Assembly (NCBI RefSeq): GCF_021729085.1 | Contig: NZ_JAJSAR010000002.1 | Span: 434,001-498,000, forward strand | Length of the DNA stretch: 64,000 nt | Direction of reading: 5' to 3' | From: Pseudohongiella sp. O18 | GTDB taxonomy: Bacteria; Pseudomonadota; Gammaproteobacteria; Pseudomonadales; Pseudohongiellaceae | In this document: positions 1 through 64,000 of the stretch, in pieces | How the letters are laid out: every line of letters starts with the position of its first letter | How positions within the stretch are numbered: the first letter of the stretch is position 1 | Translations under genes and position numbers: made by a program | The notes under the pieces: generated by a model | Database searches by the model: none | What the model was told of the DNA's origin: nothing | Seen by the model: only the letters and a program-made list of their open reading frames with translations

Positions 1-357
1 GAGCATCAGCCCAACGTGAATGCTTTCCTGAGAAAGTGTAAGTCTGATTTGAAGCCTGAGGGGCTTCTAGCGGTCACTGTGCCGCCCCTGAAGCATGCGA
101 TTGTCGGCGGTCACCTTACGCTCTGGAATGCCGGGCTGTTGCTCTACAACCTGATTCTGGCCGGTTTCGATTGCTCAAGAGCCAAGGTTAAAACCTATGG
201 CTATAACATCAGCGTCATTGTCGGAAATAAGACTGTCCCGCAGGAAGTGATTGATTCGCTCCACATGGACAGCGGCGACATTGAGAAGCTGGCGAAATTC
301 TTCCCCTTTCCCGCGCGACAGGGGTTTGACGGTAACATACAGGCGGTGAACTGGTGA
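1..357 (+). CDS. Class I SAM-dependent methyltransferase, C-terminal part (5'-truncated by window edge)
   Basis: The reading frame is open from the first base, so the N-terminus and SAM-binding motif I lie outside the window. The visible 118 residues carry the late Rossmann strands of a class I methyltransferase (LKPEGLLAVTVPP) followed by a GGHLTLWN segment typical of small phage- and polysaccharide-linked methyltransferases. It ends in a TGA that overlaps the GTG of the next gene, so the two are translationally coupled. Its place between head and neck genes of a prophage, next to a glycan-type gene, suggests modification of a sugar or virion component. That role is inference; the substrate cannot be read from the fragment. 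Confidence 0.6.
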   Translation, partial: EHQPNVNAFLRKCKSDLKPEGLLAVTVPPLKHAIVGGHLTLWNAGLLLYNLILAGFDCSRAKVKTYGYNISVIVGNKTVPQEVIDSLHMDSGDIEKLAKFFPFPARQGFDGNIQAVNW

Positions 358-1142
358 AAATTGCACTTTATACCAAGCGCAACGATTTCTTTATGGCCAT
401 GCTGGCGTTGTGGCTCACCCGGGCCGGCCATCAGACAACAGAAATCAACCGCGACAAATGGGCGGGTCAGGGACTCGATGCCGATCTGGTTTTTGTCCAT
501 GGCATCCGATCTGACATCATTGATGCTCACGCGGGAAAGCCGGTGTTTGTCGTTGAATCGGGTTACTTCCAACGAGTCAATACGATTGCTGAAAAGCAAA
601 GCGGGCATTATCAGATTTCGTATGGCCGACTGAATAACCCGCCTGCCTTTGAGTGTCCGTCAGACCGCTTTGACAGCCTCGGCATTACAGTCGACAAGGC
701 TGTGCGCAAGAAAGGTTATGCGCTGCTGATCGGGCAGGTTCCCGGCGATTCTGCCCTTGGCGGCATCGACCAGACTGACTATCTGCTGAGCAAGGCTGCC
801 GAATATGAGGCCACTGGGTTTGACGTAAAATATCGCCCACATCCTCGCGGCGGTGTAGACTTACCAGGTTATCCGGCGCTGCCCGGTTCACTGGACGAGG
901 CTCTGGACGGCGCAGGAATCGCTGTGATGTATAACAGCACTACAGGGTTTGAAGCGCTTCGAAAAGGTATTGCTGTAGATTGTGCGCCCTGTGCGGCATA
1001 CTACGAGCTTGCTGGCGAGAAATGCCCGGTCATTGCTGACCGCAAAGCGTTTTTCGCCCGCTCTGCGTATGGACAATGGCGAATCGATGAAACTGCACAG
1101 GCTGTCGATTTCATTTTGAACAAGTGGCTTCCAACACTATGA
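354..1142 (+). CDS. Capsule-polysaccharide/glycosyltransferase-like protein in phage late operon
   Basis: 262 aa, GTG start chosen because it overlaps the upstream stop. The N-terminus (MKIALYTKRNDFF) begins a Rossmann-type strand. The middle has YRPHPRGG and the C-terminal half YNSTTGFEAL, a pattern seen in capsule-synthesis proteins of the KpsC/KpsS and glycosyltransferase-B kind, where an R-x-H-P segment and a serine/threonine-rich loop bind the nucleotide sugar. No signal peptide or membrane helix is evident. It is coupled by ATGA overlap to the neck gene that follows. Exact family and substrate are unresolved; a host-derived cargo gene or a virion-glycan enzyme are both possible. Confidence 0.5.
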   Translation: MKIALYTKRNDFFMAMLALWLTRAGHQTTEINRDKWAGQGLDADLVFVHGIRSDIIDAHAGKPVFVVESGYFQRVNTIAEKQSGHYQISYGRLNNPPAFECPSDRFDSLGITVDKAVRKKGYALLIGQVPGDSALGGIDQTDYLLSKAAEYEATGFDVKYRPHPRGGVDLPGYPALPGSLDEALDGAGIAVMYNSTTGFEALRKGIAVDCAPCAAYYELAGEKCPVIADRKAFFARSAYGQWRIDETAQAVDFILNKWLPTL

Positions 1143-1633
1143 CCATTACCGTTGAAGATGGCTCCATCGTTGCAGGCGCGAACAGCTGGGTAAACCGTGA
1201 GGACTTTATTGCCTATGCTGCAGCCCGGGGCGTTACGATCGCTGACGAGGCTGCCAGTGATGCCTTTCTGATCAAGGCTTGCGATTACATCAATTCGCTG
1301 GAGCCGAAAATTCAGGGTTATCTGGTCAATCGCAACCAGCCCACCGTTTTCCCACGCACCGACTTGTTTATTGAGGATTGGTCGTGGTCCAGCACTGAAA
1401 TCCCGCGCCAGGTGATAAGTGCACAGCTTGCGCTTGCTCTCGAGATCAGTCAGGGTGCGGATCCATATAATCCGCCAGACAATCTGCCGGTGGTAGAAAA
1501 GCGCGTTGAGGGAGCAGTCACGGTGAAGTATGCGAACCCCTCGAACGTCAGCAAAGTTTCGAAGAACCAGCCCAGTGAAACAATCATTCGCACCTTCCTG
1601 AAACGCAGCGGGTTGTTTGCTGTCAGGGCATAG
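1139..1633 (+). CDS. Head-tail connector / DnaT-like (neck) protein
   Basis: 164 aa. The ATG at 1139 is preferred over the in-frame GTG 15 bases upstream because it overlaps the upstream TGA as ATGA. The sequence opens MTITVEDGSIVAGANSWV and has a helical core with the FIAYAAARG and DAFLIKACDYINSL segments found in the phage proteins annotated as putative DnaT-like ssDNA-binding. In tailed-phage gene order these sit at the adaptor (connector) position, straight after the head genes. The neighbours, a stopper-like and a tail-completion protein, support the neck role. The DnaT label itself is probably misleading; the neck assignment is inference from position and length. Confidence 0.6.
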   Translation: MTITVEDGSIVAGANSWVNREDFIAYAAARGVTIADEAASDAFLIKACDYINSLEPKIQGYLVNRNQPTVFPRTDLFIEDWSWSSTEIPRQVISAQLALALEISQGADPYNPPDNLPVVEKRVEGAVTVKYANPSNVSKVSKNQPSETIIRTFLKRSGLFAVRA

Positions 1634-1664
1634 CCGCTACATCAAACGAAAACCAACATTCAAG

Positions 1665-1688
1665 GCCCGGCACTGACCGGGCTTTTTT
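1665..1688 (+). terminator. Rho-independent terminator in tail operon
   Basis: A perfect 6-bp GC stem (GCCCGG / CCGGGC, 6-nt loop) is followed by six T residues. It lies between the connector gene and the next neck gene, so it would only partly stop late transcription or acts with readthrough. Confidence 0.75.
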
Positions 1689-1703
1689 ATATCTGGAATT
1701 TGT

Positions 1704-2093
1704 ATGAGTCAGTTTTCGGAAGAGATGGCTGATATTGCGCAGGAGCTTATTACAGAGTTCCGCACGCAGATTGTCATAACTCGACAAGTCGGCGGTGATG
1801 TCGACCCGGTAACTGGCGCGGTGACTTCTCCAACGACTCAAAATCAAACAGTTGACGCGATCCCACTGCCGGCGAGCAAAGGAACTGTCGAGGCATTTGA
1901 TCAGCGATTCGTCGGCGGCACGCTCATTGAGACCAATCTCAGAGCGTTGAAGATTGCAGGGCAAAACCTGCAGTGGCCGCCCGAGCCTTTGCAGACTGTC
2001 ACGCTTGAGGGCGCTGCATGGGAGGTCATTGGCGTGACCAAATCGACACTCGATAACGACAATCTTGTTTACTCCCTGACGATCCGGAGATAG
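1704..2093 (+). CDS. Phage head closure / minor neck protein
   Basis: 129 aa, no signal or membrane segment. The C-terminal half (GQNLQWPPEPLQTVTLEGAAW then VIGVTKS) has the beta-strand character of head-closure or stopper proteins, which usually follow the adaptor. It sits between the connector and the HK97 gp10-like gene in the canonical siphovirus order adaptor, stopper, tail completion, tail terminator, tail tube. Assignment rests mainly on order and size; sequence similarity is weak to my eye. Confidence 0.5.
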   Translation: MSQFSEEMADIAQELITEFRTQIVITRQVGGDVDPVTGAVTSPTTQNQTVDAIPLPASKGTVEAFDQRFVGGTLIETNLRALKIAGQNLQWPPEPLQTVTLEGAAWEVIGVTKSTLDNDNLVYSLTIRR

Positions 2094-2095
2094 AC

Positions 2096-2467
2096 GTGAG
2101 CTTTCTTTCCGACATGAATCGCATCACTAAGCGGATAAGCAGCGATGTCGACCAGCTTGGCCGTGCTGTGAAAATGGAAGTGTTCTCTGGCGTCATATTG
2201 GACACACGAGTTGACACCGGTCGTGCCCGCGGCAACTGGCAGGCATCCGAAAATGTCCCGATGTCTGGTGAGGTTGACCGACTCGATACCAATGGATCAG
2301 CGGTCATCGACGAAGTGTCCAGCAAGATCAATGGAATTTCACTGAGCTACCTGACAAACAATTTGCCGTACATCGGCGTGCTGGAAGAGAAGGACGCCAT
2401 GGTAGCGAGAAACGTGCAACGGGTTCAGAGCAACCTGAACAGAATGGCGGCGCAGATCAGAAAATGA
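2096..2467 (+). CDS. Tail completion protein, HK97 gp10-like
   Basis: 123 aa with a GTG start two bases after the previous stop. VDTGRARGNW near residue 40 and YIGVLEEKDAMVARNV near residue 90 resemble the HK97 gp10/tail-completion family, in which the DTGR-x-R-x-NW segment is conserved. The protein should join the tail to the capsid neck. It overlaps the next gene by ATGA, consistent with coupled translation of morphogenesis genes. Confidence 0.65.
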   Translation: MSFLSDMNRITKRISSDVDQLGRAVKMEVFSGVILDTRVDTGRARGNWQASENVPMSGEVDRLDTNGSAVIDEVSSKINGISLSYLTNNLPYIGVLEEKDAMVARNVQRVQSNLNRMAAQIRK

Positions 2468-2862
2468 AAATTGCTGTTGATCAAGCATTGGTGTCGTCGT
2501 TCATCGCCGGCGCTTTCGGGCTGCCTATTGCGCACGAGAACCTGGAATATGAGCCAGTGAAAGGCACAGCATACGCAGAAATCACGGTTTTTGACTCTGA
2601 CAAGATGCCAGAAACCGTGAACACCTGCGACCGGCAGCTTGGTATTTTTCAGGTGATTCTGCGATACCCGCTGAACACCGGTGCGGTCGCGGCAAAGACC
2701 AAAGCTGGGCAGATTTTCGAACACTTCAAACTGTACTCAATTCACGAATATTCCGGCCAGAAAGTCAGGATCACCGAGCATCGCCGCTCACCAGGTGCTC
2801 CAGAGGAAGGCTGGTACAAGATCGTGCTGCGATTGTCGTTTATGGCATTCACTGCTCGATAG
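2464..2862 (+). CDS. Tail terminator-like protein (DUF4128-type)
   Basis: 132 aa. MKIAVDQALVSSFI opens an alpha-beta fold, and the RQLGIFQVILRYPLNTG and GWYKIVLRLSFMAF strands match the DUF4128 type of small phage protein found just before the tail tube gene. Members are taken to cap the tail tube (lambda gpU-like role). It follows the gp10-like gene with an ATGA overlap and is followed by a terminator hairpin, then the tube gene. The role is by synteny. Confidence 0.6.
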   Translation: MKIAVDQALVSSFIAGAFGLPIAHENLEYEPVKGTAYAEITVFDSDKMPETVNTCDRQLGIFQVILRYPLNTGAVAAKTKAGQIFEHFKLYSIHEYSGQKVRITEHRRSPGAPEEGWYKIVLRLSFMAFTAR

Positions 2863-2886
2863 ACGGCCCTGCCGCAATCCCTAATG

Positions 2887-2909
2887 GCTCACCTCGGTGG
2901 GCTTTTTTT
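2887..2909 (+). terminator. Rho-independent terminator before tail tube gene
   Basis: Stem GCTCACC / GGTGGGC (one G-U pair) followed by seven T residues. It separates the neck genes from the highly expressed tail tube gene. Confidence 0.65.
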
Positions 2910-2933
2910 ATGTCTGAAATATGAGGTGACATT

Positions 2934-3392
2934 ATGTCTACTGACTTTATGCCCACGGTGGGCACTGAGATTGCTGTCTCAGCGGCAGCGCCCGCCACGC
3001 ACGATTCCACTGGCTTTGCTGCACTGACTTACACCGACATTGATGTCGTTGGTGAGTTCGGCGAAACCGGCGCAAACGACAGCCCTGTGACGTTCGTGCC
3101 AGCCGGTACCGGCGACACTGAAAAGGCTCAAGGTGCGACCGACTACGGTAACGAAAACCTGAATATGAAGTACACCACCACGGCAGATGCTGGTGTTGCG
3201 ATTTTGCGCACTGCACATGCTGCCCGCTCGAAAGTGTCCGTTAAGAAAACCCTGCCGGACGGTGCGGTTATCTATTACCGCGCCAACTGCATGGGTGTGC
3301 GCACTGTGACCGGTGGCGCCAATACCCCCATCGGCCTGGCCACCACATTGGCTATCTCTGGTCGCCCAGTCCACGTTGACGCGCCGAGCTAA
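2934..3392 (+). CDS. Major tail tube protein
   Basis: 152 aa, beta-rich and threonine/alanine-rich, with no cysteine-rich or catalytic features. VGEFGETGANDSPVTFVP and GVRTVTGGANTPIGLATTLAISG are typical of short siphovirus tail tube proteins. The ATG is preceded by GAGGTGAC. It sits between the tail terminator and the tail-assembly chaperone, exactly where the tube gene is expected, and is the likely structural subunit lining the DNA channel. Confidence 0.75.
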   Translation: MSTDFMPTVGTEIAVSAAAPATHDSTGFAALTYTDIDVVGEFGETGANDSPVTFVPAGTGDTEKAQGATDYGNENLNMKYTTTADAGVAILRTAHAARSKVSVKKTLPDGAVIYYRANCMGVRTVTGGANTPIGLATTLAISGRPVHVDAPS

Positions 3393-3399
3393 GACCAGT

Positions 3400-3456
3400 T
3401 CACCGGGGGTAGGCTCGCGCAGCTGAAAGCGGACTCATCCACCGTTCCCCTGGTGA
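3400..3456 (+). promoter_or_regulatory. Long stem-loop between tail tube and chaperone genes
   Basis: A 10-bp stem (TCACCGGGGG with CCCCTGGTGA, one G-U) encloses a 37-nt loop. There is no T run, so it is not a classic terminator. It may protect the 3' end of the abundant tail tube message or reduce expression of the chaperone gene. Confidence 0.4.
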
Positions 3457-3494
3457 TTCGGATGACACTTTAAAAACTGCGAGGTATGAAGTTA

Positions 3495-3935
3495 ATGGAT
3501 ATTTCATCTGTTGTTAAAAAGAACACTACTGTCGTGACTGATTTTCGTATGCCAGATGGCACGCTGATCATTGACGAGAACACCAAAAAGCCAGCCACGA
3601 TTGAAATCTACGGGCCTGACACCGACGAGCATGCGCGCCTTGTAGCAAAGCGAGCTCGTGAGCTGCAGTTGAAGAATCGGGACAAGAAAAACAGCAAGGA
3701 TGCCGAGCCAGAACCGGTGACCGAAGAAATGGTCAAGGCCCAGAAGGAAAAGGACGTCGAATCGCTGGCAGAAATCACAGTTTCATGGACCGGGTGGTAC
3801 GAAAAAGGCAAGCCACTCAAATGCACGCCGGAAAATGCCAAACGTCTTTATCTGCTGATTGGCACCGTCCGCCGCAAGGTCGACAAAGCATTCGGTGATG
3901 AAGCAAATTTTTTGGAGATGTCGAAAGACAGCTGA
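3495..3935 (+). CDS. Tail assembly chaperone, short form (lambda gpG-like)
   Basis: 146 aa. The ATG at 3495 is preferred over the one at 3486 because the GAGG ribosome site is only 1 nt from the latter and 10 nt from the former. The protein is charged, with a lysine/glutamate-rich helical middle (residues about 50-90) and a compact C-terminal part. It precedes the tape measure gene, the fixed position of tail chaperones in long-tailed phages. Its last codons run through an A-AAT-TTT heptamer, and a -1 shift there fuses it to the next reading frame, as in the gpG/gpGT arrangement. Confidence 0.7.
   Translation: MDISSVVKKNTTVVTDFRMPDGTLIIDENTKKPATIEIYGPDTDEHARLVAKRARELQLKNRDKKNSKDAEPEPVTEEMVKAQKEKDVESLAEITVSWTGWYEKGKPLKCTPENAKRLYLLIGTVRRKVDKAFGDEANFLEMSKDS
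3905..3911 (+). promoter_or_regulatory. Probable -1 programmed ribosomal frameshift site
   Basis: The heptamer AAATTTT is read in the zero frame as xxA AAT TTT, matching the X XXY YYZ slippery rule. A -1 shift enters the frame of the 3944-4333 reading frame with no intervening stop, while the zero frame ends 22 nt later at TGA 3933-3935. Confidence 0.75.
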
Positions 3936-4333
3936 TCCTTTATGTGGATCACGAGGCATGGCTGCAAGTCGTGCCTGATTACGAAGATAAAGACCGCATA
4001 AGGCTGAGCCGAGAGGCCGAGTTTAAATACTACCAGGTTGAGTATGACAAAGCCCCTCTGCCAACCAATGGCCGTTATCTTCTGAGCTACTTTCGGCACT
4101 CTGGTCGATTTCTTCAAACCACCGGGGGACCGACCCCCTTAACCTGGACAGAGCTCGAATCATTTGACCGAGCCAACCAGCTTGATATGACAGTGTGGGA
4201 AAAGCGATTGCTCATGCAAATGTCGATCACCCACGTCAACGGATTGACTAAACACAAAGCCCCAGATTCACCGCCGCCTTACGTGTCCGAGGAAGACCCT
4301 CTCGGAAAACGGCGTGAGGCATTGAGGACGTAG
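3911..4333 (+). CDS. Tail assembly chaperone, frameshift extension (gpT-like)
   Basis: This -1 frame continues from the slippery site as FGDVERQLILYVDHEAW and runs for about 140 codons to a TAG just before the tape measure ATG. As a separate gene it would need a GTG at 3944, where no ribosome site is visible. As a fusion it makes the longer chaperone that binds the tape measure protein in the lambda model. The content (YYQVEYDKAPLPTNGRY, WEKRLLMQM) does not resemble a known enzyme. I read it as the C-terminal domain of a ~286-aa fusion product. Confidence 0.7.
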   Translation, partial: FGDVERQLILYVDHEAWLQVVPDYEDKDRIRLSREAEFKYYQVEYDKAPLPTNGRYLLSYFRHSGRFLQTTGGPTPLTWTELESFDRANQLDMTVWEKRLLMQMSITHVNGLTKHKAPDSPPPYVSEEDPLGKRREALRT

Positions 4334-7300
4334 ATGGATATAGCGAATATTGAAATCGGCATTGATACTCGCCCGCTATCAAAGGGCGAGGACTCATTGC
4401 GTTCTCTGGCGGTGACAGGGGGCCGCACTGAAAAGCAGCTGAATCAATCCACACAAAGGGCAGAGCAGGGCTTCAGCACCTTAACAAAGTCGATTGCTGC
4501 CACATCCGCAGTTCTGGCCGGCGTTGGCGTATACAGGGTTGTGGACGGTTTCAAACAGACTATTGTCGAGACCGAAAGGCTGCGCGGCTCGCTGGTAACT
4601 GTGACCGGCAGTGTTGATGGCGCCTCTGAAGCGTTTGCGCGCCTGACAGAATTTGCTGAGCAAACACCGTTTACGCTTGATCAGTCGGTTACTGCATTCA
4701 TTCGCCTGAAGTCTCTCGGCCTTGACCCTTCAGAGCGCGCTCTTCGCTCATACGGCAACACAGCTGCCGCAATGGGCAAAGATATGATGCAAATGATCGA
4801 GGCTGTTGCTGATGCCTCTACATTTGAATTTGAGCGTCTGAAAGAATTCGGTATTCGAGCCAAACAACAGGGTGATGAAGTTGCTCTGACATTCCAGGGC
4901 GTCACCACGGTTGTCGATAAAGAATCAGCGGCAATTGAAGAATATCTGACACGAATTGGTGAAAACCAGTTCGGCACGGCTATGGAAGACCAGATGGAGC
5001 GCATACCGGGCATGCTCTCCAACTTGGAAGATGCTGTTGACGGGTTTTTCCGCAAGATCGGTGACGATGGCGCCACTGACGCGTTCGCCGGTGGTATTCA
5101 GGCGGCCACAGTTGCCGTTGAAGGATTGACTGAAAATCTGGACACACTTGTCACCATCGGGCAAGTCGTTGCCACTATTTACGCCGGCAAAGTGGCTGCT
5201 TCGATTGCTACCTCCGCAACAGCTACTTACACAAAAATCGCTGCCAATGTGGCGCTGCTTAAATCTGAAAGAGACCTCGCAAACTCGGCCCTGCAGCGCG
5301 CGGTTCAGGAGCAGGCGGCAGCGGCGAGAAGCCTGCAGATGGCCCACAATGATACGCTGAGAGCTGGCGCAATCACTCGTCTTGCTGCTGCAAACCAACA
5401 GCTGACAGCCTCTCAAGTTGCTGCGAATGCTGCCACTGCAGCTTATACCCGTACCGCAACCCTCGGCGGTCGCGCATTGGGCATTCTTGGGCGAACAGCA
5501 GGGTTCCTGGGCGGGCCCGCCGGTATTATTGCGACTGTTGGCTTAGCCGCATGGCAGCTTAGTAGCGCCTTCAGTGATGTCAGCGACACAGCCGACGAGG
5601 CTACAAACAGCATCTCAGGCCTGAACGACGAACTCGAGGAAATGGGCTCAGCCCACAGCCGCCAGCTGCAGACCGAAATCACTGCTACGTCGATGATGCT
5701 GAACCAGGCTGTTGCCGTCTATGGAGCAAACAGCGAACAGGTCCAGCAGCTTCTGATCGACCTTGAGCTGCTGCGCAACGAATACAACGCGCTGACCGGC
5801 TCCACAGAGGGCGCGACGCAAGCGACTGGCGAGATGTCTGACAAAGCCTCTGAAGTCGTTGCCAAACTGAAAGACGAAATTGAAATGATCGGCATGACCG
5901 ATCGTGAGCGGGCAGTGCATATCGCGCTGCGTCAGGCTGAAGTCGATGCTGCCTCTGCTACAGGTCAGGAGATTAAACGCCTGGCTGAGCTTCGCTACGA
6001 CGAAGAAGAAGCCGCCGACGCTCAAGCGGAAGCAGAGAAAAAGCTGACCGATGCTCTCGATGATCAGGCCGAGAAAGTGTCTTCAATGATACTGGCTGAG
6101 CGTCAGCGTCAGGCTTCACTTGCTCTGTCTGGTCGCCAGAGAGAGATTTACAACGCTATTGTTCGTGCAGGCTTCGATCAGTCGCCACAGGATCTGGCCG
6201 CGATCGCTCGAGAGGTCGGGCTTCGATACGATCAGGAAGAGGCGATACGCGTAGCCACTGAAGCCACTGACGATGCCGCCCGGGCTGCTGAGCAGCTGCG
6301 TGAAGAAGAAGCGCAACTTGCCAAACAGATGCAGGAAGACTGGGCAGAAACCCGCCGCGAGTTTGGCCGCTTCTGGGCTGACATGGTTCAGGATGGTGAA
6401 AACGCATTTGATGCCTTGGCCAATTCCTTCGAGCGCATGCTGCTTGAGATGACCGGGCAGCTGGCGCTGTCTGGCCTCGCCAAACTATTCAATATTCAGA
6501 CTCCTGGTGGTGCCGCGGGTGGTATTCAGGGCATTTTGGACAGCTCTGGTTTTGCCGGTGATGCTGCTGGCGCTTTGCTGTCTCGATTCGGTGGTCAGCT
6601 CGGGCAGAACTCTGGCTTGACCGATATCCTGTCAGGCCTTGGCCTGCGTGATGCTGTGCAAACCGGTGCGGATTGGTCGACAGGATTGCCGACAGCTACC
6701 CAGGGCGGATTCAATGCCAATCAGCTGATCAGCGGCCTGAAAGACCTGGGCATGAATATCGGCGCCGGTTTCGCTGGTGGCTTTGCTGGTAACGAACTTG
6801 GCGAGGCGATATTCGGCAAAGAGGCTGAGTCGGCCCTTGGTCAGTCTATCGGCACCGCAATTGGCACATATCTTGGCGGCCCGCTCGGTGCGTTCATCGG
6901 CTCATCACTCGGCTCAATGGTTGATGTCATGACCGGTGGTGACGGCAAGGTTCGGCAGAATGCCGGCTTCCTTGTGGCTCCAACTCCCGGCGCCGATCCG
7001 TCACGCACGTTCCAGGTCGATCCGTTCTCATCAGGACTACAGGTCACCGGTTTCGCACGTCGCGCAGATCAGGCCCAGGCCATTCAGGTGATCGAACAGT
7101 TCCGTGGCGTTCATGATGTGTTCTTCGGCCTGATTGAGCAGCTGGGCGGCAAGCTGGATACCTCACGCGCAACTTTGGCCGGATTGGATGAAGAGGCCAC
7201 ACCGGGCAGCCTTGGCACGTTTATGGGTCTCGGTGGCAACGGCCAGCTGGCCGGGGATTTGCTGGCGCAGATCAATTACTTCATCGACCAGCTGGCAGAT

Positions 7301-8803
7301 TATGCCACTGGGCTTGATGAGGCGCTGCTGGATTCAATTCGAAGCGCAGGCAGTGCAGAGGCAGCAATATCCCTGCTATCGACCGCCCTGATCGAACAGG
7401 AAGCCGAAGCAGTCGCCGCGGCAGAAGCCGCTGAATCCTCAGCCGCAGCAACCAAGAAAGCAGCTGAAGCCGAGGCAAGGCTGCAGAAAGAGCGCCTTGA
7501 TGCAATCGAATCCATGCTGGGTGAGATGGAATCGATCAGGTCCATGCGCCAGTCTATGCAGGCTCAGTCCTATGAGCTGATGGGCGTCTCTCCGCTGTTC
7601 CAGATTGATGCCACGGTCACCGATCAGATTCGTCACATCGAGCAGATGCGCGATCTGCTGACCCGGCAGCACCAGGATGAACTGAGAGCCGAAGAGCAGC
7701 TTCACAACCAGCGCATGCGCCTGGCTCAGTCGATATCCGATTACACGGTCCGGCTGCAGCTCGGTGAGTTCTCCAACCTGTCAGGTGCTGGCCAGCTTGA
7801 TCTGGCACAGTCGCAGTTCCGTCAGCTGGCATCTGCTGCCTTGTCCGGTGATATGGATGCCGCGGCACGTATCGAGAACGCAGCAGAGGCCTATGTCACT
7901 GCAGCAGATCGTGAGTTCGCCAGTGGTGCCGGTCGCCGGGATGTCGTCACTGAAGTGCTGGCCGTCATGGATCAGCTGGGCGGATCGCTGGGCAGTTCGA
8001 CCTTTGACCCATCAGCTGCGAACCAGGCTCTGCTCAATGCGCTGGCGGGACTGGATTCTGAACTGGCTGAGATTGCTTCTGGCGTCAACGGCTCGATCAT
8101 TGATGAACTCAAAGGCATCAACGGCAAACTGTCCGACCTGCCCCCGGCGATGGCCAGTCAGCTTGCCGGTGTCATGAGTGCATTCCTTCAGTCTGCAGGC
8201 AATATGCAGCGGACTGTTGAATCCTACGGCTCTGGCACGCTTGCCAGAAGCGCCGGCGAAAAGGTTCTGACTGATCAGGGCTTCAATCTGAATTACACCG
8301 CAGACCAGATCATCGATCACATCGCCGCCATTGGCGGTATCGGTTCAGGTGACTTTGAGCGCGAAACCGCCGCCATTCGACAAATCTATAACGATGCGGT
8401 TGCGGCTGGCATTGGTTCCGCCCAGCTCGCTGATGTGGGCGGATACACGCAATCGGGAATCTATGAGGCGCTTCGCGCTGCTGGTATCGACCCGACCGGC
8501 TTTGCGCAGGGTGGTATCTCAACCGGACCCACCAGCGGCCACCTTGAAATGCTGCACGGTACAGAATTGATCGTGCCGATGAACAACGGTTTGCCAGGTC
8601 CAGTTCGCACTGCTGCCAACGATGGCGCCATGGTGCGCGAGATCCAGTCGCTGAATAACGAAGTTGTGCGCCTGCGCGAAACCGTTGCCATGATCGGTGA
8701 GGACGCCGCCAGCCAGCGTGACCGACAAGCCCGCATTGACTCTGAAATGAATGACGAGCTCAAGCGCGTCAACGGGAGGAAGGCAGTTGGCAATATCGGA
8801 TAG
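4334..8803 (+). CDS. Tape measure protein
   Basis: 1489 aa, starting directly after the preceding stop. Residues about 60-210 (GSLVTVTGSVDGASEAFARLTEFAEQ and onward) match the tape-measure N-terminal region. Long alanine/glutamine-rich coiled coils follow (about 270-360, 500-660, 1020-1150). A glycine-rich hydrophobic stretch near 790-870 could cross the host membrane during DNA ejection. The C-terminus has GGISTGPTSGHLEMLHGTE, typical of tape measure tails. Length sets the tail length; at about 1.5 Angstrom per residue this would give a tail of roughly 220 nm, a rule-of-thumb inference. No lysozyme or peptidase motif was noticed. Confidence 0.9.
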   Translation: MDIANIEIGIDTRPLSKGEDSLRSLAVTGGRTEKQLNQSTQRAEQGFSTLTKSIAATSAVLAGVGVYRVVDGFKQTIVETERLRGSLVTVTGSVDGASEAFARLTEFAEQTPFTLDQSVTAFIRLKSLGLDPSERALRSYGNTAAAMGKDMMQMIEAVADASTFEFERLKEFGIRAKQQGDEVALTFQGVTTVVDKESAAIEEYLTRIGENQFGTAMEDQMERIPGMLSNLEDAVDGFFRKIGDDGATDAFAGGIQAATVAVEGLTENLDTLVTIGQVVATIYAGKVAASIATSATATYTKIAANVALLKSERDLANSALQRAVQEQAAAARSLQMAHNDTLRAGAITRLAAANQQLTASQVAANAATAAYTRTATLGGRALGILGRTAGFLGGPAGIIATVGLAAWQLSSAFSDVSDTADEATNSISGLNDELEEMGSAHSRQLQTEITATSMMLNQAVAVYGANSEQVQQLLIDLELLRNEYNALTGSTEGATQATGEMSDKASEVVAKLKDEIEMIGMTDRERAVHIALRQAEVDAASATGQEIKRLAELRYDEEEAADAQAEAEKKLTDALDDQAEKVSSMILAERQRQASLALSGRQREIYNAIVRAGFDQSPQDLAAIAREVGLRYDQEEAIRVATEATDDAARAAEQLREEEAQLAKQMQEDWAETRREFGRFWADMVQDGENAFDALANSFERMLLEMTGQLALSGLAKLFNIQTPGGAAGGIQGILDSSGFAGDAAGALLSRFGGQLGQNSGLTDILSGLGLRDAVQTGADWSTGLPTATQGGFNANQLISGLKDLGMNIGAGFAGGFAGNELGEAIFGKEAESALGQSIGTAIGTYLGGPLGAFIGSSLGSMVDVMTGGDGKVRQNAGFLVAPTPGADPSRTFQVDPFSSGLQVTGFARRADQAQAIQVIEQFRGVHDVFFGLIEQLGGKLDTSRATLAGLDEEATPGSLGTFMGLGGNGQLAGDLLAQINYFIDQLADYATGLDEALLDSIRSAGSAEAAISLLSTALIEQEAEAVAAAEAAESSAAATKKAAEAEARLQKERLDAIESMLGEMESIRSMRQSMQAQSYELMGVSPLFQIDATVTDQIRHIEQMRDLLTRQHQDELRAEEQLHNQRMRLAQSISDYTVRLQLGEFSNLSGAGQLDLAQSQFRQLASAALSGDMDAAARIENAAEAYVTAADREFASGAGRRDVVTEVLAVMDQLGGSLGSSTFDPSAANQALLNALAGLDSELAEIASGVNGSIIDELKGINGKLSDLPPAMASQLAGVMSAFLQSAGNMQRTVESYGSGTLARSAGEKVLTDQGFNLNYTADQIIDHIAAIGGIGSGDFERETAAIRQIYNDAVAAGIGSAQLADVGGYTQSGIYEALRAAGIDPTGFAQGGISTGPTSGHLEMLHGTELIVPMNNGLPGPVRTAANDGAMVREIQSLNNEVVRLRETVAMIGEDAASQRDRQARIDSEMNDELKRVNGRKAVGNIG

Positions 8804-10229
8804 CGATTTTCGCAACTGGCTGCAGCAGCTCTCAAACGGACGTGGCAATCCCGTTGTCTTGATCGAAGCAAAGCACCATGACGGCAGCTCGGTAAAGACC
8901 CTGTATCTGTCAGATGCTGGCTATGAAGACCCGACCGACATCGATGCGCCGAACTACAAACCGGTTGTGTTGAATGAAGTCGTCATTGATGAAGTACTGG
9001 ATAGCTCAACGATCAGCGCCATCGAGATCAAGAACCTCGACGATGCCTGGCGGAATTATCGCTTCATCGGGTATGACTTCCATGTCTATTTCGGGGACAA
9101 GTCGTGGCCGCGCTCTGATTTTCGGCTTCAGGGTTTTAACAAGACGGCTGGCTTCACCTGCCCGCATCCGGATAAGTACCGTTTTGAATTCGATGATCTG
9201 CGAAGCATCTACTTTGATCAGCTGATTAACGGTAATGGCCTGGGTGCCGCTGCCGGTTTGCCGTTCGTCTTTGGCCGGGTGTTCAACTTTGAGCCGCTTC
9301 GCACCGGGTCCGACAAGTTCACCTACTACACACCGAACATCATTGCCTCGCCAGAGGCAGTTCGTGATAACGGCGTGGCTTTAAGTGGCTACACGATCAA
9401 CTTCATCGCGGACGGTACAGGCGATGGGTTGCGCATCGATGTTCAGCTGACAGCGCCCCCATCAGGGCGTGTAACGATCGACATACGCCCGGGCGTTCCG
9501 CCGAACCCAAACCCGGCATGGCTATCGAGCAACCTGAAGTACCTGCTGCAGCAAATGAATGCCTACATGCAGATTTCGATCCCACTGGGGTCAACGCTCG
9601 ACACCGCGCCCACAGACGATATCGGTTACGCGTTCTATCAGTACGGCAGCGCCCGGGAGATGCTGACAGAGATGTGCGACAGCCTGGGTCTGAATCCGCG
9701 CATCAACAATGCGGGGCAGCTGGACGTCATTCAGATCAGCGATGGTGGAACATCAACACGCACTGTCACAGATGCAAACGTGCGCGGCTTCATGTCGCTT
9801 GATGCTCGCGAACCTCCTTACAAACAGCTTGAGCTTGGCTACCGGCGCAACTGGGCGGTGCAGGGTACTGACACCCTCGCTGGATCGGTTTCTGCTGCCA
9901 ACGCGCTGCTGTATAGCCGCGAGCACACCTACGCGAAGCAGACACGAACCCTGACCGGTTACCCATTCGTAAAGAACGCCAAAGTCGACACACTGATTTA
10001 TGAATCAACTGACGCCTCTGACGAACTGGATCGGCGCTGGAACTTGCGTGACGTCGAGCGTCAGCAGTGGGCATTCAAAGGTGATGCGACGTTCATCGCT
10101 GACGATATCGCCGACACCATTACCATCACGCACAGGGATTATGGTTTATCTGCTGGCGCTGATTTTGTGGTGCTTGAGAACCGGAAAAACCTCACACGAA
10201 GAACCTGCCAGCTGAGGGTGTGGAAATGA
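8787..10229 (+). CDS. Tail tip / distal tail protein
   Basis: 480 aa. I choose the TTG at 8787 because GGGAGGAAGG lies 7 nt upstream; the in-frame ATG at 8751 is deep inside the tape measure gene with no site. It opens with SDSDFRNWLQQLS and has a beta-rich first half (ALEIKNLDDAW-like strands, FHVYFGDKSWPRSDFRLQG) followed by a second domain with many tyrosines. It follows the tape measure, where distal-tail and hub proteins lie. No enzymatic motif is visible. Family unknown to me; the structural role is from position. Confidence 0.6.
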   Translation: MAISDSDFRNWLQQLSNGRGNPVVLIEAKHHDGSSVKTLYLSDAGYEDPTDIDAPNYKPVVLNEVVIDEVLDSSTISAIEIKNLDDAWRNYRFIGYDFHVYFGDKSWPRSDFRLQGFNKTAGFTCPHPDKYRFEFDDLRSIYFDQLINGNGLGAAAGLPFVFGRVFNFEPLRTGSDKFTYYTPNIIASPEAVRDNGVALSGYTINFIADGTGDGLRIDVQLTAPPSGRVTIDIRPGVPPNPNPAWLSSNLKYLLQQMNAYMQISIPLGSTLDTAPTDDIGYAFYQYGSAREMLTEMCDSLGLNPRINNAGQLDVIQISDGGTSTRTVTDANVRGFMSLDAREPPYKQLELGYRRNWAVQGTDTLAGSVSAANALLYSREHTYAKQTRTLTGYPFVKNAKVDTLIYESTDASDELDRRWNLRDVERQQWAFKGDATFIADDIADTITITHRDYGLSAGADFVVLENRKNLTRRTCQLRVWK

Positions 10230-11074
10230 GCTACAAGATCATGATTGGCACCGTCAATCAGCTGGAGAACATGACGGTCACCAGCACCCATTCAGCTGAT
10301 GCAGCACACCCACTGAGTAACCTGACCAATGGCATTAAAGACATTCCCACCAGGTGGGATGTTAGCTCGACCACATCATTCGCAATCAAAGGCACCTCAG
10401 CCACAGCAGTGAACGTGAACGCCCTGATGATTAAGGGCCACAACTTCACCGGATCCGCGACTGTCCGGCTGCGCTTGTACTCAGGTGAAAACCAGACCGG
10501 CACGCTGCTATTCGACAGCACGTCAAAAGTGCCGCTGACCAATCGCGCCTTTGGTGAGCTGATCGCGGGTGTTCACAAGATTGATGGGTACCTGGAACTG
10601 GAGAACCGACTCGATCCCGTTTACACGCTGACCTTTGACACCGCTCTGATTAAGTCGTTTCAGATCGACATCGATGCCACTGGCTCGCCGGATGATGTAC
10701 TGCGAATCGATACGGTCGCGCTCTTTTTCGGCTGGTCGCCTGACTACAACTTCAGCTACGGGTATGACCAGGGCATTCAGGAAGACGCTGAGCACGAACA
10801 ATCCCGCGGGGGAGGGCTTCACACATTCGCCATGCCGGCGCGCCGATCACTGCGCGTGGAATTCGAATTGATGGAAACCCTGAACAACAACACATTCCTT
10901 GACCTGATGTCGGCCATCGGCATGGGCGGCAATGTGTATATAATCCCCAATCCCAGCGCAACCGGGTACACCAAGTACCTCGGTAACTCAATTTACAAAC
11001 GAAACAGCCAGGCCACCCGCAGGGCGCGATTCTTTAACGGCAACAGCTCAACATTGGTGCTGGAGGAAAACTGA
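10226..11074 (+). CDS. Tail tip-associated structural protein
   Basis: 282 aa. ATG overlaps the previous TGA (ATGA); an in-frame GTG 6 nt upstream is less likely. The N-terminal 170 residues form a beta-sandwich-like pattern (VNALMIKGHNFTGSATVRLRLY) resembling discoidin-type carbohydrate-binding folds. The C-terminal part has GGGLHTFAMPARRSLRVEFELM, seen in distal tail proteins that wrap the tube end. It probably belongs to the baseplate-like tip between the hub and the fibre. Function is inferred from order. Confidence 0.5.
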   Translation: MSYKIMIGTVNQLENMTVTSTHSADAAHPLSNLTNGIKDIPTRWDVSSTTSFAIKGTSATAVNVNALMIKGHNFTGSATVRLRLYSGENQTGTLLFDSTSKVPLTNRAFGELIAGVHKIDGYLELENRLDPVYTLTFDTALIKSFQIDIDATGSPDDVLRIDTVALFFGWSPDYNFSYGYDQGIQEDAEHEQSRGGGLHTFAMPARRSLRVEFELMETLNNNTFLDLMSAIGMGGNVYIIPNPSATGYTKYLGNSIYKRNSQATRRARFFNGNSSTLVLEEN

Positions 11075-11075
11075 T

Positions 11076-12866
11076 ATGCCAATTTCTGATTATTACATCC
11101 AAGCTGGCGACGATACCGAGCTGCCTACCAAGATAAATGATGCCTTGGATTTCATGGATGGAAAGGCGGACGATGCAGTGGCAGCCGTAGAGCCTTTCGC
11201 AGACCGAGCAGAGGCCGCTGAAGGCGTTGCAACCGCACAAGCAGCGGCCGCATCAGGCTCTGCCACCGAAGCCCTGAACAGCAAAAACGAAGCGGCATCA
11301 ATTCAACAGACGGTCACACAGATCGCCGGCATATCGAGTATCCAGACCTACACGCACCCGCTGGCCCGCGCCATCCGTCTTGCAATGACTTCCGCCACCA
11401 GTGGCAGCAACGGCATCCGGACAACGATCAACACTGCCAATGCAATTGGAGCAAGTGACTTTACAGTCATTTTGCGCGCCACCCCTAAGGGCTATGCCGC
11501 TTCATCCGGAACACGGTTCACGGCAGCGGCCGCTTCAACAGGTAGTTCTGTCGATTACCCGACTATCGTATTCGACCTGTCTGGCGGCAATGTGACGCCC
11601 AAACTGGCGATGAACGGCACAACGTATTCAGCCACCACAACAATTACTTCTGCCGAATTCCTGGCCTCGAAGTTCTGGGGATTCTCGGTCAAGCGGCCAA
11701 CGGCCAGCGCAGCTGGATCGGTGACGTTCTACCGCGATGAAAACCAGTTCGGTACTTCCGTGACGATACCTGCTGGCACGCCATACAACTTCCCCGGTGC
11801 GGCTTATTGGGCGATATGTGGAGATCAAAATTCACGACAGCCCTGCGTATTCTACGAGGCCATATTGCTCAACCGTCAGTATCTGGCTGCCGATGTTCTC
11901 AGTTATAGCCAGGTTGGTATTGCGCCGGAGGATTTGAATGCGAGTCAGGTGCCTGTGTATACCGGTGATTTTAGTGCTGGTCGTGATAATTGGGATGCAT
12001 CCGTACAGTTTACCGCTACAGCGGGAAACGTCGATGGTGTTGGCGGGGTCGACAATACTTTATCTATTACAAACTCGTCCACCGGGACGAGCGAGCGCTA
12101 CGCCCGCAGAATAAACACATTAACCGCTGGCAAGCGAAATAGATTAAGAATCGATGTGTACAGAAAGGCGGGAAACTCGTCGGGGGCTCAGGCGCTTGTT
12201 TTAGTTGGCGAGTCAGCTAGTCACATCTTGCTGCCCGATGTCGACGCCACATGGAAAAGCTTTCAGATAGAATTTATCGCGACGTCAACAACATTGCAGC
12301 TATACCTTGCTACTAGCTCTGGGGGGCTTACGACCCTAAAAAATACCGGGGATGAGTTTAATATTGTTGCCACCGTTGTTGAGCAGATTGGAGTCATCGG
12401 CCACTGGAACGCCGCCAATGCTCAATCCAACACCGGCCAGATTATCGACTCGACTGGCAACAAGGGTCACGGCCTGCTGCCTGCTGCTGGTGTCAATATC
12501 ATGGGCGCGAATCCAGCACGTAGTCGCCAGGTGCGAAGCCCGTCGCACTCATGGACCGCGACCAACGAACTCCAGTACGCCACTGGATTCAATCAGGAGC
12601 CTTTCCCGTCGAACGCAGCTGTTGAATTCATCGAGTTTGATTCAAATGCCACATTTAATCTTGATGTTGGTGACGGCACAACAGGGAAGAAATTCGTCGA
12701 TAATTTTCCAGTAGTTGTCGGTCGAAACCGTGTGACACTGACCAGCACGCCTTTCGCCGGTACAACATCAGCGACTCGAAAACTGACCCTGAAACCAGTT
12801 TCCGCGACCACCGCCGCGCTCACGAACGTGGTTGCCACCTATCACGCAACAGAGGTTGAATCATGA
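11076..12866 (+). CDS. Tail fibre / receptor-binding protein with LamG-like and CBM-like modules
   Basis: 596 aa. Residues 1-80 include an alanine-rich coiled coil (AAEGVATAQAAAASG) that likely trimerises and docks to the tip. Residues about 85-285 look like a laminin-G/concanavalin fold (DFTVILRATP through YEAILLNRQYL). Residues about 288-435 look like a carbohydrate-binding jelly roll (FSAGRDNWDASVQF) and are encoded by distinctly AT-richer DNA with codons unlike the flanks. The remainder is a beta-rich C-terminal knob. It ends with an ATGA overlap to the next gene. This is the likely host-range determinant. Confidence 0.7.
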   Translation: MPISDYYIQAGDDTELPTKINDALDFMDGKADDAVAAVEPFADRAEAAEGVATAQAAAASGSATEALNSKNEAASIQQTVTQIAGISSIQTYTHPLARAIRLAMTSATSGSNGIRTTINTANAIGASDFTVILRATPKGYAASSGTRFTAAAASTGSSVDYPTIVFDLSGGNVTPKLAMNGTTYSATTTITSAEFLASKFWGFSVKRPTASAAGSVTFYRDENQFGTSVTIPAGTPYNFPGAAYWAICGDQNSRQPCVFYEAILLNRQYLAADVLSYSQVGIAPEDLNASQVPVYTGDFSAGRDNWDASVQFTATAGNVDGVGGVDNTLSITNSSTGTSERYARRINTLTAGKRNRLRIDVYRKAGNSSGAQALVLVGESASHILLPDVDATWKSFQIEFIATSTTLQLYLATSSGGLTTLKNTGDEFNIVATVVEQIGVIGHWNAANAQSNTGQIIDSTGNKGHGLLPAAGVNIMGANPARSRQVRSPSHSWTATNELQYATGFNQEPFPSNAAVEFIEFDSNATFNLDVGDGTTGKKFVDNFPVVVGRNRVTLTSTPFAGTTSATRKLTLKPVSATTAALTNVVATYHATEVES

Positions 12867-13267
12867 TCGAATTGAGCGTAAGCGGCCAGCAGGTCGAGTG
12901 CTACTACGGCGACATCGTAAACGACACGATCAAGACATCAGTGGGCGTTGTCCCGTTCGAGTGGTCGACCGGCTTTGCCGTCAATGATGCCATCGCCGCC
13001 ATCGAGAACTTCCTAGCTCAGTCAGGTGAAAACCCGCCACAGCCGATTATTGTGCAGTCAACTGGCAGAGGCTGGATCATTGATCTGCCCTCAGCCAGTC
13101 ACCCCCAGGCCGAGATCACCGAGATTGATTTTGTCACTGACAAGATCGTGTTCCGGTGGATCGGGACCGAGTACACGGGTGATTGTGCGGTCGATTTTGT
13201 GTTCACCACTGAAACGACACCAGCTGAGGTTGCTGGCGCTATTGTGGGGCTGCTGCCAGAGGCTTGA
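12863..13267 (+). CDS. Phage tail fibre-associated hypothetical protein
   Basis: 134 aa, coupled to the fibre gene by ATGA. No signal peptide, membrane helix or catalytic motif. The sequence alternates polar and hydrophobic residues (ITEIDFVTDKIVFRWIGTEY) as in small beta proteins. Candidates are a fibre chaperone or a short fibre tip subunit, because such genes commonly follow the fibre. Family not recognised. Confidence 0.5.
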   Translation: MIELSVSGQQVECYYGDIVNDTIKTSVGVVPFEWSTGFAVNDAIAAIENFLAQSGENPPQPIIVQSTGRGWIIDLPSASHPQAEITEIDFVTDKIVFRWIGTEYTGDCAVDFVFTTETTPAEVAGAIVGLLPEA

Positions 13268-13286
13268 AAGGGAAAGGCGGGGAAGG

Positions 13287-13295
13287 TGCTACAAT
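13287..13295 (+). promoter_or_regulatory. Extended -10 promoter candidate
   Basis: TGC followed by TACAAT fits the extended -10 pattern and lies 31 nt before the ATG of the small membrane protein. A TTGAAA upstream is 20 nt away, too far for a good -35. Confidence 0.35.
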
Positions 13296-13325
13296 GGGGT
13301 GTTCGGCCAAAAAGGAAGCCCCGAC

Positions 13326-13577
13326 ATGGCAATAAACATTGACCCAACCGTGCTGATAACGATAGGCCTGATACTCGACATCGTGGGCGTGCTGATCATC
13401 TTAAAATATGATCTGGGCAAACCGTTGCCGGTGAAGAGTTCCAAGGGCAAAGACTTTAAGGTGCGGCTAGGCTCTGCCAGCGACCAGACGCCATGGAAAA
13501 AGGCGCTCGCGGGCTGGGGTATCTGGCTGATCGGATTTGGCTTTGTGCTGCAGATCATCGGGCTTTCTATTTCCTAA
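13326..13577 (+). CDS. Small two-helix membrane protein at prophage end
   Basis: 83 aa. The start follows GGAAG by 8 nt; the longer in-frame extension upstream overlaps the previous gene and is not credible. Two hydrophobic segments (about residues 8-25 and 62-80) flank a basic loop (KPLPVKSSKGKDFKVR). A holin-like role is possible because of size, topology and position after the structural genes, but no endolysin is next to it, so a superinfection or conversion (moron) protein is equally likely. Confidence 0.5.
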   Translation: MAINIDPTVLITIGLILDIVGVLIILKYDLGKPLPVKSSKGKDFKVRLGSASDQTPWKKALAGWGIWLIGFGFVLQIIGLSIS

Positions 13578-13656
13578 ATCCTTCCTTGTATTCCGCAACG
13601 CATAGTTTTCCGGCACACTTAAGTTTTGGGCTGTACGCCCGATTGTGGGGTTGGAT

Positions 13657-14388
13657 ATGCATTGGTTCATAATTGCCTTTATCGCGCTAATACTATTGGT
13701 GGCGGCGTTTTTTTCAGTGGACTTGGGTAAACTTGCCGCGACAGTATCCCTGGCCACCTGGCTATCAGCATTTGCAGCTATCGTAAGTGCGGTGGCGGCA
13801 TTGGTTGCGGCGATTTTGGTGCGAAAAACTCTTTCCGAGACTCAGGCAGCTAATCAGCTCATCCGCGAGCAGACGATGCACAATCGTGCCTATATGACAA
13901 TCGATGTCACTGAGATAGCTGGGGTTACCGATAATGACGGAAACATAGTTAGCGTCATGATTCGCGTTAATTGGAAGAACACTGGTTTTTCGCCAGCCCT
14001 AGACGTAGTTTCTGGTGGTACCTGCTTCTTTTTTAAGTTTGGTGAAGGGAATGATCACCTGCTTGAATTGGACGTGGATGAAACATTGGGCAATGGTACC
14101 GGCAGTGTTGTTGCTGTGGGTAATCGATCGATGGGCCGAGCACAATTTAATATGACCGATATTGCTCAGGCGATCCAGCAGCAAGAAAAGCCAATAATTA
14201 TGAGCGTCTGCAGGTATAGCGATATTTACGGCAGAAGATACCAAGCTACTTTCACGACGCTGGTCAATTGGAGTGACAGTATTTTAGATCCCGCTTTTAC
14301 TGAGCAGATACTACAAAAAGGCACAGAGTTTGTCCCTTTCGGCCCAAACAATCGGGAAGTTCAATTAACGGAAAGTGTCGTCCGTTAG
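13657..14388 (+). CDS. Membrane protein of unknown function at prophage end
   Basis: 243 aa from ATG 13657, chosen over the GTG at 13645 because GGGG sits about 8 nt upstream. Two membrane segments occupy residues about 2-20 and 32-55, then a cytoplasmic or periplasmic beta-rich domain (VMIRVNWKNTGFSPALDVVSGG). The layout, two helices plus a soluble beta domain, recurs in uncharacterised proteins of mobile elements. It lies between the last tail genes and the attachment site, a usual place for lysogenic-conversion genes. Function unknown. Confidence 0.5.
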   Translation: MHWFIIAFIALILLVAAFFSVDLGKLAATVSLATWLSAFAAIVSAVAALVAAILVRKTLSETQAANQLIREQTMHNRAYMTIDVTEIAGVTDNDGNIVSVMIRVNWKNTGFSPALDVVSGGTCFFFKFGEGNDHLLELDVDETLGNGTGSVVAVGNRSMGRAQFNMTDIAQAIQQQEKPIIMSVCRYSDIYGRRYQATFTTLVNWSDSILDPAFTEQILQKGTEFVPFGPNNREVQLTESVVR

Positions 14389-14408
14389 CGGACAATTTTG
14401 CATTAGAA

Positions 14409-14456
14409 TGTCCCGCACGCGATGCTTCCCAATTTCGTGCGGGAGTTTTGCGGGAC
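14409..14456. repeat. Nested inverted repeats next to attachment site
   Basis: TGTCCCGCA and TGCGGGACA form the outer arms, and CCCGCACG with CGTGCGGG a nested pair. They could form a hairpin at the prophage end or bind a recombination accessory protein. Confidence 0.5.
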
Positions 14457-14461
14457 AGATC

Positions 14462-14491
14462 GTGCATTGTTGTGCTTTGTTGTGCATGCGG
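14462..14491 (+). repeat. Three tandem 10-bp repeats, candidate integrase arm-type sites
   Basis: GTGCATTGTT, GTGCTTTGTT and GTGCATGCGG follow each other without gaps, 60-90 nt inside the tRNA-derived attachment core. Tyrosine integrases of tRNA-targeting phages bind short direct repeats at this distance. No integrase gene is within the window, so the assignment is by arrangement only. Confidence 0.4.
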
Positions 14492-14550
14492 GTTGCAACG
14501 GGCATCCACAATTTGTAACAAAAACAATGCCTTAAAAAACAGCCGCATGA

Positions 14551-14595
14551 CTACGAATCAGGTGGTCGCATGTTCGAATCATGCCGGGTGCGCCA
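14551..14595 (+). other. tRNA-Arg 3' fragment, prophage attachment site (attR-type)
   Basis: The segment reads as the 3' half of a tRNA: anticodon loop CTACGAA (anticodon ACG, Arg), 3' anticodon stem, variable loop, T stem GCATG/CATGC around TTCGAAT, acceptor strand CGGGTGC, discriminator G and encoded CCA. The 5' half (acceptor GCACCCG, D arm) is absent upstream, where phage-type sequence lies instead. This is the pattern left when a phage integrates into a tRNA gene and the intact copy is rebuilt at the other end. The crossover core would start at about the anticodon loop. Confidence 0.75.
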
Positions 14596-14597
14596 TA

Positions 14598-14640
14598 CAG
14601 ATACAAAAAAGCCCGCCTTGCGCGGGCTTTTTTGTATCTG
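14598..14640. terminator. Strong bidirectional terminator downstream of tRNA fragment
   Basis: A 19-bp perfect stem, GC-rich near the loop (GCCCGC/GCGGGC) and flanked by A6 and T6 tracts, immediately follows the tRNA CCA. It is probably the native terminator of the tRNA-Arg transcript and also insulates the defence island from phage transcription. Confidence 0.85.
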
Positions 14641-14662
14641 CAGGGTTTACCTGGCTACGAGA

Positions 14663-14747
14663 GAACATATGTTCGACAAATCGCATGCGATTTGGACGCC
14701 CCGCCAGGGCGCCCCGAAGGGGTGAGTAATCCGCCAATGCGGATTAC
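14663..14747. repeat. Cluster of three perfect palindromes
   Basis: GAACATATGTTC (14663-14674), AAATCGCATGCGATTT (14678-14693) and the hairpin GTAATCCGC-CAAT-GCGGATTAC (14726-14747) lie within 85 bases. None has a T run. They may be operators or a recombination or transfer site. No gene starts within 350 bases. Confidence 0.55.
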
Positions 14748-15097
14748 GAATCAATCATGCCGGGTTTAACCTGAAGTCCTCCAAAATGTGATTCATCGCA
14801 CAAATCCCTCTATTAGCCATATGTCTAATTGTCATAACCCCCTGAATCTGGACATATTCGGCAATTGCTCTCAACCTCGGCCGCATCCAATACGCAGGTG
14901 TCCAGTCCATACGGAGTCACCCGTTGGGCGGTAGCGTGCCTGGATACTCGGAAATAGTGTGCATGCGCACATAACCAATAACACGGGCGCTCGTTGAATT
15001 GCTGATTGAGTAACCGGTCCGAAAAATAGTTTCGTCGACTTCGAAGATTAGGGCGACAAATTAGGAAAGGAACTTATTGAGATAGTGTGCAATAACC
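14748..15097. other. Intergenic stretch without recognisable gene
   Basis: No convincing reading frame on either strand. It contains a second copy of AATCATGCCGGGT (14753-14765), which also occurs inside the tRNA fragment (14577-14589). Base composition drops towards the AT-rich defence genes from about 15.0 kb. Confidence 0.5.
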
Positions 15098-15135
15098 TTG
15101 AGATTCTAAGTATGCGCTCTGTACAACTGTTAGGC
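15098..15135 (+). promoter_or_regulatory. Candidate promoter followed by an integron-type core site
   Basis: TTGAGA, an 18-nt spacer and TACAAC form a plausible sigma-70 promoter. GTTAGGC at 15129-15135, the GTTRRRY core of integron recombination sites, follows at once and lies 26 nt before the first defence gene. A matching left arm of an attC site is not clear here. Confidence 0.35.
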
Positions 15136-15161
15136 AGAAAAACTAAGGGTCAACTCCGTAG

Positions 15162-15989
15162 ATGAGTATCAACGAAACAGTACTTGAAATGCATTTTCAT
15201 AATCCAATATTTGACCTTTTCAGGGAGACGCTTGGACTTGGTGAAGGGAATTTCAATTTCTTCAAATATTCACCTCAACGAGAATGTTTCGTTGGTTTTG
15301 ATCAGGCTTTCGTACGAACGGATCTAAGTGAAGACGCGCTATTTAATAAGCTGAAGGCTAGCGCTAGGGATGATGGGTATAGCCTGTCTAACTTTTTTCT
15401 AGGGTATTTTTTACAATACAAAGTTGTAAAAACTCTGCAAAAGCGAATGCGTCATACCCCACATCAAATTACAGCCAGGCCTCACTATCGAGTTTCTTTA
15501 GACACAATCAAAAATATAAATACTGGTCAGTCTCAGCATGAATTACTTTTTAATCTCAATAGAAACCAAGGCGCTCTAGTTTACTATGCATGCCCGATGC
15601 TTTTTGATAGGTCAGAATTGTATCGCGAGGAGCCGGATCTGGATCTACTTAGACTCGCAGATTTGTCTGATTGTCCTTCGATTTATGATGATAACGAGTC
15701 ACATTTTATCTATTTTAATGATACTGGTGCCAGTCCTATTTGGTGTAGCAATCCAACAGAAGGTAAGGCTTATAAGCCATCTGAGGTGGTGGAGAATGTT
15801 AGGCAGCAATTAATAGACCCAGCCGAGCTTCGTGAAAATCAGTTGAGACTTTTAGATAGCCTGAAGGGCGTCACAGAGAATGTGATTACCAGAAAGGAAG
15901 AGAAAATACTCTCTTTGGTTGCAGATTCTCTCACCATTTTGCAATTTACTAGCGAAGAGCCTAACAAACAAAGGCAGGCGAATGGGTAA
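15162..15989 (+). CDS. Unrecognised protein paired with Shedu-type nuclease
   Basis: 275 aa, AT-rich. No signal peptide or membrane helix. The first half has FNFFKYSPQRECFVGFDQAF and FFLGYFLQYKVVKTL, and the middle has HYRVSLDT then QHELLFNLNRNQGALVYYACPM. The QHELLF and YYACPM segments and a cluster of acidic residues after 175 suggest a compact alpha-beta domain, but I see no assured catalytic motif. It ends 48 nt before the DUF4263 gene on the same strand, so they are probably co-transcribed and may act together. Defence role is inferred from the neighbour. Start ATG follows no clear ribosome site. Confidence 0.6.
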   Translation: MSINETVLEMHFHNPIFDLFRETLGLGEGNFNFFKYSPQRECFVGFDQAFVRTDLSEDALFNKLKASARDDGYSLSNFFLGYFLQYKVVKTLQKRMRHTPHQITARPHYRVSLDTIKNINTGQSQHELLFNLNRNQGALVYYACPMLFDRSELYREEPDLDLLRLADLSDCPSIYDDNESHFIYFNDTGASPIWCSNPTEGKAYKPSEVVENVRQQLIDPAELRENQLRLLDSLKGVTENVITRKEEKILSLVADSLTILQFTSEEPNKQRQANG

Positions 15990-16037
15990 ACGCGCCGTTG
16001 CTTTGAATGTTTTGTGCTTTGAAGGGGTTAGCAACGG

Positions 16038-17225
16038 ATGTTGGAATTTATAAAAGAAGAAAAAAGGCTAGTTCTTTCCTACAGCGGCGAGCTTAGACCC
16101 TCTGGCTGGATATATTCCGAGCTAGAAAAGGGTCATGATGTGACATTAAGACGAACATTTACAGTCTCAAAAAATGAGTTGTGGTCTGAAGAAGATCCAA
16201 TCGATGAAGAAGCTCCAGTGCTATTCGTAATCGGCTCAAAGAATGGACAATATTACAGCTTGTCAAGGACAGTGATGGGAATCGAGCACGATCTCTTTAT
16301 CCATGAGGATATCGAGCTCACGACTAAGATATTCATTGCAGAGCGGAATATTTCAATTTTTTCAAGATTAGATCAGCTCATCAAAGGGGATGTTCGAATT
16401 GGTGGCCAAGATGATTCATCAATACCAGAAGAGGCATTTACGAAATTATTACGAAACTTCCCAAATTCTTATGAGCTAACACGATATGCCTTCGCTCGGG
16501 TTGGAGCAGTAATTTCCTCATACCTGAAAACAAAAGAGGACTATGAGGAAAAGTACCAAAACTATATGGATCGGAGAGCAAGCATAGAAGGATCTAATGC
16601 GTATCAACTAGTTGCAAATGCCGAGATTGAAAAGTACAAACTTCTTCTCTCTAAGCTGAAGGGCATGCTTGAAAAAGAAGAATCTTATTCTGAAACTCAG
16701 TGGCAAGAAGAAATATTGCAAATTATTCTCCTTCTTTACCCTAAATACATCCTTGCATTTAAAGAAGCGCCCGTGCGCGATACGTACAACAAAAAAGACA
16801 GAAAAATTGATATTCTACTTGTTGATTCAACTGGCAATGCAGACATCATAGAAATAAAAAAACCTTTTGATAAATGCATCGTAACAGATCGCACCTATCG
16901 TGATAATTACATCCCTCTTCGAGAATTATCTGGCACTGTCATGCAGATTGAAAAATATATTTTCTACCTGAATAAATGGGGTAGAAACGGAGAAGAGAAA
17001 TTAACATCGCACTACCAAGATAAATTAGAACCGGGGTTTTCCATTAGGATTACAAGTCCAGGGGGGATAATAATCATGGGGCGGGAGACAGGCTTGTCAG
17101 CAGAACAACGCCAAGATTTCGAGGTTATCAAGCGCAAATACAAAAGTTTGATAGACATAATTACGTATGATGATCTTCTGGCACGTTTAGAATCAACATT
17201 AAAACACTGGACAAAACACACATAA
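16038..17225 (+). CDS. sduA-like: Shedu-type anti-phage nuclease (DUF4263 / SduA family)
   Basis: 395 aa. The C-terminal region carries the DUF4263 PD-(D/E)xK-like nuclease core: SETQWQEEIL (about 218-227), KIDILLVD with D258, then IIEIKKP with E272 and K274, and downstream QIEKYIFYL. The N-terminal 200 residues form the variable region thought to sense infection in Shedu proteins. Shedu is known as a single-protein system that assembles and cleaves DNA; here a second gene sits directly upstream. The TAA stop lies inside the left arm of an attC-like hairpin. Low GC relative to the flanks indicates acquisition. Confidence 0.85.
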   Translation: MLEFIKEEKRLVLSYSGELRPSGWIYSELEKGHDVTLRRTFTVSKNELWSEEDPIDEEAPVLFVIGSKNGQYYSLSRTVMGIEHDLFIHEDIELTTKIFIAERNISIFSRLDQLIKGDVRIGGQDDSSIPEEAFTKLLRNFPNSYELTRYAFARVGAVISSYLKTKEDYEEKYQNYMDRRASIEGSNAYQLVANAEIEKYKLLLSKLKGMLEKEESYSETQWQEEILQIILLLYPKYILAFKEAPVRDTYNKKDRKIDILLVDSTGNADIIEIKKPFDKCIVTDRTYRDNYIPLRELSGTVMQIEKYIFYLNKWGRNGEEKLTSHYQDKLEPGFSIRITSPGGIIIMGRETGLSAEQRQDFEVIKRKYKSLIDIITYDDLLARLESTLKHWTKHT

Positions 17226-17288
17226 CAATCAGATGCAGCGCGGCAATTTACGCCTAGCTTCAATTGCCCGCTGAGCGGGTCGTTAGCA
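17220..17288 (+). other. attC-like integron recombination site after Shedu gene
   Basis: Left core ACATAAC and right core GTTAGCA bracket a hairpin: CAGCG (17236-17240) with CGCTG (17269-17273) and GGCAATT (17242-17248) with AATTGCC (17262-17268). A single extra C at 17241 is unpaired, like the extrahelical base of attC sites, and unpaired spacers separate cores from stem. The stop codon of the upstream gene is inside the left core. Total length about 69 nt is in the attC range. Confidence 0.55.
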
Positions 17289-17314
17289 CAAAAAAAGAAA
17301 CTACAGGGGCAAGA

Positions 17315-19624
17315 ATGAAAATCGAGAGCAAAATCACATTCGAACGCTGCCTGCGCGAAGGTATTAATATTTTTACAGGTGCGGGTTTTTCGCTGCTCGC
17401 TAAAGATAAACAAGGACGCCATCTGCCTATCGGGGATGAGTTACGTAATGAGCTATTGGAAGAATTCCCTACAGCTCCAAAAACGTTGCAGCTCCCACAG
17501 TTGTGTACATTCTTATCGCGCTCAAGAAAGGATGATCTGGATAGATACATAAAGGCAAGGTTTGATGTAGGTAGCTTTAGTGACAAATACAGATACTTGG
17601 AATTCATAAATCCAAGATTTATATTTACCACTAACGTGGACAATCTCTTGGAATGTGTATTTCGTGGAAATCCGAATAAGTACCTAAACAACACAAGGTT
17701 AAATGGGGTAAGTATCAAGGACAAATCTGCGATAGATTATATATATCTTCATGGCAGTATTTCTGATGATGAGTCCCCACTAATATTTGGCGACTTAGAT
17801 ATTGCTAGCGCGTTTTCTAATGACCCTACTCGATGGAATTATTTTAGATCCCTTATGAATAGGCACCCAACCCTATTCTGGGGGTATGCGTTGAGAGACG
17901 CAGGAACTCTCCAAGTTTTCTCCGACGCTATAGATGACAACAACAAGAAGAACTCATGGATAATTGTCCATCCGGAATACACATCCGACGATGAAGTACA
18001 GTATTACAAATCATTAGATTTAAAAATCATAAGCTCTGACACCGAGGAATTTTTAGAGTACCTCAAGACGTTCGAGGCAGTGTCTCCGGCCGATGAGGAA
18101 GCTTATGTAAATCCTTTTCCTGAATACGAAATTCCAAGTCACTCCGACATCAAACACAGAGCAATACAAGACTTCTATCTTGGAGCCGCTCCCACTTGGA
18201 GTGATATTTATTCTCCGCGTGTCGCAAAGCTTCGCTTTTATAGCAGCGTCGAAGAACAAGTCAATAGTGGTAAAAACGTTTTGATAACTGGAGGTCCGGC
18301 AACTGGCAAAACTACATTGCTGATGCAATTTGCCGCGTTTCACAATTTCAATGGCATTAAGATTCTGCTTTCCGAAATCTCGACTGCAAAAGCACAAACA
18401 ATCGCAACGAAGCTGTCTGGCATTCCAACCTTGTTGTTCGTCGATAACCTACAGACATCAATTGAAGCATTAAACCACCTTTCCCAGAATAAAAATATTC
18501 AGCTAATCATTGCCGAAAGAGATTATGCATATTTATCTGCTTCAAGCGCTAATTTTTTGAGGAAAGATATTGAAATAATCGATATTACAACGCTGAATGA
18601 AAAAGATGCACAAGCAGTGATTAACAATATCCCTATAGATATAAAGTCGAGAAAGAGTTACAAGTTTAGAGATGGCGACTCTTTGTTTGAACTCATTGAA
18701 AGAAACTGCAGAGCGCCGTCAATCAAGGAGCGTTTCCACAATGTCATAGATAGCCTTCGGAAGAAAGACGAGCAACTTGTCCAGCTTTTCCTATTGGCGT
18801 GCTACCTGCATACATGCAGAAGCATAACCTCAATGGATGTAATTTATAGTTACTTTGGTAAATCGTATAACGACTACAGAGGGTTATACGATTTGATAGC
18901 TATTCTTAGTAGCAGCTTGTCGGAATATGTTGGCGAGTTCGCTGAAGGGGATCAAGATTACTTTTCGATACGCTCAAACTTGCTGGCGGATCATATTTCT
19001 ACAATAGCGCCAACAGAAGATTTGGCGATTATGCTGAGCAATTTCCACAACAATGTTCCTCGATTTTGCGTCCCGAATTTCGATTCCTTTAAGCGGAGGG
19101 CTTATGACGCTCGAATATTCGAGAGGGCATTTCCAAAGGTAGAAGATGGCGCAGCAATATACGACGTGATCTATCGAAAGCATAACTCACCATTTAACTT
19201 GCAACAAAAAGCGTTGTATTTGAGCCGAAGAAAGGACCACCAGCGAGCGTTTGAAGTCATAGATGAAGCTATTTCCAAAGGTGGGAGTCGAAACTGGTCA
19301 ATAAAGAACTCATACGCGATCATTAAGTTTAAAGCCAGTATAGAACGAAAGGATTCTCCGGACGTTCGAAAAGCTCTGGACGAAAGTATGGAGGCATTAG
19401 AGCAATGTCATTCAGCAGATGTAAGAAAGGCCTTCCACGCAATGTCTTTTGCTGATCATTCATTGCGATACTGGCAAAAGTATCGAGATAAAGTCGCTGT
19501 TTCCTATTTGGAAAAAGCAAAGGATTGGTTAAGCGAGGAGGCTGATGAGGACAACCGAATAGGAAATGTGTCGCGACTGCTTAATCAGGTTAATAAAGCC
19601 CTAGCGTCCGCTAAGAAGCGCTAA
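17315..19624 (+). CDS. SIR2-STAND anti-phage NTPase (Avs5-like)
   Basis: 769 aa from the ATG with AGGGG 5 nt upstream. The N-terminal SIR2-like NAD-hydrolase domain shows TGAGFS (22-26 for GAGFS), FTTNVDN (TTNVD 105-109) and YLHGS with H146, so the catalytic set appears intact. A STAND/AAA NTPase follows with Walker A GGPATGKTT (326-334) and Walker B LLFVDN (373-378). The last 350 residues are helical repeats, the likely sensor. In this family recognition of a phage protein triggers oligomerisation and NAD depletion. It lies between two attC-like sites. An older label would be SIR2 family protein. Confidence 0.85.
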   Translation: MKIESKITFERCLREGINIFTGAGFSLLAKDKQGRHLPIGDELRNELLEEFPTAPKTLQLPQLCTFLSRSRKDDLDRYIKARFDVGSFSDKYRYLEFINPRFIFTTNVDNLLECVFRGNPNKYLNNTRLNGVSIKDKSAIDYIYLHGSISDDESPLIFGDLDIASAFSNDPTRWNYFRSLMNRHPTLFWGYALRDAGTLQVFSDAIDDNNKKNSWIIVHPEYTSDDEVQYYKSLDLKIISSDTEEFLEYLKTFEAVSPADEEAYVNPFPEYEIPSHSDIKHRAIQDFYLGAAPTWSDIYSPRVAKLRFYSSVEEQVNSGKNVLITGGPATGKTTLLMQFAAFHNFNGIKILLSEISTAKAQTIATKLSGIPTLLFVDNLQTSIEALNHLSQNKNIQLIIAERDYAYLSASSANFLRKDIEIIDITTLNEKDAQAVINNIPIDIKSRKSYKFRDGDSLFELIERNCRAPSIKERFHNVIDSLRKKDEQLVQLFLLACYLHTCRSITSMDVIYSYFGKSYNDYRGLYDLIAILSSSLSEYVGEFAEGDQDYFSIRSNLLADHISTIAPTEDLAIMLSNFHNNVPRFCVPNFDSFKRRAYDARIFERAFPKVEDGAAIYDVIYRKHNSPFNLQQKALYLSRRKDHQRAFEVIDEAISKGGSRNWSIKNSYAIIKFKASIERKDSPDVRKALDESMEALEQCHSADVRKAFHAMSFADHSLRYWQKYRDKVAVSYLEKAKDWLSEEADEDNRIGNVSRLLNQVNKALASAKKR

Positions 19625-19699
19625 AAAGGCCGTGAACACGGGAGCATTTTTCTTTCGCTGTGCTCACGAAAAATACGTCGATTACGGTTGGCGTTAGCC
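19617..19699 (+). other. attC-like site after SIR2-STAND gene
   Basis: The right core GTTAGCC (19693-19699) faces a left core GCTAAAA that contains the upstream stop codon. Between them CCGT (19630-19633) pairs with ACGG (19684-19687) and ATTTTTC (19646-19652) with GAAAAAT (19668-19674). The left core is one base off the expected complement, so this is weaker than the site after the Shedu gene. Confidence 0.4.
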
Positions 19700-19712
19700 A
19701 GGAAGTCAAATC

Positions 19713-20408
19713 ATGAGTATCTCCAGGGAAGCAATTGAAGACACGGTAAAAAATGGCCTCATTGGCGATATATTCCGATTCGAGAGAGCTTTAGCTCTAA
19801 AGAGAAAGATCGCTAGTCACTCCGAGCTTATTAACGATACTTCAAATGGAAACTATGGACTGGCGTTTAGGACTATCGACTCCTCTTTAAGTACAGAAGC
19901 AATATTGGCGGCAAGCAGAATAAATGATAACCCTAGTAAAAAGTATCCCACACGGTGTCTTCGTGGATTACTTTCATACTTAGAAAAATATCATGAAGAG
20001 TTGCCTGATATTCGTGAAGAATTTCAGCTTTTGCACGCTTTATCGGCTAGAGAAGGTACGGAAACACTACTCCACTGTGTTAAACACTCACCAAATGAAT
20101 TTTCAGGAGAATTGAGGCGCTATGTGATTGTCGAGCTAGAAAGCACTCCGCTTTTAGAATATGGCATTGAATTACGTAACTTTAGAGATAAAGCTCTAGC
20201 GCACAATGAAAATGCTGAGAATGTTAATTCCCCGTTTTGGTCCTCTATTAAGGAAATAGTAGAACTAGCAAAGTTTGTTGTTGGCGTTCTTGGTTGGTCC
20301 TATTTATCGACAGCTTATAGTGTTAGTGGAGAGTATATACTCACGAGCGATGCCCTGAGGCCATCTCTCTGTATCGATAGGCTCATTGGGGACTTATATG
20401 GTATATGA
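19713..20408 (+). CDS. HEPN-domain AbiU2-like putative RNase toxin
   Basis: 231 aa, mostly helical, no membrane segment. LRNFRDKALAHNEN around residues 154-167 contains R158-x5-H164, the R-x(4-6)-H active-site pattern of HEPN ribonucleases, in the FRDK-x-x-AH form seen in the AbiU2 family. AGGAAG lies 7 nt before the ATG, just downstream of an attC-like core, as expected for the first gene of a cassette. AbiU2-type proteins are linked to abortive infection. It stands alone here with no obvious antitoxin. AT-rich like the rest of the island. Confidence 0.65.
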   Translation: MSISREAIEDTVKNGLIGDIFRFERALALKRKIASHSELINDTSNGNYGLAFRTIDSSLSTEAILAASRINDNPSKKYPTRCLRGLLSYLEKYHEELPDIREEFQLLHALSAREGTETLLHCVKHSPNEFSGELRRYVIVELESTPLLEYGIELRNFRDKALAHNENAENVNSPFWSSIKEIVELAKFVVGVLGWSYLSTAYSVSGEYILTSDALRPSLCIDRLIGDLYGI

Positions 20409-20667
20409 GTCAGCAACTTTGAGTAACAAAGCTGTATTACTGACCAAAATCACTACCTGATTTTGTTCCTTAATTTACGCGTATTTTCGCACAAAACTGC
20501 TTGATAATTTCGCGCCGGTTACAGCGCCATAAAGCAGCACTCAAAGATCCTGACAATCCAAAGTATAAACAATACATGGCTAACAGGCGCCGACCTTACC
20601 CGCGAAACTGCAGAAGCGCACCTCATACGCACAACAAAAACCGATAAAAAGCCCCAACCCTCAACCC

Positions 20668-21789
20668 TCAACCCCCAGCCACCATCCTCTCCGCCGCCGT
20701 ATACTCCATCCCAAAAACCTCCGCCACAGCCTTATACGTCACTTTCCCCCGACAAACATTCAAACCTTCCATCAAATGCTTGTTATCCCTGAGCGCAGCC
20801 TCCCACCCCTTATTAGCAATCGCCAGCACATGCGGCAGCGTCGCATTATTCAGCGCAAGCGTCGAAGTTCGCGCGACCGCCCCAGGCATATTCGCCACAC
20901 AGTAATGCACAACCCCATCTACCAGATAAGTCGGATTCTCATGAGTAGTAGGGCGCGATGTCTCAAAACAGCCACCCTGATCGATGGCCACATCCACCAT
21001 CGCCGACCCCTGTTTCATTAGCGTCACCATCTCCCGCGATACCAGCTTCGGCGCAGCAGCGCCCGCTATCAAAACCGCCCCCACCACAAGATCAGACTGC
21101 AGTAGCTCCGCCTCGATCGTTTCCTCCGTGGCATAAACCGTTGTGATGCGCCCCTGAAATAGATCATCCAGCTGCCTAAGGCGGGTCAGCGATCGGTCTA
21201 TGATGGTGACATGTGCCCCCATCCCCACAGCCATCCGCGCTGCATTAGTGCCGACGACACCGCCGCCAATAATAGTAACCTTCGCCGGCGGTACCCCAGG
21301 AACGCCACCCAGCAGCGTCCCGCTGCCACCCTGACTCATTTCCAGAGCATGTGCGCCAGCCTGAATCGAAAGACGTCCAGCCACCTCGGACATCGGCGCC
21401 AATAACGGCAAACCACCCTTGTCATCGGTGACCGTCTCATACGCGATGGCCACAGCACCGGAAGACATCAGCCCCTGAGTTTGCTCCTGGTCGGCAGCCA
21501 GATGAAGATATGTGAAAATAATCTGATTCTCTCTGAGCATTTTCAGCTCAACCGCTTGTGGCTCCTTGACCTTAACAATCATGTCCGAGCCTGCGTAGAT
21601 CTTCTCGGCATCAGGCGCGATATCTGCCCCGGCTTTCTCGTAGTCCTCGTTGCTAAAACCAATGGCCAGACCTGCATCTTTCTGAACCGCTACCTGGTGC
21701 CCATGGGCAACAAGCTCTCGAACCGACGCGGGCGACAGACCCACCCGGTACTCTCGATTCTTGATCTCGCTGGGGATTCCGATACGCAT
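20668..21789 (-). CDS. ald: Alanine dehydrogenase
   Basis: 373 aa, full length. [20 protein letters not shown] is the standard start of the family. The NAD-binding loop is [17 protein letters not shown], and the substrate region keeps YLHLAADQ with the catalytic H near residue 95. It converts L-alanine and NAD+ to pyruvate, ammonium and NADH in the cytoplasm. AAGGAG lies before the start on the minus strand. The gene diverges from putP, so both amino-acid functions share a 226-nt intergenic region; no operator could be recognised there. It marks the return to the chromosomal backbone after the defence island. Confidence 0.95.
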
Positions 21790-22015
21790 AGAAGGCTCCT
21801 TACAACGACGGGTTCAAAGAATTTGTCAGACCTAGCTTAACATGATGATATGTATTCGCTGATTTTCGACTCATTGGATCATTGCACAGAAAGCCGAATC
21901 GGAGTGCCAGACGTTTTTATATATACTGACTATCAATTCTTTATAGAATCCGAGCAAACACGGTGCTTGTCCATTCCATGACACGCGTTCTGACCCACAT
22001 TACCGGAGACATTCC

Positions 22016-23488
22016 ATGGCTGTAGGCGTCTGGATAAGCCTGTTTGTCTACTTTGCGCTGATGATCATCATCGGCCTGTACGCCATGCGCACCTCAACCT
22101 CTTCGTCGGAAGCCTACATGCTGGGCGGGCGTACACTCAGCCCCAAGGTTGCCGCCCTGTCAGCCGGTGCCTCCGATATGAGTGGATGGCTGCTGCTGGG
22201 CCTGCCCGGCGCTTTGTATATATCCGGTCTGGCGTCTGCCTGGATAGGCATTGGCCTGTTTATAGGTGCCTTCATCAACTGGATTCTGGTCGCACCCAGG
22301 CTGCGCGAGCAGACGGTGCAGTACGGTAACGCCATCACCATTCCAGCGTTTCTGGCGAATCGATTTCCTGCTCAGGCATTATCCTTGCGAACCGTCTCAG
22401 CCCTGGTGATCGTGATCTTCTTTGTGGTGTATACCGCATCCGGCCTGGTGGCTGGCGGCAAGCTGTTTGAAAGTGCTTTTGAAGGAATCTTTAGTGTGGC
22501 CGGTATCAGCGATTACGCCATGGGTATCCTCATCACGCTGGGTGTGGTACTGGCATACACGGTGGTGGGTGGTTTCCTGGCCGTGAGCCTGACGGATTTT
22601 GTGCAGGGCTGCATCATGATGCTGGCCCTGGTGATTATGCCGGCGGTTGTGCTGTTTGGCGAAGGGGGCGGGGGCTTTGCTCAGGCGTCTGCAACGCTGA
22701 ATCAAGTGGATCCCGCACTGCTGTCCTGGACGACCGGCTTAAGCTTTGTCGGTTGGCTTTCTGCGCTAAGCTGGGGACTGGGTTATTTTGGTCAGCCCCA
22801 CATCATCGTCCGCTTTATGGCCATTCGCACACTGAAGGATGTGCCCATCGCCCGCAATATCTGCATGAGCTGGATGGGCATTTCGCTGATAGGTTCTATT
22901 TCCCTTGGCATTTTCGGTCGCGCCTATGCGATCAGAAACGGACTGGATGTTGCCGACCCGGAAACCATCTTTATCATACTGTCGGAACTGCTGTTCCATC
23001 CGCTGATTACCGGCTTTCTGTATGCTGCGCTGCTGGCCGCCATCATGAGCACCATTTCCAGCCAGCTTCTGGTGTCGTCATCATCGCTGACCGAGGACTT
23101 CTACCGCCTGTTCCTGCGCAAGCAGGCGACCGACCGTGAATGTGTCATGGCAGGCCGGGGCTGCGTTGTCGCCGTGGGCTTGATGGCTGCCCTGATTGCC
23201 TCCGATCCGGACTCTCAGGTACTGGGCCTGGTTAGTCATGCCTGGGCCGGCTTTGGCGCGGCGTTTGGTCCTCTTATTATCCTGTCGCTGATGTGGCCTC
23301 GCACGACGGCTACCGGCGCCATAGCGGGTCTTGTGGTGGGGGCTGCAACTGTCGTGATCTGGATTTCATTAGGCTGGAACAGCAAGTTCATGGGAGGCCC
23401 GGGCGTTTATGAAATCATCCCGGGGTTTATCGCTTCCTGGATTGCTATTGTGGTTGGGAGCGTGTTGGGCGCTGGATCGCGCAGCTAG
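22016..23488 (+). CDS. putP: Sodium/proline symporter
   Basis: 490 aa with about 13 hydrophobic segments, typical of the solute:sodium symporter family. MLGGRTLSPKVAALSAGASDMSGW near residue 35-60 is the PutP signature around the sodium site (the SAGASDMSGW part). It imports proline with Na+ at the inner membrane. GGAGA lies 6-7 nt before the ATG. It diverges from ald, which suits joint use of amino acids as carbon and nitrogen. No putA gene is adjacent. Confidence 0.92.
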   Translation: MAVGVWISLFVYFALMIIIGLYAMRTSTSSSEAYMLGGRTLSPKVAALSAGASDMSGWLLLGLPGALYISGLASAWIGIGLFIGAFINWILVAPRLREQTVQYGNAITIPAFLANRFPAQALSLRTVSALVIVIFFVVYTASGLVAGGKLFESAFEGIFSVAGISDYAMGILITLGVVLAYTVVGGFLAVSLTDFVQGCIMMLALVIMPAVVLFGEGGGGFAQASATLNQVDPALLSWTTGLSFVGWLSALSWGLGYFGQPHIIVRFMAIRTLKDVPIARNICMSWMGISLIGSISLGIFGRAYAIRNGLDVADPETIFIILSELLFHPLITGFLYAALLAAIMSTISSQLLVSSSSLTEDFYRLFLRKQATDRECVMAGRGCVVAVGLMAALIASDPDSQVLGLVSHAWAGFGAAFGPLIILSLMWPRTTATGAIAGLVVGAATVVIWISLGWNSKFMGGPGVYEIIPGFIASWIAIVVGSVLGAGSRS

Positions 23489-23548
23489 TTAAACATGGGG
23501 TGAAGTCGCAGGAAAACTGTTTTTCTGCGCATACTCACGATACGAATG

Positions 23549-23821
23549 TCAGGGCTCGTCGTAGTGACCACCCAGAGCAAAGATATAGATTGATGATTCG
23601 TCGAACCTATACACAATTCTATCCTTCTGGGATATGCGCCTTGACCATAAACCGGTCAGGTTATGCTTGAGGGGTTCAGGTTTGCCTGTCCCAACAGCGG
23701 GGTCCTCGCAGCGAATGAGCTCTTTGATCATCTTGCGAGCAGCGTCATGCAGTTTTTTGTCGTTCTGGCGCATGGCTTCATACGCTTCCCAGGTCTTACC
23801 CTCAAATACCAGTGATCTCAT
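23549..23821 (-). CDS. yoeB: YoeB-type mRNA interferase toxin
   Basis: 90 aa from the internal ATG, which overlaps the antitoxin stop by 20 nt; an upstream in-frame ATG would extend it into the antitoxin gene. GKPEPLKHNLTGLWSRRI is the family core, with E49, R61/R62 and the C-terminal H86-Y87 in the positions of the YoeB active site. It cleaves mRNA at the ribosomal A site when unbound. The partner antitoxin lies directly upstream. Complete and likely functional. Confidence 0.92.
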   Translation of the reverse strand: MRSLVFEGKTWEAYEAMRQNDKKLHDAARKMIKELIRCEDPAVGTGKPEPLKHNLTGLWSRRISQKDRIVYRFDESSIYIFALGGHYDEP

Positions 23822-24074
23822 CCATTTGCTCTTTGGTAGGCGTGTATCCTTTACGCTCAGCATGGGTTTTGACCGATTCGGCCAGTTGTTGCATCAGGCT
23901 GCTGTTTTGCAACACGTACAACGTTTCCTGTTCGCGCTCCCAGTCTTCGGCGCTCATCACCACAAAGTCTTGCCCAGATCGTCGGGAGACTCTTATCGGT
24001 TCATGTCTACTAACACTTTGTTCTACAAGCTTTTTCAGGTTATCCCTGAACTTATTTACACTTACTGTTTCCAT
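23802..24074 (-). CDS. yefM: YefM/Phd-type antitoxin
   Basis: 90 aa from METVSVNKFRDNLKK, the usual Phd/YefM start; the longer in-frame ATG adds 21 residues of no match. It has the N-terminal DNA-binding Phd fold (PIRVSRRSGQDFVVMSAEDW) and an acidic helical C-terminus that wraps the toxin. It should bind the intergenic DNA and repress the operon. The pair is complete. Confidence 0.9.
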   Translation of the reverse strand: METVSVNKFRDNLKKLVEQSVSRHEPIRVSRRSGQDFVVMSAEDWEREQETLYVLQNSSLMQQLAESVKTHAERKGYTPTKEQMDEITGI

Positions 24075-24123
24075 CGCAACCACCAATATATGTACGGGAA
24101 TGCCGTACGAGTATACTCTGGCC

Positions 24124-24187
24124 GCCCCAACAATCACAAGCGATTGGGCGCCAGCTTATCTGGCGCCGTTGTTGATGGGCGTTATGT
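24124..24187 (+). other. attC-like hairpin upstream of VapBC module
   Basis: GGCGCCAG (24147-24154) pairs with CTGGCGCC (24160-24167) around a 5-nt loop, and flanking ATCA/TTGAT pair with gaps. The right end is GGGCGTTATGT, with GTTATGT as a core-like site, and the left has CCCCAAC. This looks like a degenerate attC, but a plain hairpin cannot be excluded. Confidence 0.35.
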
Positions 24188-24249
24188 GTATTGATTCATT
24201 AGATCGATAGGGGTATCGTAATACCAAAGTCTTATCGATGGGTGGCGTC

Positions 24250-24456
24250 ATGACAGAAGTTACTGTTTCTCCGAAGTATCAGATTGTAATTCCTAAAGAA
24301 ATTAGAGAATCCATGGGAATAGTCTCTGGGCAAAAAGTCCAGATGATGTCATATCAAGGACGCATCGAAGTGATCCCGCTAAAATCCATGAAGGAGATGA
24401 GGGGCTTCCTCAAAGGGATTGATACCTCCGTAGTCAGGGAAGAAGATAGGGAATGA
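24250..24456 (+). CDS. vapB: VapB antitoxin, AbrB/MazE-type
   Basis: 68 aa from ATG 24250; an ATG 12 nt upstream would add four residues. MTEVTVSPKYQIVIPKEIR is the swapped-hairpin AbrB fold start, followed by an acidic tail (DTSVVREEDRE) that contacts the toxin. It overlaps the vapC start by ATGA. It should bind operator DNA and neutralise the nuclease. Confidence 0.88.
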   Translation: MTEVTVSPKYQIVIPKEIRESMGIVSGQKVQMMSYQGRIEVIPLKSMKEMRGFLKGIDTSVVREEDRE

Positions 24457-24833
24457 ATGTTGTTGATTCGTCGGCTTGGCTGTCGTATTTCGCCAGTGAC
24501 GGGAATGCCGCGGTATTTGCAGAGCCAATTGAAAGGCTTTCGGAATTGCTGGTGCCGAGCATCACGATTACGGAAGTTTTTAAAAACGTGCTGCGTCAAC
24601 GTGGAGAAGAGGCTGCCTTGATTGTCACGGCCCACATGAAGCAAGGCAAAGTTATCTCGCTGGATTCAGAATTGGCAATGGGTGCTGCCAAGCTTGGTGT
24701 TCTCCATAAACTGCCCTTGGCTGACAGCATTATTTTTGCCACCGCTCAAAAGTATTCTGCTGTCATCTGGACTCAAGATAAAGACTTTGAGGGCTTGGCG
24801 AATGTCAGATACATTTCCAGAAACAACACATAA
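24453..24833 (+). CDS. vapC: VapC toxin, PIN-domain ribonuclease
   Basis: 126 aa. The PIN-domain acidic residues are in place: D5 in NVVDSSAW, E41 in ITITEVFKN, D91 in LPLADSII and D109/D111 near TQDKDFE, so the Mg2+-dependent RNase site looks intact. VapC enzymes cleave tRNA or rRNA. The TAA stop is within the left core of an attC-like hairpin that follows directly. The module may therefore be an integron-borne stabilising cassette. Confidence 0.9.
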   Translation: MNVVDSSAWLSYFASDGNAAVFAEPIERLSELLVPSITITEVFKNVLRQRGEEAALIVTAHMKQGKVISLDSELAMGAAKLGVLHKLPLADSIIFATAQKYSAVIWTQDKDFEGLANVRYISRNNT

Positions 24834-24894
24834 CAACCCGCTCAAATTCGTTCCGCTTTGCTACATCGGACACGAACTGCGTTCTTAGTTATTG
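24828..24894 (+). other. attC-like site after VapBC module
   Basis: Left core ACATAAC holds the vapC stop and right core is GTTATTG. The stem uses CGC/GCG, TTCGT/ACGAA and TCCG/CGGA with one bulged C at 24871. The opening TAACAACCCGCTCAA resembles many chromosomal-integron attC sites. The right core deviates from GTTRRRY. Confidence 0.5.
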
Positions 24895-24910
24895 CACGGA
24901 AAGGAGTGAC

Positions 24911-26296
24911 ATGAACATGCGATTCTTCACCACCTTGATCTGCTATCCTCTAGCTTGGCTGATTCCGGCCACTGCGCTTGCCCAACACTTCCCCCCGGAC
25001 CAGGATCTCATCGAGGTGATCCAATCCCGGGTCGAAGAGGGTCGAGGCGTCGGCATCGTACTCGGCGTCATGGAGGCGGACGGTTCGACTCGCGTGGTAA
25101 CTTACGGCGACACTGGTGTGGACGACCTGCCCCTGGGCGAGAGAGCTTTATTCGAGATCGGCTCTATCACCAAGGCGTTCACAGGAATTCTGCTCGCCGA
25201 CATGGTCGCACGGGGCGAGGTGTCGCTTTCCGATCCCGCCTCCGGCTTCCTGCCTGATGGCGTCACCGTCCCCAGGGCCGACCGCGAGATCACCCTCCTT
25301 GACCTCGCGACTCACCGTTCGGGACTGCCCAGAATTCCCGGGAACATGCCCTTTGCTAACCCTGCGAATCCGTACGCTGACTACACAGTTGACCATTTGT
25401 ATGCTTTTCTCTCGAATCATGAGCTGCGGCGCGATGTCGGTTCACAGTACGAGTACTCAAATCTTGGCTTCGGCTTACTTGGTCATCTGTTGGCGCGCGC
25501 GGCAGGAGTTACCTACGAGGATCTCGTGCGTGAGCGAATCCTGGAGCCGCTTGGGATGAGCATGACTGGTATTACTCTCGACGCAGAGATGCTTCAGTGG
25601 ATGGTGGCTGGTCACGATCAACAGGGTGAGAGAGTTCCGCTTTGGGACCTGCCCACGCTGGCTGGTGCGGGGGCGCTTCGCTCCAACGTCCGTGACATGC
25701 TTGCTTTTCTTGCTGCGAACATCGGCCCGCCCACGTCTGAGCTTGAGCGCTCGATGCACGCCAGCCATCAGGTACGGGAGAGTGCCGGTATGAGTAGGAG
25801 TATAGGGCTTGGCTGGCTCGTTCGGAGCGTCGATGAGCAGAGGATTGTCTGGCATAACGGGAGCACAGCTGGTTTTCGTACGATCATCGCTTTCGATCCT
25901 GATGCGCAGGTAGGGGTGATCGTCCTTACCAACTCGGCGCACGGCGCCGATGACATCGCTTTTCATTTGATCAATCCGGAACTGCCGCTCGCGCCGCCCC
26001 CAACACCTCCACGCGAGCGCGATGAAATCGCTGTCGCAGAGCACATTCTTCAGACCTACGTCGGCGAATATCAGCTCTCACCAAGTTTTTCGATCACCGT
26101 CACGCTGGAAGATGGAGCCCTGTTCGCTCAGGCCACAGACCAAAGCAGGTTTCCGATTTTCGCGGAATCTGAGACAGAGTTCTTCTACAGGGTTGTTGAT
26201 GCACAGATCACCTTCGAGCGGGACGAAAACGGAATCGTGACGGGCATGGTCTTGCATCAGGCGGGACAGAACATACCGGGGCAAAAAGTGCGCTGA
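24911..26296 (+). CDS. Secreted serine hydrolase, class C beta-lactamase/penicillin-binding fold
   Basis: 461 aa with an N-terminal signal peptide ending near TALAQ. The S12-family triad is complete: S85-x-x-K88 (SITK), Y182-S-N184 and H315-N-G317. The C-terminal 100 residues form a beta domain often seen in these esterase/peptidase relatives. Periplasmic or secreted. It lies directly downstream of an attC-like site with GGAAAGGAG before the ATG, so it could be a cassette gene. I saw no attC after it. Antibiotic hydrolysis cannot be assumed; esterase or D-amino-peptidase activity is as likely. Confidence 0.82.
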   Translation: MNMRFFTTLICYPLAWLIPATALAQHFPPDQDLIEVIQSRVEEGRGVGIVLGVMEADGSTRVVTYGDTGVDDLPLGERALFEIGSITKAFTGILLADMVARGEVSLSDPASGFLPDGVTVPRADREITLLDLATHRSGLPRIPGNMPFANPANPYADYTVDHLYAFLSNHELRRDVGSQYEYSNLGFGLLGHLLARAAGVTYEDLVRERILEPLGMSMTGITLDAEMLQWMVAGHDQQGERVPLWDLPTLAGAGALRSNVRDMLAFLAANIGPPTSELERSMHASHQVRESAGMSRSIGLGWLVRSVDEQRIVWHNGSTAGFRTIIAFDPDAQVGVIVLTNSAHGADDIAFHLINPELPLAPPPTPPRERDEIAVAEHILQTYVGEYQLSPSFSITVTLEDGALFAQATDQSRFPIFAESETEFFYRVVDAQITFERDENGIVTGMVLHQAGQNIPGQKVR

Positions 26297-26516
26297 CGCT
26301 GCGCGCGACCTCATCCCGTAATTGAGTAGCAGCGCATGTGTCGTCCTTACGAGTTCGTCTAATGGGGTTGACGGCACACCACCATCAAATACATACGTTA
26401 TGATTTGGGGTGACAATCTGGTGAGATTCGTTGGACATCCAACTTTGACAACGTGAACGTTGAGTTCGATGCACCTGCCACTATAAAAAGCGCCAGTTCT
26501 TAACGCGGAGCACCAT

Positions 26517-26942
26517 GTGATCACAGATAATCATAAAGAAATAGAAAACCTGTTTCACGCCATCGGCGAAACCTTCTCCAGGCTCGACTTCGACGCCTGG
26601 CTCGCACTTTTCACCACACCTAGAACCATCATATCCAAAGGCAATATTTTCTCATCCGCCTCAACCGAAGAAACCCGCAATAAAATGATGCCTGTGTTCG
26701 ACAGCCTGCGCCAACGCGGTTTTACCCACACCCGTCTCGACAAATGCAACATCAAACTGCTCGGCAAAACCAACGCCATGGTCAGCACCGTCTGGACCCG
26801 ACTCGACAGCAACGGCGACGTCATCGAAACACTGGGCGCTACCTACACTCTGGTGCTGACCGACGATGCCTGGAAAGTCGCCGTTGTCATGTCACATCGC
26901 GCCGACGTGATGGCGATTCCGGACCAGAGTCAAGACTCGTAG
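26517..26942 (+). CDS. NTF2/SnoaL-like protein
   Basis: 141 aa, GTG start with GCGGAG about 7 nt upstream. The N-terminal helices (IENLFHAIGETFSRLDFDAWLALF) and C-terminal strands (TYTLVLTDDAWKVAVVMSH) form a cone-shaped NTF2 fold. No catalytic residue can be named. It overlaps the oppositely oriented PEBP gene by 13 nt at the 3' end. Many such proteins are orphan and of unknown substrate. Confidence 0.65.
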   Translation: MITDNHKEIENLFHAIGETFSRLDFDAWLALFTTPRTIISKGNIFSSASTEETRNKMMPVFDSLRQRGFTHTRLDKCNIKLLGKTNAMVSTVWTRLDSNGDVIETLGATYTLVLTDDAWKVAVVMSHRADVMAIPDQSQDS

Positions 26943-27406
26943 TAAGCCACAAGCCGGTTCATGCCCAGCACGTGTGGCTCGACTCTTTCCAGGAATTCCG
27001 CGAGTTCCTGCCCGTCAGCCAGCGACGGCTCCAGATTCAGCGCCAATACCCAGAAATAATAATGGTGCCGACCGTGACCGGGTGGCGGCTTGGGACCACC
27101 ATAACCGATGCTGTCAAAATTATTCAGCCCCTGTGCGTAGTCCGTGCAACCCTGTGGCAAATGATTCACTTTGGGCGGAATGTTGTAAACCAACCAATGC
27201 ACAAAGCCGTAATTACCTGTTGTCGAGATCAGAGGGGCATCCGGATCGTGACAGAATATCGCCAGTGACTTTGTGCCCTCGGGCACCTTGCTCCACGTCA
27301 GCTCTGGCGACACATTGCCACCGTCATGGCTGTGCCTGTCATCGATACGCTCACCCTGTTTCAGGTCGTGACTGGTCAGTTTCATGTCTGAAAGTGCAAA
27401 TGTCAT
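26930..27406 (-). CDS. YbhB/YbcL family Raf-kinase-inhibitor-like protein (PEBP)
   Basis: 158 aa. The motif CHDPDAPL (Cys-His-Asp-Pro-Asp-Ala-Pro) is the PEBP ligand-binding signature and is followed by FVHWLVYNIP and GYGGPKPPPGHGRHHYYFW, the second and third conserved blocks. AGGAGT precedes the start. No signal peptide, so cytoplasmic like YbhB. The biological role in bacteria is unsettled; these bind small anionic or lipid-like ligands. Confidence 0.9.
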   Translation of the reverse strand: MTFALSDMKLTSHDLKQGERIDDRHSHDGGNVSPELTWSKVPEGTKSLAIFCHDPDAPLISTTGNYGFVHWLVYNIPPKVNHLPQGCTDYAQGLNNFDSIGYGGPKPPPGHGRHHYYFWVLALNLEPSLADGQELAEFLERVEPHVLGMNRLVAYYES

Positions 27407-27474
27407 GAGGACTCCTTTATTGTCAGATTGTGATCGTGGAATACTTGAATATTACCTTACGGAGACCGGTCCGC

Positions 27475-29034
27475 ATGTTCAAGCGTAAACTGTACCTGTT
27501 TGCCGGGGCATCCAGCGTGGCCTTGGTCGTCGTCCTGCTGGCCGCCGCTGTATCCGCGCAGATTACCCGCCAGAACCTCTCACAGAGCACCATGGCCCAG
27601 ACTCTGCTGATAGAACACCAGCAGCTGTCCAGCATCTCCTACCGCCTGTTCAAGCAGCTCACCGACGGACTGATTTTTGGCCAGACCGCCAATCAGGCCG
27701 AGGTTCGCAACAAAAAGGAGCAGATAGATGAGTCACTCAGCAACATCCGGCGTCTGGAACTGACGCAGCGTGAATCGCTGGGTGCAGAAGCGACCCGTGG
27801 CAGCGTTGAAGACACCGAAGACCTGGCGCTGCTGATTACGCAGATTATTGAAGAATTCCAGTCAATCGCTGCAAGCGGCAGTGATGTGCCCCTGAGCCGG
27901 CAGGAAAGGGTGAGAACCCTGCTTGAGGTGACCATCGATAACCAGTTCCGCGAAGCCATCAATGATGCCGTTTCGCGTCAGAGCAATGTCGTGGCTGCCA
28001 TCAATGCCCGCATCGACACGCTGAACACCGCCATTGTCTGGTTTACCGCTGCCTTCGGTTTGCTGGGACTGCCACTGATCGTGCTGGCCTGCCGCTGGCT
28101 GATCAATCAGCTCTATCCTCCCTTGCAGACCATCTCCAGCGGCGCCGAGGCGCTGGCACAGGGCAACTATGACCACCGTCTGCCAGACACGCTGGATCAG
28201 GAGTTTCTGCCCATCGTGCAGTCCTTCAATTCCATGGGACGGCAACTGCAGGAGCACAAGCTCATGGCAGAGCGCTCACGCAAACAGCTTGAGTTCGAAG
28301 TGGAACAGCGCACCAAAGAACTGATGGACGCGAATAACAAGCTGACTGACATCGATAATCGCCGGCGTCAGTTTCTGGCAGATCTAAGTCACGAGTTACG
28401 CACCCCGTTGACAGTCATCCGCGGTGAGGCTCAAGTGACCCTGCGCCAGCCTATCGTTACTGAAGACGCCAGCCGGCAAACTCTGGAGTCCATTCTTAGC
28501 CAGGCCGTCGGACTCAGCCGGCTGGTCGATGACCTGTTACTCCTGGCACGTGCCGATTCCGGCCAGCTGGTAATTGAGCCGCAGTGGATTGACATGGCCA
28601 GCTGGTTGCGACAGCAGACTGAACACTGGCAACGGCTTGCACCGACCCACCGTATAGAAATGGAATGGGCCTTTGATGACGAGGGGGCGCAGCTCTACGG
28701 CGATGAACAGCGTTTGACACAGGTCATTGCCATTCTTGTCAACAATGCCGTTAAGTACAGTGACCCGAATACCCGTGTCATGGTTAAGGCGTCACAGTCC
28801 GCCACTGACTTCAGGATCTCCGTGATTGATCAGGGACCCGGGATTTCTCCCTCCGATCTGCCTTATATCTTCGAGCGATTTGTCAGGATCAACCGTTCCA
28901 TTGAAGGTTCGGGACTCGGCCTGGCGATCGCACGTACCATCGCCGAAGCCCATCATGGCGAGCTGAGCGTTGAGTCAGTCGTCGGCAGGGGATCAGCCTT
29001 TACGCTGACACTGCCCAGGGAGCCGCAGCCATGA
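27475..29034 (+). CDS. Membrane sensor histidine kinase
   Basis: 519 aa from MFKRKLYL, with GGAGA 11 nt upstream; an in-frame upstream start is possible. One helix near residues 5-27, a periplasmic helical sensor region to about 185, a second helix (FTAAFGLLGLPLIVLACRWL), HAMP, then HisKA with SHELRTPLTVIRG and HATPase with NNAVKYS and GSGLGLAIAR. It phosphorylates the OmpR-type regulator encoded next, whose ATG overlaps its TGA. The signal is unknown. The adjacent convergent carbonic anhydrase gene is not necessarily its target. Confidence 0.9.
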   Translation: MFKRKLYLFAGASSVALVVVLLAAAVSAQITRQNLSQSTMAQTLLIEHQQLSSISYRLFKQLTDGLIFGQTANQAEVRNKKEQIDESLSNIRRLELTQRESLGAEATRGSVEDTEDLALLITQIIEEFQSIAASGSDVPLSRQERVRTLLEVTIDNQFREAINDAVSRQSNVVAAINARIDTLNTAIVWFTAAFGLLGLPLIVLACRWLINQLYPPLQTISSGAEALAQGNYDHRLPDTLDQEFLPIVQSFNSMGRQLQEHKLMAERSRKQLEFEVEQRTKELMDANNKLTDIDNRRRQFLADLSHELRTPLTVIRGEAQVTLRQPIVTEDASRQTLESILSQAVGLSRLVDDLLLLARADSGQLVIEPQWIDMASWLRQQTEHWQRLAPTHRIEMEWAFDDEGAQLYGDEQRLTQVIAILVNNAVKYSDPNTRVMVKASQSATDFRISVIDQGPGISPSDLPYIFERFVRINRSIEGSGLGLAIARTIAEAHHGELSVESVVGRGSAFTLTLPREPQP

Positions 29035-29720
29035 GGGTGCTGATAGCCGATGACGAGCGATCCCTGCTTAACTTCATTGCGCGCGGGCTTGGCGCGGAAG
29101 GTATTGAATGCACGACGGTCAACCAGCTGCACGAGGTCAGCATGCAGGCCTATCAGCAGCAACCGGATGTCATCGTGCTGGATCGCATGTTTGCCGATGA
29201 GGACAGCCTGCTGGAACTGCCGGCGATTCTGAAGCGTTCGCCGAAGAGCAGGGTGCTGCTGTTGACCGCACTGGATGACGTCGCTGACCGAGTTGCAGGA
29301 CTGCGAGCCGGCGCGGATGACTACCTGTGCAAACCCTTTGATTTTGACGAATTGCTGGCCCGTGTGCAGGCACTGGGACGACGCCTCGATGCACCGGCGC
29401 AGGAAAGCGGCGATATCATTCAACAGGGCGCGATTACGCTGGATATTGGCAGCCGACTGGTGGTCCGCGACGGTGAGGAGATATCCCTGACCAGTCTGGA
29501 ATTTGATCTGCTGATGTTCCTGATGCAGAACCACGGCAAGGCTCTTTCCCGCGAGCGCATTCTCAACAAGGTCTGGGGGCATCAGTCCGAGCCCCTGACC
29601 AATATCGTTGATGTCTACGTCAGCCGGCTGCGACAGAAGCTTGACAGCCCCCCACCAGCTGAATCCATGATCCAGACGGTGAGGGGGCTCGGATACCGCT
29701 TCCGGGCATTACATGGGTGA
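29031..29720 (+). CDS. OmpR/PhoB-family response regulator
   Basis: 229 aa. Receiver domain with acidic pair D8-D9 in LIADDERS, phospho-acceptor D in VIVLDRMF and K in CKPFDFDELL, then a winged-helix domain with SLTSLEFDLLMFL, HQSEPLTNIVDVYVSRLRQKL and a GLGYRF ending. It is coupled to the kinase gene by ATGA. Its 3' end overlaps the convergent carbonic anhydrase gene by 12 nt. Confidence 0.93.
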   Translation: MRVLIADDERSLLNFIARGLGAEGIECTTVNQLHEVSMQAYQQQPDVIVLDRMFADEDSLLELPAILKRSPKSRVLLLTALDDVADRVAGLRAGADDYLCKPFDFDELLARVQALGRRLDAPAQESGDIIQQGAITLDIGSRLVVRDGEEISLTSLEFDLLMFLMQNHGKALSRERILNKVWGHQSEPLTNIVDVYVSRLRQKLDSPPPAESMIQTVRGLGYRFRALHG

Positions 29721-30560
29721 CAGCAGCGACGGATGCGTCACCAGGTTGCGCACGCCGTGTGCCTGGGTCTCCTCAAACACATTGTCATTACACCATTCCC
29801 CGACCGTTTCGATGTCGACAAAGGCAACGTTGGGCCGGACGCTCCAGCTGACCAGCAAGGGCGAACCATTTTCATTGTAGGCAGGACCCGTTGTTGATCC
29901 GGCGTATTGAATCGGCGTGCCAGTGTCAGTAGGAATGTTCAATGCCTGGTGATAGCCATTGCGCTCACCGATGGCCGCCAGCTCATTGAAGTCCAGCGCC
30001 GAGCGATCATTGACCAGCACCAGTACCTGTCCTTCCACACGCAACTGCGGGTTCATGGTGTTGTCATTCAGGCAGGCGCCCAGTGTAGGGCCTGGATTGA
30101 TCTGCGCGCTGCTGAACACATAATGTACTTCAATGGTATCTCCCGGCATCAGGGACTCGTTATTGGTGGGGCAGATGTTCCCCGTGATTGGTGCCAGCTG
30201 GCTGGCAGCCAGTTCGCCGTCATAGAGAAAACCGGTGTGATTGCCGTGGCCGTCGCCGTTACCGGCATAGACAGTGAACTCCCCACCTTTGTGCTCAGCA
30301 TTCTTGTGGAAATGGATGTTGCACAGGTTCAACTGCTCGTACTGCGGGGCCAGACTGAACTGACGCGTGTTCTCGCCAAGCGGGTTTGACAGATCACGAG
30401 GCGACTGCGGACCGAAGCCTTTGCCAGCGGTATTCTCCAGCAGTTTCTGATTCTGTTGCTCGATAACGCTGTCGGCGACGGCTGCGCCGTTGTCATTGGC
30501 ATACACTGCCAGGGAAGCTGACATGCTGATAATGCCAGCCATTGCTGCCATTGATTTCAT
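29709..30560 (-). CDS. Delta-class carbonic anhydrase, exported
   Basis: 283 aa with a signal peptide ending near AVYA. LCNIHFHKNAEHKG around residue 80 supplies an H-x-H and a further H, the likely zinc ligands of the delta class, and cysteines nearby (LCNIH, GNICPTN) may pair in the periplasm. The C-terminal part (LLVSWSVRPNVAFVDIETVGEW) completes the beta fold. The enzyme interconverts CO2 and bicarbonate outside the cytoplasm. The AT-rich 90-nt region upstream should contain its promoter. Class assignment is from the H-rich motif and overall pattern, from memory. Confidence 0.75.
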   Translation of the reverse strand: MKSMAAMAGIISMSASLAVYANDNGAAVADSVIEQQNQKLLENTAGKGFGPQSPRDLSNPLGENTRQFSLAPQYEQLNLCNIHFHKNAEHKGGEFTVYAGNGDGHGNHTGFLYDGELAASQLAPITGNICPTNNESLMPGDTIEVHYVFSSAQINPGPTLGACLNDNTMNPQLRVEGQVLVLVNDRSALDFNELAAIGERNGYHQALNIPTDTGTPIQYAGSTTGPAYNENGSPLLVSWSVRPNVAFVDIETVGEWCNDNVFEETQAHGVRNLVTHPSLLSPM

Positions 30561-30661
30561 CTATTCACTCCTGCTGTGGATTAAGTGGCCCCAAAGGTAG
30601 TGAAAGATTCCGAATTGATAATGAATTAATTATTAAAAGTTTATGAACAGCGTGGTGGCAG

Positions 30662-30958
30662 GTGATGACCAGACTGGCGGCCGACAACGCCAACGTCCAC
30701 TGGGTCGACATCACCGATAGAGACGAAGAGTTACGCCAACAGAGTATCGACCCCGAGCGGGCGCTGCGAGAACTCCACGTCAAAGATGCCAACGGGCAGA
30801 TTCACATCGAAATAGATGCCTACCAGCTATTGATGCGCCGCGCCCCCATTCTGCGCCCAGTGGGCTGGCTGATTGGTCTGCCCGTGATCAAACCCATCCT
30901 TTCCAGGCTGTACCGGCGCATGGTGGATAAACGATTGGAACGCACCGGGCGAGGGTAA
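30662..30958 (+). pseudogene. N-terminally truncated DCC-family (DUF393) protein
   Basis: About 98 codons match the second half of DUF393 thiol-oxidoreductase-like proteins: VHWVDITDRDEELRQQSID, ALRELHVKDANGQIHIEIDAYQLL and LPVIKPILSRLYRRMVDKR. The family's N-terminal DGxCPLC segment is missing; a TGA stop lies 18 nt before the first GTG and only TAWWQ is encoded between. The 5' end was probably lost, perhaps when the flanking AT-rich region formed. Translation from GTG/ATG is possible but the product would lack the dithiol. Confidence 0.7.
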
Positions 30959-31091
30959 GTACCACCCCTAAGCGCTATCCCGGACAGGCTTGACCCAAAT
31001 CAAAAGCAGCGCGAGCACCAGCAGGTATTGTGGGGGTAGCTAACACAACCCAGACCGCGACCTTTTACATGCTTGCCTGGAATTCACCCCA

Positions 31092-31928
31092 ATGTCCGTC
31101 ACTGTTTATCTGCTCGCCATTCTCGTCATCACTGTGATTGTATTGTTTGACCGGCGACTGCTCGATCATCGCGCAGACCTCAACACCATGCATGAATTGC
31201 TGGCCTCGCAGCCCGCAAACCCTCCCGTCTTTACCCCGGAACGGGTTGCTGACCTGCCTGATCCTGCTCGACGTTACTTCCTGTACACCATTAAATCGGG
31301 CACGCCGCTGCTGAAGGTAGTCAACATCACCATGGCAGGGCGCTTTGGCATGGGCACCAAAGACAAACCCAATTACCTGGACTTCACTGCGACTCAAGTC
31401 CTGGCAATGCCGGCCGGATTCGTCTGGAAGATGCGTGCACGGCGCGGTGCCATGGTCTTGTCTGGGTCCGACAGTCAAAGCTGGACACGTTTCTGGCTGA
31501 TGGGTTTATTGCCAGTCGCCCGCATGGGGGGAGACCCCGATCATACCCGTTCAGCCTTTGGTCGTTATGTCGCCGAAGCCGTCTTCTGGACACCTGCCGC
31601 GTTGTTGCCTGGTCCCGGCGTGGTTTGGGAGGCCCTGGCAGCTGATCGTGCACAGGTAACCGTCGAGTATCAAGGGCTGACTCAGGTTGTAGAACTGACC
31701 GTGAGCGAGAATGGTCAGCCGATTCAGATCAGGTTTGATCGCTGGAGCAATGCTAATCCCAGGAAACAGTATCAGCTGCAATCGTTTGGCGGTTATCTAT
31801 CTGAATTTCGCGATTTTGGCGGTTTTCGTCTGCCGACACACCTTGAAGCAGGCAATCACTTTCAGACTGAACAGTACTTTCCATTTTTTGTGGCGGACGT
31901 GACTGAGATTGAGTTCGAGCATGGCTGA
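31092..31928 (+). CDS. DUF6544/DUF6920-type membrane-anchored protein
   Basis: 278 aa with one N-terminal membrane segment (VYLLAILVITVIVLF) and the rest probably periplasmic. VADLPDPARRYFLYTI, KPNYLDFTATQVLAMPAGFVWKM and FWTPAALLPGPGVVWE are the conserved blocks of this uncharacterised family. A beta-rich domain resembling lipid-carrier folds is plausible. Stands alone, followed by a convergent pair. Function unknown. Confidence 0.7.
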   Translation: MSVTVYLLAILVITVIVLFDRRLLDHRADLNTMHELLASQPANPPVFTPERVADLPDPARRYFLYTIKSGTPLLKVVNITMAGRFGMGTKDKPNYLDFTATQVLAMPAGFVWKMRARRGAMVLSGSDSQSWTRFWLMGLLPVARMGGDPDHTRSAFGRYVAEAVFWTPAALLPGPGVVWEALAADRAQVTVEYQGLTQVVELTVSENGQPIQIRFDRWSNANPRKQYQLQSFGGYLSEFRDFGGFRLPTHLEAGNHFQTEQYFPFFVADVTEIEFEHG

Positions 31929-31946
31929 CACGGATTATGCCTGGCT

Positions 31947-32600
31947 TCAATAACTCCGCAACCCCGGCAGCGGCGCCCGTCGCGTCGCAAACGCTGGCTG
32001 TTCAGTCAAACTGACACTGTGCTGCGCCACACCGGCTGCCGGCACCTCCACAGTAAACTCTGTCAGTTCCTGCCCGACACCTAAACCCTTGTGCCACATT
32101 CTTGCCGTGTAAGTTCCTGCCGGCAGATCCACAATTTTGCCTACACCTTCCATATCGCTGATGGCCATCAGATGCGACTCGCCGATATAGATATAACCGA
32201 CCATCCAGTCGTGGATATTGCATCCAATCGTGACAACGCCCGGTGTTTCAAATACCACAGGGGCGGCCGGGTCGCCGGTGTAAAGTGGCAGTTCAAATCT
32301 TTTTGTCGGCGAGAAAGAGTAAACGTGGTGATGCACATCATCACTGTTTGGAAAACTGACCGAGGTACCAGCAACAATAGCAATCACCGGCTCGACAAAC
32401 TCTTTGTTGATCTGATCAATGACAGCCGACTGCGGCCAGTCAGCCGGCTGTGGCAGGCCAGTGTTGATCAGCTCGACAACGGCACCCTCGACAGGATTAC
32501 CCGCTTCATCGCGAATTAATACCTCAAGGTCGCCTCCATATGCTGCGTGGCTCAGGCTGAGCATGACAGCAATCGACACACCAGTTTTGGTACAGGCCAT
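31947..32600 (-). CDS. Plastocyanin-like (methylamine-utilisation type) exported protein
   Basis: 217 aa with a signal peptide ending near AAYGG. The middle is a cupredoxin-like domain: IVAGTSVSFPNSDDVHHHVYSFS supplies an H-rich copper site and IGCNIHDWMVGYIYIG supplies the Cys and second His, with M downstream. A C-terminal carboxypeptidase-regulatory-like part (VDLPAGTYTARMWHKG) follows. Likely a periplasmic copper protein, though true redox activity is unproven. It is 2 nt from the beta-barrel gene upstream on the same strand, so they form an operon. Confidence 0.8.
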   Translation of the reverse strand: MACTKTGVSIAVMLSLSHAAYGGDLEVLIRDEAGNPVEGAVVELINTGLPQPADWPQSAVIDQINKEFVEPVIAIVAGTSVSFPNSDDVHHHVYSFSPTKRFELPLYTGDPAAPVVFETPGVVTIGCNIHDWMVGYIYIGESHLMAISDMEGVGKIVDLPAGTYTARMWHKGLGVGQELTEFTVEVPAAGVAQHSVSLTEQPAFATRRAPLPGLRSY

Positions 32601-32602
32601 GA

Positions 32603-33529
32603 TCAGAACCTCTTCAGGTAATCGAGATGAACGCGCGTTTCCCGATAACGCACACCCGCATCAGCGCGTGCCAGACGACGTTCAGCGCCCAGTGACAGCG
32701 AACTGTCCATTGATAAAGGCATGCTCCATTGCAGGCCGGCGGCGTAGCGGCGCGCCTCGACGCGATACGCCAGGTATCCTCGGTCAATACCGTTATCACG
32801 GGCAATTGCCTCACCGATCCGGAGCAGGGCACTGCCAGGTCGCGCACTGGCACCCGTGTCACCATCTGTCGCGCTGAGGTGCGCACTCAGGGCATGGCTG
32901 TTATAGAGCAGGTAGTCTGCCTGAATGGTCAGTTGCTGTTGCTCCTGATTAAAAACATCAACGTCAAAAGCAGGATTCGCAAGTAATTCGCGCCGCGATG
33001 GAGCTGATTGTGCCGTCCACGACCAGCTGCCACTGAGCTGAATGTTATCAGCAATCCAGCGGCTCAATGCTGCACTGTGCGAGTGCACCGGGCCGCTTCG
33101 AACCGAGCCATCAAACTCCTGATATAACCATTGTGAGCGCAGATTCAGGCGGGGTGCTTCGGGGCCAAGACCGAATTTGTGGCTATAGCCCACAGCTACG
33201 CCAGCCGCCAGCCTGTTCATGCCGCTGGTCTGCTGCCACAGGTCACCCTGGGTGAGCAGGCCAACGCTGAACCAGTTTCCTGGCGAGGTCACAAATCGCC
33301 AGTCCCGGTTGTAGTCCACCTGCAGCAATCTATCCGAAAATGTATTGAAGTCATCAGCCGCATTGGGGACGTTGCTGTGATGTGCCAGCCGCACACTCAG
33401 AATGGCATCCGATTCTGCCGCTCGGAGGGAGCTTGCCGGCTGCAGCAACAGCACACAAAGTAGTACCACTGCACTTTTGATCAGGCTGCGATGTGGGTCC
33501 TTGCTGTCCCGATTAACCTTGATCTCCAC
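32603..33529 (-). CDS. Outer-membrane beta-barrel protein paired with plastocyanin-like gene
   Basis: 308 aa with a signal peptide (LLCVLLLQPASSLRAAE). The rest alternates polar and hydrophobic residues in strands such as WFSVGLLTQGDLW, RLNLRSQWLYQEF and SLSLGAERRLA, and the last residue is F after YLKR, the usual BamA-recognition end. No plug or TonB box is seen. Related gene clusters often add a cyclic-di-GMP protein; none is here. Probably a channel or surface barrel working with the exported copper protein. Confidence 0.7.
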   Translation of the reverse strand: MEIKVNRDSKDPHRSLIKSAVVLLCVLLLQPASSLRAAESDAILSVRLAHHSNVPNAADDFNTFSDRLLQVDYNRDWRFVTSPGNWFSVGLLTQGDLWQQTSGMNRLAAGVAVGYSHKFGLGPEAPRLNLRSQWLYQEFDGSVRSGPVHSHSAALSRWIADNIQLSGSWSWTAQSAPSRRELLANPAFDVDVFNQEQQQLTIQADYLLYNSHALSAHLSATDGDTGASARPGSALLRIGEAIARDNGIDRGYLAYRVEARRYAAGLQWSMPLSMDSSLSLGAERRLARADAGVRYRETRVHLDYLKRF

Positions 33530-33592
33530 CAGAGATTCTCCATGTCTGAATCTCAGGTATTTTGCGCCTGAACTTGTGCGCTGTCTACGCTG

Positions 33593-33655
33593 TATGACGC
33601 CTCAGAACTACGTAGTCACATCCCTGCGCATGTAAAGAGCATGGCTGGCGTCATA
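33593..33655. repeat. 9-bp inverted repeat in lipoprotein upstream region
   Basis: TATGACGCC (33593-33601) and GGCGTCATA (33647-33655) are perfect complements 45 nt apart, in the 293-nt gap between the divergent beta-barrel and lipoprotein genes. A regulator site or weak hairpin; nothing else is seen in this gap apart from the ribosome site of the lipoprotein gene. Confidence 0.35.
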
Positions 33656-33822
33656 ACTTACAGAATACATAACTGATAAATCCAGAATATACCCTGGGCT
33701 GAGATCATGGTTGAGACAATTCATAAACACACGGCAGTAATCATAGTGAGATCCAATACTCAGTCACTCAGTGGAGAGCCCATCTGACCACTAAGCCTCC
33801 ACCGCGCCAACAAGGAGGTACT

Positions 33823-34764
33823 ATGAAAATTTTTATTGCGTGTTTTCTGGCCCTGTTTACAACCGCCTGTGTGTCATTCAAGCCTGTAGAGCTTGGAAGC
33901 GTTCAGAGCATTACTGATACCAGCGCTTGTGGCACTCCAGTCACAGACATTTGCAAGGCCAGACTCTATGCGTCTGGCGCCTCTCAGCAATATAAAACCG
34001 CAGTGCTTGAAAACTACGATAAAAATAATGAGTACGATTCCTGGATTCTCAATCTGGTCACCCTGGGTATTGGCGCTGAAGTGGCCGAACTTCACTCAGA
34101 CGTATTAAAGACATCTGCGATGGGTCTTGGTTATCAGTCTGCCAGGAAAACGTATCGAAGTATCCCGTTTCAGTTGCAGATATACACCAGTGCCATCAGT
34201 GCCACCCAGTGTGTTTACGACAACTCACAGCGACTGGAGGAAGGCTTTTCGCATTTTCAGACGATACAGAGCATTGCTTCACAGTTGAATCAGTCAAAAA
34301 ATATTCTGGATACTAATCAATCGGCGATAAATCAAATTATTAGCGATCATTATGAAGAGCTTGGCTCATACAGTCAGGTCGCGGCCAGGTTAGACCGAGC
34401 TCTGGACCTGGCGGAACGATCCCTGGAGGCGCTTGAAACCGCCGACAATGAAGTTGTAAAGAGCATACAAAGAATCGAAATCACAATCCTGCAGCGCTTT
34501 AACGGCCAGCTTCCTGATATCGACACGATTACCACACAGCTTCGGACGCAGATTGCTGAGAATATTGAACTGGAAGAGGGCGGCAAGGTAAGTGAGACGC
34601 CGGCTGGCAACGTACCTCTGTTGGGTCTCGCTGATTCTCTGGACGCACGTCTTCAACAACAACTGGAAACGGCTCTCGCAGCAATGAACGCCTTGGCCAG
34701 CCTGAGAGTGGAGCGATACCTGTCAGATCTGAATCTGGTAAAAGCCTGTTCGGTGAGCGTTTAA
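33823..34764 (+). CDS. Lipoprotein of unknown function, coiled-coil rich
   Basis: 313 aa. The start follows AAGGAGGT by 4 nt, an almost perfect ribosome site. A lipobox LFTTAC places the lipid on C16. From about residue 120 the protein is mostly helical and heptad-like (AARLDRALDLAERSLEALETADNEVVKSIQRIEI), so an extended periplasmic coiled coil is likely. No enzymatic motif. Two cysteines in the early mature part (SACGTPVTDICKA) may form a disulphide. Function unknown. Confidence 0.6.
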   Translation: MKIFIACFLALFTTACVSFKPVELGSVQSITDTSACGTPVTDICKARLYASGASQQYKTAVLENYDKNNEYDSWILNLVTLGIGAEVAELHSDVLKTSAMGLGYQSARKTYRSIPFQLQIYTSAISATQCVYDNSQRLEEGFSHFQTIQSIASQLNQSKNILDTNQSAINQIISDHYEELGSYSQVAARLDRALDLAERSLEALETADNEVVKSIQRIEITILQRFNGQLPDIDTITTQLRTQIAENIELEEGGKVSETPAGNVPLLGLADSLDARLQQQLETALAAMNALASLRVERYLSDLNLVKACSVSV

Positions 34765-34840
34765 AAATGTAGCCAGCACGTGCGTCGCCATGCCGGTATG
34801 CTAGTCTAGAGGTCTGACCGAACCACGGACCCTGCCGCGC

Positions 34841-36979
34841 ATGACGACAGACAACGAATTCAGCACCGACCGCCGCCAGAAGCAGGCCCGGAACCTTGTG
34901 CTGATTGCATTGATCGTCGGGCTTTTGGGGACGGTGCTGGGCATTGTTTTCGGGATCTCGGCAGGCACATTGGTCGGGCCCGATTTCTGGCTGATCAGCT
35001 TGTTGGGCATCGTCACCGGGGTCCTGACGCTGCTGCTCATCCTTAAACCCACGCTAGCGACCAGCGTGATCGCCGGTTCGCTGACCATCTACTTCGCCAT
35101 TCATCTGAATGCTGGCGCAATCGTCCTTTACCGTGCCACCGGGGAGATTGTGCGCCTGATCCCCTATGTCATCTGGCTCTTTCCACTCGTTATTTTTCAC
35201 CATTTCACGAATTTTGGTTTTTATAAACGCGCCATCACTATCCTGGTGGGCTTGAGCCCGCTACCGGTAGCCGGGGTTGTGCTGATGGACCTGCCACAGC
35301 CTCTGTCCATTGCAACGGCAGACGCCGTCGTAACCTTTCTGTTCAGCTTCTACATCTTTGTTATCTGCTTCGGACTTTACGCGCGTCATCGTGACGCGGA
35401 AGTCCAGCGGGTGGCGATGGCTGAAGAAGCGCAGCGCAGCGCAGAGGCGCTCCGGGTTAGCGAAGAGCGCTTCAGACTGCTCAGTCGGGCGACGGACGAC
35501 CTGATTTGGGACGCCGATCTGACATCCGGAAAAGTCTGGTGGAGCGAGTCCCTGCTCGAAACACTGGGTTACTCAACAAAGGATGCCAGGTCCGGCCTGT
35601 ATGCCTGGCGGCGCTGGATACACCCCGATGACCGTCACCGGGTGGTCAGTAAACTCATTAAAGCCATCAAAAAGGGGACCAACTGGACCAGTGAATTTCG
35701 ATTGCTGTGCTCGGACGGGGAGGTCCTGGACGTTGTATCAAAAGGCGTTGTGCTGCGGGACTCAGTGGGCAAACCTGTTCGACTGATTGGCAGTACCACC
35801 GATGTCACTGAACTGCGTGTTCTGGAAAACAAGTTACGCCAGTCACAGAAAATGGAAGCGGTGGGGCAGTTGACAGGCGGCATCGCGCACGATTTCAACA
35901 ATCTGCTGACCATTATCATGGGCAGTTCGGAATCCTTGGCGGACATGTTTCCCGACAACCCCAACGCGCTTGAGTTGGCCAGTCACGCCATGCTCGCTGC
36001 ACAGCGCGGTGCGGACCTGACCGGGCGGCTGCTCTCATTCGCACGCCTCCAGGCCCTGGCGCCTGAACATATAAATCCGGGACAGTTACTGAGCGATATC
36101 AACGGTCTGATAAATCGAACCATATCTGCGGACATCGAGATCGTTGTCAGTGTGGCTGAAAATGTGCAGCCCATTGAAGTTGATCGCAGCCAACTTGAAA
36201 ACGCCATCCTGAATCTGGTGATCAATGCACGCGACGCCATGCCCCATGGGGGGCAACTGACCATTGAAGCGTCGAACATCACGCTTGCTGCCGATGATCT
36301 CCCCTATTATGACGGCATGCAGGTAGGCGACTATGTAGTGATTGCTGTTTCCGACAATGGTATTGGCATGTCGCCGGAAACCATGGAACGGGCATTTGAG
36401 CCATTTTTTACCAGCAAAGAGGCTGGAGAAGGCTCCGGGCTTGGGCTGTCCATGGTCTGGGGGTTTGTCCGGCAGTCAAAAGGCCAGGCATTGATTTACT
36501 CGGAGGTCGGCGAGGGCACTTCCGTAAAACTCTACTTCCCGGCGGCTAAAACCGCGCAGGCCCGGGCCACTACTCCGACCACGAATGACAGACTGACCGG
36601 CGGCACTGAGCGTATCCTCGTTGTTGAGGACGACAAACTGCTGCGCGAGCAGGTTGCTGTTCAGCTTGCCGATCTTGGTTACCAGGTCAGACAGGCTGCA
36701 TCCGCCGATGAAGCGCTGATGCTCATGAATGATGGGCAGACAGTCGATCTGCTGTTCACCGATGTTGTGATGCCGGGTGGCATGAATGGGAAGCAGCTCG
36801 CCGATGCCGCAAAATCGCTACAGCCTGGAATCAGGGTGCTGTTTACCTCCGGTTACGCCGAAGATGCGATCGTTCATCAGGGCCGTCTGGACCCGGGTGT
36901 GGATTTGCTCGGCAAGCCTTATCGACGGGCTGAGCCGATGAGCAAGATTCGCGAGGTACTGGACAGGGAGTCGGATTAA
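34841..36979 (+). CDS. Hybrid sensor histidine kinase
   Basis: 712 aa. Six membrane helices span residues about 20-185. A PAS domain (ERFRLLSRATDDLIWDADL, about 205-325) follows, then HisKA with QLTGGIAHDFNNLLTII, HATPase with LVINARDAMPHGG and GSGLGLSMVWG, and a C-terminal receiver with ILVVEDDKLLREQ and LLFTDVVMPGG. The AHDFNNLL form is that of FixL-like/orphan hybrid kinases. No separate response regulator is adjacent, so its output partner is elsewhere. It lies 76 nt after the lipoprotein gene on the same strand. Confidence 0.92.
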   Translation: MTTDNEFSTDRRQKQARNLVLIALIVGLLGTVLGIVFGISAGTLVGPDFWLISLLGIVTGVLTLLLILKPTLATSVIAGSLTIYFAIHLNAGAIVLYRATGEIVRLIPYVIWLFPLVIFHHFTNFGFYKRAITILVGLSPLPVAGVVLMDLPQPLSIATADAVVTFLFSFYIFVICFGLYARHRDAEVQRVAMAEEAQRSAEALRVSEERFRLLSRATDDLIWDADLTSGKVWWSESLLETLGYSTKDARSGLYAWRRWIHPDDRHRVVSKLIKAIKKGTNWTSEFRLLCSDGEVLDVVSKGVVLRDSVGKPVRLIGSTTDVTELRVLENKLRQSQKMEAVGQLTGGIAHDFNNLLTIIMGSSESLADMFPDNPNALELASHAMLAAQRGADLTGRLLSFARLQALAPEHINPGQLLSDINGLINRTISADIEIVVSVAENVQPIEVDRSQLENAILNLVINARDAMPHGGQLTIEASNITLAADDLPYYDGMQVGDYVVIAVSDNGIGMSPETMERAFEPFFTSKEAGEGSGLGLSMVWGFVRQSKGQALIYSEVGEGTSVKLYFPAAKTAQARATTPTTNDRLTGGTERILVVEDDKLLREQVAVQLADLGYQVRQAASADEALMLMNDGQTVDLLFTDVVMPGGMNGKQLADAAKSLQPGIRVLFTSGYAEDAIVHQGRLDPGVDLLGKPYRRAEPMSKIREVLDRESD

Positions 36980-37039
36980 GCACCCGGTCAGGTACTAATC
37001 CGGGCGCCGCCAGGCAACGGCACCCGGATCATTACAACA

Positions 37040-39220
37040 TCAGGCCAATCGCAGCGGCAGGCGCGTAAACGTCCTTCCAGTCACAGCTGCCAGCGCATTC
37101 GCCACCGCCGGTGCAATCGGCGGCGTGCCTGGCTCACCCACACCTGAAGGTGCATTGGTGGATGGGACGATATGCGTCTCTACCACCGGCATCGCATTCA
37201 TGCGCAACACACGATAGTTGTGGAAGTTGGTCTGATCCACATGACCATCTGTCAGTGTCACCTCATCCGCCAGCGCTGCCGACAGACCGTAAGCAATGGC
37301 ACTTTCCACCTGTGCTTTTACGATGCTTGGATTCACCGCGATACCGCAGTCAATTGCTGCGACCACCCGTTCAACCTTGAAATTGTTGCCATCAACAGAG
37401 ACATCGACGATCTCTGCCACGGTTGAACCAAATGAGGTATGCACGGCCACGCCACGACCCCAGCCTTCCGGCAATTCAGTCGTGCCCCAGCCCGCTTTTT
37501 CTGCCGCCAGTTTCAGCACTGCGGTTTCGCGTGGATTGTTTTTTAACAGTTCCAGGCGATAGGCTACCGGGTCTGCACCCGCTTTTCGTGCCAGCGCATC
37601 AATAAACACTTCCTTACTGAACGCCGTATGCGTGTGACCCACCGAACGCCACCACTGTACTGGCACACCCACCTGGGGTGAATGCAGTTCTACTTGGCGC
37701 TCTGGCACCTCATAAGCAAACTCGGTCAGACCTTCCACTGAGGTATTGTCAATGCCGTCTCTGACCATCATCGCTGCCATTGAGGTGCCAGCCATGATGG
37801 ACTGTCCGGCAATACGGATCTTCATCGCGTTGGGTTTGCCCGCAGCATCCAGCGCGGCAGACAGCTTGTGCACATAGGCCGGGCGATAATATCCCGCCTG
37901 CATATCATCCTCTCGCGACCACACCAGCTTTACGGGCGTATTTGGTACCTGGCGCGCAATTTGTACCGACTCCAGCACATAGTCTGAGGCCGGGTTGGCG
38001 CGGCGACCAAAACCGCCACCAGCAAATACCGTATGGATGGTGACCTTGTCACCGCTGGTACCGAGCAGCTGAGCAATTGCTGCCTTGTCACTGGTGGGTG
38101 ACTGACAGCCATACCACATTACCGCTGAATCGCCGTTGACCTGCGCAACGCAGTTCATCGGCTCCATCTGTGCGTGCGCCAGATACGGATACTCAAACAT
38201 CAGCTCTGTCACATCTGAAGAGGCCGACAGCACTGAATCCGGATTGCCATGCGCTTCGGCAATAGCGCCGGGTGTTTCCACCAGTTCACGATACTGCGCG
38301 AGGATGTCACCGGAGCTGCGGGTTTCCGCGTCACTGGCATCCCACTCAATCTGCAGCAGCTCGCGTGCCTTTATTGCGGTCCAGTAATCACTGGCCACCA
38401 CCGCAACGCCACTGTCGATCTCAAACACCTGCTGCACGCCGCGGCGGGCAAGGGCAGCGCTGGCGTCGAAGGAGCGTACTGTGCTGCCAAAGCGGGGCGG
38501 GTGTGCCACGACTGCCGTCAGCATGCCCGGCAGTTTGACGTCCTGCGTGTAGATGGCGGTGCCATTGTGTTTGCCGACATCCTTGCGCAGCGTATTGTCC
38601 TGGCCGATCAGCTTGAATTCGCCAGGCGTTTTTAAGGTCAGTGAGGCTCTGTCCGGTGTAGGCTGCTGTGCCGCTGCAACCGCCAGCTCGCCAAAGGTGG
38701 CTGAATGATTACCGTGTGACACGACACCGTTACTGACCGTGATCTCACTGGCATCGACTTGCCACTGTGCCGCAGCTGCTGCAACCAGCATGGCTTTAGC
38801 GGCCGCGCCAGCCTGGCGCATCTGCATGAAGCTGTTGGCGATGGCGGTGCTGCCGCCGGTACCCTGCTGACCCATCAAAAGGTTGGCATATTTGGTGACA
38901 TCCGCCGGTGCGTGTTCACAGACCACCTGGCTCCAGTCCGCATCAAGTTCTTCGGCCACGCAGGTGGCGAGACCGGTATACACACCCTGGCCCATCTCCA
39001 GATGTTTGATCAGCACCTTGACGGTGTTGTCCGGGCTGATGCTGACAAAGGCATTCATCTCCAGGGCGGCATCTGACGCCTGCTGGGCGAGAGCGGACGG
39101 TGCAGAAAAACTGACTCCCAGCATCAATCCGGCAGACGCTCCGGCACTGACTTTCAGGAAGCTGCGACGGCTGCTATCGGGCACTGCGGTGTCGGTTTTC
39201 AGAAAACGTCTGATATTCAT
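37040..39220 (-). CDS. iorB: Isoquinoline 1-oxidoreductase-type molybdenum hydroxylase, large subunit
   Basis: 726 aa from MNIRRFLK, which overlaps the iorA stop; the longer start runs into iorA. The N-terminus carries a twin-arginine signal (SRRSFLKVSAG). Domains for the molybdopterin cytosine dinucleotide cofactor follow, with GGFGRRANPASDYV and GVGEPGTPPIAPAVANA typical of the IorB/aldehyde-oxidoreductase large chain. It hydroxylates N-heterocycles or aldehydes with electrons leaving through the 2Fe-2S subunit. The substrate is unknown. Same operon as the small subunit and divergent from a TetR gene that probably controls it. Confidence 0.9.
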   Translation of the reverse strand: MNIRRFLKTDTAVPDSSRRSFLKVSAGASAGLMLGVSFSAPSALAQQASDAALEMNAFVSISPDNTVKVLIKHLEMGQGVYTGLATCVAEELDADWSQVVCEHAPADVTKYANLLMGQQGTGGSTAIANSFMQMRQAGAAAKAMLVAAAAAQWQVDASEITVSNGVVSHGNHSATFGELAVAAAQQPTPDRASLTLKTPGEFKLIGQDNTLRKDVGKHNGTAIYTQDVKLPGMLTAVVAHPPRFGSTVRSFDASAALARRGVQQVFEIDSGVAVVASDYWTAIKARELLQIEWDASDAETRSSGDILAQYRELVETPGAIAEAHGNPDSVLSASSDVTELMFEYPYLAHAQMEPMNCVAQVNGDSAVMWYGCQSPTSDKAAIAQLLGTSGDKVTIHTVFAGGGFGRRANPASDYVLESVQIARQVPNTPVKLVWSREDDMQAGYYRPAYVHKLSAALDAAGKPNAMKIRIAGQSIMAGTSMAAMMVRDGIDNTSVEGLTEFAYEVPERQVELHSPQVGVPVQWWRSVGHTHTAFSKEVFIDALARKAGADPVAYRLELLKNNPRETAVLKLAAEKAGWGTTELPEGWGRGVAVHTSFGSTVAEIVDVSVDGNNFKVERVVAAIDCGIAVNPSIVKAQVESAIAYGLSAALADEVTLTDGHVDQTNFHNYRVLRMNAMPVVETHIVPSTNAPSGVGEPGTPPIAPAVANALAAVTGRTFTRLPLRLA

Positions 39221-39696
39221 TATGCAGTCTCCGCAGCGTTGGTGAATTGGGCCGAGGCCATCTTGATACCGGCCTTGATACGCGGGTAAGTACCGCAGCG
39301 GCATATATTGCCGGACATGGCGGCATCAATGTCGGCGTCGGTCGGGTTGGGGTTTTGCTCCAGCAGTGCCGTAGCAGACATCACCTGTCCGGACTGACAG
39401 TAACCGCACTGTGGAACCTGCAATTCCACCCAGGCCTGCTGCACGGCTTTTGCCTGCGGTGACTGCAGGCCCTCGATGGTGGTGATGTTCTTGCCGACCG
39501 AATCAGCCACGGTCATCACACAGGTGCGCGTGGCGACTCCGTCGACATGGACGGTGCAGGCGCCACATTGCGCCATGCCACAGCCGAATTTGGTGCCGGT
39601 GAGGTTGAGATGATCGCGCACCACCCATAGCAAAGGCATGTCTCCTTCGACGTCAACCTCGTGGGATTGACCATTGATTGTTAACAGGTAGGCCAT
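39220..39696 (-). CDS. iorA: Isoquinoline 1-oxidoreductase-type small subunit, 2Fe-2S protein
   Basis: 158 aa. [17 protein letters not shown] supplies the plant-type 2Fe-2S cluster and [12 protein letters not shown] with [12 protein letters not shown] the second cluster, as in xanthine-dehydrogenase-family small chains. It passes electrons from the molybdenum site of IorB to an acceptor. No signal peptide; it is likely co-exported with the Tat-tagged large subunit. Its stop overlaps the iorB ATG (TAATG). Promoter lies in the 105-nt gap to the TetR gene. Confidence 0.93.
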
Positions 39697-39765
39697 ACGT
39701 CCTCCGCAGACTTTTCAGGAACTGTTCAGAAATTTATAGGGATCGTTCGACATTAAAAGCCAAAC

Positions 39766-39780
39766 TTGACAAATAGTCAA
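39766..39780. promoter_or_regulatory. Palindromic operator overlapping tetR promoter -35
   Basis: TTGACAAATAGTCAA is a perfect 5-bp inverted repeat with a 5-nt spacer. Its first six bases, TTGACA, are an ideal -35 for the TetR gene, with TAAAGAT downstream as a -10 at 15-16 nt. Binding of the regulator here would repress its own gene and, on the other side, iorAB. Confidence 0.55.
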
Positions 39781-39801
39781 ATTCTGTAAAGATGTCATTC
39801 C

Positions 39802-40383
39802 ATGACAGCACCTGCAATGGACCAACGGGAAATCGATATCGTGGACGCCGCCATGCGAGTGGTGCTTCGCTATGGCATGGCACGCACCACGATGAGCGAC
39901 GTTGCCCAGGAGGCCGGCATATCCCGGCAGACTCTGTATGCCATCTTTTCGAGCAAGGACGAGCTGCTGCGTGCCATCATCCGGCACCTGGCCAACCGCA
40001 CCGTGGCGGAAATCGAGGCGGAATTTGCCCGTACCAGCGACCTGGGCGAGCGGCTGGACGCGGTGATCTGGCAGATAGCCGGGCGAAGCTTTGAGCTGCT
40101 GCGTGCGTCACCGGATGCAGACGATATTGTCAGCGGCTTTAACGCTGCCTGCAAAGAAGAGCTTGAGCGCAATACCGCCCGTTATCGCACGTTGATCGAA
40201 GCGATGCTGCAGCCATATTCAGAGCGCATCAGCGGCACTGGCATGAGCGTGCCCGCGCTGGCTGACTTCATCCAGAAGTCCACCTTGACGCTTAAGCATG
40301 AGGCCACAGACATGGCTCATCTCAAAACGCTTGCCAGTTCACTGAAAGCCCTGGTGCTGCAGGTGGCACGACCTGCAAATTAA
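39802..40383 (+). CDS. TetR/AcrR-family transcriptional regulator
   Basis: 193 aa. The N-terminal helix-turn-helix reads TTMSDVAQEAGISRQTLYAIFSSKDELLRAI (given here as two overlapping parts of the same domain, residues about 30-60), characteristic of the family. The C-terminal ligand pocket is helical and not conserved. Divergent from iorAB and adjacent to a palindromic site, it probably represses that operon until a substrate binds. Autoregulation is likely because the site overlaps its own -35. Confidence 0.9.
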   Translation: MTAPAMDQREIDIVDAAMRVVLRYGMARTTMSDVAQEAGISRQTLYAIFSSKDELLRAIIRHLANRTVAEIEAEFARTSDLGERLDAVIWQIAGRSFELLRASPDADDIVSGFNAACKEELERNTARYRTLIEAMLQPYSERISGTGMSVPALADFIQKSTLTLKHEATDMAHLKTLASSLKALVLQVARPAN

Positions 40384-40506
40384 GACCGCTCGCCAGTCGA
40401 TATGACTGATATACAATGACCGGACGAGCGCGGGCAGCCTGTTGGCGACAGCCACTCAGTTGCCAGTCCCCGTTTACAAGAAAAACAGCTATCTGGGAGA
40501 CGTGTC

Positions 40507-41523
40507 GTGATCAGCATGTATTCAAGACTTCGCCTGCGAACATTGCCATCCATCTTTGCCCTTCTATTTGCCGCCTCTAGCAGCATGGCTGCGGAGATAC
40601 CCACGGTCACCCGCCTGAATGACGGCCCCATCATCACGCAGCACATGGATTCCCGAATGGGCTACAACGTTCAGGGCCCGTCGCTGATCAAGGTGCCTGA
40701 CTGGGTCGAAAATCCGCTGGGTGAGTACTATATGTATTTTGCCGATCATCGCGGCACCTATATTCGTCTGGCGTACGCCGATGACCTGCTGGGTCCGTGG
40801 ACAACGCACGAACCGGGTTCCCTGCAACTGGCAGAATCTTTTTTCCCGGAGACGCTGGAAGAGGGTGCCGCCGCAAACGCTTATGCACACATCGCGTCGC
40901 CCGACGTACATGTACGCGATGATCTGCAGCAGATTGTGATGTACGTGCATGGCCGCGACGCCCGCGCCTTTGATTCAGCCACCTCGCAAGGGCTGTCCGC
41001 CCAGGTCACCCGACTGGCAACGTCCACAGATGGCATCAACTTTACCGGCCATCCTGAAATTCTGGGGCGACCCTATTTTCGCGTGATCCAGCACGGCGAC
41101 TATTACTACGGTCTGGCCATGCCGGGTTATCTGTATCGATCACAAGATGGCATTAGCAATTTCGAAGAAGGTCCGCGCCTGTTTAATGATGACATGCGTC
41201 ATTCGGCGTTATTGTTGAGGGGCGATACCCTGTATGTGTTCTGGACACAGGTCGGCCACGCCCCCGAGCGCATTCTGATGTCGACCATCGAGCTAGATGG
41301 CGACTGGATGAGCTGGCAGGAGTCGGAAGCCATTGAGCTTATGCGCCCCGAGACCGACTGGGAAGGTGGCAATCTGCCAATTGAACCCTCAACGCGCGGG
41401 CATGCCGAAGGCGATGTCAACCAGCTGCGCGATCCGGCCATTTATGAGGCAGACGGTGAAATCTATCTGCTGTATTCGGTTGCCGGTGAAAGTGGGATTG
41501 CCATCGCCAGGTTGGAGTTCTGA
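40507..41523 (+). CDS. Exported glycosidase-like protein, five-bladed propeller
   Basis: 338 aa. GTG start chosen because GGGAG lies 6 nt upstream; the ATG 9 nt later is too far from it. A signal peptide ends near SSMAAE. Repeats such as YYMYFADHRGTYIRLAYADDLLGPW and YYYGLAMPGYLYRSQDG, and DPAIYEADGEIYLLYS near the end, match the GH43/GH32-type beta-propeller superfamily. Which acidic residues are catalytic cannot be assigned. It lies before another exported hydrolase on the same strand. Confidence 0.7.
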   Translation: MISMYSRLRLRTLPSIFALLFAASSSMAAEIPTVTRLNDGPIITQHMDSRMGYNVQGPSLIKVPDWVENPLGEYYMYFADHRGTYIRLAYADDLLGPWTTHEPGSLQLAESFFPETLEEGAAANAYAHIASPDVHVRDDLQQIVMYVHGRDARAFDSATSQGLSAQVTRLATSTDGINFTGHPEILGRPYFRVIQHGDYYYGLAMPGYLYRSQDGISNFEEGPRLFNDDMRHSALLLRGDTLYVFWTQVGHAPERILMSTIELDGDWMSWQESEAIELMRPETDWEGGNLPIEPSTRGHAEGDVNQLRDPAIYEADGEIYLLYSVAGESGIAIARLEF

Positions 41524-41607
41524 GGCTTGCCTGCCTCGCCACGATCCAGAATAATCAAAGTGGCGACTCCAGCACCGGCCAGCTACGTTAATAGGGATGA
41601 CTGATAC

Positions 41608-42810
41608 ATGATGAGCACTAGCGTCCAAACAGTATACGCATTCTTTATTATGTTGCATCTGGTCAGTTCCGCCAGCGCAGCAGAACAACCCTACCAGCAT
41701 GCCGATGAGCAGATTGGCACCGTTCGTCAGGTCTACGATGGCAAACTGTATCCTGATATTCAGGTCAACACCTTCCGCAATATTGACCGTCTGTTTCCCA
41801 CACGCACCGTGGCACGTGGCGATTCGGTCAGCGCGATACCTGTGAGCGATCAGCCACTGCAGGATTTCTCTTATGTGGTAGATGGTCAGACTTATGACCT
41901 GTACGACGTGCTGGCGATGAATCGCGTCAGCGGCATGCTGATCATCAAGGATGGGGAAATCCTGTTCGAAAAATACCTGCTGGGCAACGATGAACACACA
42001 CGCTGGATGTCCATGTCGGTGGTCAAGTCGATTACCGCGACCCTGATAGGCGCCGCCATCCACGACGGCTTTATCAGCGATATTGACGATCCGATTGTGG
42101 ATTACCTGCCGCGTTTTGAAGGCACTGCCTATGATGGCGTCACGGTCAGAAACCTGCTGCAGATGAGCTCAGGCGTGGACTGGAACGAGACCTACACTGA
42201 TCCGACGTCTGATCGGCGCCGCATGCTGGAGGCGCAGATCAGTCAGCAGCCGGGGGCAGTTCTGGATTTGATGGCCTCCCTGCCGCGGGCAGGGGAGCCT
42301 GGCACAATCTGGAACTACAGTACCGGTGAAACCCAGTTGGCGGGTGCGCTGGTGCAGGCCGCTACCGGGATGCCGGTAGCCGACTACCTGTCACAGAAAA
42401 TCTGGGCCAAAGCAGGGATGGAGGCGGACGCCAACTGGTGGCTGCAATCGGAAGACGGTCTGGAAGTCGGTGGCAGTGGTCTGTCGGCCACGCTGCGTGA
42501 TTATGCCCGCTTTGGGCTGTTTCTGCTCAACGACGGTGTCATCAACGGTGAGCGGGTGTTGCCTGAAGGCTGGGTAGAGGCTGCCAGTACCCGCAAAGTG
42601 GTAGGCGGTGAGACGGTGCCTTATGGGTATATGCTGTGGCCATTGCATGGCAGAAGTTATGCTGCCGAGGGCATTTTTGGTCAGTACGTGTTTGTGGATC
42701 CGGACAAAGACCTGGTCGTGGCCATCTGGAGCGCGCAACCCAAGCCGCTTAATCGTGCCGGCCTGAATGAATACGTGTTTCTGCGTGCCCTGTCTGATTA
42801 TTTTGAGTAA
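41608..42810 (+). CDS. Exported serine hydrolase of the beta-lactamase superfamily
   Basis: 400 aa with a signal peptide ending at SASAAE. The SxxK motif is S137-V-V-K140 (MSMSVVKSITATLIG), and WNYSTGE supplies the second-motif tyrosine. The YGYMLWPLHGRSYAAEG region replaces the usual K/H-T-G motif. The family is close to EstB-like esterases and 6-aminohexanoate-dimer hydrolases. It may form a unit with the glycosidase-like gene 84 nt upstream. Substrate unknown. Confidence 0.82.
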   Translation: MMSTSVQTVYAFFIMLHLVSSASAAEQPYQHADEQIGTVRQVYDGKLYPDIQVNTFRNIDRLFPTRTVARGDSVSAIPVSDQPLQDFSYVVDGQTYDLYDVLAMNRVSGMLIIKDGEILFEKYLLGNDEHTRWMSMSVVKSITATLIGAAIHDGFISDIDDPIVDYLPRFEGTAYDGVTVRNLLQMSSGVDWNETYTDPTSDRRRMLEAQISQQPGAVLDLMASLPRAGEPGTIWNYSTGETQLAGALVQAATGMPVADYLSQKIWAKAGMEADANWWLQSEDGLEVGGSGLSATLRDYARFGLFLLNDGVINGERVLPEGWVEAASTRKVVGGETVPYGYMLWPLHGRSYAAEGIFGQYVFVDPDKDLVVAIWSAQPKPLNRAGLNEYVFLRALSDYFE

Positions 42811-42956
42811 CAGGTTTGCCCAATTTGGCTGCTCCCCTGCATAAAGCTCAATGGCTGGCTGATAAATCCTCGTAGTGCGGCCATGACGCTCTGTCGCAAC
42901 AGGCACAAAGCACAGGAAATGCATGTTAATCTGATATTTTCCTGGCAGTGCCGCTC

Positions 42957-43387
42957 TTAGCTTGGCATTTCGGAATGTTCGAGTAGTAAGTCAGTGGCCG
43001 CATCTTCAATCATCCAGCGCTGAGCCTGGCAAAAGGCATCAATGCGGATCAGCTGCGCAGGTGGCAGCAACACCGCCAATACCTCCGGTCGGCTGAGCCG
43101 CCAATGCTTTTCCAGTTTGAACCACTGCTTAATAGCCAAAGGGCGTCTGGATCGCTTTTTAACCGTGCAGCGACAAATACATCGGCGCGTTTAAACTGAT
43201 CAGTAGCAGGGATGATCATATTATGATCAATGATGAGATTTTCGTATCCACCGCGGACGGAGGTCTGGGGCATGCAGTACTCTGTGATTTCACCTGACTC
43301 GGTAACTTCTGTGGCCTGCGCCAATCCAGAAATAGTGCTTGCAAAGGATATAGCGACCAGACAGGCTCGCTTAATGTTCACATTCAT
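42957..43387 (-). pseudogene. Frameshifted exported protein of unknown family
   Basis: The 5' part from MNVNIKRACLVAISF has a signal peptide (cut near AQATE), then RADVFVAARLKSDPDALWLL, which looks coding. It then degrades to RYWRCCCHLRS and stops at 43049, while another frame over the same bases continues with RPEVLAVLLPPAQLIRIDAF to 42957. The change of coding frame around 43070-43100 suggests a one- or two-base indel. If the frames are joined the product is about 140 aa. A sequencing error would give the same picture. Family not recognised. Confidence 0.5.
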
Positions 43388-43541
43388 GATGTTTCTCTCC
43401 TTGATGACCTTTCCTTGTGATTGAGTCACGCTTAGAATCTCACAAAGTCCGCTGCGAATCGTGTGACCTTTATCACATGAATCCAGATGCTATCCGTGTT
43501 CCTCACCAACAATACTTTAACTCTTAAATAACAGGTGCATT

Positions 43542-43931
43542 GTGAAAGGAAGCTGTCTGTGCGGCACAAGCCGATACGAAATAAACGCCCTGGCGGGTCC
43601 CATCGTGCATTGTCACTGCCTGACCTGCCAGAAGGCTCACTCCGCAGTATTCGCCACAACGGCACGCGTGAGCCGCAGTGATTTTCGCTGGCTGGCGGGC
43701 GAAAGTGAATTAGGGTCGTTCGAGTCTTCCCCAGGTAAACGTAGATGGTTTTGCAAAAACTGCGGCAGCCAATTGATGGCCGAGTGGGCTGATCGCCCAG
43801 AGGTGATAGTAAGAGTCGCAACACTGGATGAGGACCCAGGTGCGGTCCCTAAGGCGCATATCTGGACTTCACACGATCGCAGCTGGTTGGCGATCGATGG
43901 GGATATTCCTGTGTATCATGAGAAACCCTGA
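43542..43931 (+). CDS. GFA/CENP-V family zinc-binding protein
   Basis: 129 aa, GTG start. The family cysteines are all present: CLCGTSRYE, CHCLTCQKAH and CKNCGSQL, which bind two zinc ions in GFA-domain proteins. The fold binds glutathione-S-hydroxymethyl adducts in some members, but formaldehyde detoxification is not proven in most. No signal peptide. Monocistronic by context. Confidence 0.88.
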   Translation: MKGSCLCGTSRYEINALAGPIVHCHCLTCQKAHSAVFATTARVSRSDFRWLAGESELGSFESSPGKRRWFCKNCGSQLMAEWADRPEVIVRVATLDEDPGAVPKAHIWTSHDRSWLAIDGDIPVYHEKP

Positions 43932-44076
43932 GCTGCGGCATCGACACGCGTCAGATTACGAAATGTTCACGCAATGAATATCACCCTGCGCCCAGCCAAC
44001 ACTGGCGACTTGCCCACATCTGCCATGGAGCGGGCCATACTACAAACGCAAAACCCCTGACCACAAAGGCCAAGCC

Positions 44077-44382
44077 ATGCAAAGAGTCTATTCCCACGAG
44101 AACATGATGATTCTTTCATCTGCCAAGAACCTGCTCGAACTCAATGGCATCGATTGTTTCGTAAAAAACGAATACCACGCCTCTGGTGGTCATGTTGGTT
44201 TGAATGCCGTTCCTGTTGAACTCTGGGTTTATGACGATCAGTCAGCAGACAATGCAATCTCTATCATTGAGAAAGAGCTCAATCAGATTGGCGATCTCCC
44301 CGACTGGCAATGCAGGCACTGCTCGGAGTGGAATGCCAGCACATTTGAGACCTGCTGGAAGTGCCAGGCCACGCCGCAGTAA
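44077..44382 (+). CDS. DUF2007 protein with C-terminal zinc ribbon
   Basis: 101 aa. Residues 1-68 fit DUF2007 (VYSHENMMILSSAKNLLELNGIDCFVKNEY), a small domain called putative signal transducing. Residues 75-98 carry WQCRHCSEWNASTFETCWKC, a RanBP2-type four-cysteine ribbon. This fusion is common in proteobacteria. Cytoplasmic; function unknown. Confidence 0.82.
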   Translation: MQRVYSHENMMILSSAKNLLELNGIDCFVKNEYHASGGHVGLNAVPVELWVYDDQSADNAISIIEKELNQIGDLPDWQCRHCSEWNASTFETCWKCQATPQ

Positions 44383-44492
44383 TTCTTCAATCGCCCGCCG
44401 CGGGCTGTCCGGTAGAATTCTCTTTGTGTCGAATTCCTCCGTGTTCATTCGACTGGAGTCAGATCAATCACGATTTCCTGAGGAGAGTACCT

Positions 44493-44903
44493 GTGAAAAT
44501 TACCATTGAAACCCTGGTCAAGGCTAAACTGGACACTGTCTGGGATGCCTGGAATAACCCGGACGATATCAAACAATGGAATGCGGCATCAGACGACTGG
44601 CACACGACACGCAGCACTGTTGATTTGCGCGTGGGTGGCAGTTTTCTGTCGCGCATGGAAGCCAAAGACGGCAGCTTCGGCTTTGACTTTGAAGGCACGT
44701 ACACTCGCATTGTGCCGCACGAGCTTATCGAGTACAAAATGAGTGATGGCCGCGAGGTTACCACAACGTTTATTGATACTGCCGACGGTGTGCATATTAA
44801 TTCAGTATTTGATGCGGAGTCAGAGAATCCACCTGAGATGCAGCGGGATGGCTGGCAGGCAATTCTGGATAATTTTGCAAGGCATGCGCAGTCACTTGTT
44901 TAG
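44493..44903 (+). CDS. SRPBCC/AHSA1-like ligand-binding protein
   Basis: 136 aa from GTG 44493, which has GAGGAG upstream; the longer in-frame extension starts within the preceding gene. VWDAWNNPDDIKQWNAASDDWHTT and LRVGGSFLSRMEAKDG are the family hallmarks. The fold is a helix-grip cup that binds hydrophobic ligands, as in the START and Bet v 1 proteins. Several of these small genes lie in series here and may share one transcript. Confidence 0.85.
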   Translation: MKITIETLVKAKLDTVWDAWNNPDDIKQWNAASDDWHTTRSTVDLRVGGSFLSRMEAKDGSFGFDFEGTYTRIVPHELIEYKMSDGREVTTTFIDTADGVHINSVFDAESENPPEMQRDGWQAILDNFARHAQSLV

Positions 44904-44972
44904 CCAGGCGCCCGAATGCGAAACACCAGAGGATATCAGGGTTGGCACTATAATCATCAGGAGCTACTGCCA

Positions 44973-45377
44973 ATGAAACAAAACAAGCAGCTTGTACTCG
45001 ACTTTTATGAGGCTGGTGCGCGGGGTGACACAGATGCTTGCTTCGCGCTTCTGTCGGATGACATCAGCTGGACCAACATCGGTTCTACCCGTTTCTCTGG
45101 AACGTTCCAGGGCAAGCAGTCGCTTGCGGAAAACCTTCTGGGCCCATTGTTTGCTCAACTCAAAGCAGGAATATCCACAAAAATCGAACGGCTGATTTCG
45201 GAGGACGATATCGTTGTCGCGCAGACAGTCGGTACCGCAGAAACCGTGGATGGACTGCCGTACAACAATAGGTACTGTCAGGTCATCAGGATTAGTGACG
45301 GGAAAATCGCATCAGTGACAGAATACATGGACACGGCATTGATCGACTCTATTTTCGGGAAAACCGACGACCATTAA
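44973..45377 (+). CDS. SnoaL-like/NTF2 fold protein
   Basis: 134 aa from ATG 44973; the longer start overlaps the SRPBCC gene without a ribosome site, while GGAGC lies before 44973. LVLDFYEAGARGDTDACFALLSDDISW and KIASVTEYMDTALI are typical of the ketosteroid-isomerase-like SnoaL group. No assured catalytic pair. It follows the SRPBCC gene and precedes an exported RidA protein. Function unknown. Confidence 0.85.
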   Translation: MKQNKQLVLDFYEAGARGDTDACFALLSDDISWTNIGSTRFSGTFQGKQSLAENLLGPLFAQLKAGISTKIERLISEDDIVVAQTVGTAETVDGLPYNNRYCQVIRISDGKIASVTEYMDTALIDSIFGKTDDH

Positions 45378-45430
45378 TTCGGCGAGCTGCCAGGCCACTA
45401 TATCAGCAAGCCTATTAAGGATTATCTGTG

Positions 45431-45886
45431 ATGATCGTAAAACGTGTATCGATGGCACTTCTAGTGTCCATGTTAGTCGCCTGCGGTGCCGGAGAAGAGA
45501 GCGCCAGGACAATCCATTCAACCGATGCCGTCTACCCGGCCGTCGGGCCGTACTCACAGATGGTACAGACGGGCAATCTCTACTTCCTGTCTGGCGTGAT
45601 CCCGCTGAACAGTGAAGGGAGTTCTGTTGTGGGAGATGACATTGAACAGCAGACGCGCCAGGTCTTCGAACATATCACCTCAATGCTCGAATCGCAGAGT
45701 CTTTCACTGGCCGATGTGGTTATGGCAACAGTCTATATGACAGACCTGGGTGAGTTTGCAGCGATGAATGGTGTTTACGGCGAGTATTTTTCCGAGGCGC
45801 CTCCAGCCAGAGCGACTGTTGGGGTGGCCGAGTTGCCAAGAGGGGTGAAAATTGAGATCTCTGTCATCGCCAGCCGGTCGCCCTAG
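45431..45886 (+). CDS. RidA-family lipoprotein
   Basis: 151 aa. A lipobox LVAC at residue 15-18 makes this a lipoprotein, unusual for RidA, which is normally cytoplasmic. The RidA core is present: AVYPAVGPYSQMVQTGNLYFLSG and MATVYMTDLGEFAAMNGVY, followed by PPARATVGVAELPRGVKIEI, which holds the arginine of the imine-binding site. It ends in a bidirectional terminator that faces a second, exported RidA gene. Confidence 0.85.
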   Translation: MIVKRVSMALLVSMLVACGAGEESARTIHSTDAVYPAVGPYSQMVQTGNLYFLSGVIPLNSEGSSVVGDDIEQQTRQVFEHITSMLESQSLSLADVVMATVYMTDLGEFAAMNGVYGEYFSEAPPARATVGVAELPRGVKIEISVIASRSP

Positions 45887-45916
45887 GGTTCGGACTGGCG
45901 CGAAGAGTCCAACAAA

Positions 45917-45948
45917 AAAGGCCTGGTGCAATTTTGCGCCAGGCCTTT
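45917..45948. terminator. Bidirectional terminator between two RidA genes
   Basis: A 10-bp stem, AAAGGCCTGG with CCAGGCCTTT, around a 12-nt loop, with A and T tracts on both sides. It lies exactly between the convergent RidA genes and can serve both. Confidence 0.8.
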
Positions 45949-45990
45949 GTTCATAGCGGGGTGACCCGCTCTTTTAGCAGCTGTGCAGTT

Positions 45991-46467
45991 TTAAGGCACA
46001 CGTGCCGCACGTATTTCAATTTCGATCAACCAGCCATCAACGACCAGATCTTTGATCTCCACGAAAGAACGCACGGGCTTCATCGGGTTCTCTTCGGTTC
46101 CGAAGAACTGACGGTAGCCGCGATTGAAGCCGTCAAAATCTACCGTGCCATTGTCACCGGCGACGCCAAAAGCGCGTACCTGGATGATGTCGGACATTGA
46201 CCAGCCTTCTGCTTCCAGCGTTTCCTTGAAGCCGTTGAAGGTATCAATGGTCTGCTGTTCCATATCGCCCCAGGTGCCATCTTCCATCGGAGATGCGCCC
46301 GAGCCGCTCAGATACAGGAATTCGGCATTGGCGGGCACGCGGATGGTGGTGTAGAAATGGCGGCCTTCGCCTTTACGCTCAATTTCCTGCGCCGTGACCA
46401 TTGCTGCTGGTGCCATAAACATCCCGCCCAGCACTGCTGCCAGAGAGAGTAACTTCAATGCTTTCAT
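45991..46467 (-). CDS. Exported RidA-family protein
   Basis: 158 aa with a signal peptide ending near MVTAQE. The core has FLYLSGSGASPM, TIDTFNGFKETLEAEGWSMSDIIQVRAFG and MKPVRSFVEIKDLVVDGWLIEIEIRAA, close to RidA, with the usual RxxxE segment. Two exported RidA-like genes facing each other suggests periplasmic imine hydrolysis or ligand binding, not the cytoplasmic role. The upstream region is duplicated before the next gene. Confidence 0.85.
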   Translation of the reverse strand: MKALKLLSLAAVLGGMFMAPAAMVTAQEIERKGEGRHFYTTIRVPANAEFLYLSGSGASPMEDGTWGDMEQQTIDTFNGFKETLEAEGWSMSDIIQVRAFGVAGDNGTVDFDGFNRGYRQFFGTEENPMKPVRSFVEIKDLVVDGWLIEIEIRAARVP

Positions 46468-46524
46468 ACATTTTCCTCTTATTATCCAAATTCATGTCAA
46501 ATGGCCGCTAAGGTTTGTTGACCA

Positions 46525-46544
46525 GGCCAGACTCAAGTATGCCA
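46525..46544 (-). repeat. Repeated promoter element, copy 1
   Basis: GGCCAGACTCAAGTATGCCA occurs here and at 47013-47032, in both cases 58 nt from the start codon of a minus-strand exported protein gene. On the coding strand it begins TGGCATACT, like an extended -10. Confidence 0.65.
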
Positions 46545-46577
46545 TTATTCGACGCCAGCTGCGCCTGTTGTTTGAGC

Positions 46578-46955
46578 TTACTGCGCTCGTGTCATGCTCC
46601 ATTCGCGGGTGGTTCCCATGGCCGTAGCCGTGCCAGTCGCCTGATTACCGTTTACAGTGCCTGACATTTCATAAATAACGCCAGAGTCGCCACGTTCCAG
46701 CTCAAAGCTGAAGGTGGGTCCGTTGGCTGATCCATTGCTGATCGGCCAGATGCGACCGTCGCTCAACTCAAACTGACCAATCAGGGAGGTACCGTCGGCG
46801 TACAGGTCGACGACCGCGGTGACATCGCCATTGGGGCCTGACATGACAAAATTCCACACTCCATCGGCTGAGTTCTGTGCATACAGCGTGGAGCTTATGG
46901 TAGCGAGGGCGGTGACCAAGAATACAAAGATTCCGGCTTTCATGGCTGCTTTCAT
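46578..46955 (-). CDS. Small exported protein of unknown function
   Basis: 125 aa with a signal peptide ending near LYAQN. The mature part is beta-rich: GVWNFVMSGPNGDVTAVVDLYADG and SLIGQFELSDGRIWPISNG, resembling small lipocalin-like or META-type barrels. No cysteine. The upstream region shares an exact 20-bp element with the RidA gene, so both are probably expressed together. Family not recognised. Confidence 0.65.
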   Translation of the reverse strand: MKAAMKAGIFVFLVTALATISSTLYAQNSADGVWNFVMSGPNGDVTAVVDLYADGTSLIGQFELSDGRIWPISNGSANGPTFSFELERGDSGVIYEMSGTVNGNQATGTATAMGTTREWSMTRAQ

Positions 46956-47012
46956 ATTTTTTCCTGTTATTGTGTTGATTGGTGTCTATTGGCCGTGCGG
47001 GTGATTGGACAT

Positions 47013-47032
47013 GGCCAGACTCAAGTATGCCA
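47013..47032 (-). repeat. Repeated promoter element, copy 2
   Basis: Exact second copy of the 20-bp element, again 58 nt before a minus-strand start. Flanking bases are also partly alike, so a whole 5' leader may have been duplicated. Confidence 0.65.
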
Positions 47033-47153
47033 CTAATCCACTCCCGCTTCATTGACAGCTTGATACTTTCTTGGTTATCACTGAAGGACTGATCGGCCTG
47101 GCTTCGTATCTCGTAGTCATGGCAGGCATTAAGCAACTTCCCGGGAGCATATT

Positions 47154-47603
47154 ATCAAGGCGATACAACCCGCAAAAATCGGCGTAGGCACTTTTGTTAT
47201 ACGTGATGGAAAGATTCTGCTGGGCAAACGGATTGGCGCTGACGGCGCGGGTTCGTGGGGGCTGCCTGGCGGCAAGCTCGACACGGGCGAGAGAATTGAA
47301 GCCTGCGCCCGCCGCGAAGTTCTGGAAGAAACCGGACTGGAGCTGGCCCAACTTGTTAAATGCGGCTTCTCCGATGATATCTTCACAGAGACAGGCAGGC
47401 ACTGGGTGACAATATATTTTGGCACGCATTGCCCGACGGGCGAGGTTATAAACCTGGAGCCCGAATTCTGTGAGCGCTGGGACTGGTTTGAGCTGGATAA
47501 TCTGCCGCAGTCATTATTTCTGCCCCTGAGTAATTTCCTGAAAGACACCAATAACCGCAAAGCAGTGTCTGACCTGCTGGCGCTTCACTCATCCCCGGAC
47601 TGA
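47154..47603 (+). CDS. Nudix hydrolase with no canonical start codon
   Basis: About 150 residues. The Nudix box is intact, GGKLDTGERIEACARREVLEETG with flanking E, E and E residues, and is preceded by KIGVGTFVIRDGKILLGKR (typical beginning) after IIKAIQPA. No ATG, GTG or TTG occurs in frame between the stop at 47130 and the Nudix box. GGGAG at 47143-47147 is 6 nt from an ATC (47154) and 3 nt from an ATT (47151), so initiation at a rare AUC/AUU is possible. Otherwise the gene has lost its start. Pyrophosphohydrolase, substrate unknown. Confidence 0.7.
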   Translation: MKAIQPAKIGVGTFVIRDGKILLGKRIGADGAGSWGLPGGKLDTGERIEACARREVLEETGLELAQLVKCGFSDDIFTETGRHWVTIYFGTHCPTGEVINLEPEFCERWDWFELDNLPQSLFLPLSNFLKDTNNRKAVSDLLALHSSPD

Positions 47604-47795
47604 GCCCTGTCCAGACATTGTACTCCGCGGTCAGGTTATTGAATTGATCGATCGATCGCAGTGGCGCGGCACAACGCTTTGATTATGGGATAAGTGCGGA
47701 TGACAGGATATGGGCGATAACCTGGACTTCCTGGATGCTGCGAGCAATATTGTCGCTGTTGCAGCTTCTGGAATCTACCTTACAGGGGAGTACAT

Positions 47796-48469
47796 ATGCG
47801 CCATCTCATGATGAGTCTTATCGGAATTCTATTGGCTGGTACGGTGTCAGCCCAGTCCAATACCACCACGGCAGACGGACGGGAAATCGCACCGTTGCCG
47901 CCCATCACCATCTACCACCTGGAGGCGCGTCGTTCGGAGCGTATCGTCTGGTTGATGGAAGAGCTGGGTTTTCCTTACGAGCTGGAGTTCGTGCGCGGTA
48001 ATCTCGGCGCATCGTTGATGAACATCCGCCGCGCGAATCCGGAAATGCCGGTGGCACCCACGGTTATTTATGGTGATGAGATTCTGGTGGAGTCAGGTGC
48101 CATTATTGATGTGATCCTCAATCGTCATGCGCCGGACCGGCTGCAGCCACCTGTGCACAGTCCGGACTATCCCCACCATCAGATCTGGATGCACTACGCA
48201 GAAGGTTCGCTGGCTGCCCGCATGGGCATCGACTATCGAGTATGGCAATCACAGCGGCCGACATCATGATGCACTTCCCGATCAACTACACGTTCCTGAT
48301 CAATGTAGTGGATCGAAGCCTGTTCCCAAACATCAATGCGTGGATGGAAAAGGTCGAAGCTCGGCCTGCCTATCAGCGTATGGCGGAAATCTCCAAGCCA
48401 GACGGTATGCCCAGCCCTCCCGAGCCGCTGCCGGACAGCGCAAGACCGCCGATTACATTGGGTAATTAA
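47796..48469 (+). pseudogene. Degraded glutathione S-transferase with signal-like N-terminus
   Basis: The first frame (to 48269) starts with a signal-like segment (LIGILLAGTVSAQ) and the thioredoxin domain of a GST: ITIYHLEARRSERIVWLMEELGFPYEL and APTVIYGDEILVESGAII. It then loses coherence at GIDYRVWQSQRPTS. A second frame from 48242 gives TAADIMMHFPINY and the helical C-terminal end. Part of the middle is missing and the frame changes, so this is a decayed gene. The signal-like N-terminus is odd, because GSTs are cytoplasmic. Confidence 0.7.
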
Positions 48470-48551
48470 GAGGTGTGAATTCTGGACAGTCTCTGTTACT
48501 CAGCACATGGGTGACAGAGACTGTTCCAGCGATTAAAACTATTGGCGGGAA

Positions 48552-50396
48552 CTACTCTTCGTCTTCCTCGACACTGCCCAGCCAGCCGCTTCTCAATTCA
48601 GCAGCTGTTACGCCAGCGTCCTCATTTACGTCGACCTCAAAATCTCCAATGACCGGATTCAAGGTCAGCGGCAGCGTTTTGAGGATGCCATCACGGAAGA
48701 GCGTAAACTCAACTTCCTCACCCGGACTGTAGCGTCTCAGCATTACATCCAGTCCATTGCTGATCTGCACGCCATCCAGTGCAATGAGTTCGTCGCCCGC
48801 GTTGATGCCGGCATTCCACGCCGCACCATCCAGGCGTGCGTAAGAGACTACCGGCGGGTTTCCACGGACGGGAGCGTCAATGGATACCTGCACCCGGTCT
48901 TCACTAGTGTCCTCGCGCTCCAGCACCCAGCCAATTGACGCCAGCGCCTCAGCCAGTGGCAGGGGTTGCGTGTCATAGACCCAGCCGTCCAGCTGTTCGG
49001 CAAGCGCATCGCCACCGGCTGCCGCCAGTCGCTCGCGGAAATCGGCATAGGTGAATCCGCCGCCGCCCAGAGGAAAGTCGTCATACAGCGCGGTCATCAC
49101 CGTATCCAGGCTGCGCTCGCCATTGCTGATGCGACGGATCTCCAGATCCAGCACCAGGCCCAACAGGCCACCCTGGCTATAAAAGGACACGGTACGGTTA
49201 GGTTTATCGGCGGCGCGGTCGGCACCGCGATGGAAGTTTTTGGTCCAGGCTTCAAAGCTTGCGCGCGCCAGTGTGTCCTGACGGTAGCCGGGTGCGTCCA
49301 CCACGCCAGTGATGGCGCTGGCCAGCTGGTCACGGTAATCGTCGACCGACACCAGGCCGGCGCGTACTGGTAGCAACTGATCGTAATAACTGGTCAGGCC
49401 TTCGGCGACCCACAGCAGCTCTGTGTAATTGATGTCCTGGTAATCGTAGCGATCGATTGAAGCTGGGCGGAAGCGCTTGACGTTCCAGGTGTGGAAAAAC
49501 TCATGTGCCATGAGTCCCAGAAAACCCTGCCAGCGATCCTCGTCCCAGAATGCGCGCGGATCAGTATGGACCAGTGTGCTGTTGTAGTACTCGGTGCCGC
49601 CACCGAGACCATCGCCGCTGTGCAGAATAAACAGATAGTAGTCGGTTGGCAGACCCGTGTCTGAGGCCGCAAATACCTCAGCGGTCGCTTCGACCAGTGC
49701 CGCCATTTCACTGGCCAGACGCTCTTCATCACCATCCCAGATACCGTGGATCAGGAAATCAACCGTCATGCCTGCGGCTTCAAAGGTGACCAGATCAAAC
49801 GTTCCGGCTTCTATGGGTGAGTCCACCAGGCGATCGTAGTGAGGGGCCACAAATCGACCGGAGTCCGGCTGTTCCATGCCGCTGGCGGCTCGCCAGCCAT
49901 CCGGCAGGTCCATGCTGACCTCGATGGGCTCATCGCGCAGCTGGTCGGCGTACATGAATACGGCGGCCGGATTCAGGAAGGCATGATCGGCATCCACATG
50001 GCGTGTGCGGTCGGTCAGACTGTCCGCATAGACTCTATAGGTAACGACTACATCACCAGAGCGGGCATTGGGCCGGGTGACCTGCCAGGATGACTTTGCG
50101 GTCTGTTCGAATGGCAGAGCATTGCCATTGCCATCAGTGACTTCGATGCCTGAAACCGTGCCCACAAAATCCAGGATCAGATACAGGCCGGAGCGCCAGA
50201 CCGGCAGGTGAAAATCCAGCGTATTGCCAGTGACATCGCTGAATCGCGCCTCAATATTGACTGTCTGCGTCGCGCGCTCGGACAGGTCTACCTGGTAGTG
50301 AGTTTCCTGTGCGCTGGCGCTCCAGCTCAGGCAGCTCAGCACCAGTGACAACATGATGGCTGTCAGGGCAGGGATGTTTGATTGCTTAAGTCTCAT
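48552..50396 (-). CDS. M61-family metallopeptidase with PDZ domain
   Basis: 614 aa with a signal peptide ending near ASAQE. LMAHEFFHTWNVKRFRP has the zinc motif HEFFH. A PDZ-like domain occupies the last 110 residues (AGINAGDELIALDGVQISNGLD). Length and order match the glycyl-aminopeptidase family. Periplasmic; it digests peptides with N-terminal glycine or alanine in characterised members. Followed downstream by nothing on its strand within 80 nt. Full length. Confidence 0.92.
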   Translation of the reverse strand: MRLKQSNIPALTAIMLSLVLSCLSWSASAQETHYQVDLSERATQTVNIEARFSDVTGNTLDFHLPVWRSGLYLILDFVGTVSGIEVTDGNGNALPFEQTAKSSWQVTRPNARSGDVVVTYRVYADSLTDRTRHVDADHAFLNPAAVFMYADQLRDEPIEVSMDLPDGWRAASGMEQPDSGRFVAPHYDRLVDSPIEAGTFDLVTFEAAGMTVDFLIHGIWDGDEERLASEMAALVEATAEVFAASDTGLPTDYYLFILHSGDGLGGGTEYYNSTLVHTDPRAFWDEDRWQGFLGLMAHEFFHTWNVKRFRPASIDRYDYQDINYTELLWVAEGLTSYYDQLLPVRAGLVSVDDYRDQLASAITGVVDAPGYRQDTLARASFEAWTKNFHRGADRAADKPNRTVSFYSQGGLLGLVLDLEIRRISNGERSLDTVMTALYDDFPLGGGGFTYADFRERLAAAGGDALAEQLDGWVYDTQPLPLAEALASIGWVLEREDTSEDRVQVSIDAPVRGNPPVVSYARLDGAAWNAGINAGDELIALDGVQISNGLDVMLRRYSPGEEVEFTLFRDGILKTLPLTLNPVIGDFEVDVNEDAGVTAAELRSGWLGSVEEDEE

Positions 50397-50550
50397 AGAT
50401 ACTCCTCCGAATGTCCCGAAGGATAACCCAAAACGGTTGATCAGACACGATAGTGAGCTCAGTTGTGCTTAAATGTTTGAGCAATGATTGGTATAACTGA
50501 CCCAGAGTTAGCAGCACAATAATAATGCCAGCACCTGCCAGCGAAGGAGA

Positions 50551-50724
50551 GCACCATATCCGATTGAGCTGCGCTATGACGAGCAGAAATTGGCCCGTCG
50601 GGGTATTCCGGTGATTGCACCACCTGAGGTGGCCCAACGTATCCTGCGGCGCCTGCAGGAGCTTTCAGAGCCATTGGGCACGCGAATCGAAATTGAAGGC
50701 AATATCGGGGTGATTCGGCCCTGA
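50551..50724 (+). pseudogene. Remnant of a CapA-like protein 3' end
   Basis: The frame reads YPIELRYDEQKLARRGIPVIAPPEVAQRILRRL and then GNIGVIRP before TGA, which resembles the C-terminus of CapA/PgsA-type poly-gamma-glutamate proteins. Nothing upstream continues it, and no start codon with a ribosome site exists. It is a truncated 3' fragment left beside hipA. Confidence 0.5.
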
Positions 50725-52029
50725 TCAGGGGGCAATGGACAAGCGGTGTGTCTGTCGAACCTGTTCAGCCATCTGCGGATCCACACCTGCCGCTTCGACA
50801 TAAGCCTGCCAATTATCTACGCTGTCGCAAACCTGCCGTATCAGCGTTCTGGCACGCCTGGGTTTAATCCCGCCCAGCGTGGCCAGCGCCATCAGGTCCT
50901 CCAGCACAAAACCATCACGCTTGCCATTGATGCTCATCTGGTGCTGCGCGGTGAATTTACCCTGCGGATTGTAGGAGTAAGCTACATCAAAGGCGGGGGA
51001 GAGCCACCATTGTCCCTGAGGATTCATCAGGAAAGCGATGTTCTTGACGTGGTCGTCCTGATTTCTGGCAATGACGTTCAGACTTGCGCGCAGTAATTGC
51101 TGCTCGGCGTCTTTGATAGGGTTTTTGCAGATCTGTCGGATGGCCTGCATGGCCTGCTCATAGCTGTAGCTGCTCGGATCGTTGTAGTCGAAGTGACACA
51201 GGCCACCCAGGGACAGCATGTGAATCTTTTTGCCCTCGGCAGTCCGGTCGAAACGGCGCGTCATAAAGTGCGCCCTGCCACCTTCTTCATGCAGACGGCA
51301 TTCTTTCATGTCGATGCCGGCATCTCTGGCCATCAGGTAGTAGGCATACTCCAGCCGTCCAAAACCCTGAGGGTCAGCCAGCTCACGGTCGCGGTTATTG
51401 CTGATGCCATCAAATTTCAACAGCCAGTGTTCAAAACCCTCGGGGCCGGCAAGCTGGCCAGAGCGGAACTCGCCGGTATTTCGATTCCAGAGCAGCAGGG
51501 CCTTGGCGCGGGCGCCGCCTGCCGAGGTTCCAACACGAAGAATATTCTGCAGATGGTCCTGATCTTCGGTGCTGCCATCAAGCAGCCCAGCCAACTCACC
51601 GCGTTGAGACAGCACTTTGTTGGCCAGTTTCGTCAGTGCAGCCACATCCACATGGGAATCATTATCGGCCTGCGGGCCAACCGTTGGTTCGAACTCCAGC
51701 GCGCCCATGCCGCGTCTTCCAATGTAGCAAAGTCGCTCCACCGGATTCATGCTGTTGGGCTTTCTGCCCTCAGCCGCCAGCCATGCGTCGATCAGCCGGT
51801 TGCCAAACTTGTCAGGCAGACTGTCGGCGACCAGTCCCGGCAGGTTTGAAAAACTGCCTTTGAGCTGGGGGAACTGATAAATCGCCTGGCTCAGTGGCAT
51901 GGTGATGGGGCTGACTTCGATGCCAGAGTGGCGAAATGCCTCATCGTATTCAAATACGCCGAGTTCGCGTTCATCATCCCAGACAACGGCGCCAATCGTT
52001 TTTCCCCACAGCCGGACGGCAGCGCTCAT
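50725..52029 (-). CDS. hipA: HipA-family serine/threonine kinase toxin
   Basis: 434 aa. It has the HipA N-terminal domain (MSAAVRLWGKTIGAVVWDD, then SLPDKFGNRLIDAWL), the phosphorylation loop VGTSAGGARAKAL, and the kinase core RRFDRTAEGK, NVIARNQDDHVKNIAFLM (D for catalysis and N for Mg2+) and SPAFDVAYSYN. It probably phosphorylates a tRNA synthetase to cause dormancy. The start overlaps the hipB stop as ATGA. Functional residues look intact. Confidence 0.92.
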   Translation of the reverse strand: MSAAVRLWGKTIGAVVWDDERELGVFEYDEAFRHSGIEVSPITMPLSQAIYQFPQLKGSFSNLPGLVADSLPDKFGNRLIDAWLAAEGRKPNSMNPVERLCYIGRRGMGALEFEPTVGPQADNDSHVDVAALTKLANKVLSQRGELAGLLDGSTEDQDHLQNILRVGTSAGGARAKALLLWNRNTGEFRSGQLAGPEGFEHWLLKFDGISNNRDRELADPQGFGRLEYAYYLMARDAGIDMKECRLHEEGGRAHFMTRRFDRTAEGKKIHMLSLGGLCHFDYNDPSSYSYEQAMQAIRQICKNPIKDAEQQLLRASLNVIARNQDDHVKNIAFLMNPQGQWWLSPAFDVAYSYNPQGKFTAQHQMSINGKRDGFVLEDLMALATLGGIKPRRARTLIRQVCDSVDNWQAYVEAAGVDPQMAEQVRQTHRLSIAP

Positions 52030-52406
52030 CAGGGCGTCTCCTGCTCATCCCAGGACCAGGCGGGCATGGGTTTAACGGCTTTCTTGCGCGCTCGCTGTCG
52101 CGACTTGTCTTTACTGACCCGTTTGCCGGGCGATTTAATCGCCTGCATGGGAGTGATACCTGCGCGGGGGAGTATCAGTTCGAGTGAATCCGCCTGACCA
52201 AGTGCCTGCAGAAGACGAACCAGTGTTTCCAGCGAGCCGCCGTTGCCGGCTTCAAAACGGCGCAATGTGCGGACAGCGACGCCGGATTTTTCCGCCAGTT
52301 CGTCCTGGGTAATGTTTTGCTGCAGACGGCTGGCCGCGACGCGATCGCCGAGTTCTCGCAGGACTATGGCAGGAGGCGCTATTGTAAAATCTATTTTAGA
52401 GGCCAT
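52029..52406 (-). CDS. hipB: HipB-family XRE antitoxin
   Basis: 125 aa. The HTH_XRE domain is GDRVAASRLQQNITQDELAEKSGVAVRTLRRFEAGNGGS (residues about 17-55), followed by a basic tail of lysines and arginines (GKRVSKDKSRQRARKKAVKP). It binds the repeated operator upstream, one copy of which overlaps its own start codon. It neutralises HipA in the complex. The start ATG lies inside the operator GGCCATATATTGCC. Confidence 0.9.
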   Translation of the reverse strand: MASKIDFTIAPPAIVLRELGDRVAASRLQQNITQDELAEKSGVAVRTLRRFEAGNGGSLETLVRLLQALGQADSLELILPRAGITPMQAIKSPGKRVSKDKSRQRARKKAVKPMPAWSWDEQETP

Positions 52407-52568
52407 ATATTGCCTTTAATATCGATAATATGCGAATAAGAGGTCAGAAGTGGCTAATAAAGATGATGTTTTAAGTGCCTGTTGATCGTGCTATTGGATG
52501 TAAATAAAAGGTCATAATATGCCTATTAATACGATATATCAATATCAAAAGGCCATATATTGCCTTTT
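52398..52568. promoter_or_regulatory. Three HipB-type operator repeats
   Basis: GAGGCCATATATTGCCTTT (about 52400-52418, overlapping the hipB start), AAAAGGTCATAATATGCC (52506-52523) and AAAAGGCCATATATTGCC (52547-52564) share arms AGGC and GCCT around an 8-nt AT spacer. The third is the most symmetrical, AAAAGGC with GCCTTTT. They span the whole gap between hipB and the tubulin-like gene, so that gene may also be affected. Confidence 0.65.
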
Positions 52569-52673
52569 ATAAAGGTGTTTGTGAATGCTGGTGGAAAAAA
52601 GAAACATTGACACGGACCCGGTGCTATATTCGATTTTCGTCTCGAGAACGCTAATCAATCTAAGGGAATGCCA

Positions 52674-53159
52674 ATGAAATATCGCGAACTTGCAGAATTA
52701 CTGGGTGCACTTTCTCCCGAGGTCAAAGCCAGTCTGGCCAGTGATCTGGCCGAAAGTCTGGGTTCCCACACAGCCCTGCCTGCGGTGTCTGCTGATCAGG
52801 AAGTTGAGTTTCATAACCCGATCTCGGTAATGGCACTGGAAAATGAAAAGGTCCATCAAGTCCTTTACGACACAATCATGCGTATGGATATCGACATGCG
52901 TAAAGACATTCCCATGGCGTGGAATATGGTTGTTGGCGTGTCGCCTGAGATGTTGAAACACATGGGTCCAGACATCAGGACCCTGGATGCTGCTACCGCG
53001 AAGGAGATCCTGGATCTGGAAATGGACCGAGTCAGGCGATTGCTGGATGCCTGTACTGGCCTGCAGGGCTTTCTGGTATTCAACAGTATCGGCGGTGGTA
53101 AGGGCAGTGGTCTGGGTTCGTTGATTTTGGAGCGAGCGTCTAACGAACTTAAAGAGTAA
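52674..53159 (+). CDS. Small protein with a tubulin-like signature segment
   Basis: 161 aa. ATG 52674 is chosen because AAGGG lies 7 nt upstream; an ATG at 52668 is too near. No signal or membrane segment. Residues 1-100 ([18 protein letters not shown] and onward) resemble no family I know. Residues 108-156 closely match the alpha-tubulin stretch before and through its GTP-binding loop: [25 protein letters not shown] (126-136) and GGGKGSG (140-146), where tubulin has GGGTGSG. The protein stops soon after, so the rest of the GTPase is missing. It looks intact, not a fragment, since it has its own ribosome site. Role unknown. Confidence 0.6.
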
Positions 53160-53167
53160 AAACTGTG

Positions 53168-54133
53168 CTAGTGGGTCTGCGCCAGCGGCGCAGACTCTTG
53201 TCGTCCAAACTGCTCACGGTAGCGTCTGGGTGACACTCCAATCGCCGCCCGAAAGTGATGGCGCAGATTGCTTGCATTGCTGAACCCGGACAGTTCGGCC
53301 ACTTTCTCTACATCATGTCGCGTGCTTTCCAGCAGCTGACGCGCGGCGTCCAGTCTCTGTGTGGTCAGCCATTCCTTGGCGGACACGCCAAATGTGTCCC
53401 TGAACTTACGATCGAACGTGCGTCTCGACATCCGCGCTTTTTCCGCAAACTCGTCGATGCCAATCGGACGGGAAAGGTTGTTCATGGCCCAGTCCAGAGA
53501 TCTGGAAAACTGGCTGGGTTTCTCTGGCATTGGAGTTTCCACAAACTGGGACTGTCCGCCCTGGCGATGGGCGGACATCACCAGGCGGCGTGCCACACGA
53601 TTGGCCACGCGGTAGCCGAAGTCACTGCGAATCACCTCCATGCCCAGGTCGATGGCGGCAGCACTGCCTGCTGAGCAGCCAATCTGCCCGTCGTAGACGT
53701 ACAGCACGTCGTCTTCATACTCGATCTGCGGATAAAGCGTCTTGAGTTTGTCCGCATAACGCCAGTGGGTTGTCGCCTTGCGCCCATCCAGTATTCCCAG
53801 CTGCGCCAACAGGAAGGCGCCCGAGCAAAAGGTCAGGATACGTTTGTCAGAGTTGTGGGCGTTTATCAGCTCCGAACGGATGGCCTCGGGTACGGGTTTG
53901 CCGTCGGTCGACCAACTCGGGATGACGATCATGGAGTAGTCGGCAAGGCTGCTGACTGTCTTGACGGCAATGCTGACGCCGCCGGTGCCGACAATAGAAC
54001 CCTCGGCGAACGACACCACGTCGCAACGATACCAGTCGTCCATTTCGGGTCGTGGCAGCGCAAACAGCTCTACAGCGCAGCCCAGTTCAAACAGTGCGAT
54101 CCGGTCGTGTACCAGAATGGCCACACGATGCAT
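53168..54133 (-). CDS. GlxA-family transcriptional regulator (DJ-1/PfpI + AraC)
   Basis: 321 aa from MHRVAILVHD, with GGAGA 8 nt upstream; the longer ORF start adds 19 residues without match. The N-terminal DJ-1/PfpI-like amidase domain (residues about 3-170, with FCSGAFLLAQLG around the nucleophile-elbow position) is followed by a C-terminal AraC double HTH (GIDEFAEKARMSRRTFDRKFR and VEKVAELSGFSNASNLRHHFR). Divergent from the rhodanese gene, which it probably controls. The ligand is unknown. Confidence 0.92.
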   Translation of the reverse strand: MHRVAILVHDRIALFELGCAVELFALPRPEMDDWYRCDVVSFAEGSIVGTGGVSIAVKTVSSLADYSMIVIPSWSTDGKPVPEAIRSELINAHNSDKRILTFCSGAFLLAQLGILDGRKATTHWRYADKLKTLYPQIEYEDDVLYVYDGQIGCSAGSAAAIDLGMEVIRSDFGYRVANRVARRLVMSAHRQGGQSQFVETPMPEKPSQFSRSLDWAMNNLSRPIGIDEFAEKARMSRRTFDRKFRDTFGVSAKEWLTTQRLDAARQLLESTRHDVEKVAELSGFSNASNLRHHFRAAIGVSPRRYREQFGRQESAPLAQTH

Positions 54134-54276
54134 TTTAATGTCTCCCTGAGTGTTTGGCTGAATATATACGAATATTGTCCTTTCAGCCAATGTCCTGATA
54201 GCTCCATGCGTTAGACAATAGCTTCGAACCGTCAGACAGGGACGGACAATCCCGAACGTAAACAGGAGGTATCATC

Positions 54277-54681
54277 ATGTCATCAGCCGTATCCCGACCA
54301 CCCGCCGCCGACAGTGCTTCAGCTCTGGCGCACTACGAGAGCCTGCTGCAGTTTGAAACAGACTGCTGGGATGTACACCATGCCATCAGCAACAAGCGGC
54401 AGGATTTTGTGCTGCTGGATGTCAGAGGTGAGGAGAGTTACCAGCAGGGGCACTTGCCGGCAGCTATTCATCTGCCGCACAGCAGGATCAGCGAGGAAAC
54501 ACTCGCGCAGTACCCGGCAGAGACTCTGTTTGTTGTTTACTGCGCCGGTCCTCACTGTAACGGTGCCGACAAAGCCGCAATCCGTCTGGCACGCCTGCAG
54601 CGCCCCGTGAAAAAAATGATCGGTGGTGCCACCGGCTGGCTGGATGAAGGCTTCAGCTTGGAAGTTGGTAAAAATGTCTAG
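54277..54681 (+). CDS. Rhodanese-like sulfurtransferase
   Basis: 134 aa. FVLLDVRGEESYQQGHLPAAIHLPH is the rhodanese core, and the active-site cysteine C89 sits in VVYCAGPHCNGADKAA. No signal peptide. ACAGGAGG is upstream of the ATG. The GNAT gene begins inside its last codons (8-nt overlap). A single-domain, cytoplasmic rhodanese that moves a persulfide sulfur; physiological acceptor unknown. Confidence 0.9.
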   Translation: MSSAVSRPPAADSASALAHYESLLQFETDCWDVHHAISNKRQDFVLLDVRGEESYQQGHLPAAIHLPHSRISEETLAQYPAETLFVVYCAGPHCNGADKAAIRLARLQRPVKKMIGGATGWLDEGFSLEVGKNV

Positions 54682-55162
54682 CAATATTGTTGTCCGTCAC
54701 GCAGAGCCCGACGACAGTCGGGCTGTACTCGGCTTAATGCAGGGGCTGGCAGAATTTGAAGGTTATGCTGAAAGATTCAGAGTCACTGAGGCAGCACTGT
54801 ATGAAGGTCTGTTTGAACGACGCAGCTTCAATGTACTGGTTGCCAGCGTCGAGGGCAGGCTGGTGGGTATCCTGACCTACTATCACCTGCCATTCACTTA
54901 CGACCTGACCCCTTGGGTCTACATGAAAGAACTGTATGTCGAGACGGATTTCCGTGGCGCCGGCGTGGGCAGATGTTTGATGAATAAATTGATTGCTGAG
55001 TGCAGGGCACGGGGTGGACGCAGGATTCGTTGGGACGTGCTGTCCGATAACCTGCCAGCCAAAAGGTTTTATCAAACGCTGGGTGCCCGACATGACTGCA
55101 GCTGGGAGTTGTATGCGCTGGATCTGAGTGAGGCAACTGAAGTTGGGCTTGAATTGAGATAG
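54674..55162 (+). CDS. GNAT-family N-acetyltransferase
   Basis: 162 aa from ATG 54674, which overlaps the rhodanese stop; the longer in-frame start lies inside the rhodanese gene. FRGAGVGRCLMNKLIAECRARG is the acetyl-CoA loop and SDNLPAKRFYQTLGARH the final helix-strand. Related to diamine acetyltransferases (SSAT-like, with WVYMKELYVETDFR). Substrate unknown. Coupled to the rhodanese and 18 nt from the PhzF gene, so one operon of three is likely. Confidence 0.88.
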   Translation: MSSNIVVRHAEPDDSRAVLGLMQGLAEFEGYAERFRVTEAALYEGLFERRSFNVLVASVEGRLVGILTYYHLPFTYDLTPWVYMKELYVETDFRGAGVGRCLMNKLIAECRARGGRRIRWDVLSDNLPAKRFYQTLGARHDCSWELYALDLSEATEVGLELR

Positions 55163-55180
55163 AGATGACAGGAAGTTGAA

Positions 55181-56101
55181 ATGCAAATTAATGTCGCAGT
55201 GGTTAATGCGTTTGTCGATGGTGCGGCTGATACTGGTGCCGCAATGAATGGCGCAGCTTTGGAAAATACTATCGGTGGAAATCCGGCGGGCGTTGTACTT
55301 GATGCGGATAGTCTGACATCTATTCAAAAGCGGGAGATCGCCAGAAAAGTGGGCCTGTCAGAGACCGCCTTCGTCTCGAAGTCTTCGGTGGCGGACTTCA
55401 AACTGGAGTTTTTTACCCCGACACGACAGATTGCTCACTGCGGACACGCGACGATCGCGACATTCAGTTACCTGGCAGAGCAGGGCCTGGTGCCGGCCGC
55501 AAATACGTCGAAAGAGACCATTGATGGTTGCAGAGGTATCCGGATGCAGAATGGCTTTGCTTACATGGAGCAACTCAAGCCTAAGTACATTGACGTCACT
55601 GAGGACGAAACAGCCATTTTGAAATCACTGCGGCTTGCAGGCGGCAGCGTGACGGTAGCTCCAATTATCGCCAATACCGGAAACTCATTTGTCCTGGTGG
55701 GCGTTCGGGATCTGGAAACATTGAAGCGCATTCAACCCGATCAGATTTTGATCGAAGAATTGTCGGAGAAGTGGGACTTAATCGGGTTTTATGTGTTTGC
55801 GCAGGAAACCTGCCATGCCGGCAGAGATGCCTCCGCCCGGATGTTTGCGCCGCGCTATGGCATCCAGGAAGAGTCGGCCACTGGGATGGCCGCAGGGCCA
55901 CTGGCCTCTTTTCTCCACGACCATCTGGGTATTCACAAAAGAGCTTTTGAAATTGAGCAGGGCTACTGCATGCCAAATCCGTCGCCTAGTTGTATCCACA
56001 TTACACTTGAGAAATCGGGTACTCAAATCACGTCTCTGTCAGCAGGCGGGCGTGGCGTCTTGAGCAGAATGCTGCAGATAGAAATAGATGCGACGCTGTG
56101 A
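55181..56101 (+). CDS. PhzF-family isomerase
   Basis: 306 aa, ATG with AGGAAG upstream. GNPAGVVLDADSL near residue 35 and TPTRQIAHCGHATIATFSYL near residue 90 are the PhzF hallmarks; ATGMAAGPLASFLHDHLG near 230 is the matching second-half segment. The family is a diaminopimelate-epimerase-like fold, often of unknown substrate outside phenazine clusters. No phenazine genes are near. Third gene of the rhodanese-GNAT operon. Confidence 0.9.
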   Translation: MQINVAVVNAFVDGAADTGAAMNGAALENTIGGNPAGVVLDADSLTSIQKREIARKVGLSETAFVSKSSVADFKLEFFTPTRQIAHCGHATIATFSYLAEQGLVPAANTSKETIDGCRGIRMQNGFAYMEQLKPKYIDVTEDETAILKSLRLAGGSVTVAPIIANTGNSFVLVGVRDLETLKRIQPDQILIEELSEKWDLIGFYVFAQETCHAGRDASARMFAPRYGIQEESATGMAAGPLASFLHDHLGIHKRAFEIEQGYCMPNPSPSCIHITLEKSGTQITSLSAGGRGVLSRMLQIEIDATL

Positions 56102-56614
56102 TCAGAGCTCGGCGATCCATGCCACGGCAAGATGAAACGAGCCAACCTGTTTGTCTGCCAGCAGAAAGCCTATCTGTTCGACTTTTGCGGCATCAAATAC
56201 GGGGCCAGGCAGGTTGCGGCCCCTAAAAACAGGCTTCAGACCGGAAAATGGAATGGGTATCTCTAGCCACTGACCCTTAACGGTATCTAAACCGAAACTG
56301 TAGGCAATTCTGGAGCCCTGGTAAGAGGCGTCCGTGTACAGCCGGAACTGGTAGCGGCGACCATCACCACGAACGCAGAGCATCAATCCATGCAGCTTGC
56401 TCAAATCCTGACGGTGCTGCCCGCGGATGGATGCAAAGCCACCGTTGTTCTCCAGCGAAATGACACCGGAAAAGTGCAGGCAGCCGTCGGCGATCTCTGG
56501 AGCGCTGTTCGAACGGCCGCCCATGACCTCATCGTCTATGGCGCGCCAGTTGGTTTGGGACACGCTATTGGAGAAGTCGAGCAGAACTGTGTCTGGTGTT
56601 TGCCTTGAGTTCAT
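56102..56614 (-). CDS. CIA30-family protein
   Basis: 170 aa. DFSNSVSQTNWRAIDDEVMGGRSNS and GVISLENNGGFASIRGQ match the complex-I intermediate-associated protein 30 domain, a carbohydrate-binding-like beta sandwich. In bacteria it stands alone and its role is undefined. No signal peptide. Its stop is next to the convergent PhzF stop. Confidence 0.88.
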   Translation of the reverse strand: MNSRQTPDTVLLDFSNSVSQTNWRAIDDEVMGGRSNSAPEIADGCLHFSGVISLENNGGFASIRGQHRQDLSKLHGLMLCVRGDGRRYQFRLYTDASYQGSRIAYSFGLDTVKGQWLEIPIPFSGLKPVFRGRNLPGPVFDAAKVEQIGFLLADKQVGSFHLAVAWIAEL

Positions 56615-56680
56615 GTTGGCAAGCTACCGTCTTTGTCGACGCTTGGCAATGCAGCGATCACAGGCCTGCTGCGCCGTCAG

Positions 56681-57514
56681 TCAGACGCGCGGCAGCCACA
56701 TCCCGAATGTTGCACTCAGCACACCGCCAAGCATAACAACACTGAGCAGAGCCACGCCGCTGGCGGTCATCAGCTTCTGAGTTGCCGACCCGTGTGCCTT
56801 TGCCCGCAAATACACTTCGAGAAAGAGCAGGGGGACTATATACGTCAGTGTATGCAACGCTGTCAAAAATGGACCGGTAAAACTCACCGGGTCAAAACCG
56901 ACGGGCGCTCCGTGCAGGCCCAGCCAGGCCATCATGCCAATCCGGAACAGCCACACACCACTGACCGCCACGAACAGACGCAGGGCCCAGACACGGTGGC
57001 TTGCAAACTGTCTTCGGCGCGCAAATTTGAATGCCATGACCGCGCAGAGCAATATGATGCCGCCATTAATCATAAGCGCCGTATGTCCGAATGCACCGCC
57101 AGCTACCAGGTCAGTTCGCGTCACAATCATGTAGGCACCGCTCAGGCTCATTACGATTGCGATCAGAACATAAATACGGCCGTTCCAGCGGTGCAAAGCG
57201 GGCAGACGCCGACGAATACCCGGTAACAGCTGAAGCAAGCCACCCATTGTAATCAGCGCAGCAAACATCACATGCGTAATCACGGCGACATTGCCCGGGC
57301 CGTCGCCCTCGATGTAGCCGGCCGGCATCACCTGATTGAATCGCGCAAAATTACCCTGCAGGGTGGAACCGTAGTAGAACATAACGATATACATAGAAAA
57401 TATCGCCTGTCCCAGCAGGACTGTCGCAAACCAGCATCTGGCGGCTGCATCCAAGGCCTTGCTGGCAAACACCGGGGACCGCCACCCCGAATCGAGCATC
57501 GCTTGTGATGTCAT
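56681..57514 (-). CDS. DUF2306 membrane protein
   Basis: 277 aa with seven to eight hydrophobic segments. HVMFAALITMGGLLQLLPGIRRRLPALHRWNGRIYV is the conserved DUF2306 region with H and R residues in helix ends (HRWNGR), the pattern of haem-binding or YhhN-like membrane proteins. It is divergent from the AraC-type regulator that follows, which may control it. Function unknown. Confidence 0.85.
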   Translation of the reverse strand: MTSQAMLDSGWRSPVFASKALDAAARCWFATVLLGQAIFSMYIVMFYYGSTLQGNFARFNQVMPAGYIEGDGPGNVAVITHVMFAALITMGGLLQLLPGIRRRLPALHRWNGRIYVLIAIVMSLSGAYMIVTRTDLVAGGAFGHTALMINGGIILLCAVMAFKFARRRQFASHRVWALRLFVAVSGVWLFRIGMMAWLGLHGAPVGFDPVSFTGPFLTALHTLTYIVPLLFLEVYLRAKAHGSATQKLMTASGVALLSVVMLGGVLSATFGMWLPRV

Positions 57515-57643
57515 AACTGACTTTCTCCCTTGTGGTACTATCGTCCTGACTCACCACGAATGCAGGACTACGCCACCCAGTATCCGCATTGCCAGATCGT
57601 AGTCTTGCCGTTTTGGAAATCGACCAGTTTTAAGTTGACGACT

Positions 57644-58711
57644 ATGTGGAAAATCAGCTCGCTGCCTGACGAACTAACAGCTGGAAGGCCCCGGGACGCG
57701 GCGTCAGTTGCTACCTCACTGATTTACCGCTTAAAGGATATTGAACCAGTTGTGCTGCTTTGGTGGTGTTTCGCCCTGGCCACCCTGAGTGCATCTCTCG
57801 CCCGTTATTATCCGACTGATACCGGATTTACCTACGTCGCACTAGTCATCACCGGCGCTGGTCCCTGTGCCTGGTTATGGTTTCTTAGCAGAGCACTGTT
57901 TCGTGACCGTAAACACCTGGGCGTAGGCGTATTCAGTCTGGTACCGCTTGTTATTGCTATTGAAGCCGCCGCTGCGTTGACCCCGTTTAGCGGGGCTTCC
58001 GTGTTTGCCACGGAGGCTGGTCGCATCATCCGCAATGCCGAAGCGCTGGTCTGTTTTACCGCTATCGCATTTGTCTGGCGTGAGACCCTGCATGGGTTTT
58101 CGGGACAGCCAAACGCGGCGGAGCGCCGTGTCAGAGTGCTTTTTTTAGCTGGATTCAGCCTTCTCGTTGGTGTTTCACTGCTGTGGGTGTCAGGGGCCGC
58201 GCCAGGTTCTATTGCGGCAGAGTGGCAGGACACCATGCTGACCCTTTGCGCGCTGCTTACGCTGATAATTAGCCTACTGGCTGTGCAGTTTCGTTTGCGC
58301 CACCCGCTGCATGAAACTGCCGGGCCGGGGAGAAACCAACGCGCGAGCTCTGTCGAAGGGGAGTCGGTTGAGCTGGCCAGCCGGATTCTCACCGCCCTGA
58401 AGGACGATAAACTGCTGACGTCAAGCTATCTGAAAGTGGCTGATCTGGCAGAACACACTGGGGACCAGGAATACAAGGTAACGCGGTGTATTACCAGCCA
58501 CCTTGGCTACCGGAACTTTAACCACCTGGTGAACAGCTTCAGGATAGAACGGGCCAAACGCCTTTTCGAGGATCCGGAGCGTCAGCGCATGACCATTGCC
58601 AGTATTGCTTACGATTGCGGGTTTAACTCTCTTGGCCCATTTAATCGGGCTTTCCGACAGCATACAGGTGTCACCCCCAAAGAATATCGTCAGCGATCTG
58701 GTGCGGCCTGA
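57644..58711 (+). CDS. Membrane-anchored AraC-family regulator
   Basis: 355 aa from ATG 57644; other starts upstream (57530, 57560) are possible, as no ribosome site decides. Six or seven hydrophobic segments span residues about 35-235. The C-terminal 120 residues are an AraC double HTH: VADLAEHTGDQEYKVTRCITSHLG and IASIAYDCGFNSLGPFNRAFRQHTG. Such proteins sense signals at the membrane and act on an adjacent gene, here probably the divergent DUF2306 gene. Confidence 0.88.
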   Translation: MWKISSLPDELTAGRPRDAASVATSLIYRLKDIEPVVLLWWCFALATLSASLARYYPTDTGFTYVALVITGAGPCAWLWFLSRALFRDRKHLGVGVFSLVPLVIAIEAAAALTPFSGASVFATEAGRIIRNAEALVCFTAIAFVWRETLHGFSGQPNAAERRVRVLFLAGFSLLVGVSLLWVSGAAPGSIAAEWQDTMLTLCALLTLIISLLAVQFRLRHPLHETAGPGRNQRASSVEGESVELASRILTALKDDKLLTSSYLKVADLAEHTGDQEYKVTRCITSHLGYRNFNHLVNSFRIERAKRLFEDPERQRMTIASIAYDCGFNSLGPFNRAFRQHTGVTPKEYRQRSGAA

Positions 58712-58807
58712 GACGGCCTGTCAAGAAGATGCTTGGCGAGGTGATTGGCTGGCTCGATGATGAGGCTTCCTGCTGAAGTCTGAATAGACCGATGATTCGG
58801 ATGCATC

Positions 58808-59131
58808 ATGAGTAATTACATTGAATTCCTGAAAGAGATGTTTGCCGAGTTTGGCGACATTCGCGCGAGGAAAATGTTCGGCGGTCATGGCATCTATCAC
58901 AATGATCTGATGATCGGTCTGGTCGCAGATGACATGCTCTATCTGAAGGTCGACGCTGTGACGGTCAGTAAGTTCAGGCATCGTGGTATGTCGCAGTTCA
59001 TGTACCAGAAAGGTCAGAAGATGGTCGGCATGTCCTACTATCAGGCGCCCGAAGAAGCCCTGGAAGACCCGTCAGAAATGCGGCACTGGGCGGCCCTGGC
59101 GTATGAGGCTGCGCTTCGGTCGAGAAACTGA
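58808..59131 (+). CDS. TfoX N-terminal-domain protein
   Basis: 107 aa. ARKMFGGHGIYHNDLMIGLVADDMLYLKVD is the TfoX N-terminal domain motif (about residues 20-50). Only this domain is present; the C-terminal TfoX part found in the competence regulator is absent. Many such single-domain proteins exist and need not act in competence. No signal. Confidence 0.9.
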   Translation: MSNYIEFLKEMFAEFGDIRARKMFGGHGIYHNDLMIGLVADDMLYLKVDAVTVSKFRHRGMSQFMYQKGQKMVGMSYYQAPEEALEDPSEMRHWAALAYEAALRSRN

Positions 59132-59309
59132 AAGCCGGGCTGGTCAGCACGAATATCACTGCTTGCCTGCCCGGTACCGAGCTTGTTGTGCCTGTCAACC
59201 AGATGGCCTCAGCTATTAGACTATCGGCTAGTTGTACCGAGCTTGATCGTCTGGTCTTATTGCTGACTATCTTAGTCCCGGGCCATGGCTCGTAGCCGAG
59301 AATCTCACT

Positions 59310-59636
59310 ATGCAACCTGGATCGACATTTGTGACTGTGTTGGCCTGGATCTTTATTATTTTCGCCGGGTTTGCGACCCTGGTCTCACTTTCACAAGTCG
59401 TGATGGTATCGATCATATTTAGTAGCGAGGAATTACAGATAGCCAGTCTGTTGCTGCAAGCCAATTCGCTCTCGGACCTTATTGTTGCGCCGGAGGGTGG
59501 TGGTTTTGAAGGGGTCGAGCAATTTGGCACTATTTTACTCTGGTTCAGTGTGGCACTCGGCATTGCCATCAGAAACGAGTTTGTGCAATTCACTTCAGAA
59601 GATATGAGCGGTCCGCAGGCCGCCATCCAGTCATGA
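59310..59636 (+). CDS. Small membrane protein coupled to metalloprotease gene
   Basis: 108 aa with two hydrophobic segments (residues about 8-36, FVTVLAWIFIIFAGFATLV, and 72-86, FGTILLWFSVALGIAI). No known family. Its TGA overlaps the next ATG (ATGA), which suggests the two are translated together. It might help insert or anchor the exported protease, but nothing direct shows this. Confidence 0.55.
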   Translation: MQPGSTFVTVLAWIFIIFAGFATLVSLSQVVMVSIIFSSEELQIASLLLQANSLSDLIVAPEGGGFEGVEQFGTILLWFSVALGIAIRNEFVQFTSEDMSGPQAAIQS

Positions 59637-61585
59637 ACATGTGGGCGGCGATACTCAAGAACGCGCAAGTGTGTTGCTTCACTGCCTGGGTGCCATGTCA
59701 AATCAAACGCCACAGATTGGTAATGGCCGTCATCGTGTCGTTTTTCGCGTTGTTTATGTCAATCGCACACGCCACCGTTGAGCCCCCAGTCTCGGACGTC
59801 CGCCAGCAATACGAGCTTCCAGCGCTGAGCATATCAACTTTCCTCGGCCGTTGGCTCGATTCCGTCAACTTGCGTTATAAGCCGGCAGGTGCGCATTCAG
59901 CGTATTCTGATAGCGAAGCTATGCTGGAGATGTTGCGGGAGGCTGCGCAGCGCTGGGAGAGAGTTAGTGGGATCAGATTTGACGTCGAGCTGGCCTCAGT
60001 TGCTGCTCCTGACGAGACAGATGTTATCGTTAGCTGGCAACATGCTGCGGGTGAGACCTGGGCCGGCAGGGCCGGCCCAGATTTTGGTGATTATCTGGAA
60101 AGTCGTGGATATTTCGAGTTTTCAGGTGGTGATTTAACCCTTAATAGCGCCGGCACCTGGTCCTCAGATCCATACGAAATGATGTCGATTCTTACTCACG
60201 AACTGGGCCACCTCCTGGGTTTGGGGCACTCTGAAAATCCGAACTCCATCATGTTTGCGAACCCCTACAACAGAATGGCATTTCCTATGGCTGACGATGT
60301 ACGTGCTGTTCAGGTGCTGTATGGTCATCCCGATGCGGCTTTCGACTCAAGCTACATACAACCGCCTGCCGCATCTGCAGCGAAAGTCAGACGATTTATG
60401 GGGTCGGAGGCTGCCAGTCTGTTACTCGGAAGTTTTCAAGATTCCGACAGTATGACCGCCGCTTCAGTGATCAACGATGACACTCCCGACGATTCCTGGT
60501 TAATTCTGAAGACGCCGGTCCTGTCGACTGACGGTTTGCGAGCGCGGCTTGATATTGTGGGTCCAGACGGGATGCTGCATTCCAGTTTGCCTTTTGCGCC
60601 GGGCTGCCATTGGTGTTACTACCTCAAGGCCCTGGGTTTGGCCAGCTATTTCAAGGATTTTCCAGGTACCTGGTCAGTTTTCCTGCGCGAAGACAGTGCG
60701 CTGGTTTCCGAGCCTGAGCTTCTGTTCGCTACCTCATTTGAAGTGGATGCTTTCCGGCAATACAACCGCATCCCAGAAGCCAGAGCACTTGTTGAAAAGG
60801 CGGATACGCCCTATAGCATCAATGTGAAAGTTTTTGCAGACGATCCAGAGGGTGACGACATTATTGTGCGTTGGCATTTGCCGGAGCCCCGCAGCGACAA
60901 GGACGGTGATGGCATTGCAGACTACCATCTGACAGAAGACCTGGGCGGCAACATGCAGTCTGCGTGGCAACAAATAGACTTTAAGCGTCCGGGAATACAC
61001 GAATTTTTCATTCAAATAAATGACAAGGCGGCACGATACGAAAACAGACCTGGCTTGGAGCAAAATACCAGAGCAGGGAAAGGTTTCCAGACCTTATTGA
61101 AAGTGACAGTCACGGTGCCCATTCAATCCAGTGCTGACATCAAAACCGTGTCATCCTACGTGCCGGATGGTCGCAGGCGATGGCTTTCAAGTCTGAATGG
61201 CGTTCAGGCGCATCCGGACTATCAGCTGCCTTACCAGCGCATAGGCACGATCGGCGATGGCGAACAACGTCTGTATTCATGTGTCAGGGTAACGACACGA
61301 GGTGAACCTGACCCCGGTTTTGCTGAGAATACAGACGTTACGTTTGTGATTACTTCCGTGGGTGAAGGTGAAATTCAGTTACAGGCCAGCAGAGCGTCGG
61401 CTCCTGTGCCCGGGGCAAATCCCACACAACAACGCTGCAGCGGCCGGTTTGAGACAAGCACTGGTCTATATACAGATATCATAAGGCTCGGTGAGCAGAT
61501 TCTGGATGTTGAGTTCACAATGACAGACGACACCGCATTAACCTTCCGGCTTCAGGGCCTCCGTGAACTGCTGCCTCGAATCTGA
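59633..61585 (+). CDS. Exported M10 (matrixin)-type zinc metalloprotease
   Basis: 650 aa. HELGHLLGLGH (H189, E190, H193, H199) followed by IMF with M207 is the metzincin zinc site and Met-turn. A signal or anchor segment precedes (residues about 30-47, VMAVIVSFFALFMSIAHA); the start may be the internal ATG at 59723, but the coupled ATGA supports 59633. C-terminal 430 residues are beta-rich, with an EF-hand-like DKDGDGIADYH around residue 422 and a VTVPIQ region, typical of extracellular domains. No cysteine-switch propeptide (PRCGxPD) is seen. Secreted protease, target unknown. Confidence 0.85.
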   Translation: MNMWAAILKNAQVCCFTAWVPCQIKRHRLVMAVIVSFFALFMSIAHATVEPPVSDVRQQYELPALSISTFLGRWLDSVNLRYKPAGAHSAYSDSEAMLEMLREAAQRWERVSGIRFDVELASVAAPDETDVIVSWQHAAGETWAGRAGPDFGDYLESRGYFEFSGGDLTLNSAGTWSSDPYEMMSILTHELGHLLGLGHSENPNSIMFANPYNRMAFPMADDVRAVQVLYGHPDAAFDSSYIQPPAASAAKVRRFMGSEAASLLLGSFQDSDSMTAASVINDDTPDDSWLILKTPVLSTDGLRARLDIVGPDGMLHSSLPFAPGCHWCYYLKALGLASYFKDFPGTWSVFLREDSALVSEPELLFATSFEVDAFRQYNRIPEARALVEKADTPYSINVKVFADDPEGDDIIVRWHLPEPRSDKDGDGIADYHLTEDLGGNMQSAWQQIDFKRPGIHEFFIQINDKAARYENRPGLEQNTRAGKGFQTLLKVTVTVPIQSSADIKTVSSYVPDGRRRWLSSLNGVQAHPDYQLPYQRIGTIGDGEQRLYSCVRVTTRGEPDPGFAENTDVTFVITSVGEGEIQLQASRASAPVPGANPTQQRCSGRFETSTGLYTDIIRLGEQILDVEFTMTDDTALTFRLQGLRELLPRI

Positions 61586-61871
61586 GTGTTTGGTCTGCCA
61601 GGACAGGCTGATGCTGGAAGGCTGCTTATTCTTTCACACGCTTGAAGTTCTCGCTCAACTCATTGAGTGATATCTGCCTTATTGGTTTTGATTGTGACCA
61701 GCCGCCACTGTGCCCCTTAAACTTCGCAGCTCCATGTGAATATGGACATCCCTGATCACGTGTTCTATAAAGTAGCGTTTTATATAACGACCTTGAGTAG
61801 CAAAACGCGTCGTTCAACCACAATCGAATGCAGAAATTGAGAGTATTTATGAGCCTGGGGCACCGGTCAGC

Positions 61872-62951
61872 ATGTTGAACGACCCAGAGATTGATCAGCA
61901 GCACCGTGAGTTTGCCCGCAAGATGCTGTTGGCCTACTCGCTGCTGGCTGTACTTCTATTGCCGATTTATCAGGTGTTGGACCTGATGTGGACTGATGGC
62001 ATTCCTTCCTTGTGGTGGAGCAATGCAGCCTGGCGTGCTCTGGCTGTGATAACGGCGCTGTTCGGACTGTTGTGTGTATTCAGGCGGCAGGATGGGCAGG
62101 GCGCACCTTTAATGTTGCGCCTGCTGGTTATGAACGTGATGTTGATGATGTTTGGACTTTTCATCAGCAACTATTTCGCACCTGATGGCAATGTCACCCT
62201 GATGGTGAATGGACTGATCATTATTATCTTCGCTGCGGCGCCTGCCTGCCTGCGTGGGGCTCGCGAGTTGTTGCTGATTTTTGGCGTACCTTTTATTGCC
62301 ACTTTGCTGTTGATGGGGTGGCTGGATCAGTCGTTTCGCGATAGCAGCTATGTCCTTTATAACGTAGTCACCTCACTGATCATCGCGCTGATCATCTCAG
62401 AACTGCTGTTCCGCACCCGAACCGCCCTGTTTGAACAGCAAGTTGAGTTGCGCAAGTCGGCTGCAACTGACCCGTTGACCGGAATGAACAATCGACGCTT
62501 TGTCGAGCCACAATTACACAGCGAAATTGCCCGGGCACGGCGATACAACAAGACATTTTCTGTGGTGATGGCCGACCTGGACCGCTTTAAGCGCGTTAAT
62601 GATGATCACGGTCATAATGTTGGTGATGCGGTACTGCGCCTGCTTGCCATCCGGATCAGTGAAACCATACGCGATGAAGATCGCGCTGTGCGCTGGGGCG
62701 GGGAGGAATTTCTGATACTGATGCCTGAGATAAATGCAGAACAGGCACTTCTTGCTGCTGAGCGTATCCGACGTGCTGTCAGCGCCAGACCTTTTGAAAT
62801 TGATGGTCTGTCATTAAGCATCACAATCAGCCTGGGTGTGGCCGAATACGCTGGCGAAGAAAATCCTGAAACTCTGATAGCCAGAGCAGACAAGAACCTC
62901 TATCGAGCCAAGGACGAAGGTCGCAACCGCGTGTGTGCTGATCCTTCGTAA
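61872..62951 (+). CDS. Membrane diguanylate cyclase (GGDEF)
   Basis: 359 aa. Six membrane segments (about residues 17-190) are followed by a GGDEF domain with DPLTGMNNRRFVEP and RWGGEEFLILMP, so the active-site GGEEF is present. An I-site RxxD cannot be placed with confidence. No EAL domain. It should make cyclic-di-GMP from GTP. The membrane part may sense a ligand. The 286-nt gap upstream shows no further gene. Confidence 0.92.
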   Translation: MLNDPEIDQQHREFARKMLLAYSLLAVLLLPIYQVLDLMWTDGIPSLWWSNAAWRALAVITALFGLLCVFRRQDGQGAPLMLRLLVMNVMLMMFGLFISNYFAPDGNVTLMVNGLIIIIFAAAPACLRGARELLLIFGVPFIATLLLMGWLDQSFRDSSYVLYNVVTSLIIALIISELLFRTRTALFEQQVELRKSAATDPLTGMNNRRFVEPQLHSEIARARRYNKTFSVVMADLDRFKRVNDDHGHNVGDAVLRLLAIRISETIRDEDRAVRWGGEEFLILMPEINAEQALLAAERIRRAVSARPFEIDGLSLSITISLGVAEYAGEENPETLIARADKNLYRAKDEGRNRVCADPS

Positions 62952-62965
62952 AACTTTTTCCTGCG

Positions 62966-64000
62966 TTACGTTGTTTCTTCATGCGCTTGGTCGGTGAAGG
63001 CCGACAAATGAAATTCTGCGGCTTCTTCGACCTCTTTGACGCCAGTTGCACTGACTTGCGGCACCTCGCCGCCTGCCAGTACCTCAAGAACTGCATGTAC
63101 GCCCTGTGATAGGGAGGTCAGGTTATACCCGCCCTCCAGGACCAGCGCCAACCTGCCATCGCAATGTTTTTCTGCAATCCTCTGCACAATGCTGGTGATG
63201 ACCTTAAAGCCATCATAAGTCAGGTTCAGGGCCATATCGTTGCGGTGGGGGTCAAAACCCGCTGAAACCAGCACCAGGTCCGGTTTGAAATGGTCGGCTG
63301 CTGGAACGAGAATCTCTCTGAAGGCCTTTTCGAATGCCACATCACCTGCCGATTCCGGAAGTGGCACATTGATGGTGTAACCCTCGCCGATGCCTGCGCC
63401 AACTTCTTCAAGGTGGCCCGATCCTGGGTAGAAAGGCGCGGCGCAGTGAGTATCAAAAAACAGCACACTGGAGTCAGCCCAAAATATATCCTGAGTGCCA
63501 TTGCCATGGTGCGCATCCCAGTCGATGATCAGAATACGTTCGCAACCTAACTTGGCGTGCGCGTGCGCGGCCGCCACGGCAACATTATTGATCAGGCAGA
63601 ATCCACGCGCGCGCACCGGCTCTGCGTGATGGCCCGGTGGCCTGACCAGTGCAAATGCACTGTCAGACTTGCCTTTAACCACCGATTCTACGGCGGCGAT
63701 AGCCAGCCCTGCGGCCATGACGGCTGCCTCAATGCTGTCCGGCGATACGGCGGTTGTATCCGAGTCCAGCCAGGCACGTTTGCCGGTCAGAGAGAACAGA
63801 TAATCCAGATAGGCACTGGTGTGAACGCGTGCCAGTTGTTTGTAGCTCGCTTTTGGTCCGGTTCGGTACTGCACGCCAGGTATGGGGTTTTCATCCAAGT
63901 AGGATTTGACTGCAGAAATGCGGCCCGGATGTTCAGGATAACTCCACTTGAAGTCCAGCTCGCTGAGGATGTGCCTGACGCGTTTTTCCACGCGGCTGGG
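62966..64000 (-). CDS. Histone-deacetylase-family protein, runs off right edge
   Basis: The frame is open to the last base, so the true start is probably outside the window. WSYPEHPGRISAV, RPPGHHAEPVRARGFCLINNVAVAA (H-H pair and GFC), IDWDAHHGNGTQDIF (zinc-binding D and H) and LEGGYNLTSLSQ near the end are the family motifs, and the Zn ligands look intact. Members are acetoin-utilisation/AcuC-like or acetylpolyamine amidohydrolases. Convergent with the GGDEF gene, 14 nt apart. Cytoplasmic. Confidence 0.9.
   Translation of the reverse strand, partial: PSRVEKRVRHILSELDFKWSYPEHPGRISAVKSYLDENPIPGVQYRTGPKASYKQLARVHTSAYLDYLFSLTGKRAWLDSDTTAVSPDSIEAAVMAAGLAIAAVESVVKGKSDSAFALVRPPGHHAEPVRARGFCLINNVAVAAAHAHAKLGCERILIIDWDAHHGNGTQDIFWADSSVLFFDTHCAAPFYPGSGHLEEVGAGIGEGYTINVPLPESAGDVAFEKAFREILVPAADHFKPDLVLVSAGFDPHRNDMALNLTYDGFKVITSIVQRIAEKHCDGRLALVLEGGYNLTSLSQGVHAVLEVLAGGEVPQVSATGVKEVEEAAEFHLSAFTDQAHEETT

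What the first reader, a model, noticed from the sequence alone, without database searches (positions are those of the whole stretch)
52674..53159. Small bacterial protein with an alpha-tubulin-like GTP-loop segment
Residues 108-156 line up closely with the region of eukaryotic alpha-tubulin running into its GTP-binding loop: [14 protein letters not shown], then [10 protein letters not shown], then GGGKGSG where tubulin has GGGTGSG. The pattern resembles tubulin more than FtsZ (GGGTGTG). The protein is only 161 aa, has its own ribosome site and stops 15 residues after the loop, so it lacks the rest of the GTPase fold. Its first 100 residues are unlike anything I recognise. It lies just past the hipBA operators. 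This could be a tubulin-derived domain fused to an unknown module, a horizontally acquired piece, or a new small family. The tubulin comparison is from memory.
Basis: partly seen in the sequence, partly recalled or inferred. Interest (0 to 1): 0.9.

Follow-up and report, generated by a model that had tools for sequence, protein, structure and literature searches.

The report
Bacterial orphan protein with tubulin fragment
A bacterium carries a small gene, with no relative found so far, whose protein ends in a 49-residue piece closely matching the alpha-tubulin of nuclear cells, apparently captured and fused to an unrelated front part; it is too small to be a working tubulin and its role is unknown.

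Summary
The ORF at 52674-53159 (161 aa; 163 from ATG 52668) ends in a 49-residue ungapped match to alpha-tubulin residues 111-159: 36 of 49 identical, E 2.4e-17 against PDB chains, Pfam Tubulin 42.1 bits over a cut-off of 33. It is tubulin-like, not FtsZ-like (raw score 170 against 39 for the genome's own FtsZ). Only 51 of 190 profile positions are covered and the loop reads GGGKGSG, so a working GTPase is very unlikely. No credible relative appeared in 136 other family genomes, in samples of order, class and phylum (two phylum hits near E 0.01 look like chance), or in phages and plasmids. A sister genome lacks this segment beside hipBA and has other genes there. The first 110 residues have no significant relative; residues 53-81 resemble actin (E 0.024), but unrelated proteins match about as well. 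Best reading: a lineage-restricted gene built around a captured piece of eukaryotic alpha-tubulin; any function, such as interfering with filaments, is inference. Structure prediction was uninformative.

The parts
52674..53159 (+). Orphan ORF, 161 aa (163 aa from ATG 52668), containing the tubulin fragment
   Evidence: codon score 0.331 bits per codon in its frame, -0.46 and -0.76 in the other + frames, -0.005 to -0.71 on the other strand
52662..52667 (+). Ribosome-binding-site-like AAGGGA, 6 nt before ATG 52674
   Evidence: Sequence
52998..53144 (+). Alpha-tubulin-like segment, equivalent to tubulin residues 111-159
53091..53111 (+). GGGKGSG, counterpart of the tubulin signature loop GGGTGSG (Lys in place of Thr)
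52824..52910 (+). Weak actin-like stretch (residues 53-81, equivalent to actin 265-293); a lead, not established
   Evidence: For; against:
52579..53201 (.). Segment with no counterpart at this place in sister genome G008, which has about 2.4 kb of other genes here
   Evidence: no DNA match in 135 other family genomes
52550..52571 (.). Distal hipBA operator-like repeat, next to the left breakpoint (other copy 52400-52421)
50725..52406 (-). hipB-like (52029-52406) and hipA-like (50725-52029) genes, divergent from the ORF; neighbours, not part of it

Best explanation
The ORF is a lineage-restricted gene that arose when a short piece of a eukaryotic alpha-tubulin gene (about codons 111-163; by recalled tubulin anatomy helix H3, strand S4, the T4 glycine loop and helix H4) was joined in frame behind a front part of unknown origin, at a variable site beside hipBA. 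Shown: homology of the C-terminal 49 residues to alpha-tubulin; absence of the rest of the GTPase domain; no relative found in the genomes searched; different genes at the site in a sister genome. Inferred: eukaryotic donor, capture of a gene piece, expression. Most likely way of acting, if it acts (inference, perhaps one in five): the piece cannot hydrolyse GTP or polymerise by itself but may dock on filament proteins and interfere with their assembly, as small filament inhibitors do. The chief alternative is that it does nothing.
For: Alpha-tubulin match E 2.4e-17, ungapped, 36 of 49 identical; PF00091 over its cut-off but only on positions 87-137 of 190; the 60 PDB hits shown, of 273 up to E 10, are all alpha-tubulins; FtsZ match far weaker. 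No relative in 136 other family genomes, no DNA match in 135. G008 keeps hipBA (90% nt) and the block with the AraC-type gene (77% nt) but has other genes in between. Only the ORF's own frame scores as coding.
Against: No second copy, so selection cannot be tested. Codon usage does not date the capture: eukaryotic-type tubulin genes of L037 and L038 score 0.23 and 0.14 on the same synonymous measure, the ORF 0.14, six neighbours 0.09-0.29; the codon model was trained on window genes that include those neighbours. The donor DNA was not found; against L038 only 9 of 31 shared residues use the same codon. No sigma-70-like promoter was found on the + strand of 52400-53300. There is no evidence of any kind for binding to filaments.
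Confidence: 0.55

Rival explanations
1. A functionless captured fragment: foreign DNA that happens to be open and is drifting towards decay (same origin as the best reading, no function).
For: Singleton in all searches made; the site differs in a sister genome; no recognised promoter.
Against: Open frame of 161 codons with a ribosome-site-like sequence and coding-like codon usage in this frame only; tubulin part still 73% identical to an alpha-tubulin.
Confidence: 0.35
2. A cytoskeletal mosaic: an actin piece (about 265-294, perhaps to 324) fused to the alpha-tubulin piece. This overlaps with the best reading.
For: Residues 53-90 hit actins first in the PDB, E 0.024, 0.0029 when trimmed. Raw score 68 to beta-actin: 0 of 5000 shuffles of residues 1-110 reach it, though the best reaches 64; 0 of 245 chunks of window ORFs reach it, best 45, reversed chunks best 52. 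Raw score 75 to the alpha-actin piece, 0 of 20000 shuffles, best 43. Softer scoring extends the alignment to residue 110 (score 90, reached by 1 of 5000 shuffles).
Against: The database E-value is marginal and the trimming was post hoc. Like scores to the same stretch came up in unrelated proteins: 33.9 bits to a protein recalled as HutH (residues 27-89), 30.8 bits to a 218-aa frame (residues 37-83); raw 75 is about 33 bits by my arithmetic. Pfam Actin did not report it. Residues 1-52 and 83-110 against beta-actin score no better than shuffles, and residues 1-52 and 80-117 have no PDB match.
Confidence: 0.15
3. Assembly or binning contamination from a eukaryote.
For: Such contamination seems to exist elsewhere: near full-length alpha-tubulin genes in a Verrucomicrobiaceae MAG.
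Against: The ORF lies inside a 1.43-Mb contig of a genome at 0.15% contamination, between genes shared with sister genomes, and its front part is not tubulin.
Confidence: 0.03

Closest known systems
Eukaryotic alpha-tubulin (PF00091 GTPase domain)
   Same: 49 residues, 36 identical, including the counterpart of the glycine signature loop
   Different: Only 51 of 190 profile positions; Lys for Thr in the loop; nothing else of tubulin found at the locus
Bacterial tubulins BtubA/BtubB of Prosthecobacter (PMC3349469: abstract seen; PMC2746283: start of abstract seen)
   Same: Tubulin in a bacterium, which PMC3349469 holds to come from eukaryotes by transfer
   Different: Those assemble into protofilaments; this is a fragment. 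No direct sequence comparison with BtubA/B was made here
Eukaryote-type actin and profilin in Microcystis aeruginosa (PMC3254629: title and start of abstract seen)
   Same: Eukaryotic cytoskeletal genes on a genomic island of one bacterium
   Different: Actin and profilin that co-localise in the cell, not a fused fragment
CbtA toxin of E. coli (PMC5624674: abstract and outline seen)
   Same: Model for the inferred function only: a small protein (124 aa) acting on FtsZ and MreB
   Different: No sequence relation was tested or is claimed

Membership tests
Tubulin/FtsZ GTPase family (PF00091) | Significant profile match | tested here: met
   42.1 bits, cut-off 33, E 1.5e-10
Tubulin/FtsZ GTPase family (PF00091) | Complete GTPase domain | tested here: not met
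   Only positions 87-137 of 190 matched; a typed alpha-tubulin finds only residues 111-158 at the locus
Tubulin/FtsZ GTPase family (PF00091) | Signature loop GGGTG[ST]G | tested here: not met
   Reads GGGKGSG; the motif is recalled, its tubulin form GGGTGSG seen
Tubulin/FtsZ GTPase family (PF00091) | Helix-strand-loop-helix fold of the fragment | tested here: inconclusive
   Mean pLDDT 37.9 (helix 108-129, strand 134-139, helix 149-162) and 63.0 (three helices, no strand)
Tubulin/FtsZ GTPase family (PF00091) | GTP binding and polymerisation | not testable with these tools
   Needs the purified protein
FtsZ | Closer to FtsZ than to tubulin | tested here: not met
   Raw score 39 to own FtsZ, 170 to alpha-tubulin
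Bacterial tubulins BtubA/BtubB | Closer to BtubA/B than to eukaryotic alpha-tubulin | not tested
   No BtubA/B among the 60 of 273 PDB hits shown; no direct comparison made
Actin | Significant match of the front part | tested here: inconclusive
   E 0.024, trimmed 0.0029; matches of like score to unrelated proteins; no Pfam Actin hit
PF09720 Unstab_antitox | Score over cut-off | tested here: not met
   15.3 and 16.3 bits, cut-off 23.3
hipBA module | Constant partner of hipBA | tested here: not met
   G008 has the same hipBA with other genes beside it

The most novel reading that the evidence does not exclude
A bacterial protein assembled from pieces of both eukaryotic actin and alpha-tubulin, kept because it engages filament proteins of the cell itself or of a eukaryotic neighbour.
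Probability: 0.1. Interest if true: 0.85.

Novelty: new variant of a known kind. Interest (0 to 1): 0.55.

Why it matters
Transfers of cytoskeletal genes from eukaryotes to bacteria are on record. A short piece of alpha-tubulin sitting in frame inside a bacterial orphan gene would be a case of gene birth by capture of a protein fragment, with a differing site in a sister genome to compare. If it is expressed, it asks directly what a tubulin unit of about 50 residues can do outside the GTPase.

Tried and rejected
Whole protein as a diverged or frame-shifted tubulin: a typed alpha-tubulin against all six frames of the locus finds only residues 111-158 with any strength; the other matches are at noise level. 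Residues 1-52 as actin upstream of 265: my eye suggested it, shuffles gave no support (4970 of 5000 reach the local score; 4199 of 5000 in the constrained alignment). Residues 83-112 against actin 288-335: 782 of 5000 shuffles reach the score. Two phylum hits, E 0.0077 and 0.0097, inspected: the C-terminus of a protein recalled as HutH, and a frame on the opposite strand of a gene recalled as nrdA; this is chance level for 398 genomes. Two genus hits of the front part, E 0.04 and 0.7 per genome, looked at: a 218-aa frame (30.8 bits, same genus) and one that local tblastn did not recover; taken as chance. MreB as relative of the front part: raw score 43. Chaperonin (CCT) substrate mimic: the review PMC3268035 (passages seen) lists actin sites 37-51, 62-66, 195-206 and 229-250, none in the actin-like stretch; of its tubulin sites 126-133 lies inside the fragment and 160-164 at its end; idea dropped. 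Defence system: only DrmE at E 0.0086 with no stretch passing. Literature: the eight searches listed no report of a tubulin fragment in a bacterial orphan gene; listings were cut at 5 to 10 papers (8 of 167), and beyond listings I saw two abstracts with outlines and one set of passages. Both structure predictions were too weak for a fold search, and none was run.

Full report
What is there. The ORF at 52668-53159 (+) is open for 163 codons; the ATG at 52674 has AAGGGA at a usual distance, so 161 aa is the likelier product. Numbering below is from 52668. phmmer against PDB chains gives 273 sequences at E up to 10; the 60 shown are all alpha-tubulins, best E 2.4e-17, and the three alignments printed run without gaps over residues 111-159. 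Pfam Tubulin scores 42.1 bits over a cut-off of 33, on positions 87-137 of 190; NCBIfam (E up to 1) and PHROGs (E up to 10) give nothing for the full protein. This is far beyond chance.

Tubulin, not FtsZ. PF00091 finds two places in the genome, FtsZ and this ORF. The ORF aligns to that FtsZ with raw score 39, against 170 for alpha-tubulin. The signature loop reads GGGKGSG. The rest of the GTPase domain was not found: a typed alpha-tubulin searched against the locus and the window in six frames gives nothing else above noise. A working GTPase or tubulin is therefore very unlikely; no assay was possible.

The front 110 residues. No family passes its cut-off; PF09720 scores 16.3 bits against 23.3, and one PHROG comes up at E 0.17. 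Residues 1-52 and 80-117 alone have no PDB match up to E 10. Residues 53-90 hit actins (E 0.024, 97 sequences up to E 10, the 60 shown all actins; E 0.0029 after trimming). Over 53-81, 12 of 29 residues are identical; raw score 75, reached by 0 of 20000 shuffles, best 43. Against a typed beta-actin the score is 68: 0 of 5000 shuffles of residues 1-110 reach it, but the best reaches 64; 0 of 245 chunks of window ORFs reach it, best 45, reversed chunks 52. Against the actin reading, other searches gave matches of like strength to the same stretch in unrelated proteins: 33.9 bits to a protein recalled as HutH and 30.8 bits to a 218-aa frame of a genus member. Shuffles test one target, not a database, so I treat actin as a lead.

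Distribution. Tallies, own genome included: 1 of 95 relatives, 1 of 137 in the family, 1 of 369 in a class sample, 1 of 390 in an order sample, 3 of 398 in a phylum sample, of which two near E 0.01 look like chance. These sets overlap. The DNA segment has a match in 1 of 136 family genomes, its own. tblastn of the whole protein against 72,556 plasmid and 50,697 phage records found nothing at E 0.01; the DNA or the front part against plasmids gave nothing, the front part against phages two matches at E 3 and 7, the tubulin part against phages nothing up to E 10. A pattern scan of the collection of 84,980 prokaryote species with the whole protein confirmed none of 47 stretches (exact short peptides, so close relatives only); with the tubulin piece it confirmed 2 of 74, both in one Verrucomicrobiaceae MAG. 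These two encode uninterrupted alpha-tubulin over residues 1-396 (contig end) and 1-439, 85% and 86% identical to the typed one; I read them as eukaryotic contamination. Viral contigs: 0 of 8 and 0 of 58 stretches confirmed. These tools may leave out the own genome and very near ones.

Site. G008 is the nearest genome of the genus by the hipA-like protein (96%) and the AraC-type protein (82%). Its hipBA region matches at 90% up to about window 52578, and the block with the AraC-type gene resumes at 53202. Between them G008 has about 2.4 kb with four other genes: by recall an ASCH-like, a MerR-like and a PhzF-like one, and one akin to the window's CIA30 gene. The last two match window 55274-56500 at 69%, so they lie elsewhere in our genome. 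In G013 the AraC-type gene (76%) has different neighbours on that side. So this is a variable site, and the ORF is not a fixed part of hipBA.

Codon usage. Only the ORF's own frame scores above zero as coding (0.331 bits per codon; six neighbours 0.22 to 0.43, which are in the training set). On a synonymous measure the ORF scores 0.14 (0 of 2000 uniform recodings reach it), its middle part only 0.05, and the eukaryotic-type tubulins of L037 and L038 score 0.23 and 0.14. So codon usage shows neither age nor selection.

Structure. Single-sequence AlphaFold2 gave mean pLDDT 37.9; a three-sequence run on residues 100-163 gave 63.0 without the expected strand. Neither supports nor refutes the fold.

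Verdict. The likeliest history is capture of a gene piece from a eukaryote into a new, lineage-restricted bacterial gene; the donor and the direction are inferred. Whether it does anything is open; interference with filaments is my inference, modelled on CbtA (abstract and outline seen). The confidences of the readings overlap, since the first rival shares the origin of the best reading and the mosaic reading is a special case of it.

Noticed in passing
window 1704-11074: Phage head-tail module: head closure, tail terminator, major tail protein, tail assembly chaperone, tape measure, then two PHROGs of unknown function.
   Followed up: partly
window 16038-19624: Shedu SduA gene followed by a gene with SIR2-like and STAND NTPase domains, both at low G+C (0.39 and 0.42), beside the phage module: perhaps defence cargo.
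   Followed up: partly
L037, L038 (JAIYDP010000231.1, JAIYDP010000217.1): A Verrucomicrobiaceae MAG in the species collection holds near full-length eukaryotic-type alpha-tubulin genes, probably contamination.
   Followed up: partly
L034:3109-5471: The site beside hipBA is variable: the sister genome has four other genes there, two of which match window 55274-56500.
   Followed up: partly
L045:1504-1641: A 218-aa frame of a genus member resembles residues 37-83 of the ORF (34%, 30.8 bits); probably chance, but in the same genus.
   Followed up: partly
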